Shown: positions 1-53,826 of the stretch, piece by piece
How positions within the stretch are numbered: the first letter of the stretch is position 1
Layout: each line of letters begins with the position of its first letter
Notes under the pieces: generated by a model
Told to the model about the DNA's origin: nothing
What the model saw: the letters and a program-made list of their open reading frames with translations, nothing else
Database searches by the model: none
From: Gammaproteobacteria bacterium
GTDB lineage: Bacteria > Pseudomonadota > Gammaproteobacteria > Steroidobacterales > PWYM01
Length of the DNA stretch: 53,826 bases
Direction: 5' to 3'
Assembly (NCBI GenBank): GCA_003567475.1
Contig: PWZL01000042.1
Span: 1-53,826, forward strand
Program-made: the position numbers and the translations under genes

Positions 1-79
1 GGGCCGCCGCAGACCAACGGGTGAGCCTGCGCGGCAGCCGACCGTGGCGTGTCCCGTGGGCGAGGGTTGAAGACCGCAT
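1..79 (-). CDS. possible N-terminal fragment of a gene leaving the left edge
   Basis: An ATG at 79 on the minus strand opens a frame with no stop to the window edge (26 codons, Arg-rich, beginning MRSSTLAHG). A TACCAT sequence shortly upstream resembles a -10 element placed very close to the start. It would lie downstream of, and in the same direction as, the membrane-protein gene. The fragment is too short to assign a family, and GC-rich DNA often leaves such frames open. No plus-strand frame in this stretch looks better. Confidence 0.2.
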   Translation of the reverse strand, partial: MRSSTLAHGTRHGRLPRRLTRWSAAA

Positions 80-102
80 GGGCGCGATGGTAGCACGCGC
101 GC

Positions 103-765
103 CTAGGCCGGCCGCGCGAGGCTCAAGACCACGATCGCGCCGATGAGCACCCAGAGTCCGATCAGGATACCGGTCGCGCGCCAGTAGCCGCGCCTCAACG
201 CCAGCTCCTGCGCTTCACCGCTACCCGCGGACAGCACTGCGCGCCAGCTTGCGAACCAGTCGATCAGCGCGAACCGGATCGCCACGCCGCAGGCCATCAC
301 CGCAGCGAATGCCAGCAGCTTCCAGGCGATCCAGGTTGGCATGCTCAGCACTCCGGCCCACCCGGCGACGGCCACCGCTGCAAGCCCTGCCATCACCAGG
401 TAGCGCAGCCCCCGGTCGACCGCGGCCAGGCGCACGCCTGCCGGGGCGTGACGTCGGCGATGGGTGAGCTCCACCAGTGCCAGCCAGCCGACCGCGAACG
501 CGCCGACTGTCCAGGCGCCCGCCAGCCCCCCAGGCAGCCAGCCCAGGCGCATGGCCAGGGCGAGACCAAGCCCGAACTGCAGCACCAGCGCGTAGCGCAC
601 GTGCTGGTCGACGTTCATGACGTGATCCATCAGCCGGCTGCGCTCGGCGACCGGCATGCCGGCGCTGTAGCAGACGTAGCGGAAGGTGCTGTTGATGACC
701 AGTTCCGAGCCCAGCCAGTAGCCGAGCACAGCGATATGGGCGACGAGCAGCGAAGTGTGCAGCAT
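103..765 (-). CDS. uncharacterised multi-pass inner-membrane protein (CopD-like appearance)
   Basis: A protein of 220 residues with about six hydrophobic segments (near residues 4-22, 57-76, 82-99, 118-138, 141-163 and 196-217), so an integral inner-membrane protein. The first segment carries an early His (VAHIAVLGYWLG), and a conserved-looking soluble stretch DHVMNVDQHVRYA sits between TM1 and TM2. His residues at membrane edges recall CopD/DUF2269-type proteins that may bind haem or copper, but I do not recognise the family with certainty. The ATG at 765 is chosen because GGGAG lies about 5 nt upstream and the protein then opens directly with a TM segment. The longer open frame upstream has a composition unlike a protein. 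It is divergent from dusA. Confidence 0.7.
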   Translation of the reverse strand: MLHTSLLVAHIAVLGYWLGSELVINSTFRYVCYSAGMPVAERSRLMDHVMNVDQHVRYALVLQFGLGLALAMRLGWLPGGLAGAWTVGAFAVGWLALVELTHRRRHAPAGVRLAAVDRGLRYLVMAGLAAVAVAGWAGVLSMPTWIAWKLLAFAAVMACGVAIRFALIDWFASWRAVLSAGSGEAQELALRRGYWRATGILIGLWVLIGAIVVLSLARPA

Positions 766-971
766 CACGACTCCCTGTGGCTGCGGGTGGACGCTCCGGG
801 ATCCCCGGGCAGCCGCCATGATCGCAGAATCCCCGGGTGGGCGGGTAGCCCGGCCGGTCAGGCCGCACCCCGGCGGCCACTGGTACACTGCCGCGAAGCT
901 GCCGTCGATCCGCCGGGGTTCCCGAGACCCTGTTATCGCCCTCGCGTGGGTGCCGAGCCTTGCAGAATGTG

Positions 972-2105
972 ATGCAGAAAAACGAGCCAGAAACCAGCGA
1001 ATTCGCGTTGTCGGTGGCGCCGATGATGGACTGGACCGATCGTCATTGTCGGTACTTCCATCGGCTGCTGGCGCCCCGTGCCCGGCTCTACACCGAGATG
1101 GTCGTCGCTGACGCCCTGCTGCGGGGCGATGCTGCACGTCTGCTGGCCTTCGAGCCTGCCGAGCATCCTGTGGCCTGCCAGCTCGGTGGCAGCGAGCCGG
1201 CCAAGCTGGCTGCCGCCGCGCGGCTGGTCGAGGCGGCGGGCTACGATGAGGTGAACCTCAACGTGGGCTGTCCGAGTGATCGGGTCCAGTCCGGGCGGTT
1301 CGGGGCCTGCCTGATGCGCGAGCCGGCGCTGGTCGCCGACTGCGTGGCTGCCATGCGCGCGGCGGTGGCGATCCCGGTGACCGTCAAGACCCGACTCGGG
1401 GTCGACGAGTTCGACAGCGACGAGGACCTCCTTGGGTTCATCGAGACGGTGGCTGCGGCCGGCTGCGAGGTGATGATCCTGCATGCCCGCAAGGCGTGGC
1501 TCAAAGGCCTCTCACCCAAGCAGAACCGAGAAGTCCCGCCGCTGAACTACCCCCGAGCCTATCGGGTCAAGACCGCGTTTCCGCAGCTGACGATCGTGCT
1601 GAACGGCGGCATCCGCACGCCTGAGTCGGCGGCGGGTCATCTTGAGCGGGTCGATGGCGTGATGCTGGGGCGGGAGGCTTACGAGCGGCCCTGGTCGCTG
1701 ACCGTCGTTCACGAGCGCCTGTTCGGAGTCCCCCTGGGGTTGACGCGGGAAGACGTGCTGCTGCGGATGGCCGAGTACGCGGCCCGCGAGCGCGCGCGCG
1801 GGACCCGGCTCTGGTCGATCGCCCGACACCTGCTCGGTCTGTATGCCGGCCAGCCCGGTGCCCGGGCCTTTCGCCGATCATTGAGCGAAGCCTGCCGTGA
1901 CGTGGGGGCCGCGCCGGACACGCTGCTGGTCTGCGCCACCAATTGCGCGCCTGCGGTCGGCGCGGAGCGCGTTCTGGCATACAATCCCCGGCAGACGCCG
2001 GTTGGGGCGTCGGCAGGGGAGCACAAGCCCGGTGGGAAAACGCAATCTCAAGCGCACACCCGCGCGTCAATCACCCTCGATGGCGGCGCAGGCCGACCGC
2101 CATGA
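972..2105 (+). CDS. dusA: tRNA-dihydrouridine(20/20a) synthase
   Basis: FMN-dependent reduction of uridines in the tRNA D-loop. The N-terminus carries the DusA hallmark SVAPMMDWTDRHCRYF. VNLNVGCPSDRVQ holds the catalytic Cys that protonates the uracil ring, and VMILHARKAWLKGLSPKQNR and LNGGI follow in the TIM-barrel order of the family. At 377 residues it is about 40-50 longer than usual. Homology appears to end after RHLLGLYAGQPGARAFRRSLSE, and the remaining tail is low-complexity and read from DNA that also encodes the start of the next gene. ATG 972 is preferred to an in-frame TTG at 960; the ribosome site is weak. A TACACT -10-like sequence lies at 884-889 in the divergent gap 766-971, with no convincing -35. 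Confidence 0.93.
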   Translation: MQKNEPETSEFALSVAPMMDWTDRHCRYFHRLLAPRARLYTEMVVADALLRGDAARLLAFEPAEHPVACQLGGSEPAKLAAAARLVEAAGYDEVNLNVGCPSDRVQSGRFGACLMREPALVADCVAAMRAAVAIPVTVKTRLGVDEFDSDEDLLGFIETVAAAGCEVMILHARKAWLKGLSPKQNREVPPLNYPRAYRVKTAFPQLTIVLNGGIRTPESAAGHLERVDGVMLGREAYERPWSLTVVHERLFGVPLGLTREDVLLRMAEYAARERARGTRLWSIARHLLGLYAGQPGARAFRRSLSEACRDVGAAPDTLLVCATNCAPAVGAERVLAYNPRQTPVGASAGEHKPGGKTQSQAHTRASITLDGGAGRPP

Positions 2106-2871
2106 GTTCTACGAGGCGTCGGTCCAGGACGTGGTCGAGGAGACCCGGTTCGTGGCGGCGACCTACGAAGCGTTGCGGGGGCGTGCGCCCCGTGGCCTGC
2201 GCGAGGACTTCTGCGGCACGGCCAGTGCAGCCTGTCAATGGGTGCGCGGCGGTCCGGAGCGCTACGCCATCGGCGTCGATTTCGATCCCGAGGTGCTCGC
2301 CTGGGGCCGTGAGCACCGGGTCTCCCGGCTGGCGCCGCCAGAGCGCCAACGGGTGCAGTTGCTGAACGATGACGTGCTTACCGTGAGCACCGAGCCGGTC
2401 GATGTCCTGACGGCCTTCAACTTCAGTTACTGGACGTTTCGCACGCGCGAGCAGATGCGTCGGTATTTCGAGCGCGCGCGCGAGGCGCTGGCTGACGACG
2501 GGCTGATGTTCCTGGACATCTTCGGCGGCTCGGAAAGCTACGTCATGGGCAAGGAGAAGACCCGGCACGACGGCTTCACCTACGTCTGGGAGCAGGCGGA
2601 TTTCGACCCCGTCACCGCCGAGTGCGTCTGCCACATCCATTTCCGCTTCCCGGACGGCTCGCGTCTGAATCGCGCCTTCAGCTACGCCTGGCGGCTCTGG
2701 ACCCTGCGGGAAATCCTCGAGTTGCTGGCCGAGGCCGGATTCGCGCGGGTCCGGACCTACTGGGAGACCGAGGACGAGGACGGCGAGGGGACCGGCGAGT
2801 ACGCCGAGTCGACCAAGGGTCTCAACGATCCGGCATGGATCGCCTATATTGTCGCTGAGAAAACGGCCTGA
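2032..2871 (+). CDS. class I SAM-dependent methyltransferase
   Basis: A protein of 279 residues. The core has a Rossmann methyltransferase layout: LREDFCGTASAACQWV (motif I region), AIGVDFDPEVLAWG (acidic residue that would hold the SAM ribose), LLNDDV, then FNFSYWTF and GLMFLDIFGG. HIHFRFPDGS and RLWTLREILELLAEAGF complete it. The substrate is unknown; the sequence fits a widespread uncharacterised proteobacterial family. The start is uncertain: GTG 2032 has AGGGGAG about 11 nt upstream and a CATACAAT -10-like sequence near 1978-1985, whereas ATG 2080 has no ribosome site. With the GTG start it overlaps dusA by 74 nt, which is unusual. Confidence 0.8.
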   Translation: MGKRNLKRTPARQSPSMAAQADRHEFYEASVQDVVEETRFVAATYEALRGRAPRGLREDFCGTASAACQWVRGGPERYAIGVDFDPEVLAWGREHRVSRLAPPERQRVQLLNDDVLTVSTEPVDVLTAFNFSYWTFRTREQMRRYFERAREALADDGLMFLDIFGGSESYVMGKEKTRHDGFTYVWEQADFDPVTAECVCHIHFRFPDGSRLNRAFSYAWRLWTLREILELLAEAGFARVRTYWETEDEDGEGTGEYAESTKGLNDPAWIAYIVAEKTA

Positions 2872-2889
2872 GCGGCTTTTGATGGACGT

Positions 2890-3801
2890 ATGAGCCAGGA
2901 CACCGAGACTGCCATTCTGTTTGCCGATGTCGTCGGCAGCACACGACTCTACGAGCAACTCGGCGATGTTCGTGCGCGTGAGGTGGTGGGGCGGTGTGTG
3001 GACATCATGCGTGAGGAGACGGAAGCGGCCGGTGGCCGGGTCATCAAGACCATCGGCGACGAGGTCATGGCGACCTTCGAGACCAGCGATGCCGCAATGA
3101 GCGCAGCGCGCCAGATGCAGTTGCGCATCAGCCGGGACAGCGAGCTTGGTTTCGACGGGGGTCACGTGGCCATTCGCGTGGGTTGCCATTTCGGTCCGGT
3201 AGTGCGCGAGCAGCGCGATATTTTCGGCGTGGCCGTGCACATGGCCAACCGCATGACCAGCCAGGCCAAGGCGGGTCAGATCCTGACCACCGAGAGCACG
3301 GCGAGCCGACTGTCTGCGGACTGGCAGCCGCTGGTACGTCAGATCGATGTGGCCACGGTGCGTGGCCAGAGCGGTGAGGTGGCGGTGTTCGAGGTGCTCT
3401 GGCAACCGGAGGAGGCCACCAGCATGCTGCCCATCCCAGGGGGCTGGGACAGCGGGCAGAGCCGTCGACCGATCCGTCTGCGCCTCAGACTGGGCAGCCG
3501 CGAGTTGCTGCTTGGCAGCGGCGGACGTCAGCAGGTGACGATGGGTCGGGCCGAGGACAACGACCTGGTGGTCAAGGGCTCACTGATTTCCCGTCTGCAT
3601 GTGCGCATCGAAATCGATCGGCACAAGTTTCAGCTGGTCGATCAGAGCACCAACGGCACCTTCATCCACACCGCCACGGGTGAGGAAATCTTCGTGCGCC
3701 GTGATTCGACGCCCCTGGCAGGCAGTGGCATGATCGGGCTGGGCCGGGCGCCCGGCGCGGACTCACCCATGTCGATTTACTACGAACTGCTCGAGCCCTG
3801 A
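2890..3801 (+). CDS. class III adenylate/guanylate cyclase with C-terminal FHA domain
   Basis: A soluble two-domain signalling protein of 303 residues. Residues 8-170 form a class III nucleotide cyclase domain: D13 (FADVVGST) and D57 (TIGDEVMA) are the two metal ligands, K53 and D110 occupy adenine-selecting positions, and R121 is the transition-state Arg. The Asn expected seven residues after D110 is His117 (DIFGVAVHMANRM). Residues about 200-295 form an FHA phosphothreonine-binding domain with GR 219-220, SRLH 234-237 and NGT 255-257. The likely role is cAMP synthesis controlled by, or targeted through, a phosphoprotein. It has no TM segment. Convergent with pckG. Confidence 0.88.
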   Translation: MSQDTETAILFADVVGSTRLYEQLGDVRAREVVGRCVDIMREETEAAGGRVIKTIGDEVMATFETSDAAMSAARQMQLRISRDSELGFDGGHVAIRVGCHFGPVVREQRDIFGVAVHMANRMTSQAKAGQILTTESTASRLSADWQPLVRQIDVATVRGQSGEVAVFEVLWQPEEATSMLPIPGGWDSGQSRRPIRLRLRLGSRELLLGSGGRQQVTMGRAEDNDLVVKGSLISRLHVRIEIDRHKFQLVDQSTNGTFIHTATGEEIFVRRDSTPLAGSGMIGLGRAPGADSPMSIYYELLEP

Positions 3802-3809
3802 GCAAGCTT

Positions 3810-3827
3810 CGCCGGAGGGTGCCGGCG
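3810..3827. terminator. weak hairpin between convergent cyclase and pckG genes
   Basis: A six-pair GC stem (CGCCGG / CCGGCG) with a 6-nt loop lies in the 31-nt gap between the two stop codons. There is no T-run on either side, so it could only be a weak or factor-assisted terminator. Confidence 0.3.
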
Positions 3828-3832
3828 CGAGC

Positions 3833-5575
3833 TCATTCCAGCCGCGACAGCAGGCGTGTTCTGACCTGACGCAAGGCATCGGGCAAGCGCTCGCCGTAAC
3901 CTTCCAGATACTCGCCGATCTGCCCGAGCTCTTCGCGCCATCCCGGGGTGTCGACGGCAAGCAGCGACTCGAGTGTCTCGGCGCTGACATCGAGGTCCTG
4001 GGTGTCGAGGTCCGCGGCATACGGCAGCAGGCCGATCGCGGTATCCCTGGCGTCGACCCGGCCGGCGCAGCGCGCGATGATCCAGCGCAGCACCCGCAGG
4101 TTCTCACCGAAACCCGGCCACAGGAAGCGCCCGTCGGCGTCCTGACGGAACCAGTTGACATGGAAGACTTTCGGCGGGATGGCCGTGCGCTCGCCGATCT
4201 GCAGCCAATGCGCCCAGTAATCGGCGAAGTTGTAGCCGCAGAACGGCTGCATGGCCATCGGATCACGACGGACCACACCGACCTTGGCGGTGGCGGCAGC
4301 CGTGGTCTCCGAGGCCATGCCGGCACCGACCAGCACACCGTGCGCCCAGTCCTGTGCCTCATAGACCAACGGGGCCAGCTCGCGGCGCCGCCCGCCGAAG
4401 ACGATCGCCGATATCGGCACGCCGCGCGGGTCTTCGGCGCGCGGAGACCAGGCGGGATTCTGCTGTGCCGACACCGTGAAACGCGAGTTCGGGTGGGCGG
4501 CCTTGCCATTGCCGGGCTGCCACGGACGGCCCTGCCAGTCGAGTTCGGGTGCGCCTTGGCCCTTGTCTTCCCACCAGGGCTGGTTGTCTTCGGTGACTGC
4601 CACATTGGTGAAGATCGCGTTGTGCCGGATCATCTCGTAGGCGTTACGGTTGGTCTGCGGATTGGTGCCCGGGACGACACCGAAGTAGCCGGCTTCCGGG
4701 TTGATCGCGCGCAGTTGCCCGGTGTCGTCGACATGCAGCCAGGCGATGTCATCGCCTACCGTCCAGATCTTCCAGCCTGCATGCGAGGCGGGCGGCAGCA
4801 GCATGGCGAGGTTGGTCTTGCCGCAGGCCGACGGGAACGCGCAGGCCAGGTAATGGGTTTCGCCCTCCGGGCTCTCGATACCGACGATGAGCATGTGCTC
4901 GGCCAGCCAGCCCTCATCGCGCGCCTGCCAGCTGGCGATGCGCAGGGCGTGGCACTTCTTGCCCAGCAGGGCGTTGCCCCCGTAGCCGGAGCCGTAGCTC
5001 TTGATGGTCAGGCTCTCGGGGAAATGCATGATGAAGCGACGTTCCGGGTCGAGTTCACCGATGGAATGCAGCCCGCGGACGAAGCCCTCGCCCCGTTCGA
5101 TCCGCGCCAGCGCCTTGTCACCCATGCGCGTCATCAGCCCCATGTTCACCACCACATACGGGCTGTCGGTGATCTGCACGCCGCACCGGGCATAGGGCGA
5201 ATCGATCGGACCCATGCAATAGGGAATCACGTAGAGGGTGCGTCCCTCCATGCAGCCCTCAAACAGCGCATCCATCTGCTGGTGGGCCTCGTCGGGCGCC
5301 ATCCAGTGATTGTTCGGGCCGACGTCGGCAGGGTTTGCCGTGCACACGTAGGTCAGGTGCTCGACGCGGGCGACGTCGGTCGGATCGGAGCGATGCAGAT
5401 AGCAGTTGGGGTGGGTGTCCTGGTTGAGTTCCAGCAATTCGCCGGAGTCGAGCATCTGGGCAATGAGCCGGTCTCGCTCGGTCTCGGAGCCGTCACACCA
5501 GTGGACCTTGGCGGGGCGGGTCAGGCGGGTGACATCGTCGACCCAGGCAATCAGCTGATCGTTGGTGGTGGTCAT
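3833..5575 (-). CDS. pckG: phosphoenolpyruvate carboxykinase (GTP)
   Basis: Converts oxaloacetate plus GTP to PEP, CO2 and GDP, the entry step of gluconeogenesis, in the cytoplasm. At 580 residues it matches the GTP-dependent class (about 600) rather than the ATP class (about 540). The GTP P-loop is FPSACGKTN with the class-specific reactive Cys251, and the kinase-2 motif is GDDIAW (274-279). Early blocks such as RCGVQITDSPYVV and SYGSGYGGNALLGKKC are characteristic. The start MTTTNDQ at 5575 gives the normal family N-terminus; the ribosome site is weak. Expressed alone, divergent from the helicase gene. Confidence 0.96.
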   Translation of the reverse strand: MTTTNDQLIAWVDDVTRLTRPAKVHWCDGSETERDRLIAQMLDSGELLELNQDTHPNCYLHRSDPTDVARVEHLTYVCTANPADVGPNNHWMAPDEAHQQMDALFEGCMEGRTLYVIPYCMGPIDSPYARCGVQITDSPYVVVNMGLMTRMGDKALARIERGEGFVRGLHSIGELDPERRFIMHFPESLTIKSYGSGYGGNALLGKKCHALRIASWQARDEGWLAEHMLIVGIESPEGETHYLACAFPSACGKTNLAMLLPPASHAGWKIWTVGDDIAWLHVDDTGQLRAINPEAGYFGVVPGTNPQTNRNAYEMIRHNAIFTNVAVTEDNQPWWEDKGQGAPELDWQGRPWQPGNGKAAHPNSRFTVSAQQNPAWSPRAEDPRGVPISAIVFGGRRRELAPLVYEAQDWAHGVLVGAGMASETTAAATAKVGVVRRDPMAMQPFCGYNFADYWAHWLQIGERTAIPPKVFHVNWFRQDADGRFLWPGFGENLRVLRWIIARCAGRVDARDTAIGLLPYAADLDTQDLDVSAETLESLLAVDTPGWREELGQIGEYLEGYGERLPDALRQVRTRLLSRLE

Positions 5576-5630
5576 GATACTCGGCAGCAACGGACGAATG
5601 ACCGGCGGGCGCCGGGGTGGAAAGGGTTGA

Positions 5631-5636
5631 AGTATA
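5631..5636 (-). promoter_or_regulatory. candidate -10 element for pckG
   Basis: On the minus strand the sequence reads GGTATACT, giving a TATACT hexamer (5 of 6 consensus) 55 nt upstream of the pckG ATG. No good -35 hexamer is seen at 16-18 nt, so an activator may be needed. Confidence 0.4.
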
Positions 5637-5744
5637 CCTTCCATGGCGCCGGCTGCGGCCGCTCGATGCACATAAGCTGGGCCGGTATGCCGAATCCGCC
5701 ATCGGGCACCGGATTCGGGCGGCGCGGCCGCGGCCGGCGCGCGG

Positions 5745-5750
5745 TATAGT
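5745..5750 (+). promoter_or_regulatory. candidate -10 element for the helicase gene
   Basis: TATAGT (5 of 6 consensus) ends only 9 nt before the ATG at 5760, which would give a nearly leaderless transcript. The upstream 25 nt are almost pure GC and hold no recognisable -35. Confidence 0.35.
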
Positions 5751-5759
5751 GTCGCCGCC

Positions 5760-7694
5760 ATGAACGACTGGGCCCATGAATTCTCGGCAGGCTCGCCACT
5801 GGCCCAGGCGGTGGCGGGGTTTGCGCCGCGTGCCGAACAGCAGGCGATGGCCGCGCGTGTGGCCGACGCGCTCGCCCGGCGACGCAGTCTGGTCATCGAG
5901 GCGGGCACCGGCATCGGCAAGACCTTCGCCTATCTCGTGCCGGCGTTGCTGTCCGGCAAGCGGGTGATCATCTCGACCGGCACCCGCAACCTCCAGGACC
6001 AGCTCTACGAGCGGGACCTGCCCACCGTGGGTGCGGCCCTCGGTCGCCCGGTCGCCACCGCGTTGCTGAAGGGCCGGGGCAACTACCTCTGTCTCCACCG
6101 GCTGGCCCTCGCTGACAGTGGCGAGTCCCGCCTGGCCAGCCGGGCCCAGGTGGCTGAACTCGCGCGGGTGCGGGACTGGGCCGGGGTGACCGCCACCGGC
6201 GATATCGCCGAGGTCAGCGGGATCGACGAGAACAGCCGGCTCTGGCCCCTGGTGACCTCGACGCTGGACAACTGCCTGGGCACCCGTTGCGACCACTATC
6301 AGCGCTGTCATGTGGTGCGCGCCCGTCGCCAGGCTCAGGAGGCCCAGGTCGTGGTGGTCAATCACCACCTGTTGCTGGCCGACCTCGCGCTCAAGGAAGA
6401 CGGCTTCGCCGAGTTGCTGCCGGGTGCGGACGCAGTGATCGTTGACGAGGCCCACCAGCTGCCGGACACGGCCGCACAGTTCTTTGGCGTTGCGGTGTCC
6501 TCGCGCGGGCTGGAGGCGCTGCTTCGGGACGTGCGTCTGGAGGCCGCCCGCGGCAGCGGCCTGCAATCGGGCCTCGAGCAGCGGTGCGACCCGGTGGTGC
6601 TGGCATTGCGCGAGCTGCGCCTGGCGCTCGGTCCGGGCACCGGACGCCAGGATTGGGAGGCGATGCCGGCAGCGGCCGACCCGGCGCTGGACCAGCTTGT
6701 CGAGGCCTTGGGGGCGCTGGCCACAGCGCTCGACGAGCGGGCCGGGCAGGACGCGGGTCTCGCGCGCTGCAGCGAGCGTGCCGCGGTGCAGCTGGAACGA
6801 CTCGAGCAGCTGCTCGGCGCGGACGCCGAGACCGGTCTGCGCTGGGTGGACACCAGTCGTACGGGCCTGGTGCTGCATCTCACGCCCTGGGATGTGAGCA
6901 CGCGACTCGAGGGCATCATGCAGGCCCAGTCCTGCGCGTGGATCTTTACCTCTGCGACCCTGGCCGTGGGCGAGGATTTCAGTCATTTCACCGTCCGGTT
7001 GGGTCTGCACGAGGTCGACAGCTGCGTCCTCGCCAGCCCTTTCGACTATCCCCGACAGGGGCTGATCTACCTGCCCGAAGGCCTGCCGCTGCCGAACGAA
7101 GCCGGGCATACCGCCGCCCTGGTGGCGGCGGCGCGCCCGTTGCTGGCGGCGGCCGGCGGCCGGGCGTTTCTGCTGTTCACCAGTCACCGCGCGCTCGAAG
7201 AGGCGCATGGCCTGCTGGCCGCCAGCGACGACGACTACACGCTGCTGGTGCAGGGCACGGCCCCCCGACGCGAGCTGATCGAGCGGTTTCGCAACGAACC
7301 ACGGGCGGTGCTTCTCGGGGCGGCCAGTTTCTGGGAAGGCGTCGATGTACGTGGGGACGCACTCAAGCTGGTGGTGATCGATCGCCTGCCCTTTGCCTCG
7401 CCGGGCGACCCCATGCTGCGGGCACGCCTCGAAGCGGCGCGGCGGGAGGGTCGGGACGGGTTTCGCAGCGTGCAGCTGCCCCAGGCCGTGATCGCGCTGA
7501 AGCAGGGCGTCGGTCGCCTGATCCGTGACCCTGCCGACCGCGGCGTGGTGATGCTCGGCGACCCACGGCTGACCGGTCGAGGCTATGGCAGGGTGTTTCT
7601 GCATGCGCTCCCGCCGTTTCGCCGCAGCCGCCGTGAGGAGGTGGCGCTCGCCATGCTGGCCGACGAGGCACCCGCAACAGGGCCGCAGGCATGA
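5760..7694 (+). CDS. yoaA: ATP-dependent Fe-S DNA helicase, YoaA/DinG (XPD-like) family
   Basis: A superfamily 2 helicase, predicted 5'-3', acting on damaged or stalled DNA. At 644 residues it is closer to YoaA (about 636) than to DinG (about 716). The Walker A motif is AGTGIGKT (48-55), the Walker B box DEAH (229-232). Four Cys at 111, 172, 177 and 183 (NYLC, NCLGTRC, QRC) are placed as in the XPD-type 4Fe-4S cluster. Late motifs FTSATL, ASFWEGVDV and QGVGRLIR are all present. It overlaps tsaB by 4 nt (ATGA), so the two are translationally coupled. DinG cannot be fully excluded by eye. Confidence 0.9.
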   Translation: MNDWAHEFSAGSPLAQAVAGFAPRAEQQAMAARVADALARRRSLVIEAGTGIGKTFAYLVPALLSGKRVIISTGTRNLQDQLYERDLPTVGAALGRPVATALLKGRGNYLCLHRLALADSGESRLASRAQVAELARVRDWAGVTATGDIAEVSGIDENSRLWPLVTSTLDNCLGTRCDHYQRCHVVRARRQAQEAQVVVVNHHLLLADLALKEDGFAELLPGADAVIVDEAHQLPDTAAQFFGVAVSSRGLEALLRDVRLEAARGSGLQSGLEQRCDPVVLALRELRLALGPGTGRQDWEAMPAAADPALDQLVEALGALATALDERAGQDAGLARCSERAAVQLERLEQLLGADAETGLRWVDTSRTGLVLHLTPWDVSTRLEGIMQAQSCAWIFTSATLAVGEDFSHFTVRLGLHEVDSCVLASPFDYPRQGLIYLPEGLPLPNEAGHTAALVAAARPLLAAAGGRAFLLFTSHRALEEAHGLLAASDDDYTLLVQGTAPRRELIERFRNEPRAVLLGAASFWEGVDVRGDALKLVVIDRLPFASPGDPMLRARLEAARREGRDGFRSVQLPQAVIALKQGVGRLIRDPADRGVVMLGDPRLTGRGYGRVFLHALPPFRRSRREEVALAMLADEAPATGPQA

Positions 7695-8383
7695 GCCGGC
7701 AGGTCTGCCGGCTGCTGGCGCTCGACACGGCCACCGAGAACTGTTCGGCGGCCCTGTGGCTTCAGGGCGAACTGCGGGTCCAGGCCCATGTCTCGCCGCG
7801 GGAACACTCGGCCCGACTGCTCGGCATGGTCGATACCCTGCTCGGTGAGGCGGGACTCGGGCTGCGCGATCTCGATGCCCTGGCCTTCGGCCGAGGTCCC
7901 GGTGGCTTCACCGGCGTGCGGATCGCCGCAAGTGTCGCCCAGGGGCTGTCGCTCGGTGCCGGGCTGGGGCTGGTGGCGGTGTCCGATCTCCAGGCACTCG
8001 CCTGGCGGGCCTGGTCGCAGCATGGCTGGCAGCGGGTGCTGGCGGTCATGGATGCGCGCATGGGCGAGCTCTACGTCGTGCAGTGCGAGTTCGCTGCCAC
8101 TGGCGCGCTGGTGCATGCCGGCGAGGAGCGCCTGCTGCCCCCCGAGGCGTTGAGCCTCCCGGCGGGAGCCTGGAGCGGGGCCGGTCCCGGCTGGTCGGCA
8201 CATCCCCGGGCGCTTGCCGCAGTCTCGGCAGGCCTCGAGGGCTGCGATGCCACGCTCTTCCCGGATGCGGGCGCCGTGGCGACATTGGCCGCCGCGCGGC
8301 TGGCCGCCGGCGAGGCGCCCATCGACGCCGCCGAGGTCACTCCGGTGTACCTGCGCAACCGGGTCGCCACGCCCCGCGGCTGA
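7691..8383 (+). CDS. tsaB: tRNA threonylcarbamoyladenosine biosynthesis protein TsaB
   Basis: A partner of TsaD and TsaE in forming t6A37 on ANN-decoding tRNAs. The protein is 230 residues with an ASKHA-fold N-terminus: LLALDTATENCSAALW, then REHSARLLGMVDTLL and GRGPGGFTGVRIAASVAQGL, the last being the TsaB signature. It lacks the metal-binding His pair of TsaD, which separates it from that paralogue. The start ATG overlaps the helicase stop as ATGA. A yoaA-tsaB pairing is common in Gammaproteobacteria, which supports both calls. Confidence 0.94.
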   Translation: MSRQVCRLLALDTATENCSAALWLQGELRVQAHVSPREHSARLLGMVDTLLGEAGLGLRDLDALAFGRGPGGFTGVRIAASVAQGLSLGAGLGLVAVSDLQALAWRAWSQHGWQRVLAVMDARMGELYVVQCEFAATGALVHAGEERLLPPEALSLPAGAWSGAGPGWSAHPRALAAVSAGLEGCDATLFPDAGAVATLAAARLAAGEAPIDAAEVTPVYLRNRVATPRG

Positions 8384-8393
8384 TCGGCTGCGC

Positions 8394-8411
8394 CTGTAAC
8401 CGCTTTGCAAT
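8394..8411 (+). promoter_or_regulatory. possible degenerate Pho box ahead of phoB
   Basis: CTGTAAC and TTGCAAT form a direct repeat separated by 4 nt, the 7-4-7 spacing of PhoB operators; the half-sites match the consensus CTGTCAT at 5 and 4 of 7 positions. It lies 49 nt before the phoB ATG, where autoregulation would be expected. The match is weak. Confidence 0.3.
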
Positions 8412-8459
8412 ACACTGGCGGTTCAATGGCATGCAAGTCGTGTGTGCCGTGAGAGACCA

Positions 8460-9152
8460 ATGACAGGCAAAACCATATTGATCGTTGAAGATGAGAAGGC
8501 TATCCGCGAGATGCTCGTCTTCAATCTGGGTCGCGCCGGGTTCACTTTGCGCGAAGCGGTTGATGGCCACAGCGCCCGCAGCCTCGTCGCTGATCGCTTT
8601 CCTGACATGATCCTGATGGACTGGATGCTGCCCGATATCAGCGGCCTCGAGCTGACTCGACAGTTCAAGCGTGACGAGGCCACACGCGAGATTCCGATCG
8701 TCATGCTCACCGCCCGCGCCGAAGAGGATGACCGCGTGGCCGGTCTGGAGGGCGGCGCCGATGATTACATCGTCAAGCCGTTTTCTCCGCGCGAACTGCT
8801 GGCGAGGGTCAACGCCGTCATGCGTCGCTACGGCGGTGGCGGTGATGAGGTGATCTCAATCGGGGGCCTCACGCTCGATGCCGCAGGCCACCGCGTCAGC
8901 GTCGGCGATGTTGCGGTGGCGCTGGGGCCAACGGAATATCGTCTGCTCAGTTTTTTCATGCAGCATCCCGATCGCGTTTACAGCCGGACGCAGCTGCTCG
9001 ACCGGGTCTGGGGCGGAAACGTCTATGTCGAGGAGCGCACGGTGGACGTGCATATCCGCCGCCTGCGCAAGGCGCTCACCCCCTCCGGCTGTGACCGCTT
9101 GATCCAGACTGTACGCGGCGCGGGCTATCGTTTCTCGGCACGGGAGGGTTGA
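8460..9152 (+). CDS. phoB: phosphate regulon response regulator PhoB
   Basis: An OmpR-class response regulator of 230 residues, the usual PhoB length. The receiver domain has acidic residues E10-D11-E12, the phospho-acceptor D54 (MDWMLPD), T84 and K106. The winged-helix output domain includes [26 protein letters not shown] and [14 protein letters not shown] and the placement next to phoR identify PhoB among OmpR-like proteins. ATG 8460, with GAGAG just upstream, is preferred to an in-frame GTG at 8442. The stop overlaps the phoR start as TGATG. Confidence 0.95.
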
Positions 9153-10477
9153 TGGGTCCGGGCGTGCTGCCAGCGCTCGGTTGGCGCGTCGCTCTTGCAT
9201 TCCTGGCAGCGCTGTTCCTGGGACTGGTGCTCGGCGGTCTTGCGTGGTGGCTGTTCGCGGCAGCCCTGGGTCTCTTTCTCCACCTGGCCTATGCGCTCTC
9301 GGGTCTGGAGCAGTGGCTGCGCACGGGCAAGCGCCGCAGCCGGGCGGCCGCCGACGGAATTCTGGGGGTCATCTATGCCGACATCGTGCAGCTCAAGCAG
9401 CGCGCGAGGCGGCGCAAGAAACGCTTTCACCGACTGCTCCGCGAGGTGCGCGATTCCACCGATGCGATGCACGACGGCGGCGTCATTCTCAACGCCGAGA
9501 TGGAGATCGCCTGGCTGAACGATGCCGCCAGTCGGCTGCTGGGGCTGGACCCTGGCCGTGATCAGGGCCAGCACATCACCAACCTGGTTCGGCATCCGAA
9601 TTTTGTGGCCTATATCGAGGAGGGCGAATTCAGCGAGAAGCTCAGGATGCCCGGGCCACTTCGCAATACCCACCTCTCGGTGCAGCTCATCCCCTACGGC
9701 AACCAGCAGAAGCTGCTGATCGCGCAGGATGTGACCCGCGAAGTGCGCCTGGAACACATGCGCCGGGATTTCGTCGCCAACGTCTCGCATGAGCTGCGCT
9801 CGCCGCTGACCGTGATCGCAGGCTACCTCGAGAGTCTTGGCGATGAGACCAGTCTTGATGACGTGTGGCGCGAACCGGTGGCCGAGATGCAGCGGCAGGT
9901 GGCGCGCATGAACTCCATCGTCCACGATCTGATCACACTGTCCCGCCTGGAGGCCGCCGAGCACCCGGCCGGGCAGGAGCCGGTGGATGTTCCGGGCATG
10001 CTGCAGCAGCTGCACCGCGACGCCCTTGCCCGGCGGGAACGACCGGCGGATCTGTCGCTGCGGCTGGAGACCTCGGCGCTGGTCCGCGGTGAGGAGCAGG
10101 AGCTGCATTCGGTGTTCAGCAACCTGTTGAACAATGCCCTGCGGTTTACGCCGGCAGACGGGCGCATCGAGTGTCGCTGGTGGCAGGATGAGGACGGGCT
10201 GCACTGCAGCGTCACCGATACCGGCATCGGGATCCCCGAGGCGCTGATCCCCCGAATCACCGAGCGGTTTTTCCGGGTCGATTCCGGCCGTGCACGCGAA
10301 GTGGGCGGGACAGGGCTTGGCCTGGCGATCGTCAAGCATGCGCTGCTGCGCCATGGCGGGCAGCTCGAGATCCACAGCCGTCCGGGTGAGGGCAGCCGCT
10401 TCACTTGCCATTTCCCGCCGTCGCGGGCCGTCCTGCCGGCCTCCGCGGTCTCTCAGGAGAGCGATGAGGCGCCCTGA
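9152..10477 (+). CDS. phoR: phosphate regulon sensor histidine kinase PhoR
   Basis: A membrane-bound sensor kinase of 441 residues. Two closely spaced hydrophobic segments (about 10-30 and 31-50) leave almost no periplasmic loop, as expected for PhoR, which senses phosphate through PstSCAB and PhoU. A PAS domain spans about 98-195. The H-box VSHELRSPLT places the phospho-His at 213. Downstream are the N-box (NLLNNALRFTP), G1 (DTGIGIP), F-box (ERFFRVD) and G2 (GGTGLGLAI). ATG 9152 follows GGGAGGG and overlaps the phoB stop by one base; an in-frame TTG three bases earlier is less likely. Confidence 0.95.
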   Translation: MGPGVLPALGWRVALAFLAALFLGLVLGGLAWWLFAAALGLFLHLAYALSGLEQWLRTGKRRSRAAADGILGVIYADIVQLKQRARRRKKRFHRLLREVRDSTDAMHDGGVILNAEMEIAWLNDAASRLLGLDPGRDQGQHITNLVRHPNFVAYIEEGEFSEKLRMPGPLRNTHLSVQLIPYGNQQKLLIAQDVTREVRLEHMRRDFVANVSHELRSPLTVIAGYLESLGDETSLDDVWREPVAEMQRQVARMNSIVHDLITLSRLEAAEHPAGQEPVDVPGMLQQLHRDALARRERPADLSLRLETSALVRGEEQELHSVFSNLLNNALRFTPADGRIECRWWQDEDGLHCSVTDTGIGIPEALIPRITERFFRVDSGRAREVGGTGLGLAIVKHALLRHGGQLEIHSRPGEGSRFTCHFPPSRAVLPASAVSQESDEAP

Positions 10478-10530
10478 GGCCTGGCGTTTCGCGGGATAAT
10501 CGACTTGCACCGGCAGGCCGCAGTGGTAGT

Positions 10531-10546
10531 CTGCCGTCGGCGGCAG
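10531..10546 (+). terminator. hairpin with competing partner in the phoR-phoU gap
   Basis: CTGCCG, a TCGG loop and CGGCAG form a perfect six-pair stem. An extra copy of CGGCAG at 10511-10516 could pair with the same CTGCCG (14-nt loop), so two exclusive folds exist. No U-tract follows. It may slow transcription into phoU or shape the phoU leader. Confidence 0.35.
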
Positions 10547-10574
10547 GTCACGATCGTGTCGCCAGGAGAACTGC

Positions 10575-11309
10575 ATGGATACGTCTGATTTGGGGCACCA
10601 CATCTCCTCGCGCTTCAACGAGGATCTCGACCGGCTGCGCAACAGCGTGCTTGCCATGGGTGGACTGGTCGAGTCGCAGCTGCAGCGTGCGGTCGAGGCG
10701 GTGGTGCGCGGCGACAGCGAACTCGGTCTTGAGGTCGCACGTGACGACCAGCGCGTCGATCGGATGGAAGTGGAGATCGACCACGCCTGCAGCCGGATCA
10801 TCGCCACCCGTCAGCCGGCGGCCGGTGACTTGCGTCTGATCATGGCCATCATCAAGGCGATCACCGACCTCGAACGCATCGGCGATGAGGCCGAGAAGAT
10901 TGCCACGCTGGCGACCCGGCTGGCCACCATGGAGCGCCCGGTGGACCGCTATCGCGAGCTGGCCAGTCTTGCCGGCCAGGTGCAGGAAATGCTGCGCGCT
11001 GCGCTGGATGCCCTGGCCCGCCTCGATGCCAAGGCGGCCGTTCAGACCCTGGCGATGGACGAGCAGGTCGACCGTGAGTACGACAGCATCACGCGCCAGT
11101 GCATCACTTTCATGATGGAGGATCCGCGCACCATCAGCCGGGTGATGAACGTCACCTGGGTGGCGCGCTCGCTGGAGCGGATCGGCGACCATGCGAAGAA
11201 CATCTGCGAATACGTGGTCTACATGGTCCACGGCCGTGATGTGCGGCACCTCGACCAGGCGAAGGTGGCCAGCGAGGTGGCCGGTCGGGCCGCTGAGGGG
11301 CAGGGCTGA
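10575..11309 (+). CDS. phoU: phosphate signalling complex protein PhoU
   Basis: A negative regulator linking the Pst transporter to PhoR; cytoplasmic. The protein is 244 residues with two PhoU repeats, each bearing a metal-binding helix: DLERIGDEAEKIA in the first and SLERIGDHAKNICE in the second. AGGAG lies about 6 nt before ATG 10575. The pst transporter genes that usually accompany phoU are not adjacent; instead phoU follows phoBR and overlaps dsbB by one base. Confidence 0.95.
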   Translation: MDTSDLGHHISSRFNEDLDRLRNSVLAMGGLVESQLQRAVEAVVRGDSELGLEVARDDQRVDRMEVEIDHACSRIIATRQPAAGDLRLIMAIIKAITDLERIGDEAEKIATLATRLATMERPVDRYRELASLAGQVQEMLRAALDALARLDAKAAVQTLAMDEQVDREYDSITRQCITFMMEDPRTISRVMNVTWVARSLERIGDHAKNICEYVVYMVHGRDVRHLDQAKVASEVAGRAAEGQG

Positions 11310-11848
11310 TGGACTGGCTGCGCAACCGTCGGCGGGTCAATCTGCTGGGCTTTGGCGCCTGCGTGGCGCTGATGGCCTATGCGCTCTATGCCGAGCTGGT
11401 GCTGGGTCTGGAGCCGTGTCCGCTGTGCGTGTTCCAGCGCCTGGCCGTAATCGCGCTCGGCCTGGTGTTCCTGGTGGCCGCACTGCACCACCCGCGCGGC
11501 CGGCTCGCGGCGCGGCTTTACGCCGGTGCGCTCGCGCTGGCGGCCGGCAGCGGAATCGCGATCGCCGGCCAGCATGTGCGCTTGCAGAACCTGCCTGCAG
11601 ACCAAGTGCCGGCGTGTGGCCCCGGGCTGGATTTCATGCTCGATGTGTTTCCTCTGCACGAGGACATCGCCATGGTGTTCACGGGGTCAGGCGAATGCGC
11701 GGAGATCGACTGGGCCTTGCTTGGCCTGTCCATGCCGGCGTGGGTGCTGCTGGCCTGTCTGGGCCTGGGTCTGTTTGGCGTGCTGGGCAACTGGCTGGGG
11801 GCATCGGGCACCACCGACCACACCCCGGCAGGGCGAGCCCTGCCGTAA
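11309..11848 (+). CDS. dsbB: disulfide bond formation protein B
   Basis: An inner-membrane quinone reductase that reoxidises periplasmic DsbA. The protein is 179 residues with four predicted TM helices. The first Cys pair is C37-C40 (EPCPLCVFQR, the family signature with the quinone-contact Arg). The second pair is C103 and C130 in the second periplasmic loop. The start codon overlaps the phoU stop (TGATG). The last codons form an eight-pair hairpin. DsbA is not in the window. Confidence 0.94.
   Translation: MDWLRNRRRVNLLGFGACVALMAYALYAELVLGLEPCPLCVFQRLAVIALGLVFLVAALHHPRGRLAARLYAGALALAAGSGIAIAGQHVRLQNLPADQVPACGPGLDFMLDVFPLHEDIAMVFTGSGECAEIDWALLGLSMPAWVLLACLGLGLFGVLGNWLGASGTTDHTPAGRALP
11826..11845. 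terminator. hairpin in the last codons of dsbB, convergent junction
   Basis: CGGCAGGG, loop CGAG, CCCTGCCG: eight perfect pairs ending directly before the dsbB TAA. No T-run follows. The position between convergent dsbB and the DUF2780-like gene suggests a bidirectional terminator or RNA 3'-end protector. Confidence 0.5.
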
Positions 11849-11879
11849 GTGCAGATGGGGGTTGCGGCGACCGCGGGCG

Positions 11880-12254
11880 TCAGCGTCTGAGGGCCTGTTG
11901 CAGCAGGGCGTCGATCCCGGCGCCGCCGTGTTGCTGCACATACCCCATGATGACCGGGATGAATTTCTGGACCATGCCGGTGTCCATGCCCAGTTTGGAG
12001 AAGCCGCTGGCCAGCCCGGCGAGATCACCGGCCCGTCCGCCGACCATTTTCCCGAGCATCCCAAGTGCTCCGCCGCCGGCCGGTACGGCAGCCAGCAGTC
12101 CGTCGATGCCGGGTACCGTTTTGGCAATCTCTGCGAACTGCTCGCCAGAGAGCTTGTCCCGCGCCAGTGACAGCAGCAGTCCGGCACCGCCGCTCGCCTG
12201 CTGCTCGCTGACACCGAGTTGTGAAGTCAGCTGGCTGACCAGAGTGTTGTTCAT
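11880..12254 (-). CDS. DUF2780-like (VcgC/VcgE) small protein
   Basis: A protein of 124 residues with no signal peptide. The pattern matches what I recall of DUF2780: an N-terminal QLTSQLGVSEQQASGGAG, then GEQFAEIAKTVPGIDGLLAAVP, a Gly/Ala-rich linker, and FSKLGMDTGMVQKFIPVIMGYV with a helical C-terminus. Function is unknown. A strong GGAGGGAAA ribosome site precedes ATG 12254. It follows the DUF4332-like gene in the same direction by 43 nt, so the two may be co-transcribed. Confidence 0.8.
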   Translation of the reverse strand: MNNTLVSQLTSQLGVSEQQASGGAGLLLSLARDKLSGEQFAEIAKTVPGIDGLLAAVPAGGGALGMLGKMVGGRAGDLAGLASGFSKLGMDTGMVQKFIPVIMGYVQQHGGAGIDALLQQALRR

Positions 12255-12297
12255 CGTTTCCCTCCTCGGAATGCCGAGTGGTCATGCCGCCTGAAGC

Positions 12298-12708
12298 TCA
12301 ATACTGCAGAACGCGCGGCAGGGTTTTTGCCTGGGTGACCCACTTGGTGACTTCCGCCGTGGTCGGGACCCGACGAGTGAGTTTTTTCTTCTCGTTGGCC
12401 TCTGCCATCGCCTGGGCGAGGTTTGCCGCGTTGCGCTGCGCAAGTTCCGGCACGGTATCGACGCCCGCCTCTTCAAGCAGTTCGGCATATTCGGAACCGA
12501 CGCCGTTGATCCGGTAGAGATCGGCCATGTTCGCCCACTTCAACAGCCGCTTCGGCGAGACGGCCGCCTTCTCGGCGAGTGCCGCGCGCTGCTTGGCCGT
12601 GGCGCAGGCCGCGAGCAGCGTATCGGTATCCTTGATCCCCGCCGCGCGCAGTTTCTCGCCGCGGACCTTGCCGACGCCCTCGAGATCCTCGATTCGGTAA
12701 TTGGCCAT
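12298..12708 (-). CDS. DUF4332-like helix-hairpin-helix protein
   Basis: A protein of 136 residues built from two helix-hairpin-helix-like units: IEDLEGVGKVRGEKLRAAGI near the N-terminus and LYRINGVGSEYAELLEEAGV near residues 63-83. EGVG and NGVG are the hairpin turns, a layout typical of DUF4332. Such folds bind DNA non-specifically, but no function is established here. The start at ATG 12708 gives the conserved MANYRIEDLEG opening; the ribosome site is poor, and an in-frame GTG 60 nt upstream is a less likely start. Confidence 0.78.
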   Translation of the reverse strand: MANYRIEDLEGVGKVRGEKLRAAGIKDTDTLLAACATAKQRAALAEKAAVSPKRLLKWANMADLYRINGVGSEYAELLEEAGVDTVPELAQRNAANLAQAMAEANEKKKLTRRVPTTAEVTKWVTQAKTLPRVLQY

Positions 12709-12788
12709 GTGGTCATGCGCCTGTTTTCGTCTGATTGTTTTGATGGAGAACACGCCGTCGCGGCACAAGGCCGTGGGAGGACGCGCCA

Positions 12789-12824
12789 GCCTGCGGCGTC
12801 GCGCAAGGGGCGGTCGCCGCAGGC
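12789..12824. terminator. ten-pair inverted repeat downstream of dapE
   Basis: GCCTGCGGCG and CGCCGCAGGC pair perfectly around a 16-nt loop, about 65 nt past the dapE stop on the minus strand. There is no T-run. It could end the dap operon transcript, or lie in the leader of the DUF4332-like gene. The rest of the 12709-12889 gap shows only a minor hairpin near 12860. Confidence 0.4.
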
Positions 12825-12889
12825 AGGAGCCTAGTCCCGCTGGGCGGAAGTCGCGATTACGGAAAACCGTGACACGGGCCGCGCTGCGC

Positions 12890-14014
12890 TCAGCCCAGCA
12901 GGCGCGTCAGGATGGCGGCATACGTTCGACGCAGGCGCTCGATGTCCTCGACGCGGACATGCTCGTCGATCTTGTGGATGCTGGCGTTCACCGGGCCCAG
13001 TTCGATCACATCCACCCCATGCGGGGCGATGAAGCGCCCGTCCGAGGTGCCTCCGCCGGTCGACAATTCCGTCGCGGTGCCCAGCGTCTCGGCAATGGCC
13101 TGTTGTACGGCGGCGGTCAGGGGACCCTCGCGAGTCAGGAAGGGCTCACCCGCAAGCCGCCATTCCAGCGTGTAATCGAGGCCGAGTTGAGTCAGCAATG
13201 ACTCGACATGGGCCGCCAGCGACGCGTGCGTCCATTGGGTGGAATAGCGGAAATTGAAGCGGGCGCGGAGCGTGCCCGGCACCACGTTGGGTGCGCCGGC
13301 GCCAGCCTCCACCCATACGGTCTGGAAGCTGGTCGGCGGGAAGAAGGCGTTGCCTTCGTCCAGTGGCTGCGCCGCCAACGAGGCCGTGAAACGCGCGAAG
13401 TCGTGGATCGGGTTGCGCACCAGTGCCGGGTAGGCGACATGGCCCTGCACCCCGTGCACGGTGATGATGCCGGAGAGTGAGCCGCGTCGCCCGACCCGGA
13501 CCGTATCGCCCAGCGTGCGATGGCTGGACGGTTCGCCGACCACGCACCAGTCGATCCGTTCGCCGCGTGCCGCCAGCGTCTCCATCACCTTGACCGTGCC
13601 GTCGGTCGCCGGGCCTTCCTCATCACTGGTGATCAGGAAGGCAATCGACCCGCGCGGTTGCGGGTGCGCGGCAAGAAAATCCTCGACCGCGCCGACCATG
13701 GCCGCCAGGCTGGCTTTCATGTCGGCGGCGCCGCGGCCGTACAGCAGCCCGTCACGAATCTCCGGTGTGAACGGGTCCAGGCTCCACTGCTCCAGCGGGC
13801 CGGGCGGGACGACATCGGTATGGCCCGCAAAACACAGCACCGGGCCGCTGTTGCCGCGGCGGGCCCAGAGGTTATCCGTGTCGCCGAAGCGCAGCGGTTC
13901 GAGCCGGAAACCCAGGCGCTCGAGGTGTTCGCCGAGCAGCGTCTGGCAGCCTGCATCCTGCGGGGTGACCGAGGGCCGACGGATGAGCTCGCGGGTGAGT
14001 TCTACGCTGTCCAT
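12890..14014 (-). CDS. dapE: succinyl-diaminopimelate desuccinylase
   Basis: Hydrolyses N-succinyl-LL-diaminopimelate to LL-DAP and succinate, feeding lysine and peptidoglycan. The protein is 374 residues (family about 375). The di-zinc M20 site is visible: H65 and D67 (AGHTDVV), D98 ([10 protein letters not shown]), catalytic E132 with E133 (TSDEEGPA), and a late His in ASIHKIDE. Three in-frame ATGs cluster here; 14014 is chosen because GGAAGG lies 9 nt upstream. Last gene of the minus-strand map-glnD-dapC-dapD-ArsC-like-dapE run. Confidence 0.95.
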
Positions 14015-14033
14015 GCGCATCATCCTTCCCTGT

Positions 14034-14372
14034 TCAGCGCGTCTGCGCAAAGGCGAGCCAGTCCCGCTCGCGTCCGCCACAGTGTACCCGTTTACCCTCG
14101 GTCAGCACTGGCCGCTTGATCAGTGTCGGCTCGGCCGCCAGCAGGCTGAGGGTCGGTTGACGGCGCGCCGTCTCGTCCAGACCCCGCCAGGTGGTGCTAC
14201 GTCGGTTCACCAGTGCCTGCTCACCGAGTGCGTCCAGCCAGTGGCCCAGGGTGTCGGCGTCGGGCGGGGCGGCGCGCAGGTCGATGAACTCGTGCGCGAT
14301 GCCTGCGGCATCCAGCGCCTTGCGTGCGGCGCGGCAGCTGTCGCAGTGGGGCAGACCATAGAGCTTCAGCAT
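14034..14372 (-). CDS. ArsC/Spx-family thioredoxin-fold protein (YffB-like)
   Basis: A protein of 112 residues beginning [20 protein letters not shown], a thioredoxin fold with a CDSC motif (C10, C13). Later IKRPVL is the ArsC/YffB cis-Pro region. It lacks the Arg triad context of true arsenate reductase, and its place between dapD and dapE is conserved in many Proteobacteria. The role is unknown; a reductase linked to the zinc enzyme DapE is only a guess. A GTG at 14387, overlapping the dapD stop, is an alternative start. Confidence 0.82.
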
Positions 14373-14383
14373 GACGGTGGCGT

Positions 14384-15211
14384 TCACTCGGCAAGACGCA
14401 ACAGTTCGTTCAGGCTGGTCTTGGCGCGGGTCTTCTCATCGACACGCTTGACGATGATGGCGGCGTAGAGCTGGCAGCGACCGTCCGACGAGGGCAGGGT
14501 GCCGGGCACCACCACGCTCCCTGCCGGGACCCGGCCATAGCCCACCTCGTCGCGCTCGCGGTCGTAGATCCGCGTGCTCTGACCGATGAACACGCCCATC
14601 GAGATCACCGCCCCCTGTTCGACGATCACGCCCTCGACGATTTCCGAACGCGCGCCGATGAAGCAGTCGTCTTCGATGATCGTCGGGTTGGCCTGCAGGG
14701 GTTCGAGGACGCCACCGATCCCGGCGCCCCCTGACAGGTGAACATTGCGGCCGATCTGGGCGCAGCTGCCGACCGTCGCCCAGGTATCGACCATGGTGCC
14801 GGAGTCGACCCGGGCGCCGATGTTGACGTAGGAGGGCATGAGCACGACGTCGCGGGCGACGTAGGCGCCGCGCCGTACCAGCGCATCGGGCACGACCCGC
14901 ACGCCCTCGGCGCGAAAACGCGCCTCGTCGTAGCTGGCGTACTTCAAGGGGACCTTGTCGAAATAACGGGTGGTACCGCCCTGCATGGCGTGGTTGTCAT
15001 GGGTGCGGAAATACAGCAGCACGGCCTTCTTCAGCCACTGGTGCACCTGCCATTCGCCATCGAGCTTCTCGGCCACCCGAACGCGGCCTTCGTCCAGTGC
15101 CGCGATCGCCTCGCTGATGGCGGTGGCCACCTCCCCGGGCACATGGCCTGGTCGGTAACTGCCCCGTTCCTCCCAGGCCGCCTCGATGGTCTGTGCCAGT
15201 GCCTGCATCAT
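14384..15211 (-). CDS. dapD: tetrahydrodipicolinate N-succinyltransferase
   Basis: Transfers succinyl from succinyl-CoA to tetrahydrodipicolinate, the first step of the succinylase DAP branch. The protein is 275 residues, the normal length. The left-handed beta-helix hexapeptide repeats span about 110-240 ([33 protein letters not shown] is their core, given here in part). [12 protein letters not shown] and [11 protein letters not shown] are typical DapD blocks. GGGAG lies 5 nt upstream of ATG 15211; the adjacent ATG 15208 is equally possible. Confidence 0.95.
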
Positions 15212-15262
15212 GCTTTCTCCCTGTCCTGCCTGAAACGTCAGTGAATTCAGCCTGCAACCGGC

Positions 15263-16486
15263 TCAGGCGGTTGCAGTGCGATGGCGGTGGTGCGCGCACC
15301 AGTCGCGAATACGTCCCGCCGCCTCCAGGCAGGCCGCGGTCTCGGCCACCAGTGACAGCCGCAGCCGCCCGTAGCCCGGATGGCCGTCAGGGGTCTCGCG
15401 GGCGAGAAAACTGCCCGGCAGCACGGTCAGGTGACACTCGCTCCACAGGGCGGCGGCCACCGCGGTGTCGTCGCCCGCCACCTGCGGCCAGAGATAGAAC
15501 CCGGCCGGCGGTCGGCGCAGCGCGAGCCACGGGGACAGCAGCGGAATCACCGCGTCGAATTTCTCACGGTAGCGCGCGCGGTTGTCGCGTACGTGGGCGT
15601 CGTCATCCCAGGCCTCGGCGCTGGCGAGCTGCGTGGCGTTGGGTACGGCACAGCCGTGGTAGGTTCGGTAGAGGGCGACTTCGCGAAGAATCTCGGCATC
15701 TCCGGCAATGAACCCCGAGCGCAGGCCTGGCAGATTCGAGCGTTTGGAGAGGCTGTGGAAGACCACGACGCGGCGATAGTCCTCACGTCCGAGCTGGCGG
15801 CAGACCTCGAGCAGCCCCGGAGGTGGGGCGGCTTCATCGAGATAGATGTCCGCGTAGCACTCGTCGGCGGCGATGAGAAAATCATGCTCGTCGGCGAGCG
15901 CCAGCACCCGCGCCAGCGTCTCGGTCGGGATCACCTCACCGGTCGGATTGCCGGGCGAACAGAGATACAGCAGCTGGACCCGGCGCCAGGTCTCCGCCGG
16001 CACGCGGTCGAAATCGGGGATGAAGCCGTTGGCCTCGGTGCAATTCAGATACAGGGGGGTGGCGCCGGCGAGCAGGGCCGCACCCTCGTAGATCTGGTAG
16101 AAGGGATTCGGCATGGCCACCAGCGCATCTTCGCGTCGCGTGACCACGGCCTGGGCAAAGGCGAACAGGGCCTCACGCGTGCCGTTGACCGGCAGCACCT
16201 GGGTGTCCGGGTCAACGGCACCTTCGCCCAGCCGATAACGGCGTTCGAGCCAGCGGGCAGCGGCTGTTCGCAGCCGTGGCAGGCCCCGCGACACGGGGTA
16301 GGCACCAAGTCCGCCCGGCAGCGCCGCGGTCAGCGCCTCGATCACGAAGCCCGGCGGGGCATGCTGGGGTTCGCCGATCGACAGCGACACGTGCGCGAGG
16401 GTCGGATCCGGTGCGCGGGCGGCGGCCTTGAGCGCAGCGAGGCGCTCGAAGGGATAGGGGTGCAATCTGCTGAGATCTGGGTTCAT
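15263..16486 (-). CDS. dapC: succinyldiaminopimelate transaminase
   Basis: A PLP-dependent aminotransferase between DapD and DapE in DAP synthesis. The protein is 407 residues, fold type I: SIGEPQHAPP near the N-terminus, NGTREALFAF (phosphate site), CSPGNPTGEVI, AADECYADIY, and HSLSKRSNLPGLRSGF with the Schiff-base Lys248. The DapC rather than ArgD type is supported by class I sequence features and by its neighbours. The ATG overlaps the glnD stop (ATGA), so the two are translationally coupled. Confidence 0.94.
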   Translation of the reverse strand: MNPDLSRLHPYPFERLAALKAAARAPDPTLAHVSLSIGEPQHAPPGFVIEALTAALPGGLGAYPVSRGLPRLRTAAARWLERRYRLGEGAVDPDTQVLPVNGTREALFAFAQAVVTRREDALVAMPNPFYQIYEGAALLAGATPLYLNCTEANGFIPDFDRVPAETWRRVQLLYLCSPGNPTGEVIPTETLARVLALADEHDFLIAADECYADIYLDEAAPPPGLLEVCRQLGREDYRRVVVFHSLSKRSNLPGLRSGFIAGDAEILREVALYRTYHGCAVPNATQLASAEAWDDDAHVRDNRARYREKFDAVIPLLSPWLALRRPPAGFYLWPQVAGDDTAVAAALWSECHLTVLPGSFLARETPDGHPGYGRLRLSLVAETAACLEAAGRIRDWCAHHRHRTATA

Positions 16487-19170
16487 GTGTCGGCCCTGGT
16501 GCCCTGAGCTGCGCTGTCGTCCAAGGCTTCGGTCAGCGCCTGGGTCAGCTGCTGCTTCAGCGGCGCCGAGAGTGGATGGCCGGCACGGTCGGTGACATAG
16601 AACACGTCCTCAGCGCGCTCGCCAACGGTCGCGATCCGAGCGTTACGCACGTCGACACGATAGCGCCGGAACACCCGGCCGACCCGATACAGCAAACCTG
16701 GACGATCCGCGGCCACCAGTTCAAGCACGGTGCGCCCGGCGCCGCCGTCCTCCGCGTAACGGATTTCAACCGGGGTGTTGAAGGCGCGGACCTGGCGGGG
16801 GGGGCGACGCGTGACGTTCACGCGCGAGAGATCCTCGGCCGCCAGTCCCCTGGCCAGTCGCGCGGCGATGCCCTCGACGAAGTCCTCGGCGATGGGCGAG
16901 CCGTCAGCACCGAGGACGGTGTAGGTGTCGAGGCTGCGGCCATCGGCCATGGGCACGATGCGGGCATCGACGATGTTGAGGCCGAGTTCGTCGAGCACAG
17001 CGGTGACCCTGGCGAAACTGTCAAGCTCGTACGGTGAGCAGACCATCACCACCGTCGCGCCGCTGACCGGCTCGGCCTTCAGCGCCACCAGCGGGCCGTC
17101 CTCCTGGCGATGACCGGCGAGCAGGCTGGTGTGCCAGGCGATTTCGGCGGGCTGGTGGCGCAGGAAATATTCTCGCGTGAAGTGTGCCCAGACAGCCTCT
17201 GTGGTGCTCGGATCGAGCCCCGCGTCGGCCTGCAGGAGATGGGCCTCGCGCTGGGTCTCATCGATCAGCTGATCGACGTCGATGGGGTTTTCCAGGCCGC
17301 GGCGCAACGCTCGACGGGTCTGCTGATACAGCTCCTGGAACAGACTCGCCTTCCAGGAGTTCCACAGCTTGGGGTTGGTGGCGCGGACGTCGCTGACCGT
17401 GAGCACGTAGAGATGGTCGAGGTGGGTCTCGTCACCGACAAGTTGCGCAAATTCGGCGATGACCTCGGGGTCGCTGATGTCCTTTTTCTGTGCGGTCAGC
17501 GACAGCACCAGATGCTGGCGCACCAGCCAGGCGACCAAGCGGGCGTCATAGGGGCTCAGCCCATGTTCGAGACAGAACGCCTCGGCATCGAGTGCGCCGA
17601 GTTCGGAGTGGTCGCCGCCCCGGCCCTTGGCGATGTCGTGGAACAGGCCGGCGAGGTAGGCGATCTCGGGTTTCGGCAGCGCCTGCATGATGCGCGAGTG
17701 TTCGGGATGCTGATCGTCGAAGCGCGGCAGCGCGAGCCGGCGCAGGTTCTCGACCACGAACAGCGTGTGGGCGTCGACGGTATAGGCATGGAACAGGTCG
17801 AACTGCATGCGCCCGACGATGCGGCCGAAGGCGGGGATGTAGAGGCCGAGCACGCCATAGAGGTTCATCCGCCGGAGCTGGCGCGTGACGCCCTGTGGTG
17901 CCCGCAGGATTTCCATGAACAGCCGCTGGTTGCGCGGATTCTGACGGAACTCCTCGTCGATGAGGTGCAGGCTGCGCTTGATCAGGCCGATGGTCTGGGC
18001 GGCGACGCCGCGGATTTCGGGATCCTGTTCGAGGACCAGGAACATCTCCATCAGCGCCGACGGATCGCGGTTGAAGACTTCATCATCACGCACGCCGAGG
18101 AAGCCATTGCGGATCTGGAAGTTGGCGTTGAGTACCCGCGGCTGGGCCTCCGGATCCTGCAGGATCGCCTCCTCGAACAGTTGCAGCAGCATTTCGTTCA
18201 GCCGCGACAGTTCCATGACCGTGCGGTAATACCGCTGCATCATCTGCTCGACCGCCAGCGTGAAGCTCGCGTCTTCATAGCCGAGCAGCTTTGCCAGGCG
18301 CACCTGGTGATCGAACAGCAGTCGATCCTCGCGCCGACCGGTCAGCAGGTGCAGCCCCCAGCGCACCTTCCACAGAAAGGCCAGACCCCGGCGGAAGATG
18401 TCCAGCTGTCCGGGCGACAGGATGCCGAGCTCGACGAGATCCTCGAAGCGGCGGGCCCCGTAGTGGCGCTGGGCGACCCAGCCGATGACCTGGATGTCCC
18501 GCAGGCCACCAGGCGACCCCTTGACGTTGGGCTCGAGGTTGTAGCCGGTGTCGTGATACCGGTGGTGGCGGGTTTGCTGCTCCTCGACCTTGCCGCGGAA
18601 GAACGCCGCCGAGTCCCACATGTGGGTCTGGTCGATGCGCTCGAGCATCGCCTCCACCAGCCCGACCGGACCGCAGAGTCGGCGCGCTTCCATCAAGGTG
18701 GTGACCACACTGAGATCCCGACCGGCCTCCGCGGCGCACTGCTCGACCGTGCGCACACTGTGGCCGACCTCCAGGCCGATATCCCAGAGAAAGGCGATGA
18801 AGCCGCCAATGTCGCCTTCGTGCCCGTCGCTGCCGCTGTCGGACAGCAGCACCATGAGGTCGATGTCCGATCCCGGATGCAGCTCGCCGCGGCCGTAACC
18901 GCCGACCGCGACCAGGGCCGCGTCTTCCAGCAAGGCACCCGCCGAGCTCTCCCAGGCGGCCAGCAGCACGGCATCGACCAGCGCGGCGCGTCCGGCCACC
19001 AGCGACTCCACCGGCGCACCGTCGCGGAAGGCCTGTTCCATGCGCGCGCTCTCGCTGGCCAACGCCTCCCGGAAGCGTTGCAGCCGCTCCGGTGGCGGCG
19101 CCTGTGCGGCCCCCCGGAGATCGACCTGGAGCTGCCAGCCGCCGCGCGTCTCGGGCGCCGGGGAACTCAT
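16483..19170 (-). CDS. glnD: bifunctional PII uridylyltransferase/uridylyl-removing enzyme
   Basis: The glutamine sensor that uridylylates or deuridylylates PII proteins. The protein is 895 residues, full length. The nucleotidyltransferase motif GGYGRGELHPGSDID spans 90-104. The HD hydrolase domain has His511-Asp512 (LFHDIAKGRGGDHS). Two C-terminal ACT domains begin near 707 (MVCSPYELDSFARVTAVL) and 815 (LVAADRPGLLYRVGRVF). Start 19170 lies 9 nt after the map stop. No frameshift is visible. Confidence 0.96.
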   Translation of the reverse strand: MSSPAPETRGGWQLQVDLRGAAQAPPPERLQRFREALASESARMEQAFRDGAPVESLVAGRAALVDAVLLAAWESSAGALLEDAALVAVGGYGRGELHPGSDIDLMVLLSDSGSDGHEGDIGGFIAFLWDIGLEVGHSVRTVEQCAAEAGRDLSVVTTLMEARRLCGPVGLVEAMLERIDQTHMWDSAAFFRGKVEEQQTRHHRYHDTGYNLEPNVKGSPGGLRDIQVIGWVAQRHYGARRFEDLVELGILSPGQLDIFRRGLAFLWKVRWGLHLLTGRREDRLLFDHQVRLAKLLGYEDASFTLAVEQMMQRYYRTVMELSRLNEMLLQLFEEAILQDPEAQPRVLNANFQIRNGFLGVRDDEVFNRDPSALMEMFLVLEQDPEIRGVAAQTIGLIKRSLHLIDEEFRQNPRNQRLFMEILRAPQGVTRQLRRMNLYGVLGLYIPAFGRIVGRMQFDLFHAYTVDAHTLFVVENLRRLALPRFDDQHPEHSRIMQALPKPEIAYLAGLFHDIAKGRGGDHSELGALDAEAFCLEHGLSPYDARLVAWLVRQHLVLSLTAQKKDISDPEVIAEFAQLVGDETHLDHLYVLTVSDVRATNPKLWNSWKASLFQELYQQTRRALRRGLENPIDVDQLIDETQREAHLLQADAGLDPSTTEAVWAHFTREYFLRHQPAEIAWHTSLLAGHRQEDGPLVALKAEPVSGATVVMVCSPYELDSFARVTAVLDELGLNIVDARIVPMADGRSLDTYTVLGADGSPIAEDFVEGIAARLARGLAAEDLSRVNVTRRPPRQVRAFNTPVEIRYAEDGGAGRTVLELVAADRPGLLYRVGRVFRRYRVDVRNARIATVGERAEDVFYVTDRAGHPLSAPLKQQLTQALTEALDDSAAQGTRADT

Positions 19171-19179
19171 GGGCGCGGC

Positions 19180-19953
19180 CTAGACCTCGCCACTGGCGCC
19201 GAGGGTCAGCACCTCGTGGCCGTCTTCGGTGACCAGGAGGGTGTGTTCCCACTGGGCCGACAACGAGTGGTCCTTGGTCACGACCGTCCAGCCGTCGCGT
19301 AGCAGCTTCACGTGGCGGCGCCCCGCGTTGACCATCGGCTCGATGGTGAAGGTCATGCCGGGGGCGAGCTCGAGGCCGGTACCGGGCTGGCCGTAGTGCA
19401 GGACCTGCGGGTCCTCGTGGAACACCCGGCCGATCCCGTGGCCGCAGTATTCCCGCACCACCGAGCAGCGCTCGGCCTCGACGAACGTCTGGATCGCATG
19501 GCCGATGTCCCCGAGGCGCGCGCCCGGCTGCACCAGCGCGATGCCGCGGCGCATGGCCTCGTGGGCGATTTCGGAGACGCGACGGCCCACGACCGGCGGT
19601 TCACCCACGTAGAACATGCGGCTGGTGTCGCCGTGGAAGCCGTCCTTGATGACGGTGATGTCGATATTGACGATATCACCGTCACGCAGGCGTCGGTCCC
19701 CTGGAATCCCATGGCAGACCACGTGGTTGACCGAGGTGCAGATCGATTTCGGGAAACCCCGATAGTTCAGCGGCGCCGGCACCGCCTGCTGGGTGTTGAC
19801 GATATGTTCGTGACAGATGGCATCAAGTTCGGCGGTGGTCACGCCAGGACGCACGTGTTCGCCGATCATGTCGAGCACCTCTGCGGCCAGCCGTCCGGCC
19901 ACCCGCATGCGGGCCTGCTCCTCCGGTGATTTGATGTGTACCGATCCCTGCAT
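19180..19953 (-). CDS. map: type I methionine aminopeptidase
   Basis: Removes the initiator Met from nascent proteins. The protein is 257 residues, type Ia. The di-metal ligands are D98, D109, H172, E205 and E236, in [26 protein letters not shown] and WEHT; His81 (VCHGIPG) is the conserved substrate contact. ATG 19953 with AGGA about 8 nt upstream gives the normal N-terminus; the frame is open further but with poor composition. First gene of the minus-strand operon, divergent from rpsB. Confidence 0.95.
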
Positions 19954-20070
19954 GCCCTGTGTCCTGGCCGTGTCCGTGGCGCGTGAATGCCGGTCTGGCG
20001 GGCGCCGCACAGGCCTCGCAGGCCCCCTCTTGAGGGCTGCTGCGCCGGGGCGCCCCTGCCGATCCGGTCA

Positions 20071-20100
20071 TTGTGATGGCAAAGCACGCCATGGTATAAA
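20071..20100 (+). promoter_or_regulatory. candidate sigma-70 promoter of rpsB
   Basis: TTGTGA (4 of 6) at 20071-20076, an 18-nt spacer, and TATAAA (5 of 6) at 20095-20100. Transcription would start near 20107 and give a leader of about 125 nt before the rpsB GTG. On the opposite strand the same bases read TTTATACC and might also serve map. Confidence 0.6.
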
Positions 20101-20142
20101 GCCGCCGCCTGTAAGGCAATCTGAAACCAAAACCATCCCACA

Positions 20143-20208
20143 CACGGGCCGGCACATGCTGCCGGGTGCCCGGAGCTCAGGCTTCCGGGTTGCGGCATGG
20201 GGCCCGTG
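20143..20208 (+). promoter_or_regulatory. structured rpsB mRNA leader, likely S2 autoregulatory site
   Basis: CACGGGCC (20143-20150) pairs with GGCCCGTG (20201-20208), closing a junction that holds a perfect CCCGGA/TCCGGG hairpin at 20169-20189. A competing CCGGCA/TGCCGG hairpin occupies 20149-20165. The closing stem ends 13 nt before the ribosome site at 20222-20226. In E. coli the rpsB leader is known to mediate repression by S2; that the same holds here is inferred from position and structure. Confidence 0.5.
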
Positions 20209-20233
20209 GAGGCTGAACCCGAGGAGAAAAATC

Positions 20234-21145
20234 GTGACAGACGTATCCATGCGCCAGATGCTGGAGGCCGGCGTGCACTTCGGCCACCAGACCCGTTACT
20301 GGAATCCGAAGATGGCACCCTACATCTTCGGCGAGCGTAACAAGATCCACATCATCAATCTCGAGCGCTCGCTCCCGCTGTACCGGGACGCGATGGGCTT
20401 CGTGAAGAAACTGGCCGCCGAGGGCGGCACGTTGCTTTTCGTTGGCACCAAGCGCGCCGCGCGCGACGCGATTCGCGTCGAGGCCGAACGCTGCGGCATG
20501 CCCTTCATCAGCTACCGCTGGCTGGGTGGCATGCTGACCAACTTCAAGACCATCCGCCAGTCCATCCGCCGCCTGCAGGAACTCACCGAGATGCAGGAAA
20601 ACGGCACCTTCGAGCAGCTGACCAAGAAAGAAGTGCTGATGCTGCATCGTGAGATGGAGAAGCTCGAGCGCAGCCTCGGGGGCATCAAGGACATGAGCGC
20701 CCTGCCTGACGCGCTGTTTGTCATCGATGTCGGGCATGAGGACATTGCGTTGCGCGAGGCCGCCAAGCTCGGCATTCCCGTGGTCGCGGTGGTCGACACC
20801 AACTGCTCGCCGGATGCGGTGGATTACCCGATTCCCGGCAATGACGATGCCATGCGGGCCATCCAGCTGTACACGCGCGGAGTTTCCGATGCGGTGCTCG
20901 ATGGCCGCGCCGCCGTGCCGCAGGTGGCTGCCAGCGATGACGATTTCGTCGAGCTCGACGAGCAGGGCAAGCCGCGCAGCGAGGCCGCCCGAGCCCGGCG
21001 GCGCAAGAGTGGCGGGGATCGCAAGCCTGAGGCTGCGCCGGCTGCCGAGGCGAAGGCGCCAGAGGCCCCAGCCGCCGATGCGCAGCCTGCCGCTACTGCA
21101 TCCGCGGGCGATGCCCCGGCTGCCGAGGGTGGCGAGGCCAGCTGA
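20234..21145 (+). CDS. rpsB: 30S ribosomal protein S2
   Basis: A small-subunit protein, 303 residues. The core is unmistakable: [22 protein letters not shown], the IHIINLE block, [17 protein letters not shown] and [21 protein letters not shown]. coli S2 has about 241 residues, so there is a C-terminal extension of about 60 residues rich in Ala, Pro, Glu and Lys from about 245 onward. The start is GTG 20234: AGGAG lies 7 nt upstream, and the next in-frame ATG (20249) would place the same ribosome site too far away. Confidence 0.96.
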
Positions 21146-21155
21146 GCGTGAGCCG

Positions 21156-21227
21156 GCGGCCGTCAGGCCGCGGGCCGTCCCCCTGACCCCGACCGGGCGG
21201 TCGCACGCCCGGTCGTCTACCGTTTTT
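21156..21227 (+). terminator. rpsB-tsf attenuator: two hairpins and a T-run
   Basis: A GCGGCC/GGCCGC stem with a GTCA loop (21156-21171) is followed by a ten-pair stem CGACCGGGCG/CGCCCGGTCG with a 6-nt loop (21190-21215), then TTTTT at 21223-21227. The T-run starts 8 nt after the stem, so termination would be partial, which would lower tsf relative to rpsB. The ribosome site of tsf follows directly. Confidence 0.6.
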
Positions 21228-21243
21228 ACGAGGAACAGCAGCG

Positions 21244-22113
21244 ATGTCCATTTCCGCAGCACAAGTCAAAACACTCCGCGAGCGCACTGGCGCCGGCATG
21301 ATGGAATGCAAGAAGGCCCTGGTGGAGGCCGATGGCGATCTTGAACAGGCCGTCGAGGTTCTGCGCAAGTCCGGCCAGGCCAAGGCCGACAAGAAAGCCG
21401 GCCGGGTGGCGGCAGAGGGTCGCATCGTCGTCCTCGAGGAGGCCGGTGCCGCCGTGATTGCCGAAATCAACTGCGAAACCGATTTTGTGGCGAACGATGA
21501 CAATTTCACCGGCTTTGCCGATCTGGTCACCCGCAGCGTGCTGGCACACCGTCCGGCGGACGTGGCGGCGCTGATGGCCGTGGCCGTCGACGGCACGTCG
21601 CTGGAACAGCGGCGTACCGACCTGATCGCCAAGATCGGCGAGAACATTGCCGTGCGGCGCTTTACGGTGGTCGAGGCGGTCGGGCGCCTGGCGAGTTATG
21701 TGCACGGGTCGCGCATCGGTGTGCTGATCGATGTCGAGGGCGGCGACGACGCCCTGGCGCGGGATCTGGCGATGCACGTGGCGGCGACCAACCCGGCCTG
21801 CGTGTCGGCCGACCAGGTCGATCCCGAGGTGCTGGCCAAGGAGCGTGACATTCTGCTCGAGCAGGCCCGCCAGGAAGGCAAGCCCGAGGAGATCGTGCAG
21901 AAGATGGTCGAGGGCCGGGTGCGCAAGTACCTTGGCGAGATCACCCTGGTCGGTCAGCCCTTCGTCAAGGACCCCGATGTCAAGGTCGAGAAGCTGCTGA
22001 AGTCTGCGGGCGCGTCGGTCAAGGGCTTCGTGCGCTTCGAGGTGGGCGAGGGCATCGAGAAGAAGCAGGACAATTTCGTCGAAGAGGTCATGGCCCAGGT
22101 GCGCGGCGGCTGA
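21244..22113 (+). CDS. tsf: translation elongation factor Ts
   Basis: The guanine-nucleotide exchange factor for EF-Tu. The protein is 289 residues. The N-terminal UBA-like domain has VKTLRERTGAGMMECKKAL, and the EF-Tu-contact signature is INCETDFVANDDNF. The core repeats continue to FVRFEVGEGIEKK at the C-terminus. GAGGAA precedes ATG 21244. It follows rpsB across an attenuator-like gap, as in other Gammaproteobacteria. Confidence 0.97.
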   Translation: MSISAAQVKTLRERTGAGMMECKKALVEADGDLEQAVEVLRKSGQAKADKKAGRVAAEGRIVVLEEAGAAVIAEINCETDFVANDDNFTGFADLVTRSVLAHRPADVAALMAVAVDGTSLEQRRTDLIAKIGENIAVRRFTVVEAVGRLASYVHGSRIGVLIDVEGGDDALARDLAMHVAATNPACVSADQVDPEVLAKERDILLEQARQEGKPEEIVQKMVEGRVRKYLGEITLVGQPFVKDPDVKVEKLLKSAGASVKGFVRFEVGEGIEKKQDNFVEEVMAQVRGG

Positions 22114-22161
22114 CGCTGACCCGTCGGGATCGGCTAGAATGCTGCCAGCCGAGAGGAACCC

Positions 22162-22887
22162 ATGACCGACACCCAGCCTGTCTATCGCCGGATCCTGCTC
22201 AAGCTCAGCGGCGAGGCGCTGCTGGGTGAGATGGATTATGGTATCGACCCGGCGATGATTCGCCGGGTGGCGAGAGAAATCAGCGAAGTCCGCGCGCTTG
22301 GCGTGCAGATCGGTGTCGTCATCGGCGGCGGTAACATCTTCCGCGGCGCCGGGCTCGCCCAAGGCGGCATGGACCGCGTGACCGGTGATCACATGGGTAT
22401 GCTGGCCACGGTGATCAACTCGCTGGCCCTGCAGGATGCGCTGGAGCGGCTGGGGGTGTTCGCCCGGGTGATGTCGGCGCTGAAGATTCACGAGGTCTGC
22501 GAGGACTACATTCGCCGGCGGGCCATCCGCCACCTCGAGAAGAACCGCGTGGTGATCTTCGCCGCCGGCACCGGTAACCCCTTTTTCACCACCGACACCG
22601 CGGCGAGTCTGCGCGCCATCGAGATCGGTGCCGACGTGCTGATCAAGGCCACCAAGGTGGATGGCATCTACAGCCGTGATCCGGTGCGGTATCCCGATGC
22701 GGAGCACTATCCCTCGCTGTCCTTCGAGCGGGTGCTGCGCGAGGATCTGCAGGTCATGGACGCCACGGCCATCGTGATGTGCCGCGACAACGATCTCCCG
22801 CTGCAGGTGTTCAATCTGAACAATGAAGGCGACCTCATGCGCATGATGCGTGGTGAGCTGATCGGCAGCCAGGTCGCTAACGGATGA
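22162..22887 (+). CDS. pyrH: uridylate kinase
   Basis: Phosphorylates UMP to UDP; hexameric, of the bacterial amino-acid-kinase fold rather than the eukaryotic NMP-kinase fold. The protein is 241 residues. KLSGEAL (14-20) is the ATP-phosphate site; [23 protein letters not shown] and [13 protein letters not shown] follow in order. GAGAGGAA lies just before ATG 22162. A TAGAAT -10-like hexamer at 22135-22140 without a clear -35 may give it a separate weak promoter. Confidence 0.97.
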
Positions 22888-22930
22888 GGGTGCGCCAGGC
22901 TGTGTCCGGCGGTCCAGCGGAGAGACAGGC

Positions 22931-23488
22931 ATGATCGAAGACATCAGAAAAGACGCCGCCACACGCATGAAAAAAAGCGTGGAATCGCTGCGTAACGACC
23001 TGCGCAAGGTGCGGACCGGACGCGCCCACCCCAGCCTGCTCGAGTCGCTCAGCGTCGAGTACTACGGCTCGAGCGTGCCGCTGCGCCAGGTCGCCAACAT
23101 CAGCGTCGAGGATGCCCGCACGCTGGCGGTCGCCCCCTATGAGCGGCCCATGGTGTCGGTGGTGGAGAAAGCCATCATCGATTCCGACCTGGGCTTGACA
23201 CCGAACTCTGCGGGTATGGTGATCCGGGTGCCGCTGCCGCCGCTGACCGAGCAGCGACGTCGCGATCTCACCCGGGTCGTCCGGAATGAAGCCGAGGGGG
23301 GTCGGGTGGCCGTGCGCAACATCCGTCGGGATGCCCTGGGCGATCTCAAGGAACTGCAGAAGGAAAAGCTCATCAGTGAGGATGATGAGCGGCGGGCCCA
23401 GGAAGAGATACAGAAGCTGACCGATCGCTTCGTCGCGGAGATCGACGAAGTGCTGGCCGAGAAGGAAGCCGAGTTGATGGAGGTCTGA
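22931..23488 (+). CDS. frr: ribosome recycling factor
   Basis: Splits post-termination ribosomes together with EF-G. The protein is 185 residues, exactly the family length, with the long three-helix bundle ([21 protein letters not shown], and [17 protein letters not shown]) and the small beta domain between ([16 protein letters not shown]). The Arg pair in NIRRDA corresponds to the functionally essential region. GGAGAG precedes ATG 22931. The pyrH-frr order is near-universal in bacteria. Confidence 0.97.
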
Positions 23489-23522
23489 GCGCTTTGCGCG
23501 CCGGTCTTCAGCGGAGCGCCGG

Positions 23523-24299
23523 ATGAGCAGGGGATGCGGTGCCAGCGAGGGCGCGCTGCCTGCGCACGTCGCCATCATCATGGATGGCAACGGGCGCTGG
23601 GCCCGTGCCCGTGGCCTGCCACGCCATGCGGGGCACAGCGCAGGCGTCCGTCCGGTGCGCCAGTGCGTCGAACAGGCTGCCCGACGCGGCGTCAAGGTGC
23701 TGACTCTGTTTGCCTTCAGCAGCGAGAACTGGCGCCGGCCGCGCGAGGAGGTGTCGCGGCTGATGAGCCTGTTTCTCGAGGCGTTGGACCGGGAACTCGA
23801 CGAGTTGCATGCCAACGGGGTGGTGTTGCGGTTCATCGGTGAGCGGGAGCGTCTGGCGCCGGCGCTGCAGCAGCGTCTGGCCGCGGCCGAGATGCGCACC
23901 CGCGCGAACACCGGCCTGGTGCTGGTGGTGGCTGCCGCCTATGGCGGCCAGTGGGACATGGTGCAGACTGCGCGCACCATCGCCGAGCGGGTGGCGCGTG
24001 GCGAACTCTCGCCCGCCGCCGTGGACCAGGTGTGCTTCGAACATCACCGGACACTCGCCGGACTGCCTGGCGTCGATCTGCTCATCCGCACCGGAGGGGA
24101 GCAGCGCATCAGCAATTTCCTGCTGTGGGATCTGGCCTACGCCGAGCTGTACTTCACGCCGCGTCTCTGGCCGGCCTTCAGTACGGAGGATTTCGACGCC
24201 GCGCTCGCCGAGTTCGCCGCCCGTCGTCGCCGCTTCGGGCGCACCGACGAGCAACTGCAGGCCGACGCGCTGCCGGTCGCCACAGAGGCCAGTCGCTGA
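23523..24299 (+). CDS. uppS: undecaprenyl diphosphate synthase (cis-prenyltransferase)
   Basis: Makes the C55 lipid carrier for peptidoglycan and O-antigen. The protein is 258 residues. The catalytic Asp21 sits in IIMDGNGRWA; FAFSSENW and RTGGEQRISNFLLWDLAYAE are the other conserved blocks, the latter binding the isopentenyl diphosphate. There is no membrane segment, as expected for a peripheral enzyme. It ends 1 nt before the cdsA start. Confidence 0.96.
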   Translation: MSRGCGASEGALPAHVAIIMDGNGRWARARGLPRHAGHSAGVRPVRQCVEQAARRGVKVLTLFAFSSENWRRPREEVSRLMSLFLEALDRELDELHANGVVLRFIGERERLAPALQQRLAAAEMRTRANTGLVLVVAAAYGGQWDMVQTARTIAERVARGELSPAAVDQVCFEHHRTLAGLPGVDLLIRTGGEQRISNFLLWDLAYAELYFTPRLWPAFSTEDFDAALAEFAARRRRFGRTDEQLQADALPVATEASR

Positions 24300-24300
24300 C

Positions 24301-25104
24301 ATGCTGCGCGCGCGCGTGCTCACCGCGATCGTCCTGGTCGCGGGCCTGCTGGTGGTGCTGTTCGTCCTGCCACCGGTTGCCGCTGCGATCGCCGTGGCCG
24401 CGGCGGTGCTGGCCGGCGCCTGGGAGTGGAGCCGTTTTCTCGGTCTGGTGCGTCGCATCCCCCGGCTCGCCTACGTGGGCCTGGTGGGCCTGGCGGGCGC
24501 GCTGGCGCTGCTGACCACGGAACTGCTGGCCGACCCGCGACCGCTGTTGTGGGCGGCATTGGCCTGGTGGGCGCTGGCCTTCTTCTGGGTCCTGCGCTTT
24601 CCCCGCCCCATTGGCCCGCAGGTGGCGGCGCTCTGCGGGCTCGCCGTGCTGCTGCCCCTGTGGCTGGTGCTGGCGGTGCTGGTGGCGCGGCCCGGCGAGG
24701 GTCCGCTGTGGGTGCTGTTCCTGCTGCTGATCGTCTGGGCGGCGGACATCGGGGCCTATTTTTCGGGGCGCGCGTTCGGTCGGGTGAAGCTTGCCCCGCA
24801 GGTCAGTCCCGGCAAGACCTGGGAGGGCGTGCTGGGCGGACTGGTGGCGGCGTTGCTGGTTGCAGCGGCCGGCGCACACGCGTTGTCATTGCCGGTCGGC
24901 GGGATGCTGTTGCTCACCCCGGCGCTGGTGATGATTTCGGTGCTGGGCGACCTGACGGTGTCGATGTTCAAGCGAAACGCCGGGTTGAAGGACAGCGGTC
25001 GGCTGTTTCCGGGACACGGCGGCATTCTCGATCGCATCGACAGTCTGTCGGCCGCGGCGCCGCTGTTTCTGCTCGGTTTGGGCTGGTTGGGGGGATGGCG
25101 ATGA
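24301..25104 (+). CDS. cdsA: phosphatidate cytidylyltransferase
   Basis: Forms CDP-diacylglycerol for phospholipid synthesis in the inner membrane. The protein is 267 residues with seven to eight TM segments. The C-terminal family signature is complete: [21 protein letters not shown] followed by [16 protein letters not shown] is the second conserved block. The start lies 1 nt after the uppS stop and the stop overlaps the dxr start, so it is tightly coupled. Confidence 0.96.
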
Positions 25105-26288
25105 GCGCTGAGGGCCTGGTGATCCTGGGTGCCACGGGCAGTGTCGGTGAGAGCACGCTGGCGGTGGTGGCCGAGAACCCGGGGCGTTTTCCGCTGGTGG
25201 CGCTGACGGCCCGTAGCGATGATGCACGGCTTTTCGCGCAATGCGTGGAACATCGGCCGGCGTTTGCGGTCCTTGTGGAGGAGGCTGCTGCGGCTCGCCT
25301 GGAGGCGCGGCTGGCCGACGCGGGCCTGCCGACCCGGGTGCTCGCCGGTGTTGACGCGCTGATCGAAGTGGTCGAACTGCCGGCAGTCGGCCGGGTCATG
25401 GCAGCGATTGTCGGGGCGGCCGGCCTGCTGCCCACCCTCGCGGCAGCGCGGGCAGGCCGACAGGTGCTGCTGGCCAACAAGGAGTCGCTGGTGATGGCCG
25501 GGCACCTGCTGATGGAGGCGGTGCGCGAGGGCGGTGGCGAGCTGGTGCCGATCGACAGTGAGCACAACGCCATCTTCCAGTGTCTGCCGAATGGTGATGG
25601 GGGCGCGCAGGGTGTGCGCCGACTGATTCTCACGGCCTCGGGCGGTCCGTTTCTGGACACACCGCTCGAGCAACTGTCGCAGGTTACGCCGGACCAGGCC
25701 TGTGCCCACCCGAACTGGGTCATGGGCCGGAAAATCTCGGTGGATTCGGCGACGATGATGAACAAGGGCCTGGAAATCATCGAGGCCTGCTGGCTGTTCG
25801 ATATGCCCCCGGAGCGCGTGGACGTGATGATTCATCCGCAAAGCATCGTGCACTCGATGGTCGAGTACGAGGACGGCTCGGTGCTGGCTGAACTCGGCGC
25901 TCCAGACATGCGTACACCCATCGCCCACGCGCTGGGCTGGCCGCAGCGGATCCGTTCGGGCGCGCCGTGGCTTGATCTGGTGGGCACGGCACCGCTGGAT
26001 TTCCGGGTGGCCGATGAAGCCCGCTTCCCCTGCCTGCGTCTGGCGCGAGAGGCCGCACGCCGCGGCGGGACCCATCCGGCCGTGCTCAATGCCGCCAACG
26101 AAGAAGCCGTCGCGGCGTTCCTCGACGGTGAGGTGGCCTTCCTCGACATCGCCCGCGTGGTGGGTGCCGTGCTGGATACACTACCGGCCGAGCCGGTGAC
26201 TTCGCTCGAGCAGGTCCTCGCCGTCGACACGGCCGCCCGGGCCGAGGCGCGCGAACTCATCGCGGCCCTGCAGGGTGCCAGCGCGTGA
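25101..26288 (+). CDS. dxr: 1-deoxy-D-xylulose 5-phosphate reductoisomerase
   Basis: The second step of the MEP isoprenoid pathway (DXP to MEP, NADPH-dependent). The protein is 395 residues. [11 protein letters not shown] is the NADPH site; [20 protein letters not shown] (metal ligands) and the [19 protein letters not shown] block define the active site. ATG 25101 overlaps the cdsA stop (ATGA) and lies 7 nt after a G-rich ribosome site; ATG 25095 is a near-equal alternative. The ispD and ispF genes of the same pathway are also in the window. Confidence 0.96.
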
Positions 26289-27661
26289 GCCTCCTGATTT
26301 CGGTCTTCGCGTTCCTGCTCGCCATTGGCGTGCTCGTGGCGGTGCACGAGTACGGACATTTCTGGGTGGCCCGCCGGCTTGGGTTCAAGGTCGAACGCTT
26401 CTCCATCGGTTTCGGTCGGCCGCTGGTCAGATGGCATGGGCGTGACGCCGACCGCACCGAATACTGGCTGTCGATGATCCCGCTGGGAGGCTACGTCAAG
26501 CTGCTCGACGAACGCGAGGGACCGATCGCCCCCGAAGACCAGGGGCGCGCCTTCACGCATCGGCCGGTGCCCCACCGCATAGCCGTTCTGCTGGCCGGCG
26601 CCGGGGCGAATTTCGCCTTCGCGGTGGTGGCCTTCGGGCTGATGTTCATGGTCGGTGTCCCCGGGGTGACGCCGGTGCTCGGTCCGGTGCCCGCGGAGTC
26701 GCTGGCTGGACGCGCCGGGCTGCAGGAGCGTGAGCAGATTCTCGAGGTCGGGGGGACGCGCACGCCCACCTGGGAAAGCGTCATGCTCGCCATGTACGAC
26801 GACATGCTGGCGGACGGAGTGATCCGGCTCAGGGTGGGCGCGGATCCCGAGTCACCCTCGCGGGTGGCGGAGATTCCGGTGGCTGGCCTCGAGTCGCAGC
26901 TCACGGAGCCCGGCGCGCTGCTGCCGGGTCTCGGGCTGGAACCATGGTCGCCTTCGGTGCCCGCTGTACTCGGCGCGCTGGTGTCCGGTGGCAGCGCCGC
27001 GCGTGCCGGCCTGCGCGAGGGTGACGAGATACTCGCCGCCGACGGTGAGCCCATTGCCGACTGGAGCGCCTGGGTCGGCTTCGTGCGCGGGCGTCCGGAT
27101 CAGCGGGTCGAGGTGGAGTTCCAGCGCGCCGGCGCGCGCGAGCGGGTCACGCTGGACATCGACAGCGTAGTGGCCGACGGTCAGGTGATCGGGCGAATCG
27201 GCGCCGAGATCAACCTTGACCGGGCGCGTGGACTCGCGGAGCATCTGCGCGCGGAGCAGCGTTACGGGCCGGTCGCGGCGCTTGCGCAGGGCTGGGTGCG
27301 GACCTGGGAGATGACCGGTCTGACACTGCGGATGCTCGGGCGGATGGTGACCGGAGACGTTTCGGTGCGTAACATCAGTGGCCCGATCAGTATCGGACAG
27401 TATGCAGGCTTCAGTCTGGTGCTTGGTTTGAGTTCTTTTCTGAACTTCCTGGCCATCATCAGTATCAGCCTCGGCATCCTCAACCTGCTGCCGATCCCGA
27501 TGCTGGACGGTGGGCAGATCATCTACCAACTCATCGAGTGGGTGAAGGGCAGCCCGCTCTCGGAACGCACGCTGATGATCTGCCAGCAGCTTGGCCTGGC
27601 CACGTTGCTGGTCATCATGAGTTTTGCGTTTTACAACGACATCACGAGGCTTCTGGGTTGA
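26285..27661 (+). CDS. rseP: site-2 intramembrane zinc metalloprotease RseP
   Basis: Cleaves anti-sigma-E RseA within the membrane after DegS. The protein is 458 residues. The first TM contains the zinc site HEYGH (H21, E22, H25), and a C-terminal TM has [11 protein letters not shown] with the third ligand Asp. Two PDZ domains lie between (around 115-190 and 205-290; [15 protein letters not shown] and [16 protein letters not shown]). The start is GTG 26285 overlapping the dxr stop as GTGA, which gives the hydrophobic N-terminus expected of the family. Next to bamA, as usual. Confidence 0.95.
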
Positions 27662-27666
27662 TTCGA

Positions 27667-30069
27667 GTGAAAACACGACGCCGAAACGTTGCACTGGCTG
27701 CGGCCTGCGCGTTGGCCCTGAGCGCGCCGGTGGCGGCGTACGCCCAGCAGGGTGAGGATTTCACGGTGCGGAATTTCCGCGTCGAGGGCCTGCAGCGCAT
27801 CGCCGAGGGCACGGTCTACAACTATCTGCCGATCAACCTCGGCGATACGGTGGACGCCCGGCGGGCGCGTGAGGCGGTACGGGCGTTGTTTGCGACCGGC
27901 TTCTTTCGCGATGTCGAGCTCAGACGCGATGACGGGACGCTGATCATCGCGGTGCAGGAGCGTCCCTCGATTCAATCCTTCACCATCGAGGGCAACAAGG
28001 ACATCAAGACCGAGGATCTCATGCGCTCGCTCTCCGGGGTGGGGTTGCGCACGGGTCGCACCTTCGATCGGGCGATCCTCGATGAAGTCACCCAGTTCCT
28101 GACCGAACAGTACTTCAGTCGCGGCAAGTATGCGGTCGCTGTGGACACCACCGTCGAGGAGCTGCCTGATAATCAGGTGGCCATCGCCATCGACATCGTC
28201 GAGGGTGATCGCGCACGGATCCGTCAGATCAACATCGTAGGCAACACCACCTTCAGCGATCGCGAGCTCCGACGGCAGTTCGAACTCAACACGCCGCGGT
28301 GGGACTCCTGGTTTCGCCAGAACGACCGCTACGCCCGCGAGGCGCTGCAGGGCGATCTGGAGACGCTGCGCTCGTTCTACATGGACCGGGGCTACGCCGA
28401 CTTCGATATCGAATCGACCCAGGTGGCGATCTCCCCGGACAAAAAAGACATCTTCATCACCATCAACATTGATGAAGGCGACCGCTATACCATCTCCGAT
28501 GTGCGCCTGGCCGGGCAGCTGCCGGTCCCTGAAGAACGACTGAATGCACTGGTGCTGGTGCGACCGGGCCAGACCTTTTCGCAGCAGCTCCTGAACCAGA
28601 CCGCCGAGCTGATCGGCTTCAGCCTCGGCGCTGATGGGTACGCCTTCGCCGACATCAACCCGGTGCCGACGCTGGACCGCGAAACCCGCGAGGCGAGCGT
28701 TACCATCTACATCGAGCCGCGCAATCGGGTGTATGTCCGGCGAATCAATTTCCGCGGTACCGACCGGGTCAACGACGACGTCTTCCGGCGTGAGATGCGC
28801 CAGTTCGAGGGTGCGTATCTGTCGAACGTGCAGGTTGAACGCTCGAAGACCCGAATCCAGCGGCTGCCGTACATCGACAGCGTGGACGTCGACACCATCC
28901 CCGTGGCCGGGACGCCCGACCAGGTGGATCTGGACGTCGATATCGAGTACGGGCTGCCGGGACAATTTGGCGGAGGCCTGGGCTACTCGGCCAGCCAGCG
29001 GCTGATTCTCTCGGGCAATTTCGTACACAGCAATTTCCGCGGCACGGGGCAACGGGTCGCGGCCGAGATTCAGAGCGGGCGTTTCAGCGACGTCTACAGC
29101 CTCTCGCACACCGATCCCTACACCAACATCGATGGCGTCAGCCGCACGATCTCGATGTCCTACCGCGACATCGTGCAGTTCGTCTCCCAGGCGTCGGATT
29201 TCTCGACCAAGCAGCTCAGTACCGGGCTGGAATACGCGTATCCGATCACCGAGTTCCAGTCGCTGCGGGTGGGACTCAACTGGCAGCGTGCCGAATTGCT
29301 GGTGGATAACTTCAGCACGGTTCAGGCGCAGAACTGGGTGCGCAACAACGGCAGGCCCTTCGAGACGCCACTGAACGAGCAGCGCTCCGTGCTCGGCACC
29401 AAATTCGACGCCTACGAACTGGTGGCCGGCTGGGTGTTCGACAGCCGCAACCGGGCGTTGTTTGCCGACCGGGGCGCACGCCATCGGGTGAGCCTGGGGT
29501 ATACCGTACCTGGCAGTGACGTCGAATACTTCTCGCTGAACTATGCCGGAACCCAATACGTCCGTCCCTGGCGCAATCTGACGCTGCGGTTCAACCTGGA
29601 TCTCGGTTATGCCGAGGCGTTGGGCGACACGACCGCCATTCCGCCGTTCCGGAATTTCTTCGCGGGCGGGCCCGGCAGTATTCGCGGCTTCCGCGAGAGC
29701 CGCCTCGGACCGATCGACAGTTTCGGCAATCCCTACGGCGGCAATCTGCTCGTCGCCGGGCAGGCGGAGGTGGTGCTGCCGATACCCCAGGCCTGGCGTA
29801 ACCGTGCCCGTTTCGTGCTGTTCTACGACATCGGTAACGTGTTCTCGACCGGCGGTGTCGAGTTCTTCGACCAGCTCGGTGACCCGATAGAATATCGATT
29901 TGAATTCAACGACCTGCGTCAATCCGTGGGGGTCGGCGCAGAGTGGCTGGCCCCGCTTGGCATCTTCCGGTTCAGTTATGGTATTCCGCTCAACGCCGCT
30001 GAAGGCGATGACCGGCGGTTCCCTGATCAGACCGAGCGTTTCCAATTCACCATCGGCTCGGCATTTTGA
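27667..30069 (+). CDS. bamA: outer membrane protein assembly factor BamA
   Basis: The essential Omp85 insertase of the BAM complex. The protein is 800 residues. The signal peptide ends at about AYA-26. Five POTRA domains run to about 425 (first: FTVRNFRVEGLQRIAEGTVYN). The 16-strand barrel follows, with the lid-lock IRGFRESRLGP, and the chain ends in a C-terminal Phe, the BAM targeting signal. The start is set at GTG 27667, 5 nt after the rseP stop, because it opens directly with a basic n-region (KTRRRN) and hydrophobic core; a TTG at 27658 is possible. Confidence 0.96.
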   Translation: MKTRRRNVALAAACALALSAPVAAYAQQGEDFTVRNFRVEGLQRIAEGTVYNYLPINLGDTVDARRAREAVRALFATGFFRDVELRRDDGTLIIAVQERPSIQSFTIEGNKDIKTEDLMRSLSGVGLRTGRTFDRAILDEVTQFLTEQYFSRGKYAVAVDTTVEELPDNQVAIAIDIVEGDRARIRQINIVGNTTFSDRELRRQFELNTPRWDSWFRQNDRYAREALQGDLETLRSFYMDRGYADFDIESTQVAISPDKKDIFITINIDEGDRYTISDVRLAGQLPVPEERLNALVLVRPGQTFSQQLLNQTAELIGFSLGADGYAFADINPVPTLDRETREASVTIYIEPRNRVYVRRINFRGTDRVNDDVFRREMRQFEGAYLSNVQVERSKTRIQRLPYIDSVDVDTIPVAGTPDQVDLDVDIEYGLPGQFGGGLGYSASQRLILSGNFVHSNFRGTGQRVAAEIQSGRFSDVYSLSHTDPYTNIDGVSRTISMSYRDIVQFVSQASDFSTKQLSTGLEYAYPITEFQSLRVGLNWQRAELLVDNFSTVQAQNWVRNNGRPFETPLNEQRSVLGTKFDAYELVAGWVFDSRNRALFADRGARHRVSLGYTVPGSDVEYFSLNYAGTQYVRPWRNLTLRFNLDLGYAEALGDTTAIPPFRNFFAGGPGSIRGFRESRLGPIDSFGNPYGGNLLVAGQAEVVLPIPQAWRNRARFVLFYDIGNVFSTGGVEFFDQLGDPIEYRFEFNDLRQSVGVGAEWLAPLGIFRFSYGIPLNAAEGDDRRFPDQTERFQFTIGSAF

Positions 30070-30080
30070 GGTTTGGAGTT

Positions 30081-30617
30081 ATGACATCTGCAAGCAAGTT
30101 TTCCCTGACCACGCTGCTCGCCACTGCCGTTCTGGCGCTCGCCCTGCCGGGACAGGCGCAGGCACAGCTGAAGATCGGTGTGGTGAATCTCGCCGCGCTG
30201 CTCGATCAGTCACCGCAGGCGCAGGCGGTGGTCGAGTCACTGCAGGACGAGTTCGGGCCGCGTCAGCGCGACCTGGTCTCCCGCGCCAACGAGCTGCGTG
30301 AGCTCGAGGAGCGCTTCGAACGCGACGAGGCGGTCATGGGCGATCAGCAACGCCGCGACATGGAACGCCAGCTGCGCGATACCCAACGGGACCTCGCCCG
30401 CCGGCAGAACGAGCTGGTCGAAGATTTCAATCTGCGACGTAACGAGGAACTCGGGGCCCTGCAGCGTTCGCTGGTTCGCGAGATCCAGGATTACGCCCGG
30501 CGCGAGAATTTCGACATGATCGTTGCCGAGGGTGTGATCTACGCGAGCTCCGGCATGGATATCACGCCGCGGATCCTGGAGACACTGCAGACGAACTTCC
30601 GCACTTCCGGGCGCTGA
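30081..30617 (+). CDS. skp: periplasmic chaperone Skp/OmpH
   Basis: A trimeric periplasmic holdase for unfolded outer-membrane proteins. The protein is 178 residues: signal peptide to about AQA-28, a short beta segment LKIGVVNLAALLDQSPQAQ, then a long charged coiled coil (about 60-140) forming the tentacles. GIDITPRILE-like GMDITPRILETL near the end is typical. ATG 30081 has GGAG immediately upstream; the earlier TTG overlapping the bamA stop would add residues before the signal peptide. Between bamA and lpxD, as expected. Confidence 0.95.
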   Translation: MTSASKFSLTTLLATAVLALALPGQAQAQLKIGVVNLAALLDQSPQAQAVVESLQDEFGPRQRDLVSRANELRELEERFERDEAVMGDQQRRDMERQLRDTQRDLARRQNELVEDFNLRRNEELGALQRSLVREIQDYARRENFDMIVAEGVIYASSGMDITPRILETLQTNFRTSGR

Positions 30618-30630
30618 GCGCAGTCCCGGG

Positions 30631-31713
30631 ATGAACGCGGAGGCCGGCGCCGGGACGGGCCACGGACTGACGCTGGGTGAGCTCGCGGTGCATCTGGGCT
30701 GCGAGCTCGACGGCGACCCGGACGCGCGCGTCACTGGCGTGGCGACCCTCCAGCATGCGGTGGCCGGACAGCTGAGCTTCCTGGCCAACCGTGCCTATCG
30801 ACAGGCTCTGGGGCAGACCTCAGCGACCGCCGTGGTCCTCGCGCCTGAAGATGCCGGTGAGTGTCCGTCGGCGGCGCTGATTCATCCCAACCCCTACGCG
30901 GCTTATGCCCGGGCCGCCGCGCTGCTGCACCCACCGCCTGGCGTCGAGCCCGGGGTGCATCCGAGTGCGGTGGTGTCTGCCGCGGCGGAGATCCACCCGG
31001 CGGCTAGCATCGGCCCGCATGTCACGGTCGAGGCGGGGGCCCGCATCGGCGCAGGCGTGCGGCTCGGGCCGGGCTGTGTGGTGATGCGCGACAGCGTCAT
31101 CGGCGCCGGTTCGACGCTGGTGGCACGGGTGAGCGTCGGTCCGGGTGTGCGCGTGGGCGACCGCTGTCTGCTCCATCCCGGCGTGGTCCTCGGCGCCGAT
31201 GGCTTTGGCATCGCTCAGGACGCCGGGCGGTGGCTCAAGGTGCCGCAGATCGGTGGTGTGGTGATCGGTGATGATGTGGAGATCGGCGCCAACACCACCA
31301 TCGACCGGGGCGCGATCGGCGACACCGTGATCGAGGAGGGCGTCAAACTGGACAACCAGATTCAGGTGGCCCACAACGTGCGTATTGGCGCACATACAGC
31401 CATCGCCGCCATGGTCGGCATCGCGGGCAGCACACGGATCGGCAGCCACTGCATGATCGCCGGCCAGGCCGGGATCGGCGGTCATCTCGAGATCTGCGAT
31501 CGGGTGGTGCTGATGGGCCGCGCCATGGTGACCAATTCCATTTCCGAACCGGGCATGTACGGTAGCGGCATTCCGGTGGAGGAGGTGCGCGAGTGGCGCC
31601 GCGGGGTCGCGCGGTATCGCCAGCTCGCGAAAACCGGTGAACGCCTGCGTCGCCTGGAGCGGCGCGTCGACAAGTTGACCGGCCAGGGGCCGGGTGGGGA
31701 CTCCGATGACTGA
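30631..31713 (+). CDS. lpxD: UDP-3-O-(3-hydroxyacyl)glucosamine N-acyltransferase
   Basis: The third step of lipid A synthesis. The protein is 360 residues, slightly longer than usual because of an N-terminal stretch of about 10 residues. The N-terminal uridine-binding domain (ATLQHAVAGQLSFLANRAY) precedes hexapeptide repeats from about 105 to 300. His248 in QVAHNVRIG is the catalytic base. The C-terminal helix binds acyl-carrier protein. It overlaps fabZ by 8 nt. Confidence 0.95.
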   Translation: MNAEAGAGTGHGLTLGELAVHLGCELDGDPDARVTGVATLQHAVAGQLSFLANRAYRQALGQTSATAVVLAPEDAGECPSAALIHPNPYAAYARAAALLHPPPGVEPGVHPSAVVSAAAEIHPAASIGPHVTVEAGARIGAGVRLGPGCVVMRDSVIGAGSTLVARVSVGPGVRVGDRCLLHPGVVLGADGFGIAQDAGRWLKVPQIGGVVIGDDVEIGANTTIDRGAIGDTVIEEGVKLDNQIQVAHNVRIGAHTAIAAMVGIAGSTRIGSHCMIAGQAGIGGHLEICDRVVLMGRAMVTNSISEPGMYGSGIPVEEVREWRRGVARYRQLAKTGERLRRLERRVDKLTGQGPGGDSDD

Positions 31714-32158
31714 CCAGACCTACATGGATATCGAGGGCATCCTCAAGCAGATGCCGCACCGGTATCCGTTTCTACTGCTCGACCGGGTGCTCGAGTGCGA
31801 GCCGGGCAGCCACATTCGCGCGCTCAAGAATGTCACCGTCAACGAGCCGTTCTTTCCCGGTCATTTCCCCGGGAATCCGGTCATGCCCGGGGTGCTGATC
31901 ATCGAGGCCCTGGCGCAGGCCACGGGGATTCTGGCCTACGCCACGGTGCAGCGCACGGCGGCCGATGAGGTGTATTACCTGGGGGGCGTCGACGGGGTCC
32001 GCTTCAAACGCCCGGTCGTGCCGGGCGACCAGCTGATCCTGCACGGCCGACTCGAGCGGCAGATGCGCGGCGTGTGGCGGTTTTCCACGCATGCCGAAGT
32101 CGACGGTCAGCTGGTGGCCAAGGCGGAACTGCTGGCGGCTCGCGGGAGGCAGGGATGA
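31706..32158 (+). CDS. fabZ: 3-hydroxyacyl-ACP dehydratase
   Basis: Dehydrates 3-hydroxyacyl-ACP in fatty acid elongation and competes with LpxA/LpxD for the same substrate, which explains its place in the operon. The protein is 150 residues. A hot-dog fold with catalytic His53 (PGHFPG) and Glu67 (IIEALAQ). ATG 31706 with GGGG about 6 nt upstream gives the normal N-terminus MTDQTYMDIEGIL; a GTG at 31694 would add four residues. Confidence 0.96.
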   Translation: MTDQTYMDIEGILKQMPHRYPFLLLDRVLECEPGSHIRALKNVTVNEPFFPGHFPGNPVMPGVLIIEALAQATGILAYATVQRTAADEVYYLGGVDGVRFKRPVVPGDQLILHGRLERQMRGVWRFSTHAEVDGQLVAKAELLAARGRQG

Positions 32159-32925
32159 TCGACCCGCGGGCCATCGTCTCGCCCGGCGCCCGGCTGCACG
32201 AGTCGGTGGCCGTGGGGCCATTCTCCATCATCGACGAGGATGTCGAGATCGGTGCCGGCACGGTGGTCGGTCCCCATGTGGTGATCCGGGGGCCGACGGT
32301 GATCGGCGAGGAGAACCGGATCTTCCAATTCGCCTCGCTCGGGGAGGCGCCGCAGGATAAAAAATACGCCGGTGAACCGACCCGGCTGGTGCTCGGCGAC
32401 CGCAATACCATCCGCGAGTTTGTGACGATCAACCGGGGTACGGTGCAGGATCGCGGCGAGACCACCATCGGCGACGACAACTGGATCATGGCTTATGTGC
32501 ACATCGCTCACGACTGTGTGATTGGCAACCAGACAATTCTCGCCAATGCCGTCACCCTGGCAGGGCATGTGGTGGTGGATGACTGGGCGATTCTTGGCGG
32601 ATTCTCCGGTGCGCATCAGTTCTGTCACATCGGTGCTCATGCCTTCCTCGGCATGCAGGTGGCCGCAGCGCGTGATGTCCCGGCCTACCTGATCGTGACC
32701 GGTAATCCCCCGGAGCCTCGTGGTGTGAACCAGGAGGGCTTGCGCCGGCGCGGCTTTGATGCCACCCAGATCCGCAATATTCGTGAAGCCTACAAAGTGG
32801 TCTACCGCCAGCAGTTGCGTCTCGAAGAGGCGCTCGCCGAGCTGGAGCGCCGGTTGCCGGAGCAGCCTGAACTCGGGCTGTTCGTCGACTCGCTGAAGCG
32901 CAGCGAGCGCGGCATCCTGCGCTGA
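32155..32925 (+). CDS. lpxA: UDP-N-acetylglucosamine acyltransferase
   Basis: The first step of lipid A synthesis: acyl transfer from hydroxyacyl-ACP to the 3-OH of UDP-GlcNAc. The protein is 256 residues. Left-handed beta-helix repeats fill the N-terminal two thirds; the catalytic His119 is in HIAHDCVIGN, and GGFSGAHQFCHIG is the conserved follow-on. The C-terminal helical domain has NIREAYKVVYRQ. ATGA overlap with fabZ; AGGCAGGG is the ribosome site. Confidence 0.96.
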   Translation: MIDPRAIVSPGARLHESVAVGPFSIIDEDVEIGAGTVVGPHVVIRGPTVIGEENRIFQFASLGEAPQDKKYAGEPTRLVLGDRNTIREFVTINRGTVQDRGETTIGDDNWIMAYVHIAHDCVIGNQTILANAVTLAGHVVVDDWAILGGFSGAHQFCHIGAHAFLGMQVAAARDVPAYLIVTGNPPEPRGVNQEGLRRRGFDATQIRNIREAYKVVYRQQLRLEEALAELERRLPEQPELGLFVDSLKRSERGILR

Positions 32926-32947
32926 TGTCGGTGGGTCTCGGGCGAGC

Positions 32948-34147
32948 GTGAACTCGCCATCGTTGCCGGGGGCTGCCGGGCTGACCGTCGCGCTGGTCGC
33001 GGGTGAGGCCTCTGGCGACCAGCTCGGTGCCGGCTTGATTCGCGAGCTCAGGCGCCAGCTGCCTGGGGTGCGCTGCGTCGGGATCGCGGGCCCCGCCATG
33101 CAGGCGGCCGGCTGCGAGGCCTGGTGGGAGGCCGACGAGCTGGCCGTGATGGGCCTGTTCGAGATCGTGCGTGACCTGCCGCGCCTGCTGCGCCTGCGAC
33201 GCGCGCTGATCGCCCGGCTGCTGGAGGCACGCCCTGCGGTCTTCATCGGCATCGATGCCCCGGATTTCAACCTCGGCGTCGAGAAGACCGTGCGCGCCGC
33301 GGGCATCACCACGGTCCATTACGTGAGCCCCAGCGTCTGGGCCTGGCGCGAAGGTCGGATCCGCACCATCCGCAAGGCCGTCGACCGCATGCTCTGCGTG
33401 CTGCCGTTCGAGGAGGCGTTCTACGCCCGTCATGGCGTCGAGGCGCGGTTTGTGGGGCATCCCCTGGCCGATGAACTGGCGCCCGGTGGCGACGCGGCGG
33501 CCGCACGGCGCGAACTCGGTCTGCCGCCCGAGGGGCCGGTGCTGGCGATCCTGCCGGGCAGCCGCCGTGGCGAGATCGAGCGGATGGGCGGGCCGTTCGC
33601 CGAGACGGTGGCCTGGCTCGCCGCCCGCCTGCCGGCGCTGACCTGCGTGATTCCGGTGGCCCGGCCGGCGCTGATGGCGCCCCTGCGTGCGGCGCTGGCC
33701 GCGGCTGGCGTCGACCCGGGCCGGTGTCTGCTGCTCGAGGGTCAGGCCCGCCGGGCGCTCGTGGCCGCCGATGCGGCGCTGGTCACTTCCGGCACGGCCA
33801 CCCTGGAAAGTGCGTTGCTGGGCTGCCCGCTGGTGGCGGCGTACCGCGCCTCGCCCCTGTCCCTGGCGCTGGTGCGTGGGCTGCGCCTGATCCGCATCCG
33901 CCACTTCGCGCTGCCCAATCTGTTGACACCGACCCCGGTGGTGCCGGAGTTTTTGCAGGCCGAAGTCACCGCTGCACGGCTCGGGCCCACCCTCGAGTCC
34001 CTGCTCACCGACCCGGCGGCCCGGGCAACGCAGCAGGAGGAGTTTGGTAAACTTCACGGGCTGCTCCGCTGCGATGCCAGCCGCAGCGCGGCCGAGGCGG
34101 TCGCCTCCCTGCTGTCACCAGGATCCCGAGCCCCGAATGAGCCCTGA
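32948..34147 (+). CDS. lpxB: lipid-A-disaccharide synthase
   Basis: A GT19 glycosyltransferase joining UDP-diacylglucosamine and lipid X, peripheral at the inner membrane. The protein is 399 residues. [14 protein letters not shown] at the N-terminus, [23 protein letters not shown] and LPGSRRGEI are the signature blocks; [14 protein letters not shown] is the UDP-binding region. The start is GTG 32948, 22 nt after lpxA, with a poor ribosome site. Overlaps rnhB by 11 nt. Confidence 0.94.
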
Positions 34148-34802
34148 TTCGCATCCCGACTCCCGCCAGCGTCCATCGGTCGCTGGCCGGACGGGAGCGA
34201 AACCAGGGGCCGCCCGCTGGGTCGCGGGGATCGACGAAGTCGGTCGTGGGCCCCTCGCCGGCCCCGTGGTGGCGGCGGCCGTCGTGCTGCACCCGGCCCG
34301 GCCGATCGAGGGGCTGGGGGACTCCAAGCGGCTGACGCCAGGCCGGCGCGAGGCGTTGGCGGTGCAGATCCGTGAGCGCGCGGCAGCCTGGGCGCTGGCC
34401 TGGGCAGACCCGGGTGAGATCGACCGGCTGAACATCCTCGGGGCCACTCTGCTGGCGATGAGCCGGGCGGTGCTGGGCCTGACCCTCACCCCGGCCGAGC
34501 TGCGCGTCGACGGCCAGCACGCGCCGCGCGTGCCTGGGTTCACCGGTGCGGTGCGCTGCCTGATCGGCGGCGACGGGCTGGACCCGGCGATCGGGGCCGC
34601 CTCGATCCTGGCCAAGGTATACCGCGACGGGCTCATGTGCGGACTCGATGACCAGTATCCCGGCTACGGGTTTGCCGCCCACAAGGGCTACCCGACCGCT
34701 GCGCACCGCGCGGCCCTCGCCGCCCTGGGGCCATGTCCGTCGCACCGCCTGAGTTTCGCCCCGGTACGGGCGGCGTTGCAGGCCCGGGAGGCGGCGCCGT
34801 GA
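34137..34802 (+). CDS. rnhB: ribonuclease HII
   Basis: Removes ribonucleotides from DNA. The protein is 221 residues including an N-terminal addition of about 28 polar residues. The catalytic D33-E34 ([14 protein letters not shown]) and the block [20 protein letters not shown] carry the acidic residues; HKGYPT completes the family pattern. Between lpxB and dnaE, as in E. coli. The stop overlaps the dnaE start (GTGA). Confidence 0.95.
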
Positions 34803-37800
34803 CCGTGCCGTTCGTCCACCTGCGGGTCCACACCGAATACTCGCTGATCGACAGCGTGGTTCGGATCAAGCCGCTGATGCGTGCCTGTGCGGCCGCCGGG
34901 ATGCCGGCCGTCGCCCTCACCGACGAGGGCAACCTCTTCGCCATGGTGAAGTTCTTCCGCGCCGCGCAGCAGGCGGGCATCAAGCCGATCATCGGCGCAG
35001 ACCTGCGTCTCGGCAGCAGCGACCCCGCGGAAAAACCGGCGCGCCTGACGCTGCTTTGCCAGGATTTTGCCGGCTACCGCAATCTCTCCCGACTGATCAG
35101 CCGCGGCTATCAGGACAACCAGGTCCGGGGACTGCCGCGGGTGGATCCGGCGTGGCTCGATGCGGACAGCGTACGGGGGCTGATTGCGTTGTCTGGCGGG
35201 CGCGAGGGCGACGTCGGCCGGGCACTGATCTCCGGGCGAATGGATGAGGCGCGCGCCCGGCTGGCGCACTGGGGAGGGTTGTTCGGCGACCGCTATTACC
35301 TCGAGCTCTGTCGCAGCGGCCGCCCGGACGAGGAGCTGCACGTGGCCGAGGCCGTGCGCCTGGCGGCGGAGACTGGCGTGCCCGTGGTGGCGACCAATGA
35401 TGTGCGTTTCCTGGCGCCTGAGGATTTCGAGGCCCACGAGGCCCGCGTGTGCATTACCGGCGGGCGCATCCTCACCGATGCCGGTCGCCCGCGCGACTAC
35501 AGCGAAGCTCAGTCGCTGAAATCGCCGGCAGAGATGGCTGCGCTGTTCACCGACCTGCCTGAGGCGTTGACCAACACCGTAGTGATCGCCCGGCGCTGCA
35601 ACCTGCAGCTGACGCTGGGACAGACCGTGCTGCCGGATTTCCCGATCCCCGAAGGCATGACCATCGATGGCTTTCTGGCCGAGGAATCCCGCCGCGGCCT
35701 GGCGGCGAGGCTGGCGCGCCACGGCGCGGTCGGTCCGCGCGAGGCCTATGATGCCCGGCTCGCGCGGGAGCTCGAAGTCATCTGCAGCATGGGCTTTCCC
35801 GGCTACTTTCTGATCGTCGCCGACTTCATCCGGTGGGCCAAGGATAACGGCATCCCGGTCGGCCCCGGCCGTGGCTCGGGCGCCGGTTCACTGGTGGCCT
35901 GGTGCCTGGGGATCACCGACCTCGATCCCCTGGCCCATGACCTGCTGTTCGAACGCTTTCTCAATCCCGAGCGCGTGTCGATGCCGGATTTCGACGTGGA
36001 CTTCTGCATGGAGGGCCGCGACCGGGTGATCGACTATGTCGCCAGCCGTTACGGCCGCGACCGCGTCTCCCAGATCATCACCTACGGCACCATGGCGGCA
36101 CGGGCTGTGGTGCGCGATGTCGGGCGTGTGCTCGGCATGGCCTACGGTCATGTCGATCGGATCGCCAAGATGATTCCCTTCGAAATCGGCATGACGCTGG
36201 AGAAGGCGCTGACGGATGCCGAGCTCAAGCGCCGCTACGATGAAGAAGAAGATGTGCGCGCGCTGATCGATCTCGCCCGGCGGCTGGAAGGTCTGGCGCG
36301 CAATGCCGGCAAGCATGCCGGGGGTGTGGTGATTGCGCCGGATCGTCTGACTGAATACACCCCACTGTATTGTGAAGAGGGCTCATCGAGCCCGGTGACG
36401 CAGTTCGACAAGGACGATGTGGAAGCGGTCGGTCTGGTGAAGTTCGACTTTCTGGGCCTTCGCACGCTCACGATCATCGACCGGGCCGTGGGCATCATCA
36501 ATGCCGGGCGGGCCTCGAGCGATGAACCGGTGCTTGCCATCGACGAACTGCCGATGGACGACGAGGCGACGTTTCGGCTGCTCAAGGCCTGCCACACCAC
36601 CGCGGTGTTCCAGTTGGAATCCCGCGGCATGAAGGACTTGATCAAACGGCTGCAACCGGACTGCTTTGAAGACATCGTCGCGCTGGTGGCGCTGTTCCGG
36701 CCGGGACCACTGCAGTCCGGAATGGTCGATGACTTCATCAATCGCAAGCATGGGCGCAATGCCGGGCCTATCGACTATCTCCACCCGCGGCTGGAGCCGG
36801 TGCTCAAGCCCACCTATGGCGTCATCCTCTATCAGGAGCAGGTGATGCAGATCGCCCAGGAGCTCGCCGGTTACTCGCTGGGCGGCGCCGATCTGCTCCG
36901 CCGGGCCATGGGCAAGAAAAAGCCGGAGGAAATGGCCAAGCAGCGCAGCGTGTTCATGGCCGGCGCGCGTGCGCAGGGGGTCGACGAAGCACAGGCCAGC
37001 TACATCTTCGATCTGATGGAGAAATTTGCCGGCTACGGGTTCAACAAGTCCCACTCGGCCGCCTACGCGCTGCTGTCCTACCAGACGGCCTGGTTGAAGG
37101 CGCATCACCCGGCGGCCTTCATGGCTGCGGTGATGTCTGCCGACATGGACAACACGGACAAGCTGGTCGTGTTGAAGGACGACGTCGAGCAGCTCGGCAT
37201 GACGCTGCTGCCACCGGAGGTCAACGCCTCGGAATATGGGTTCACTGTGGCCGGGCAGGGCGCCATCCGTTACGGTCTGGGGGCGATCAAGGGTCTGGGG
37301 CGCTCGGCGATCGAGGCCATCGTCGCCGAGCGTGAGGCCAGCGGGCCGTTCACCGGTCTGCACGCCTTCTGCCGGCGCGTGGATGTCCATCGACTCAATC
37401 GCCGTGCGATGGAAGCGCTGATCCGCGCCGGCGCGCTGGACGCGCTGGGCCCGAACCGGGCCAGCCTGATGGCGGCGCTGGAGCACGCGTTGCGCGCCGC
37501 TGAGCAGGACGAACGCTCGCGGGCCGCCGGCCAGGACGATCTGTTCGCCGCGGCCTGCCCGGAGGCCTCACCGGTGGCGGATGAGCCGCTGGCGGTGCTG
37601 CCCGAATGGCGGGAGCGCGATCGGCTGACCGCCGAGAAGGAGGCGCTGGGTCTGTACCTGACCGGCCATCCCTTCGAGCCTTATGCCGAGCACTGCCGGC
37701 ATTTCACCACTGCACCCCTGGCCGAACTCGGCGGGCCGGCGCCGGCCGCCGGTCAGCGTTTCCAGGCCCGACGCGACGTGGTGGCGGCCGGGCTGGTGGT

Positions 37801-38284
37801 CGAGGTGCGTCGGCGCGGCGGTCGGCTGATCCTGGTCCTCGACGATGGCACCGGGCGACTGGAGCTCTCGATGTTCGAGGAGGCTGCGCGTGAGTATGCT
37901 CACCTGGCGGTGGTCGACGAGGTGATCGTCGCCGAGGGCAGCCTGCGCTTCGACGAGTTCATCGATGGCTGGCGCCTGGCCGCCAAGGCGCTGCACGCCG
38001 CCGACACCTGCATCGAAACCCACGCACGGCGCTTGCTGATTCGCTGGGATGCGCCCGCACAGGGCCATGAGTTCGTTCAGGCGCTGCGCGAGACGCTGGC
38101 GCCATGGCGCGAAGGCCCCTGCGATGTCTGCGTGGAATATCGCAGCGACGGGGCGCGGGGCCTGGTCTCGCTGGGGGGCAGCTGGCGCGTGCGTCCCAGC
38201 CGCGAGCTGCGCGAGCAGCTCGGCGCGCTCGTCGGTGAGGACCATGTGCAGGTGCTCTATCCGGGCCCGGTCGCCGTGTCCTGA
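34799..38284 (+). CDS. dnaE: DNA polymerase III alpha subunit
   Basis: The replicative polymerase, class DnaE1. The protein is 1161 residues against 1160 in E. coli. The N-terminal PHP domain starts at [13 protein letters not shown]. The catalytic Asp pair is D397 and D399 ([13 protein letters not shown]) with the third, D550, in [11 protein letters not shown]. The finger region, helix-hairpin-helix and C-terminal OB fold ([15 protein letters not shown]) follow. The start is GTG 34799: GGGAGG lies 8 nt upstream, and it gives the normal N-terminus. Confidence 0.97.
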
Positions 38285-38307
38285 GTGTCGCGCCGGGTGA
38301 TCTCCAC

Positions 38308-38336
38308 TTGTCACTGCCGGGGCGCGCGGGTAGTGT
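38308..38336 (+). promoter_or_regulatory. candidate promoter of accA
   Basis: TTGTCA (5 of 6) at 38308-38313, a 17-nt spacer, and TAGTGT (3 of 6) at 38331-38336. It lies in the 82-nt dnaE-accA gap and would start transcription near 38343, about 24 nt before the accA ATG. Confidence 0.45.
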
Positions 38337-38366
38337 TGGCGCCTCAGCGCGGGACAGGCAAAAAAA

Positions 38367-39323
38367 ATGGAAGTTAAATTCCTTGATTTCGAACAACCTA
38401 TCGCCGAACTTGAAGCCAAAATCGAAGAACTCCGCTTCGTCGGTGATGACTCCGAGATCAACATCGGCGAGGAGATCGCCCGGTTGCGCAGCAAGAGCGA
38501 TGCGCTGACCCGCAACCTCTTTGCCAACCTGTCCGCCTGGCAGGTCGCCCAGCTCGCCCGGCATCCGCAGCGGCCCTATACCCTCGACTACATCGATTAC
38601 TGTTTCACGGATTTCCAGGAACTGCATGGCGACCGCATGTACGCCGACGACCGCGCGCTGATTGCCGGTCTGGCGCGTCTTGAAGGACGCAGCGTGGTCA
38701 TCATCGGGCACCAGAAAGGCCGCGACACCAAGGCCCGCGTCTACCGCAACTACGGCATGCCCAAGCCGGAGGGCTATCGCAAGGCGCTGCGGGTCATGCA
38801 GCTGGCCGAGCGCTTTGGTCTGCCGGTCATCACCCTGATCGACACCCCCGGCGCCTACCCGGGTGTCGGCGCCGAGGAGCGTGGCCAGAGTGAGGCGATT
38901 GCGCGCAATCTCTTCGCCATGGCGAAGCTGGATGTGCCCATCCTGAGCCTGGTGATCGGCGAGGGCGGGTCCGGCGGTGCGCTGGCTATCGGCGTCGCTG
39001 ACCGGGTGCTCATGCTGCAGTACTCGATCTACTCGGTCATCTCGCCGGAGGGCTGTGCATCGATTCTCTGGAAAAGTGCCGAGAAAGCCGAGGTCGCGGC
39101 GGATGCGATGGGCCTGACCGCGCCGCGGCTGCTCGAACTCGGTCTGGTCGACGAGGTGATCAGCGAGCCGCTTGGCGGGGCGCACCGGGATCCAGGCGGC
39201 TGCGCGGAAAGCGTCCGCAATGCGCTGATCAAGTCCCTGGCCGATCTCGAGGCCGAGCCGGCAGACTCGCGACTGGTCCGCCGCCGCGAGCGTCTCGCCG
39301 CGTACGGCGCCTGGCGCGGCTGA
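38367..39323 (+). CDS. accA: acetyl-CoA carboxylase carboxyltransferase subunit alpha
   Basis: Together with AccD transfers CO2 from carboxybiotin to acetyl-CoA, the committed step of fatty acid synthesis. The protein is 318 residues. [18 protein letters not shown] is the N-terminal helix; [47 protein letters not shown] and [12 protein letters not shown] form the crotonase-like site (shown in part). AGG lies 8 nt before ATG 38367, followed by an A-rich stretch. Confidence 0.96.
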
Positions 39324-39354
39324 GCGCGCGGGCGACGCGACCGCGTCGGCGCCA

Positions 39355-40740
39355 GTGACCCGCAGGTTCTCACCAGACGCCCTGGCGACAGCCCTGCCCG
39401 CACAGCCGGCCGGCACCCGACGATGGGTGGCCTACAGCGGCGGGCTGGACTCGAGTGTGCTGCTGGAGGCGGTGGTGAAACTTGCGCCAGGTGCGCCTGG
39501 TCTGGGTGCCCTGCATGTCAATCATCAACTGCATCCGGAGGCGGACCGCTGGCAGGCGCACTGCGAGGCGACCTGCCGAGGGCTCGCTGTCGAGTTTCAT
39601 GGCCTGCGCGTGGATGCGCGGCCCCGGCGGCGCGAGAGCCCCGAGGCTGCGGCCCGCCGGGCGCGTTATGCGGCGCTGGCCTCGCTGCTGCAGCCGGGCG
39701 ATACGCTGCTGCTGGGCCATCACGCCGACGATCAGCTCGAGACGGTGCTGCTGAACCTGTTGCGAGGCAGTGGCAGCCGCGGCCTGGCCGGCATGCCGGC
39801 GTCGCGGCCACTCGGTGTCGGTCGGCTGCATCGTCCCTTGCTCAGCTGGACCCGCGCGGCGCTGCTGGCCTATGCCCGCGACGCAGGCCTCACGTGGATC
39901 GAGGACCCCAGCAACGCCATCACGACCGCCGATCGCAATCAGCTGCGCCAGGTCGTGGTGCCGGCGTTGCGCGAGCGCTGGCCGGATGCGGCGGGCCGGG
40001 TGGCCCGCGCCGCCGCCCAGCTCGATGAGGATGCGGGCCTGCTGGCGGAGCTGGCTGGGCTCGATCTGGGGGAGGCCGCTACCCGGCATCCCGGAACGCC
40101 GGTGCTCCCGCTCGCCCGGCTGCAGGCGCTCTCGCCGCAGCGCCGCGCCAACGCCCTGCGCGCGGCGCTGCGGGCGCGCGGACTCGCGCCCCTGCCCACG
40201 GGTCGGCGGCTGCGCGAATTTGCCCGCCAGCTGGTTGCTGCCCGCCCCGACCGCGGGGTGGCGCTGCAGTGGCGCGGGGGAACGCTCCGCCGCGAGGGCC
40301 CTCGGGTGTGGCTGCTGGAGGCGCTCCCGTCGCCGCCCCAGACGCCCATGGCGTTGCGGCCGGATCGGCGCCATGAAGACCCGTGTGGCCGTGTCTGGCT
40401 GACGCCGGTGGCGGGATCGGCGGCGGTGGGTGAGTGTGTGCTCTCGGCGGCGGAGCTTGCGGCCGGGGTCACCCTCGAGTACCGCAGCGGTGGCGAACGC
40501 ATCGGCCGTGGGGGCGGGCGGCGGCTGGGCGCGCTGTTGCAGGCGCGTGGCATCCCGGCGTGGCTGCGTTCACGGTTGCCGCTGGTGCGCGCGGCCGGCC
40601 AGCTGGTCGGGGTGGCCGGCTGCCATCCGCGGCTCAATCCGGCCGTCCCCGTGGACCAGGCGGCCTGGCGCGTCTGCTGGACGCCGGCGCCGGCGCTGCT
40701 GCCAGGTCTCGCAGGACACGTGGGCGAGGGTGATTTGTGA
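39355..40740 (+). CDS. tilS: tRNA(Ile)-lysidine synthetase
   Basis: Converts C34 of tRNA-Ile(CAU) to lysidine. The protein is 461 residues, slightly longer than the E. coli enzyme. The PP-loop ATP motif SGGLDS is at 28-33; HVNHQLHPEAD, LGHHADDQLETVLLNLLRGS and IEDPSNA are TilS-specific. The C-terminal substrate-binding domains (VTLEYRSGGERI and LLQARGIPAWLRSRLPLV) are intact. The start is GTG 39355; the ribosome site is weak. Confidence 0.94.
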   Translation: MTRRFSPDALATALPAQPAGTRRWVAYSGGLDSSVLLEAVVKLAPGAPGLGALHVNHQLHPEADRWQAHCEATCRGLAVEFHGLRVDARPRRRESPEAAARRARYAALASLLQPGDTLLLGHHADDQLETVLLNLLRGSGSRGLAGMPASRPLGVGRLHRPLLSWTRAALLAYARDAGLTWIEDPSNAITTADRNQLRQVVVPALRERWPDAAGRVARAAAQLDEDAGLLAELAGLDLGEAATRHPGTPVLPLARLQALSPQRRANALRAALRARGLAPLPTGRRLREFARQLVAARPDRGVALQWRGGTLRREGPRVWLLEALPSPPQTPMALRPDRRHEDPCGRVWLTPVAGSAAVGECVLSAAELAAGVTLEYRSGGERIGRGGGRRLGALLQARGIPAWLRSRLPLVRAAGQLVGVAGCHPRLNPAVPVDQAAWRVCWTPAPALLPGLAGHVGEGDL

Positions 40741-40743
40741 TAG

Positions 40744-43424
<2,681 letters not shown>

Positions 43425-43443
43425 ATGACCCGGAAGGAAGTAA

Positions 43444-44745
<1,302 letters not shown>

Positions 44746-44759
44746 GCCGCGGAGTGTCG

Positions 44760-45056
44760 ATGCGCCTGCTCATGCTCATCCTCCTGCTGGCCCTGCTCGC
44801 CGTCCAAGGCAGGCTCTGGTTTTCCGATCAGGGCCTGCGTGAAACGCAGCGCCTGCGTGCCGCCGTGGCGGCGCAGCATCAGGAGAATACGTCGCTGACG
44901 CAGCGCAACGATGCCCTCGAAGCTGAGGTGCAGAACCTGCGCGACGGTCTGGAAGCGGCGGAGGAGCGGGCGCGGGCCGATCTTGGTCTGGTCCGCGAGA
45001 ACGAGACTTTCTTCCAGCTGGTGCCTGTCGAGCGCACCGGCCGTGATCCCCGCTGA
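44760..45056 (+). CDS. ftsB: cell division protein FtsB
   Basis: A bitopic membrane protein that forms the FtsQLB complex at the septum. The protein is 98 residues (E. coli 103). One N-terminal TM (about 1-17, RLLMLILLLALLAVQGRLWF region), then a leucine-zipper coiled coil (about 22-75: LRAAVAAQHQENTSLTQRN). NETFFQLV near the C-terminus is the conserved FtsB end. GGAG lies 5 nt before ATG 44760. Located between eno and ispD as in E. coli. Confidence 0.93.
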   Translation: MRLLMLILLLALLAVQGRLWFSDQGLRETQRLRAAVAAQHQENTSLTQRNDALEAEVQNLRDGLEAAEERARADLGLVRENETFFQLVPVERTGRDPR

Positions 45057-45065
45057 GTCGGCGTC

Positions 45066-45788
45066 ATGAGCCCAGGCGCAGCAGGGGGGCGCGTGTGGGC
45101 GGTCGTGCCCGCGGCGGGGAGCGGCTCGCGCATGGCCGCCGCACTGCCGAAACAATACCTGCCGCTGGCGGGCCGCCCGATGCTCTGGCATACCCTGCAG
45201 GCCCTGGCGGCGACCCCGGGGCTCATGGGGATGGTGGTGGTCACCGCCCCGGAAGACCGCCGCTGGCGGCGGTGTCTGCCGGCGAGGACCGAGGTGCACA
45301 ACGCCCCCGGCGGCGAGCAGCGAATGCATTCCGTGCTCAACGGCTTGCGGGTGCTCGGGGAATTCGCCGCGCCCGAAGACTGGGTCATGGTCCATGATGC
45401 GGCCAGGCCCTGCGTCCCGCGAGCGGATCTTGCCCGGCTGGTCGATGCGGTCGCCGGGCACGACTGCGGCGGGCTGCTGGCGCGTCCCGTGGCCGATACG
45501 CTCAAGCGCCAGGGGGCCGGACGGCCTCCAGCGGTGGAGGGCACGGTCAGCCGGGCGGGTCTCTGGCAGGCGCTCACGCCGCAGATCTTCCGGCTGCGGC
45601 TGCTCACCGACGCACTGGAACGGGCCGATGCCCAGGAAGCGTTGGTCACCGATGAGTCTCAGGCCGTCGAGCGGCTTGGCTATCAGCCGCTGCTCGTCGA
45701 GGGCTCCGCCATGAATCTCAAGGTCACGCTGCCCGGTGATCTGGCGTTGGCCGAGCGGCTGCTGGCGCACGGCGTCGCGCTGCCATGA
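45066..45788 (+). CDS. ispD: 2-C-methyl-D-erythritol 4-phosphate cytidylyltransferase
   Basis: The third MEP-pathway step, adding CMP to MEP. The protein is 240 residues. The CTP-binding P-loop is [10 protein letters not shown] with LPKQY (15-31); VHDAARPCV and ETQ-region equivalents ([10 protein letters not shown]) are in place. The N-terminus has about seven extra residues. The stop overlaps ispF as ATGA. Confidence 0.95.
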
Positions 45789-46267
45789 CGGTGCGTATCG
45801 GTCACGGCTACGATGTGCACGCCTTCGGCGACGGCGACCATGTGATTCTTGGCGGCGTGCGCATCGCGCATGATCGCGGGCTGGTGGCGCATTCCGACGG
45901 CGATGTGCTCCTGCATGCCGTGTGTGATGCGTTGCTGGGGGCGGCCGGGCTGGGCGATATCGGAGTGTATTTTCCGGACACCGATCCGGCGTGGGCCGGC
46001 GCGGACAGTCGCGCCTTGCTGCGCCGGGTGGTGGCTGAGCTGGCCGACGTGGGCTGGGTCCCCGCCAACGTCGATACCACGCTGATCTGTCAGGTGCCGC
46101 GGATCGGGCCGCATCGTGCGGCCATGCGCGCCCAGCTGGCCGCCGATCTCGGGCTTGCGCCTGAAGCTGTCAACGTCAAGGCTACGACCACCGAGCGCCT
46201 TGGGTTTCTCGGCCGTGGCGAGGGCATTGCGGCCCATGCCGTCACCCTGATCGTGCCGCGCGCATGA
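45785..46267 (+). CDS. ispF: 2-C-methyl-D-erythritol 2,4-cyclodiphosphate synthase
   Basis: The fifth MEP-pathway step. The protein is 160 residues, the normal length, as a separate protein rather than an IspDF fusion. The zinc ligands D10 and H12 are in [11 protein letters not shown], and [30 protein letters not shown] and [11 protein letters not shown] are the family blocks. Coupled at both ends by ATGA overlaps. Confidence 0.96.
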
Positions 46268-47307
46268 TGCCGCCGGAGGTGCTTCCGGGCGCCTGGGCGC
46301 AGGGCGCGCCGTCGGCGAGCGCGGTGCTGCGTGCCTCGCCCGAGGATTTCGTCGTCGAGGAGTTGCCGCGGGTGCTGCCGGATGGCGAGGGCGAGCACCT
46401 CTGGCTGCACGTGCGAAAGCGCGGGCGAACCACCGCGGAGGTGGCTGGCGCGCTGGCGCGTCACTGGGGTGTGCCGGCGCGCGACGTGGGTCATGCCGGC
46501 CTGAAGGATCGTGCTGCCGTCACCACGCAGTGGCTGAGCGTTCGTCTGCCCGGCCGCCAGGCCGGTCCCCCGCCGGAACTCGACGGCGTGGAGTGGCTGG
46601 CGCTGCGCCGGCATTCTCGCAAGCTCGCCACCGGTGCCTTGCGCGGCAACCGGTTCGTGCTGCGCCTGCGCGAGGTGGCCGGGGATCGGGCGATGCTCGA
46701 GCAGCGTCTGGCACGCCTGGCCACCGAAGGCGTGCCGAACTATTTCGGGCCGCAGCGCTTCGGCAGAGACGGGGACAACCTCGCGCGTGCGTGGCGGCTG
46801 CTGGTCACAGGCGGACGGGAGCGTCATCGCCAGCTGCGCGGGCTGTTGTACTCGGCCGCGCGCAGCTGGTGCTTCAATCGGGTGCTGTTACGCCGGGTCA
46901 CTGATGGCAGCTGGAACCGGCTGTTGCCGGGCGAGCTTGCCGCCCTCGAAGGCAGCCGCAGCGTGTTTGCCGTCGGGACGCCGGATGCCGAGCTCGAGGC
47001 GCGGCTGGCGGCTTTCGACATCCACCCCTCGGGGCCGCTGCCGGGCCGCGGCGGCCAGCGGCCGACCGCGGTCTGTGCAGCGCTCGAGGACGAGGCGCTG
47101 GCGGCCTTGCGGCCGCTGATCGACGGGCTGGTGGCGGCGAAGGTGGATGCGGGCCGTCGGGCCTTGCGGCTGCGCCCGGCGGAATTCACGTGGGCATGGG
47201 AAGACGATGGCCGAACCTTGCGCCTCGCGTTCGAGCTGCCGGCGGGGGCCTACGCGACTACCGTGGTCCGCGAACTGGTGGACACTGGCGACCGAATGCT
47301 GTGCTAG
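46264..47307 (+). CDS. truD: tRNA pseudouridine(13) synthase
   Basis: Isomerises U13 in tRNA-Glu. The protein is 347 residues. FVVEELP near the N-terminus, [18 protein letters not shown] with catalytic Asp82, and [11 protein letters not shown] are the TruD signature. The C-terminus VRELVD is normal. The stop codon TAG lies inside the loop of a long inverted repeat. In most relatives surE follows directly; here a minus-strand cassette intervenes. Confidence 0.95.
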
Positions 47308-47326
47308 GAAAGCATCCGGTCGCCAG
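47285..47326. terminator. 15-pair inverted repeat across the truD stop codon
   Basis: CTGGCGACCG (47285-47294) pairs with CGGTCGCCAG (47317-47326); after one A/C mismatch ATGCT pairs with AGCAT. The 10-nt loop holds the truD TAG. There is no T-run. Its place between convergent truD and the S9 peptidase gene fits a bidirectional terminator. The rest of the gap to 47380 shows nothing further. Confidence 0.6.
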
Positions 47327-47380
47327 GCTCACCCCGGCTCCGCCGCGTCAGTCACACGCGTCGAGCGCAGTGATCGAAAT

Positions 47381-49390
47381 TCACCTCGCGATCCAGTCGC
47401 GGACCTCGCGATACCAGTGCAGCGAGTTGTTCGGCTTGAGGATCCAGTGGTTCTCGTCGGGGTAATAGACCAGCCGGGACTCGATGCCGCGGGTCTGCAG
47501 CGTCCGGAACAGCTCGAAGGCCTGCGTTACCGGGACGCGGTAGTCCAGCTGCCCGTGGATCACCAGTGCCGGCGTCGCGAAGTCGGCCGCGAAGTAATGC
47601 GGCGAGATCTGGGCGTAGAGCTCGGGGTTGTCCCAGAAATGGCCAAAGCGGTCGGCCAGCACGGCCGAGTCGCCGCCCATCTGGGTGTACATGTTGTAGA
47701 CCGGCGCGTGGATGACCAGCCGTTGGAAGGGATGCTCGCGGCCGAGCAGGATCGAGGCCAGGTAGCCCCCGTAACTGCCCCCGCCGGCCACCATCCGATC
47801 GGTGTCGATCCAGGGCTGCTCGGCGAACCAGTCGGCCGCGGCGAGGGTGTCTTCGTAGGGCGCGGTGATCCAGTCGGGGTTGATGGCATCCGCGAAATCC
47901 TGGCCGAAGCCGCTGGAACCGTGGAAATTGTGCCAGGCGGTGACATAGCCCCAGGAGGCGAAGGTCTGGGCGTTCCAGCGGAAATGGAAGCCGTCGGTGA
48001 TGGCGTTGTGCGGGCCGCCGTGGATCAGCAGGAACAGCGGCCAGGGCTCGGCGGGGTCGAAGCCGGGCGGGTAGTGCACCCACATCTGGATGTCTGCCCC
48101 GTCATGGCCGGTGTACGTGACCGACTCGTAGGTCCCGAACTCGATGTCGGCGAGCAGTTCGTCATTGAGCGTATCGAGGCGCCGGATGCCGCCGGTCGCG
48201 GTGTCGATCCGCACCAGTCGCGGCGGGTGGAGAAAGCTCTGGTGGTGAGCGACCAGCGTCCCGTCGCCGGCGATGGACAGGCCGCCGAAGCTGGTCGGGC
48301 CGGTCACTGGACGCGGGGTCTCGCCGTCGGTCGTGATGTGGTACACCCGAACGGTGCCGGCATCGTCGATCGCGCCGAAGAACCCGTCCGAGTCGGGCGT
48401 CCAGACCAGGCCGCTCGCTGAGCGGTCCCACTCGCCGGTCAGCATGCGCGTCTGGCCGCTGTCGAGCTCACGCACCATGATGTTCACCGTATCGGCGTAG
48501 AAGCCGATGATGGCCTGCCGCAGCCAGGCCAGCTGCCGGCCGTCCGGACTGAACATCGGTGAGCCATCCGGTGCAGGGTTGTCGATGGTCAGATTCTCGG
48601 CGGTGGCGCTGCCGATGTCGCCCTGGAAGACATCGAAGCGAGGCCTGGCGGGATCATCGCTGCTGTCGCTGACGAATGCGATCCGCTGGCCGTCGGGGTG
48701 GATAGCGTAGCTGCTGTCACCCGGGGCGCGCCGGGGCAGCTCGATGCCCATGGGCAGGGTCACGGGCTCGACGTCGCCGCCGACAGCCGGAATACGGAAT
48801 ACATGGGTCTGGCGGGCTTCATCCAGCCAGTGGTCCCAGTGGGCATAGGGCAGGGCATTCCAGGTTTTCGCGGACACCTTGCTGTCGCGCTCCGCCTGCA
48901 GCGCTTCCGCCATCTCTTCCCAATCCTTGTCCGGCCAGATCAGGGTGATGAAATAGAGATGGTCGCCGACCCACTTCACGGCGCTGACACCGGTCGGGAC
49001 GTCGGTCAGGCGCTCGGCTTCGCCCGGGGCATCCAGCGGCAGCAGATAGATCTGCGAGGCCTCGTCGTCGTCGCGTCGGGCGGTGAACGCAAGCGTCTGT
49101 CCGTCCGGCGAGAACACCGGGTTGCCGGCCGAGGCGCTGGCCCGGGTCAGAGGTCGCTGTACGCCGCCTTCGCTCGAGAACAGATACAGCCGGGTTTCGC
49201 TTTCGTCCGTCTCGGTGTCGTAGGTTGTCACCGGCGCGACCACGTGGCCGCCGTTTGGCGAGATCACCGGAGCACCGACCCGCTCGATCGCCCACAGGAC
49301 CTCGGCGGAGAGCGTGCGCGCTGTCTCCGCCTGCGCGCACGGGGCGGCAACGATCCAGACCGCTACAATGACCAGAAGTCTCAGCATCAT
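47381..49390 (-). CDS. exported S9-family (prolyl oligopeptidase-type) serine peptidase
   Basis: A predicted periplasmic peptidase of 669 residues. The signal peptide runs to about AQA-22 (MMLRLLVIVAVWIVAAP). A WD40-like beta-propeller domain fills about 30-400 with repeated SPDG turns. The alpha/beta-hydrolase domain has the oxyanion-region LLIHGGPH and nucleophile Ser539 in GGGSYGGY, with Asp616 (HGQLDYRVP) and His648 (DENHWI). This is the acylaminoacyl/dipeptidyl-peptidase type; the substrate is unknown. The start overlaps the stop of the BtuF-like gene by one base (TGATG), with GGAG just upstream; ATG 49387 and TTG 49393 are alternatives. Confidence 0.9.
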   Translation of the reverse strand: MMLRLLVIVAVWIVAAPCAQAETARTLSAEVLWAIERVGAPVISPNGGHVVAPVTTYDTETDESETRLYLFSSEGGVQRPLTRASASAGNPVFSPDGQTLAFTARRDDDEASQIYLLPLDAPGEAERLTDVPTGVSAVKWVGDHLYFITLIWPDKDWEEMAEALQAERDSKVSAKTWNALPYAHWDHWLDEARQTHVFRIPAVGGDVEPVTLPMGIELPRRAPGDSSYAIHPDGQRIAFVSDSSDDPARPRFDVFQGDIGSATAENLTIDNPAPDGSPMFSPDGRQLAWLRQAIIGFYADTVNIMVRELDSGQTRMLTGEWDRSASGLVWTPDSDGFFGAIDDAGTVRVYHITTDGETPRPVTGPTSFGGLSIAGDGTLVAHHQSFLHPPRLVRIDTATGGIRRLDTLNDELLADIEFGTYESVTYTGHDGADIQMWVHYPPGFDPAEPWPLFLLIHGGPHNAITDGFHFRWNAQTFASWGYVTAWHNFHGSSGFGQDFADAINPDWITAPYEDTLAAADWFAEQPWIDTDRMVAGGGSYGGYLASILLGREHPFQRLVIHAPVYNMYTQMGGDSAVLADRFGHFWDNPELYAQISPHYFAADFATPALVIHGQLDYRVPVTQAFELFRTLQTRGIESRLVYYPDENHWILKPNNSLHWYREVRDWIAR

Positions 49391-50229
49391 CAATCTCCGT
49401 GTCGGGGACAGCGCGATGTCGGCGAAACGACGCTGTCCGCGTTCCTGCCCCTGATCAGCGTGGCGAGCTGATCAGCGCCGCGGGTCAGCGCAATGATACC
49501 CGGCTGCAGGATATCGGCCGACTTGATCTCGTAAAGTCGCCCGGCGGTGACCGCGGGCAGTCCCGCCCAGCCGGGGCGCTCGGCGACCCTGCCGGGACGG
49601 AACTTTTTGCCGCACCAGGAGCCGATGATCAGCTCCGGTGCGCGCGCGGCCACCTCGTCGGCGGGTGGCAGGATCCGTCCGGCCGCGCCCGGCGCCTGGG
49701 CGAGGTCGGCGAACACGTCCTCGCCGCCGACCAGTTCGATCAGCTCGGAGACCCAGCGGATGCCGCACATCGGCGGGTCGTCCCACTCCTCGAAGTACAC
49801 CCGGGGTCGACGGGGCAGCGGGCGTGCCTGCTGTCGCAGGGCTTCGAGATGGGCTTCGACCTGGCTGGCCAGACGGTCGGCCGGCGCCGCGGCGTCGACC
49901 AGCCGACCGAGGGTGCGCACCGACGCCAGAATCCCGGCGATGCTGCGCTGATTGAAGATATGCACCTCGAGCCCCGCGCGGATCAGGGCGGCGGCCAGTT
50001 CGGCCTGCAGGTCGGAGAAGCCCAGCACCAGGTCGGGCGCCAGCGCGAGGATGGCGTCGAGTTTCGCCGTGGTGTAGGCGCTGATCCGGGGTTTCTCCCG
50101 CCGCGCCTGGGGCGGGTGTACGGTGAAACCGGAGATGCCCACGATGCGCGACTGAAGCCCCAGTCGATAGAGCGTATCCACCGTTTCGGTGCTAAGACAG
50201 ACGATCCGCCGCGGCCCATGCCCGCTCAT
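49390..50229 (-). CDS. BtuF-like substrate-binding-fold protein lacking a signal peptide
   Basis: A protein of 279 residues with the class III periplasmic-binding fold of BtuF/FecB-type proteins: RIVCLSTETVDTLYRLGL, GISGFTVHPP, ALAPDLVLGFSDLQAE, and a long central helix. It lacks any signal peptide, since MSGHGPRRIV leads directly into the first strand, so it is probably cytoplasmic. EEWDDPPMCGIRWVSE and GSWCGKKFRP carry conserved-looking Cys. Databases usually call such proteins cobalamin-binding, but that is by homology only. The ATG overlaps the CobW stop (ATGA). No permease or ATPase gene is nearby. Confidence 0.85.
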   Translation of the reverse strand: MSGHGPRRIVCLSTETVDTLYRLGLQSRIVGISGFTVHPPQARREKPRISAYTTAKLDAILALAPDLVLGFSDLQAELAAALIRAGLEVHIFNQRSIAGILASVRTLGRLVDAAAPADRLASQVEAHLEALRQQARPLPRRPRVYFEEWDDPPMCGIRWVSELIELVGGEDVFADLAQAPGAAGRILPPADEVAARAPELIIGSWCGKKFRPGRVAERPGWAGLPAVTAGRLYEIKSADILQPGIIALTRGADQLATLIRGRNADSVVSPTSRCPRHGD

Positions 50230-51155
50230 GCCAGGCAGGCCTCCAGCGCAGCGGTCAGCGCGTCGGCCTGGGCCGCGCCTGCTGGCCAGATGAGCACGAT
50301 CTCGCTGGTCGGCGGCGTGTCCCGCCAGGGTCCGGTGGCGCGTAACGAATGGTAGCGACCGACCCCCTGCAGCACGGTCTGAAGGCGTGGCGCGTCGGCC
50401 AGTTGCAGGATGCCCTTGCTGCGCAACACGCTGCTCTGGTGCTGGGCGAGCATGGCCAGCAGCGGCGCCCGCTCGAACGGACGGGAATAGCATCGCGACA
50501 GCGACTCGAAGGCCGGGACCCCGGCGGGCGGGTCCGCGGCCAGCCCCCGACTGTCCAGTCCCTCGATCAGCGCGCGGGGTATCCGCTCCTTGCGGGTCAC
50601 ATAGACCGGAGTCTCCGGCGCCTGCTGTTCCAGCCAGCGTCGAACGGTGGCAAGTTGCGCAGGCCCGGCGAGATCGCAGCGGTTGAGGATCACCAGCCAG
50701 GCATCGCGCGCCTGGCGGGCCACCAGTTCGCGCGCCTCCCGCGGCAGGCCGCCCGGGACGCTGGCGGCATCCACCAGGGTGACGACCGCGTCTATCCGGA
50801 TCTGGTGGCGGGTCCGCGAGAGGGTCAGCGTACGCAGGATATTACCCACGTCGGACAGTCCGCTGGCTTCGATCCACACCCGCTCGACCTCGGGGTGGTG
50901 TGCGCGCAGATGCATCAGCTCCGTGACCAGGTCGTCACGGATGCTGCAGCAGATGCAGCCTGATTGCAGGTGCAGGGTCTTGCCGCGGACTTCGCGGATG
51001 AGCCGCGCGTCGATGTTGAGGTCGCCGAAGTCGTTGACCAGCACGGCCGTGCGATGATCGGCGCCGTCCTGGTGCTGGAGCAGGTGGTTGAGCAGCGTGG
51101 TCTTGCCGCTGCCCAGAAAGCCGCCAACCACGCCGACCGCGAGACGGTTGTTCAT
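50226..51155 (-). CDS. COG0523/CobW-family GTPase (putative zinc metallochaperone)
   Basis: A protein of 309 residues. G1 is GFLGSGKTT (12-20); the metal-binding CxCC is C67-C69-C70 (GCICCSIRDDL); WIEASGLSDV is Walker B-like; G4 reads NRCD (158-161) instead of the usual NKxD. The C-terminal CobW domain follows from about 215. The COG0523 family delivers zinc (ZNG1, ZigA types) or cobalt. The Zur-like box just upstream favours a zinc role, but CobW-type cobalt handling is possible given the BtuF-like partner. AGGAGAG precedes ATG 51155. Confidence 0.9.
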   Translation of the reverse strand: MNNRLAVGVVGGFLGSGKTTLLNHLLQHQDGADHRTAVLVNDFGDLNIDARLIREVRGKTLHLQSGCICCSIRDDLVTELMHLRAHHPEVERVWIEASGLSDVGNILRTLTLSRTRHQIRIDAVVTLVDAASVPGGLPREARELVARQARDAWLVILNRCDLAGPAQLATVRRWLEQQAPETPVYVTRKERIPRALIEGLDSRGLAADPPAGVPAFESLSRCYSRPFERAPLLAMLAQHQSSVLRSKGILQLADAPRLQTVLQGVGRYHSLRATGPWRDTPPTSEIVLIWPAGAAQADALTAALEACLA

Positions 51156-51177
51156 CACGCTCTCCTGACCGGGCCCG

Positions 51178-51196
51178 GGCCGGCGAGTCGCCGGCC
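51178..51196 (-). terminator. hairpin in the cobW 5' leader
   Basis: GGCCGGCG, a 3-nt loop, and CGCCGGCC: eight perfect pairs, between the Zur-like box and the cobW ribosome site. There is no T-run. It could block read-through from the upstream Smr gene or insulate the cobW message. Confidence 0.45.
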
Positions 51197-51208
51197 TGTC
51201 GTGAGTCG

Positions 51209-51231
51209 CGAGTGTTACAGGATAACATTTA
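51209..51231. promoter_or_regulatory. Zur-like operator upstream of cobW
   Basis: TGTTA (51213-51217) and TAACA (51223-51227) form a palindrome with a 5-nt centre, the same spacing as the gammaproteobacterial Zur box. Extending to ATAACATTT on one side, 16 of 23 positions agree with the consensus as I recall it. It overlaps the stop codon of the Smr gene and ends 54 nt before the cobW ATG. COG0523 genes are known Zur targets in other bacteria; no clear promoter hexamers were found. Confidence 0.6.
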
Positions 51232-51762
51232 TTGTTGGCGTTGCAGCAGCACGTAAATCGCCCCGGTGCCGCCGTCGCGCGGGGGCGTGGAGGCATAGCC
51301 CAGCACGCTGTCCCAGCGGCGCAGCCAGCGGTCGACCTCGTGTTTGAGTACCGGTCCACCGGGCCCGGAGCGCATGCCCTTGCCGTGCACCACACGCACG
51401 CATTTGAGCCGGCGGCGCAGGCACTCGGCGACGAATTCGACCAGCATCTCGCGGGCGCGCGCCACCGACATGCCGTGCAGGTCGATCTCGTCCTGGACTG
51501 CGAACTCGCCCCGCCGCAGGCGCCGGAAATCCCGCCGCGACAGCCTCGGGCCGCAGTAGTTGAGCTCTTCGCCGGTCTCCAGCAGCTGCTCGAAAGGCTC
51601 CATGCGCAGACTCTCGCCGAGCAGCGAGTGATCGCCGCCGCTGCGCCGGCGGACGCGCGGCCGGCGCCTGAGCTCATGGCGCGGCTCGCCTTCGAGCCGA
51701 CGGACGTCGGCCATGGCCTCGCGAAACAGGCGCTCGTCGTCATCGTCAGGCGTGTCGTCCAT
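51229..51762 (-). CDS. Smr-domain protein, SmrA-like
   Basis: A protein of 177 residues. An N-terminal acidic then basic region (MDDTPDDDDERLFREAMADV) is followed by the Smr domain with DLHGM at about 96-100, VVHGKGM near 126-132, and GTGAIYVLLQ at the end. Smr domains are found in MutS2 and in the mRNA nuclease SmrB that acts at collided ribosomes; the SmrA/YdaL branch is less understood. The length and LFREAMADV opening fit SmrA better than SmrB. Divergent from surE; first gene of the cassette, possibly separate from the Zur-controlled part. Confidence 0.88.
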   Translation of the reverse strand: MDDTPDDDDERLFREAMADVRRLEGEPRHELRRRPRVRRRSGGDHSLLGESLRMEPFEQLLETGEELNYCGPRLSRRDFRRLRRGEFAVQDEIDLHGMSVARAREMLVEFVAECLRRRLKCVRVVHGKGMRSGPGGPVLKHEVDRWLRRWDSVLGYASTPPRDGGTGAIYVLLQRQQ

Positions 51763-51846
51763 GCCAGGCCCTCGGTCGACCCTAAGTGCTGCGCCCGTGT
51801 CCGCGCGGCGGCCGCTTGCCCGGGTGCAGGTCAAGTGACTCAGAGC

Positions 51847-51876
51847 GCGACAGCGTCGCGGCAGTTCCAGTATATT
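51847..51876 (+). promoter_or_regulatory. candidate promoter of surE
   Basis: GCGACA (4 of 6) at 51847-51852, an 18-nt spacer, and TATATT (5 of 6) at 51871-51876, ending 28 nt before the surE GTG. Because surE is cut off from truD, it needs its own promoter. Confidence 0.5.
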
Positions 51877-51904
51877 GGCGCCGCCCTTCCTGACGGACAA
51901 CCAC

Positions 51905-52657
51905 GTGAAGATTCTGGTCAGCAACGACGACGGTTACCAGGCCTACGGCATCCGTTGCCTGGCGGCAGCCATGAGCGAACTCGGTGAAGTGGTGGTGATC
52001 GCTCCGGATCGCAACCGCAGTGGCGCCAGCAATTCCCTGACCCTCGAGGTACCGATACGGGTAGAACAGGTCGACGACCGCTTGTACTACGTCAACGGTA
52101 CGCCCACAGATTGCGTCCATATCGGGATCACCGGGCTGCTGGATTTCGAGCCCGACATGGTCGTCTCCGGGATCAACAACGGCGCGAACCTGGGCGACGA
52201 CACGCTGTATTCCGGCACGGTGGCCGCCGCCATGGAAGGCCGGTTTCTAGGCCTGCCTGCGGTGGCCTTCTCGCTGGTGGGGCATCAGCCTTCGCACTTC
52301 GAGACCGCCGCCGAGCTCGCCCGCCAGCTGATCGCGCGACTGGTGGACGATCCGCTGCCCCGCGACAGCATCCTGAGCGTCAACGTGCCGGACCTGCCGC
52401 TGGATGAGATCAAAGGCTGGCAGGCCACGCGGCTGGGTTTTCGTCATCGCTCGGAGCCGGTGGTGCGCATGAACGACCCGCGGGGGCGCCCGGTTTACTG
52501 GGTTGGCCCGGCGGGCGAGGGCCAGGATGCCGGCCCCGGAACCGACTTCCACGCGGTGGCCAACGGCTTTGTGTCCGTGACCCCGCTGAAGATCGATCTG
52601 ACCCACCACACCCAGGTCCGTGAACTCGAGACCTGGCTGGGGCCTGGCGGGCCGTGA
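51905..52657 (+). CDS. surE: 5'/3'-nucleotidase SurE
   Basis: A metal-dependent nucleoside monophosphatase/exopolyphosphatase important in stationary phase. The protein is 250 residues. D8-D9 in KILVSNDDG are the metal ligands; [21 protein letters not shown] and [25 protein letters not shown] are hallmarks. The start is GTG 51905, which gives the exact family N-terminus M-K-I-L; the longer frame upstream covers the -10 element. Confidence 0.96.
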
Positions 52658-53331
52658 TGTCCCACGGGGTCAGCCCCCAGGGCATCGGGATGACCTCGGC
52701 GCGAGCGCGCGAACGGCTGGTCGCGCGTCTGAAGCAGGGCGGCATCCGCGACCCGGAAGTGCTGGAGCGCATTCGCAGCGTACCCCGGCACCTGTTCGTC
52801 GATGAGGCGCTGGCCAGCCGCGCGTACGAGGACACCGCGCTGCCCATCGGCTTCGGTCAGACGATTTCCCAGCCCTGGGTTGTCGCGGCGATGACCCAGG
52901 CCTTGATCGAAGGGCGCGATCTGCCGCTGGGTCGCGTGCTGGAAGTCGGCACCGGCTGTGGCTATCAGAGTGCGGTGCTCGCGCCTTTCGCGGAAAAAAT
53001 CATCAGTATCGAGCGCATCGGTGCACTGGCACGCCGTGCCCGGCTGCGTCTGCGGGAGCTCAAGTGCCATCATGTCTCCGTGCGCCATGCCGACGGTATG
53101 GCGGGCTGGCCCCAGCTCGCGCCCTACGACGGCATCCTCGTGGCCGCCGCCCCCGAGCGGCTGCCCGAGGCGCTGGTGGCGCAGCTGGCCGAGGGCGGAC
53201 GGTTGGTCATGCCGGTCGGTCGCGAGGGTGCTCAGCGGCTGGTCCGCGTCACCCGTCGCGACGGGCGTCTGCGTCAGGAGCGTCTCGGTAGCGTCAGTTT
53301 CGTGCCCATGCTGGAGGGTCTGGCGCCATGA
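52657..53331 (+). CDS. pcm: protein-L-isoaspartate O-methyltransferase
   Basis: Repairs isoaspartyl residues using SAM. The protein is 224 residues. VPRHLFVDEAL, the PIGFGQTISQPWVVAAMTQAL block, VLEVGTGCGYQSAVLA (SAM motif I) and GRLVMPVG are characteristic. The start is taken as ATG 52657 overlapping the surE stop by one base; GTG 52654 is possible. Coupled to the following micro-ORF by ATGA. Confidence 0.96.
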   Translation: MSHGVSPQGIGMTSARARERLVARLKQGGIRDPEVLERIRSVPRHLFVDEALASRAYEDTALPIGFGQTISQPWVVAAMTQALIEGRDLPLGRVLEVGTGCGYQSAVLAPFAEKIISIERIGALARRARLRLRELKCHHVSVRHADGMAGWPQLAPYDGILVAAAPERLPEALVAQLAEGGRLVMPVGREGAQRLVRVTRRDGRLRQERLGSVSFVPMLEGLAP

Positions 53332-53465
53332 GGGTGTTCTCGGCGCTGTACCTGCGGGGGATGCACGGGGCCGGCCATCGACACGCTGGCACGGGGTTCG
53401 ACCGCTGGGGCGTCTGGGCCGGGCTGGCGGCGCTGCTGGCGGGGTCTTTCTGGCTGCAGCGATGA
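53328..53465 (+). CDS. 45-residue single-TM micro-protein between pcm and nlpD
   Basis: A short frame opening with ATG in the pcm stop (ATGA) and closing in an ATGA overlap with the lipoprotein gene, so it is tied at both ends to translated neighbours. The product begins MRVFSALYLRGMHGAGHRH and has one hydrophobic segment at about 29-43 (VWAGLAALLAGSFWL) ending QR. I recognise no family. The exact double overlap and the hydrophobic helix argue that it is translated. It could instead merely carry ribosomes to nlpD. Confidence 0.6.
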   Translation: MRVFSALYLRGMHGAGHRHAGTGFDRWGVWAGLAALLAGSFWLQR

Positions 53466-53826
53466 GCCTGTGGGTCAGGGCGGCATTGCTGCTGTTGATC
53501 TCGGGCGTGCTGCTCACGGCCTGCGGGGGCCAGGCCACGCGCTGGGATCCCGGCCCGCGGCAGCCGGCCGCCAGCCCTGGTGGACTCTATGTGGTCCAGC
53601 GCGGGGATACGCTCTATCAGATCGCCTTCCGCCATAGGCTGGACTGGCGCGATCTCGCCCGCTGGAACGGGCTGGGCAGCGGTGAGCTGATCTATCCTGG
53701 CCAGCGGCTGCGCCTGCATCCCCCGCCCGGAGGCACGGCGCAGGCGGCACGGCGGCCACCGCCCGCCGACGAGCGACCGCAGGCCACCGCGCCGCCGCGC
53801 ACGGCCTCGGCGCCCGCCGCGAGCCC
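53462..53826 (+). CDS. nlpD: NlpD-like LysM lipoprotein, N-terminal part
   Basis: Runs off the right edge after 121 codons. The lipoprotein signal is MSLWVRAALLLLISGVLLTAC, shown here as its lipobox LTAC with acylated Cys21 followed by GGQ. A LysM peptidoglycan-binding domain spans about 42-86 (YVVQRGDTLYQIAFRHRLD, LIYPGQRLRL), then a Pro/Ala-rich linker starts. In relatives an M23 LytM domain follows and activates amidase AmiC in cell separation; that part lies outside the window. Its place after surE-pcm supports NlpD. Confidence 0.88.
   Translation, partial: MSLWVRAALLLLISGVLLTACGGQATRWDPGPRQPAASPGGLYVVQRGDTLYQIAFRHRLDWRDLARWNGLGSGELIYPGQRLRLHPPPGGTAQAARRPPPADERPQATAPPRTASAPAAS

Follow-up and report, generated by a model that had tools for sequence, protein, structure and literature searches.

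A palindrome ahead of a COG0523 GTPase gene as a probable Zur operator in a gammaproteobacterial genus

Introduction

The palindrome TGTTACAGGATAACA, which lies ahead of a cobW-like gene in the window (the whole stretch of 53,826 nucleotides that was analyzed), is very probably an operator for the Zur-like protein encoded on contig C8 of the same genome, as judged from its resemblance to zinc operators of the genus, its place and its conservation. The gene directly behind it encodes a COG0523 GTPase and is followed by the genes of a BtuF-like protein and an S9 peptidase. These three genes are likely carried on one transcript, since they overlap at their stop and start codons (Table 1), and the operon as a whole probably responds to zinc. 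The Smr-domain gene upstream falls outside the controlled unit because its stop codon abuts the box. Control of COG0523 proteins by Zur is well documented and concerns several subfamilies (PMC2770081).

Table 1. Features of the cobW cassette and its upstream region in the window.
Feature	Coordinates	Strand	Remarks
S9 peptidase gene, Dpp5-like, PF00326	47381..49390	-	TGATG overlap with the BtuF-like gene
BtuF-like PF01497 protein gene, 279 aa	49390..50229	-	ATGA overlap with cobW
cobW-like COG0523 GTPase gene, 309 aa, GCICC motif	50226..51155	-	Below the CobW, ZigA and YjiA equivalog cut-offs
Hairpin GGCCGGCGACTCGCCGGCC in the presumed cobW leader	51178..51196	-	Strong, 8-bp stem
Conserved block AATGTTATNNTGTAACAC	51212..51229	-	16/18 identical in G003; downstream sequence not alignable
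Zur-type operator candidate TGTTACAGGATAACA (minus strand TGTTATCCTGTAACA)	51213..51227	.	Position, matrix score of 19.7 bits, fit to GWWAYWNNNTWHCR
Extended -10-like sequence TGTTATCCT (TGTTATGAT in G003), presumed cobW promoter element	51219..51227	-	Inside the box; read from the sequence
Smr-domain (SmrA/SmrB-like) gene, upstream	51229..51762	-	Stop codon abuts the box

The Palindrome and Its Rarity

An earlier note on this DNA had pointed to a TGTTA-N5-TAACA palindrome with a flank typical of Zur boxes, 54 nt before cobW. Both the inverted repeat and the ATAACATTT flank were found as described, with TT coming next; the distance of 54 nt is correct for a slightly wider box, whereas 57 nt separate the palindrome proper from the cobW ATG (51155, minus strand). 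The site is intergenic and non-coding, and its other edge directly adjoins the stop codon of the smr-type gene (51229-51231, minus strand).

Within the window no other match to the palindrome with at most one mismatch occurs, 0.05 being expected from shuffles, and the perfect TGTTA-N5-TAACA form is found twice in the whole 3.06 Mb genome, at the window box and at C18:4749. The pattern GTTAYNNNRTAAC has six occurrences and its reversed control one; of the five outside the window box, two are zinc-gene promoters. Patterns with two mismatches are uninformative (26 matches versus 41 for the reversed control). Ranking of the site in the genome relied on pattern scans together with a matrix. When up to one mismatch to GTTAYANTRTAAC was allowed, six sites were recovered, four of which precede zinc genes: DUF1826-ZigA on C29, two ZnuD-like receptors on C31 (two sites) and zur on C8. 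The others are the window box and the C18 site. This second perfect palindrome, TGTTACAGCGTAACA (C18:4749-4763, 16.2 bits), is flanked by a symporter-type gene and a gene for a KatG-like peroxidase and may be a weak Zur site or the site of another regulator.

Zinc Operators of the Genus and the Order

The Zur regulon of the genus was rebuilt from the promoters of zinc genes, namely zur and its divergent ABC gene, DUF1826-ZigA and ZnuD-like receptors, which provided 12 operators (four species, three species, and five sites in three species, respectively). The receptors score 275-290 bits on the ZnuD model, below its strict cut-off of 950, and the term ZnuD-like is used loosely. The zur promoter on C8 carries TGGTATAATATAACA, which is likewise present before zur in G001 and G004, and the zur gene of G002 has TGATATACTATAACA. 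DUF1826-ZigA sites read GTTATACTATAAC or its complement in G000 (the genome of the window), G003 and G004. In G000 and G003 the first ZnuD-like receptor has the sites GTTATAGTATAAC and GTTATATTATAAC and the second GTTATACTGTTAC and GTTATATTGTTAC; the receptor of G002 has GTTATACTGTAAC. Zur genes elsewhere in the order are accompanied by sites such as TGTTATATTGTAACA and TGTTACAATATAACA, and GTTATAACGTAAC lies at the edge of a zinc cluster on contig C7 of G003, which comprises PepSY, a TonB receptor, DUF1636, an AztA-like ABC transporter and a second Zur. The half-site GTAAC of the window box recurs at the ZnuD-like gene of G002 and at the C7 cluster of G003, and its recurrence at these zinc-gene and zur sites makes it a common half of Zur-type sites in the genus and order.

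Contig C7 of G003 has a lower GC content (62%), looks horizontally acquired and also carries a COG0523 gene with a WD40-like neighbor. On C29 of G000, the COG0523 partner of DUF1826 scores 678 bits on the ZigA model, above the cut-off of 600. Behind a strong Zur box this contig carries the DUF1826-ZigA and OmpA-type genes and, farther downstream in the same orientation, another S9 peptidase gene (292-2250); the nearness of this second peptidase gene may be due to chance. The earlier note had proposed znuA as a yardstick for the ranking. The only znuA match in the genome, on C96, was dropped, this contig being small and AT-rich, with Bacteroidota-looking genes and neighbors, and probably a contamination of the assembly; the zur, DUF1826-ZigA and ZnuD-like receptor sites served instead.

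The Window Box Among Zur Sites

The matrix of 12 genus operators assigned 19.7 bits to the window box and 20.3 bits to its counterpart in G003, and placed the known operators, each scored with its own gene left out, between 16.3 and 26.3 bits; the training sites were themselves chosen by similarity to a Zur consensus, so these scores express likeness and not binding. The window box falls inside the range of the known operators, in agreement with its original assignment as a Zur-type box. A wider matrix of 18 sites, built earlier and covering other genera of the order as well, gave 20.9 (window) and 23.6 bits. Nothing scored as high in six simulated 3.06 Mb genomes; this null is optimistic, the genomes being drawn from the trinucleotide statistics of the window and devoid of AT-rich intergenic islands. 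In both species the box also matches, on the plus strand (in G003 by reading), the P. aeruginosa Zur consensus GWWAYWNNNTWHCR (PMC10393844), a loose pattern for which 0.26 matches are expected per window.

The inner bases deviate from the usual ones. The TAnTA core, which is typical of Zur sites and not obligatory, is TCCTG in the window and TGATG in its G003 counterpart, with one half intact and the other not; position 7, in the left half, is C in the window and G in G003, and the training sites have A. Similar deviations from this core are present at the C7 site of G003 and at the sites of the second ZnuD-like receptor. The partial loss of the inner bases would suit the operator of a different repressor that recognizes TGTTA-N5-TAACA-type sites, either a Fur paralogue or a local protein of the TetR, GntR or MarR type, to which the likeness to Zur would be coincidental. 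The genome encodes two more Fur-family proteins, and the neighbors of the C18 palindrome are not obvious zinc genes, both of which point in the same direction. Such a repressor is nevertheless improbable given that the score lies within the range of the zinc operators of the genus, that Zur typically targets COG0523 genes such as the one behind the box (PMC2770081), and that the GTAAC half occurs at zinc genes of the genus.

The Zur-like Fur-family protein to which the box is attributed is encoded at C8:1476-1970. Among PDB chains it is most similar to the Fur-family chain 7dh7 (E 1e-35), followed by E. coli Zur 4mtd (E 1e-21); the Zur equivalog is its top NCBIfam match, but with 112 of 167 bits. 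Its AYDLL and PPTVYRAL segments align and should contain the Tyr and Arg residues that read DNA (named in PMC4219657).

Conservation and the Presumed cobW Promoter

According to the earlier note, absence of the site from orthologous cassettes would have counted against Zur. An orthologue of the GTPase, 83% identical, occurs in just one of the four congeners, G003, where the genes stand in the same order. The cassette is present in two of the five species of the genus and, in the genomes searched, G003 has the sole other orthologous one, which keeps the box; since only two species carry the cassette, conservation was assessed from this single comparison. The G003 leader is 38 nt shorter and can hardly be aligned apart from the block AATGTTATNNTGTAACAC. 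G003 retains every one of the ten A/T bases of the box, compared with 14 of the 46 A/T third codon positions of cobW (30%; P about 7e-6). When the type of base is ignored, 13 of the 15 box positions are kept, which is not remarkable (P 0.12 at a third-position identity of 69%), so what argues for conservation is the retention of the A/T bases, combined with the divergence of the surrounding sequence.

Relatives of the individual genes were also considered. Distant cobW homologues of G269, G177 and L049 (36-41%) have different neighbors and no box, and 369 sampled genomes of the class contained just two weak homologues of the GTPase, without box or cassette. BtuF-like relatives in the order (50-63%) are found beside purC/YihY-type genes (by eye), with neither cobW nor box. 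The S9 orthologues of G001 and G002 (63-71%) have no adjacent cobW, the best matrix scores in these loci being 7.8, 9.9 and 14.5. The box goes with cobW, since BtuF-like and S9 relatives found without this cobW have no box. Two further COG0523 genes occur on C30 of G000 (9001-29000), with no Zur-type box within the stretch read; one of them has a WD40-like neighbor, an arrangement known from subfamily 5 of PMC2770081.

The overlap of the box with the extended -10-like sequence is the arrangement that repression by Zur needs, and Zur boxes of P. aeruginosa often overlap the -10 (PMC10393844). In G003 this sequence is situated a few tens of bases ahead of the GTG start, a plausible position for a -10. 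The resemblance of TGTTATGAT and TGTTATCCT to TGnTATAAT, along with this distance, would also be expected if the conserved block were the cobW promoter alone, that is, an extended -10 without repressor in which the symmetry is accidental. This is very unlikely: the conservation extends to the right half GTAACAC, for which a -10 has no need, a perfect palindrome with 5-bp arms and such spacing is rare in a genome of 70% GC, and no -35 partner was found. No consensus sigma-70 promoter was called ahead of cobW. The hairpin of the presumed leader is absent from G003 and occurs only once in the window. A terminator between smr and cobW was not found, and transcription running on from smr could therefore bypass the control.

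Proteins of the Cassette

The best NCBIfam match of the GTPase by bits is CobW of cobalamin synthesis (TIGR02475; 128 bits, cut-off 332), followed by ZigA (NF038288; 111 bits, cut-off 600) and the YjiA equivalog (104 bits, also under its cut-off); a structure search at E 1e-5 gave YjiA as its sole solved relative. The BtuF-like protein reaches the PF01497 domain threshold and, for BtuF itself (NF002894), 49 of 234 bits. No signal peptide is visible in it by eye, and none of its relatives in the order was seen beside BtuCD-type transporter genes. A cassette for cobalamin metabolism, with a box unrelated to zinc, is suggested by the names of both proteins and by the CobW match, though this is far under its cut-off, and is scarcely credible in view of the ZigA and YjiA matches of the GTPase, the features of the BtuF-like protein just described and a Rfam search of 46500-53826 in which no cobalamin riboswitch or other family was found.

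A Model for Zinc-Dependent Control

If the palindrome is an operator of the Zur encoded on C8, this Fur-family repressor would, in its zinc-loaded form, bind the box when zinc is sufficient, covering the -10 of the cobW promoter and keeping the operon off. As zinc falls, Zur would release the box, allowing joint production of the GTPase, the BtuF-like protein and the S9 peptidase. The GTPase would then supply a client enzyme with the little zinc available, or with another metal. More speculatively, and with rather little likelihood, the cassette could represent an operon make-up not described before, in which a YjiA/CobW-like COG0523 GTPase, a cytoplasmic BtuF-like protein binding metal or corrinoid and an exported S9 peptidase act jointly in zinc starvation, for instance by freeing metal from peptides or corrinoids and delivering it.

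For the genus, the analysis yields a small Zur regulon, reconstructed from zur, DUF1826-ZigA and the ZnuD-like receptors, together with one more operon that Zur likely controls. It would place an S9 peptidase and a BtuF-like protein without signal peptide in the response to zinc limitation, which provides a testable expression condition for both.

Comparison With Known Systems

The BtuF-like protein and the S9 peptidase had both been put forward as gene types with an unusual link to zinc. For the former this does not hold, as a zinc connection was known before for the BtuF-type binding proteins PA2913 of P. aeruginosa and PFL_0644, the latter having a predicted Zur box (PMC10393844); for the S9 peptidase it stands, a limited literature search having returned no relevant precedent of such peptidases under Zur. 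COG0523 proteins under Zur being known as well, the peptidase is the less usual passenger of the operon. With PA2913 and PFL_0644 the cassette shares a BtuF-type binding protein and the context of zinc limitation; those proteins act with an ABC transporter, whereas the cassette includes no transporter gene and its BtuF-like protein has no signal peptide by eye.

Compared with the gammaproteobacterial Zur box (GAAATGTTATA-N-TATAACATTTC, PMC4219657; GWWAYWNNNTWHCR in P. aeruginosa, PMC10393844), the window box has the same spacing and outer arms and fits the Pseudomonas consensus, but one of its halves is without the inner A (C or G at position 7). As in the Zur-regulated COG0523 systems (ZigA/YciC, subfamily 1 and others; PMC2770081), a GCxCC GTPase is encoded directly behind a Zur-type box. 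The GTPase described here differs from those in being short and YjiA/CobW-like, in failing the ZigA cut-off and in its presence in two of five species of the genus, and it is encoded with a BtuF-like protein and an S9 peptidase instead of DUF1826.
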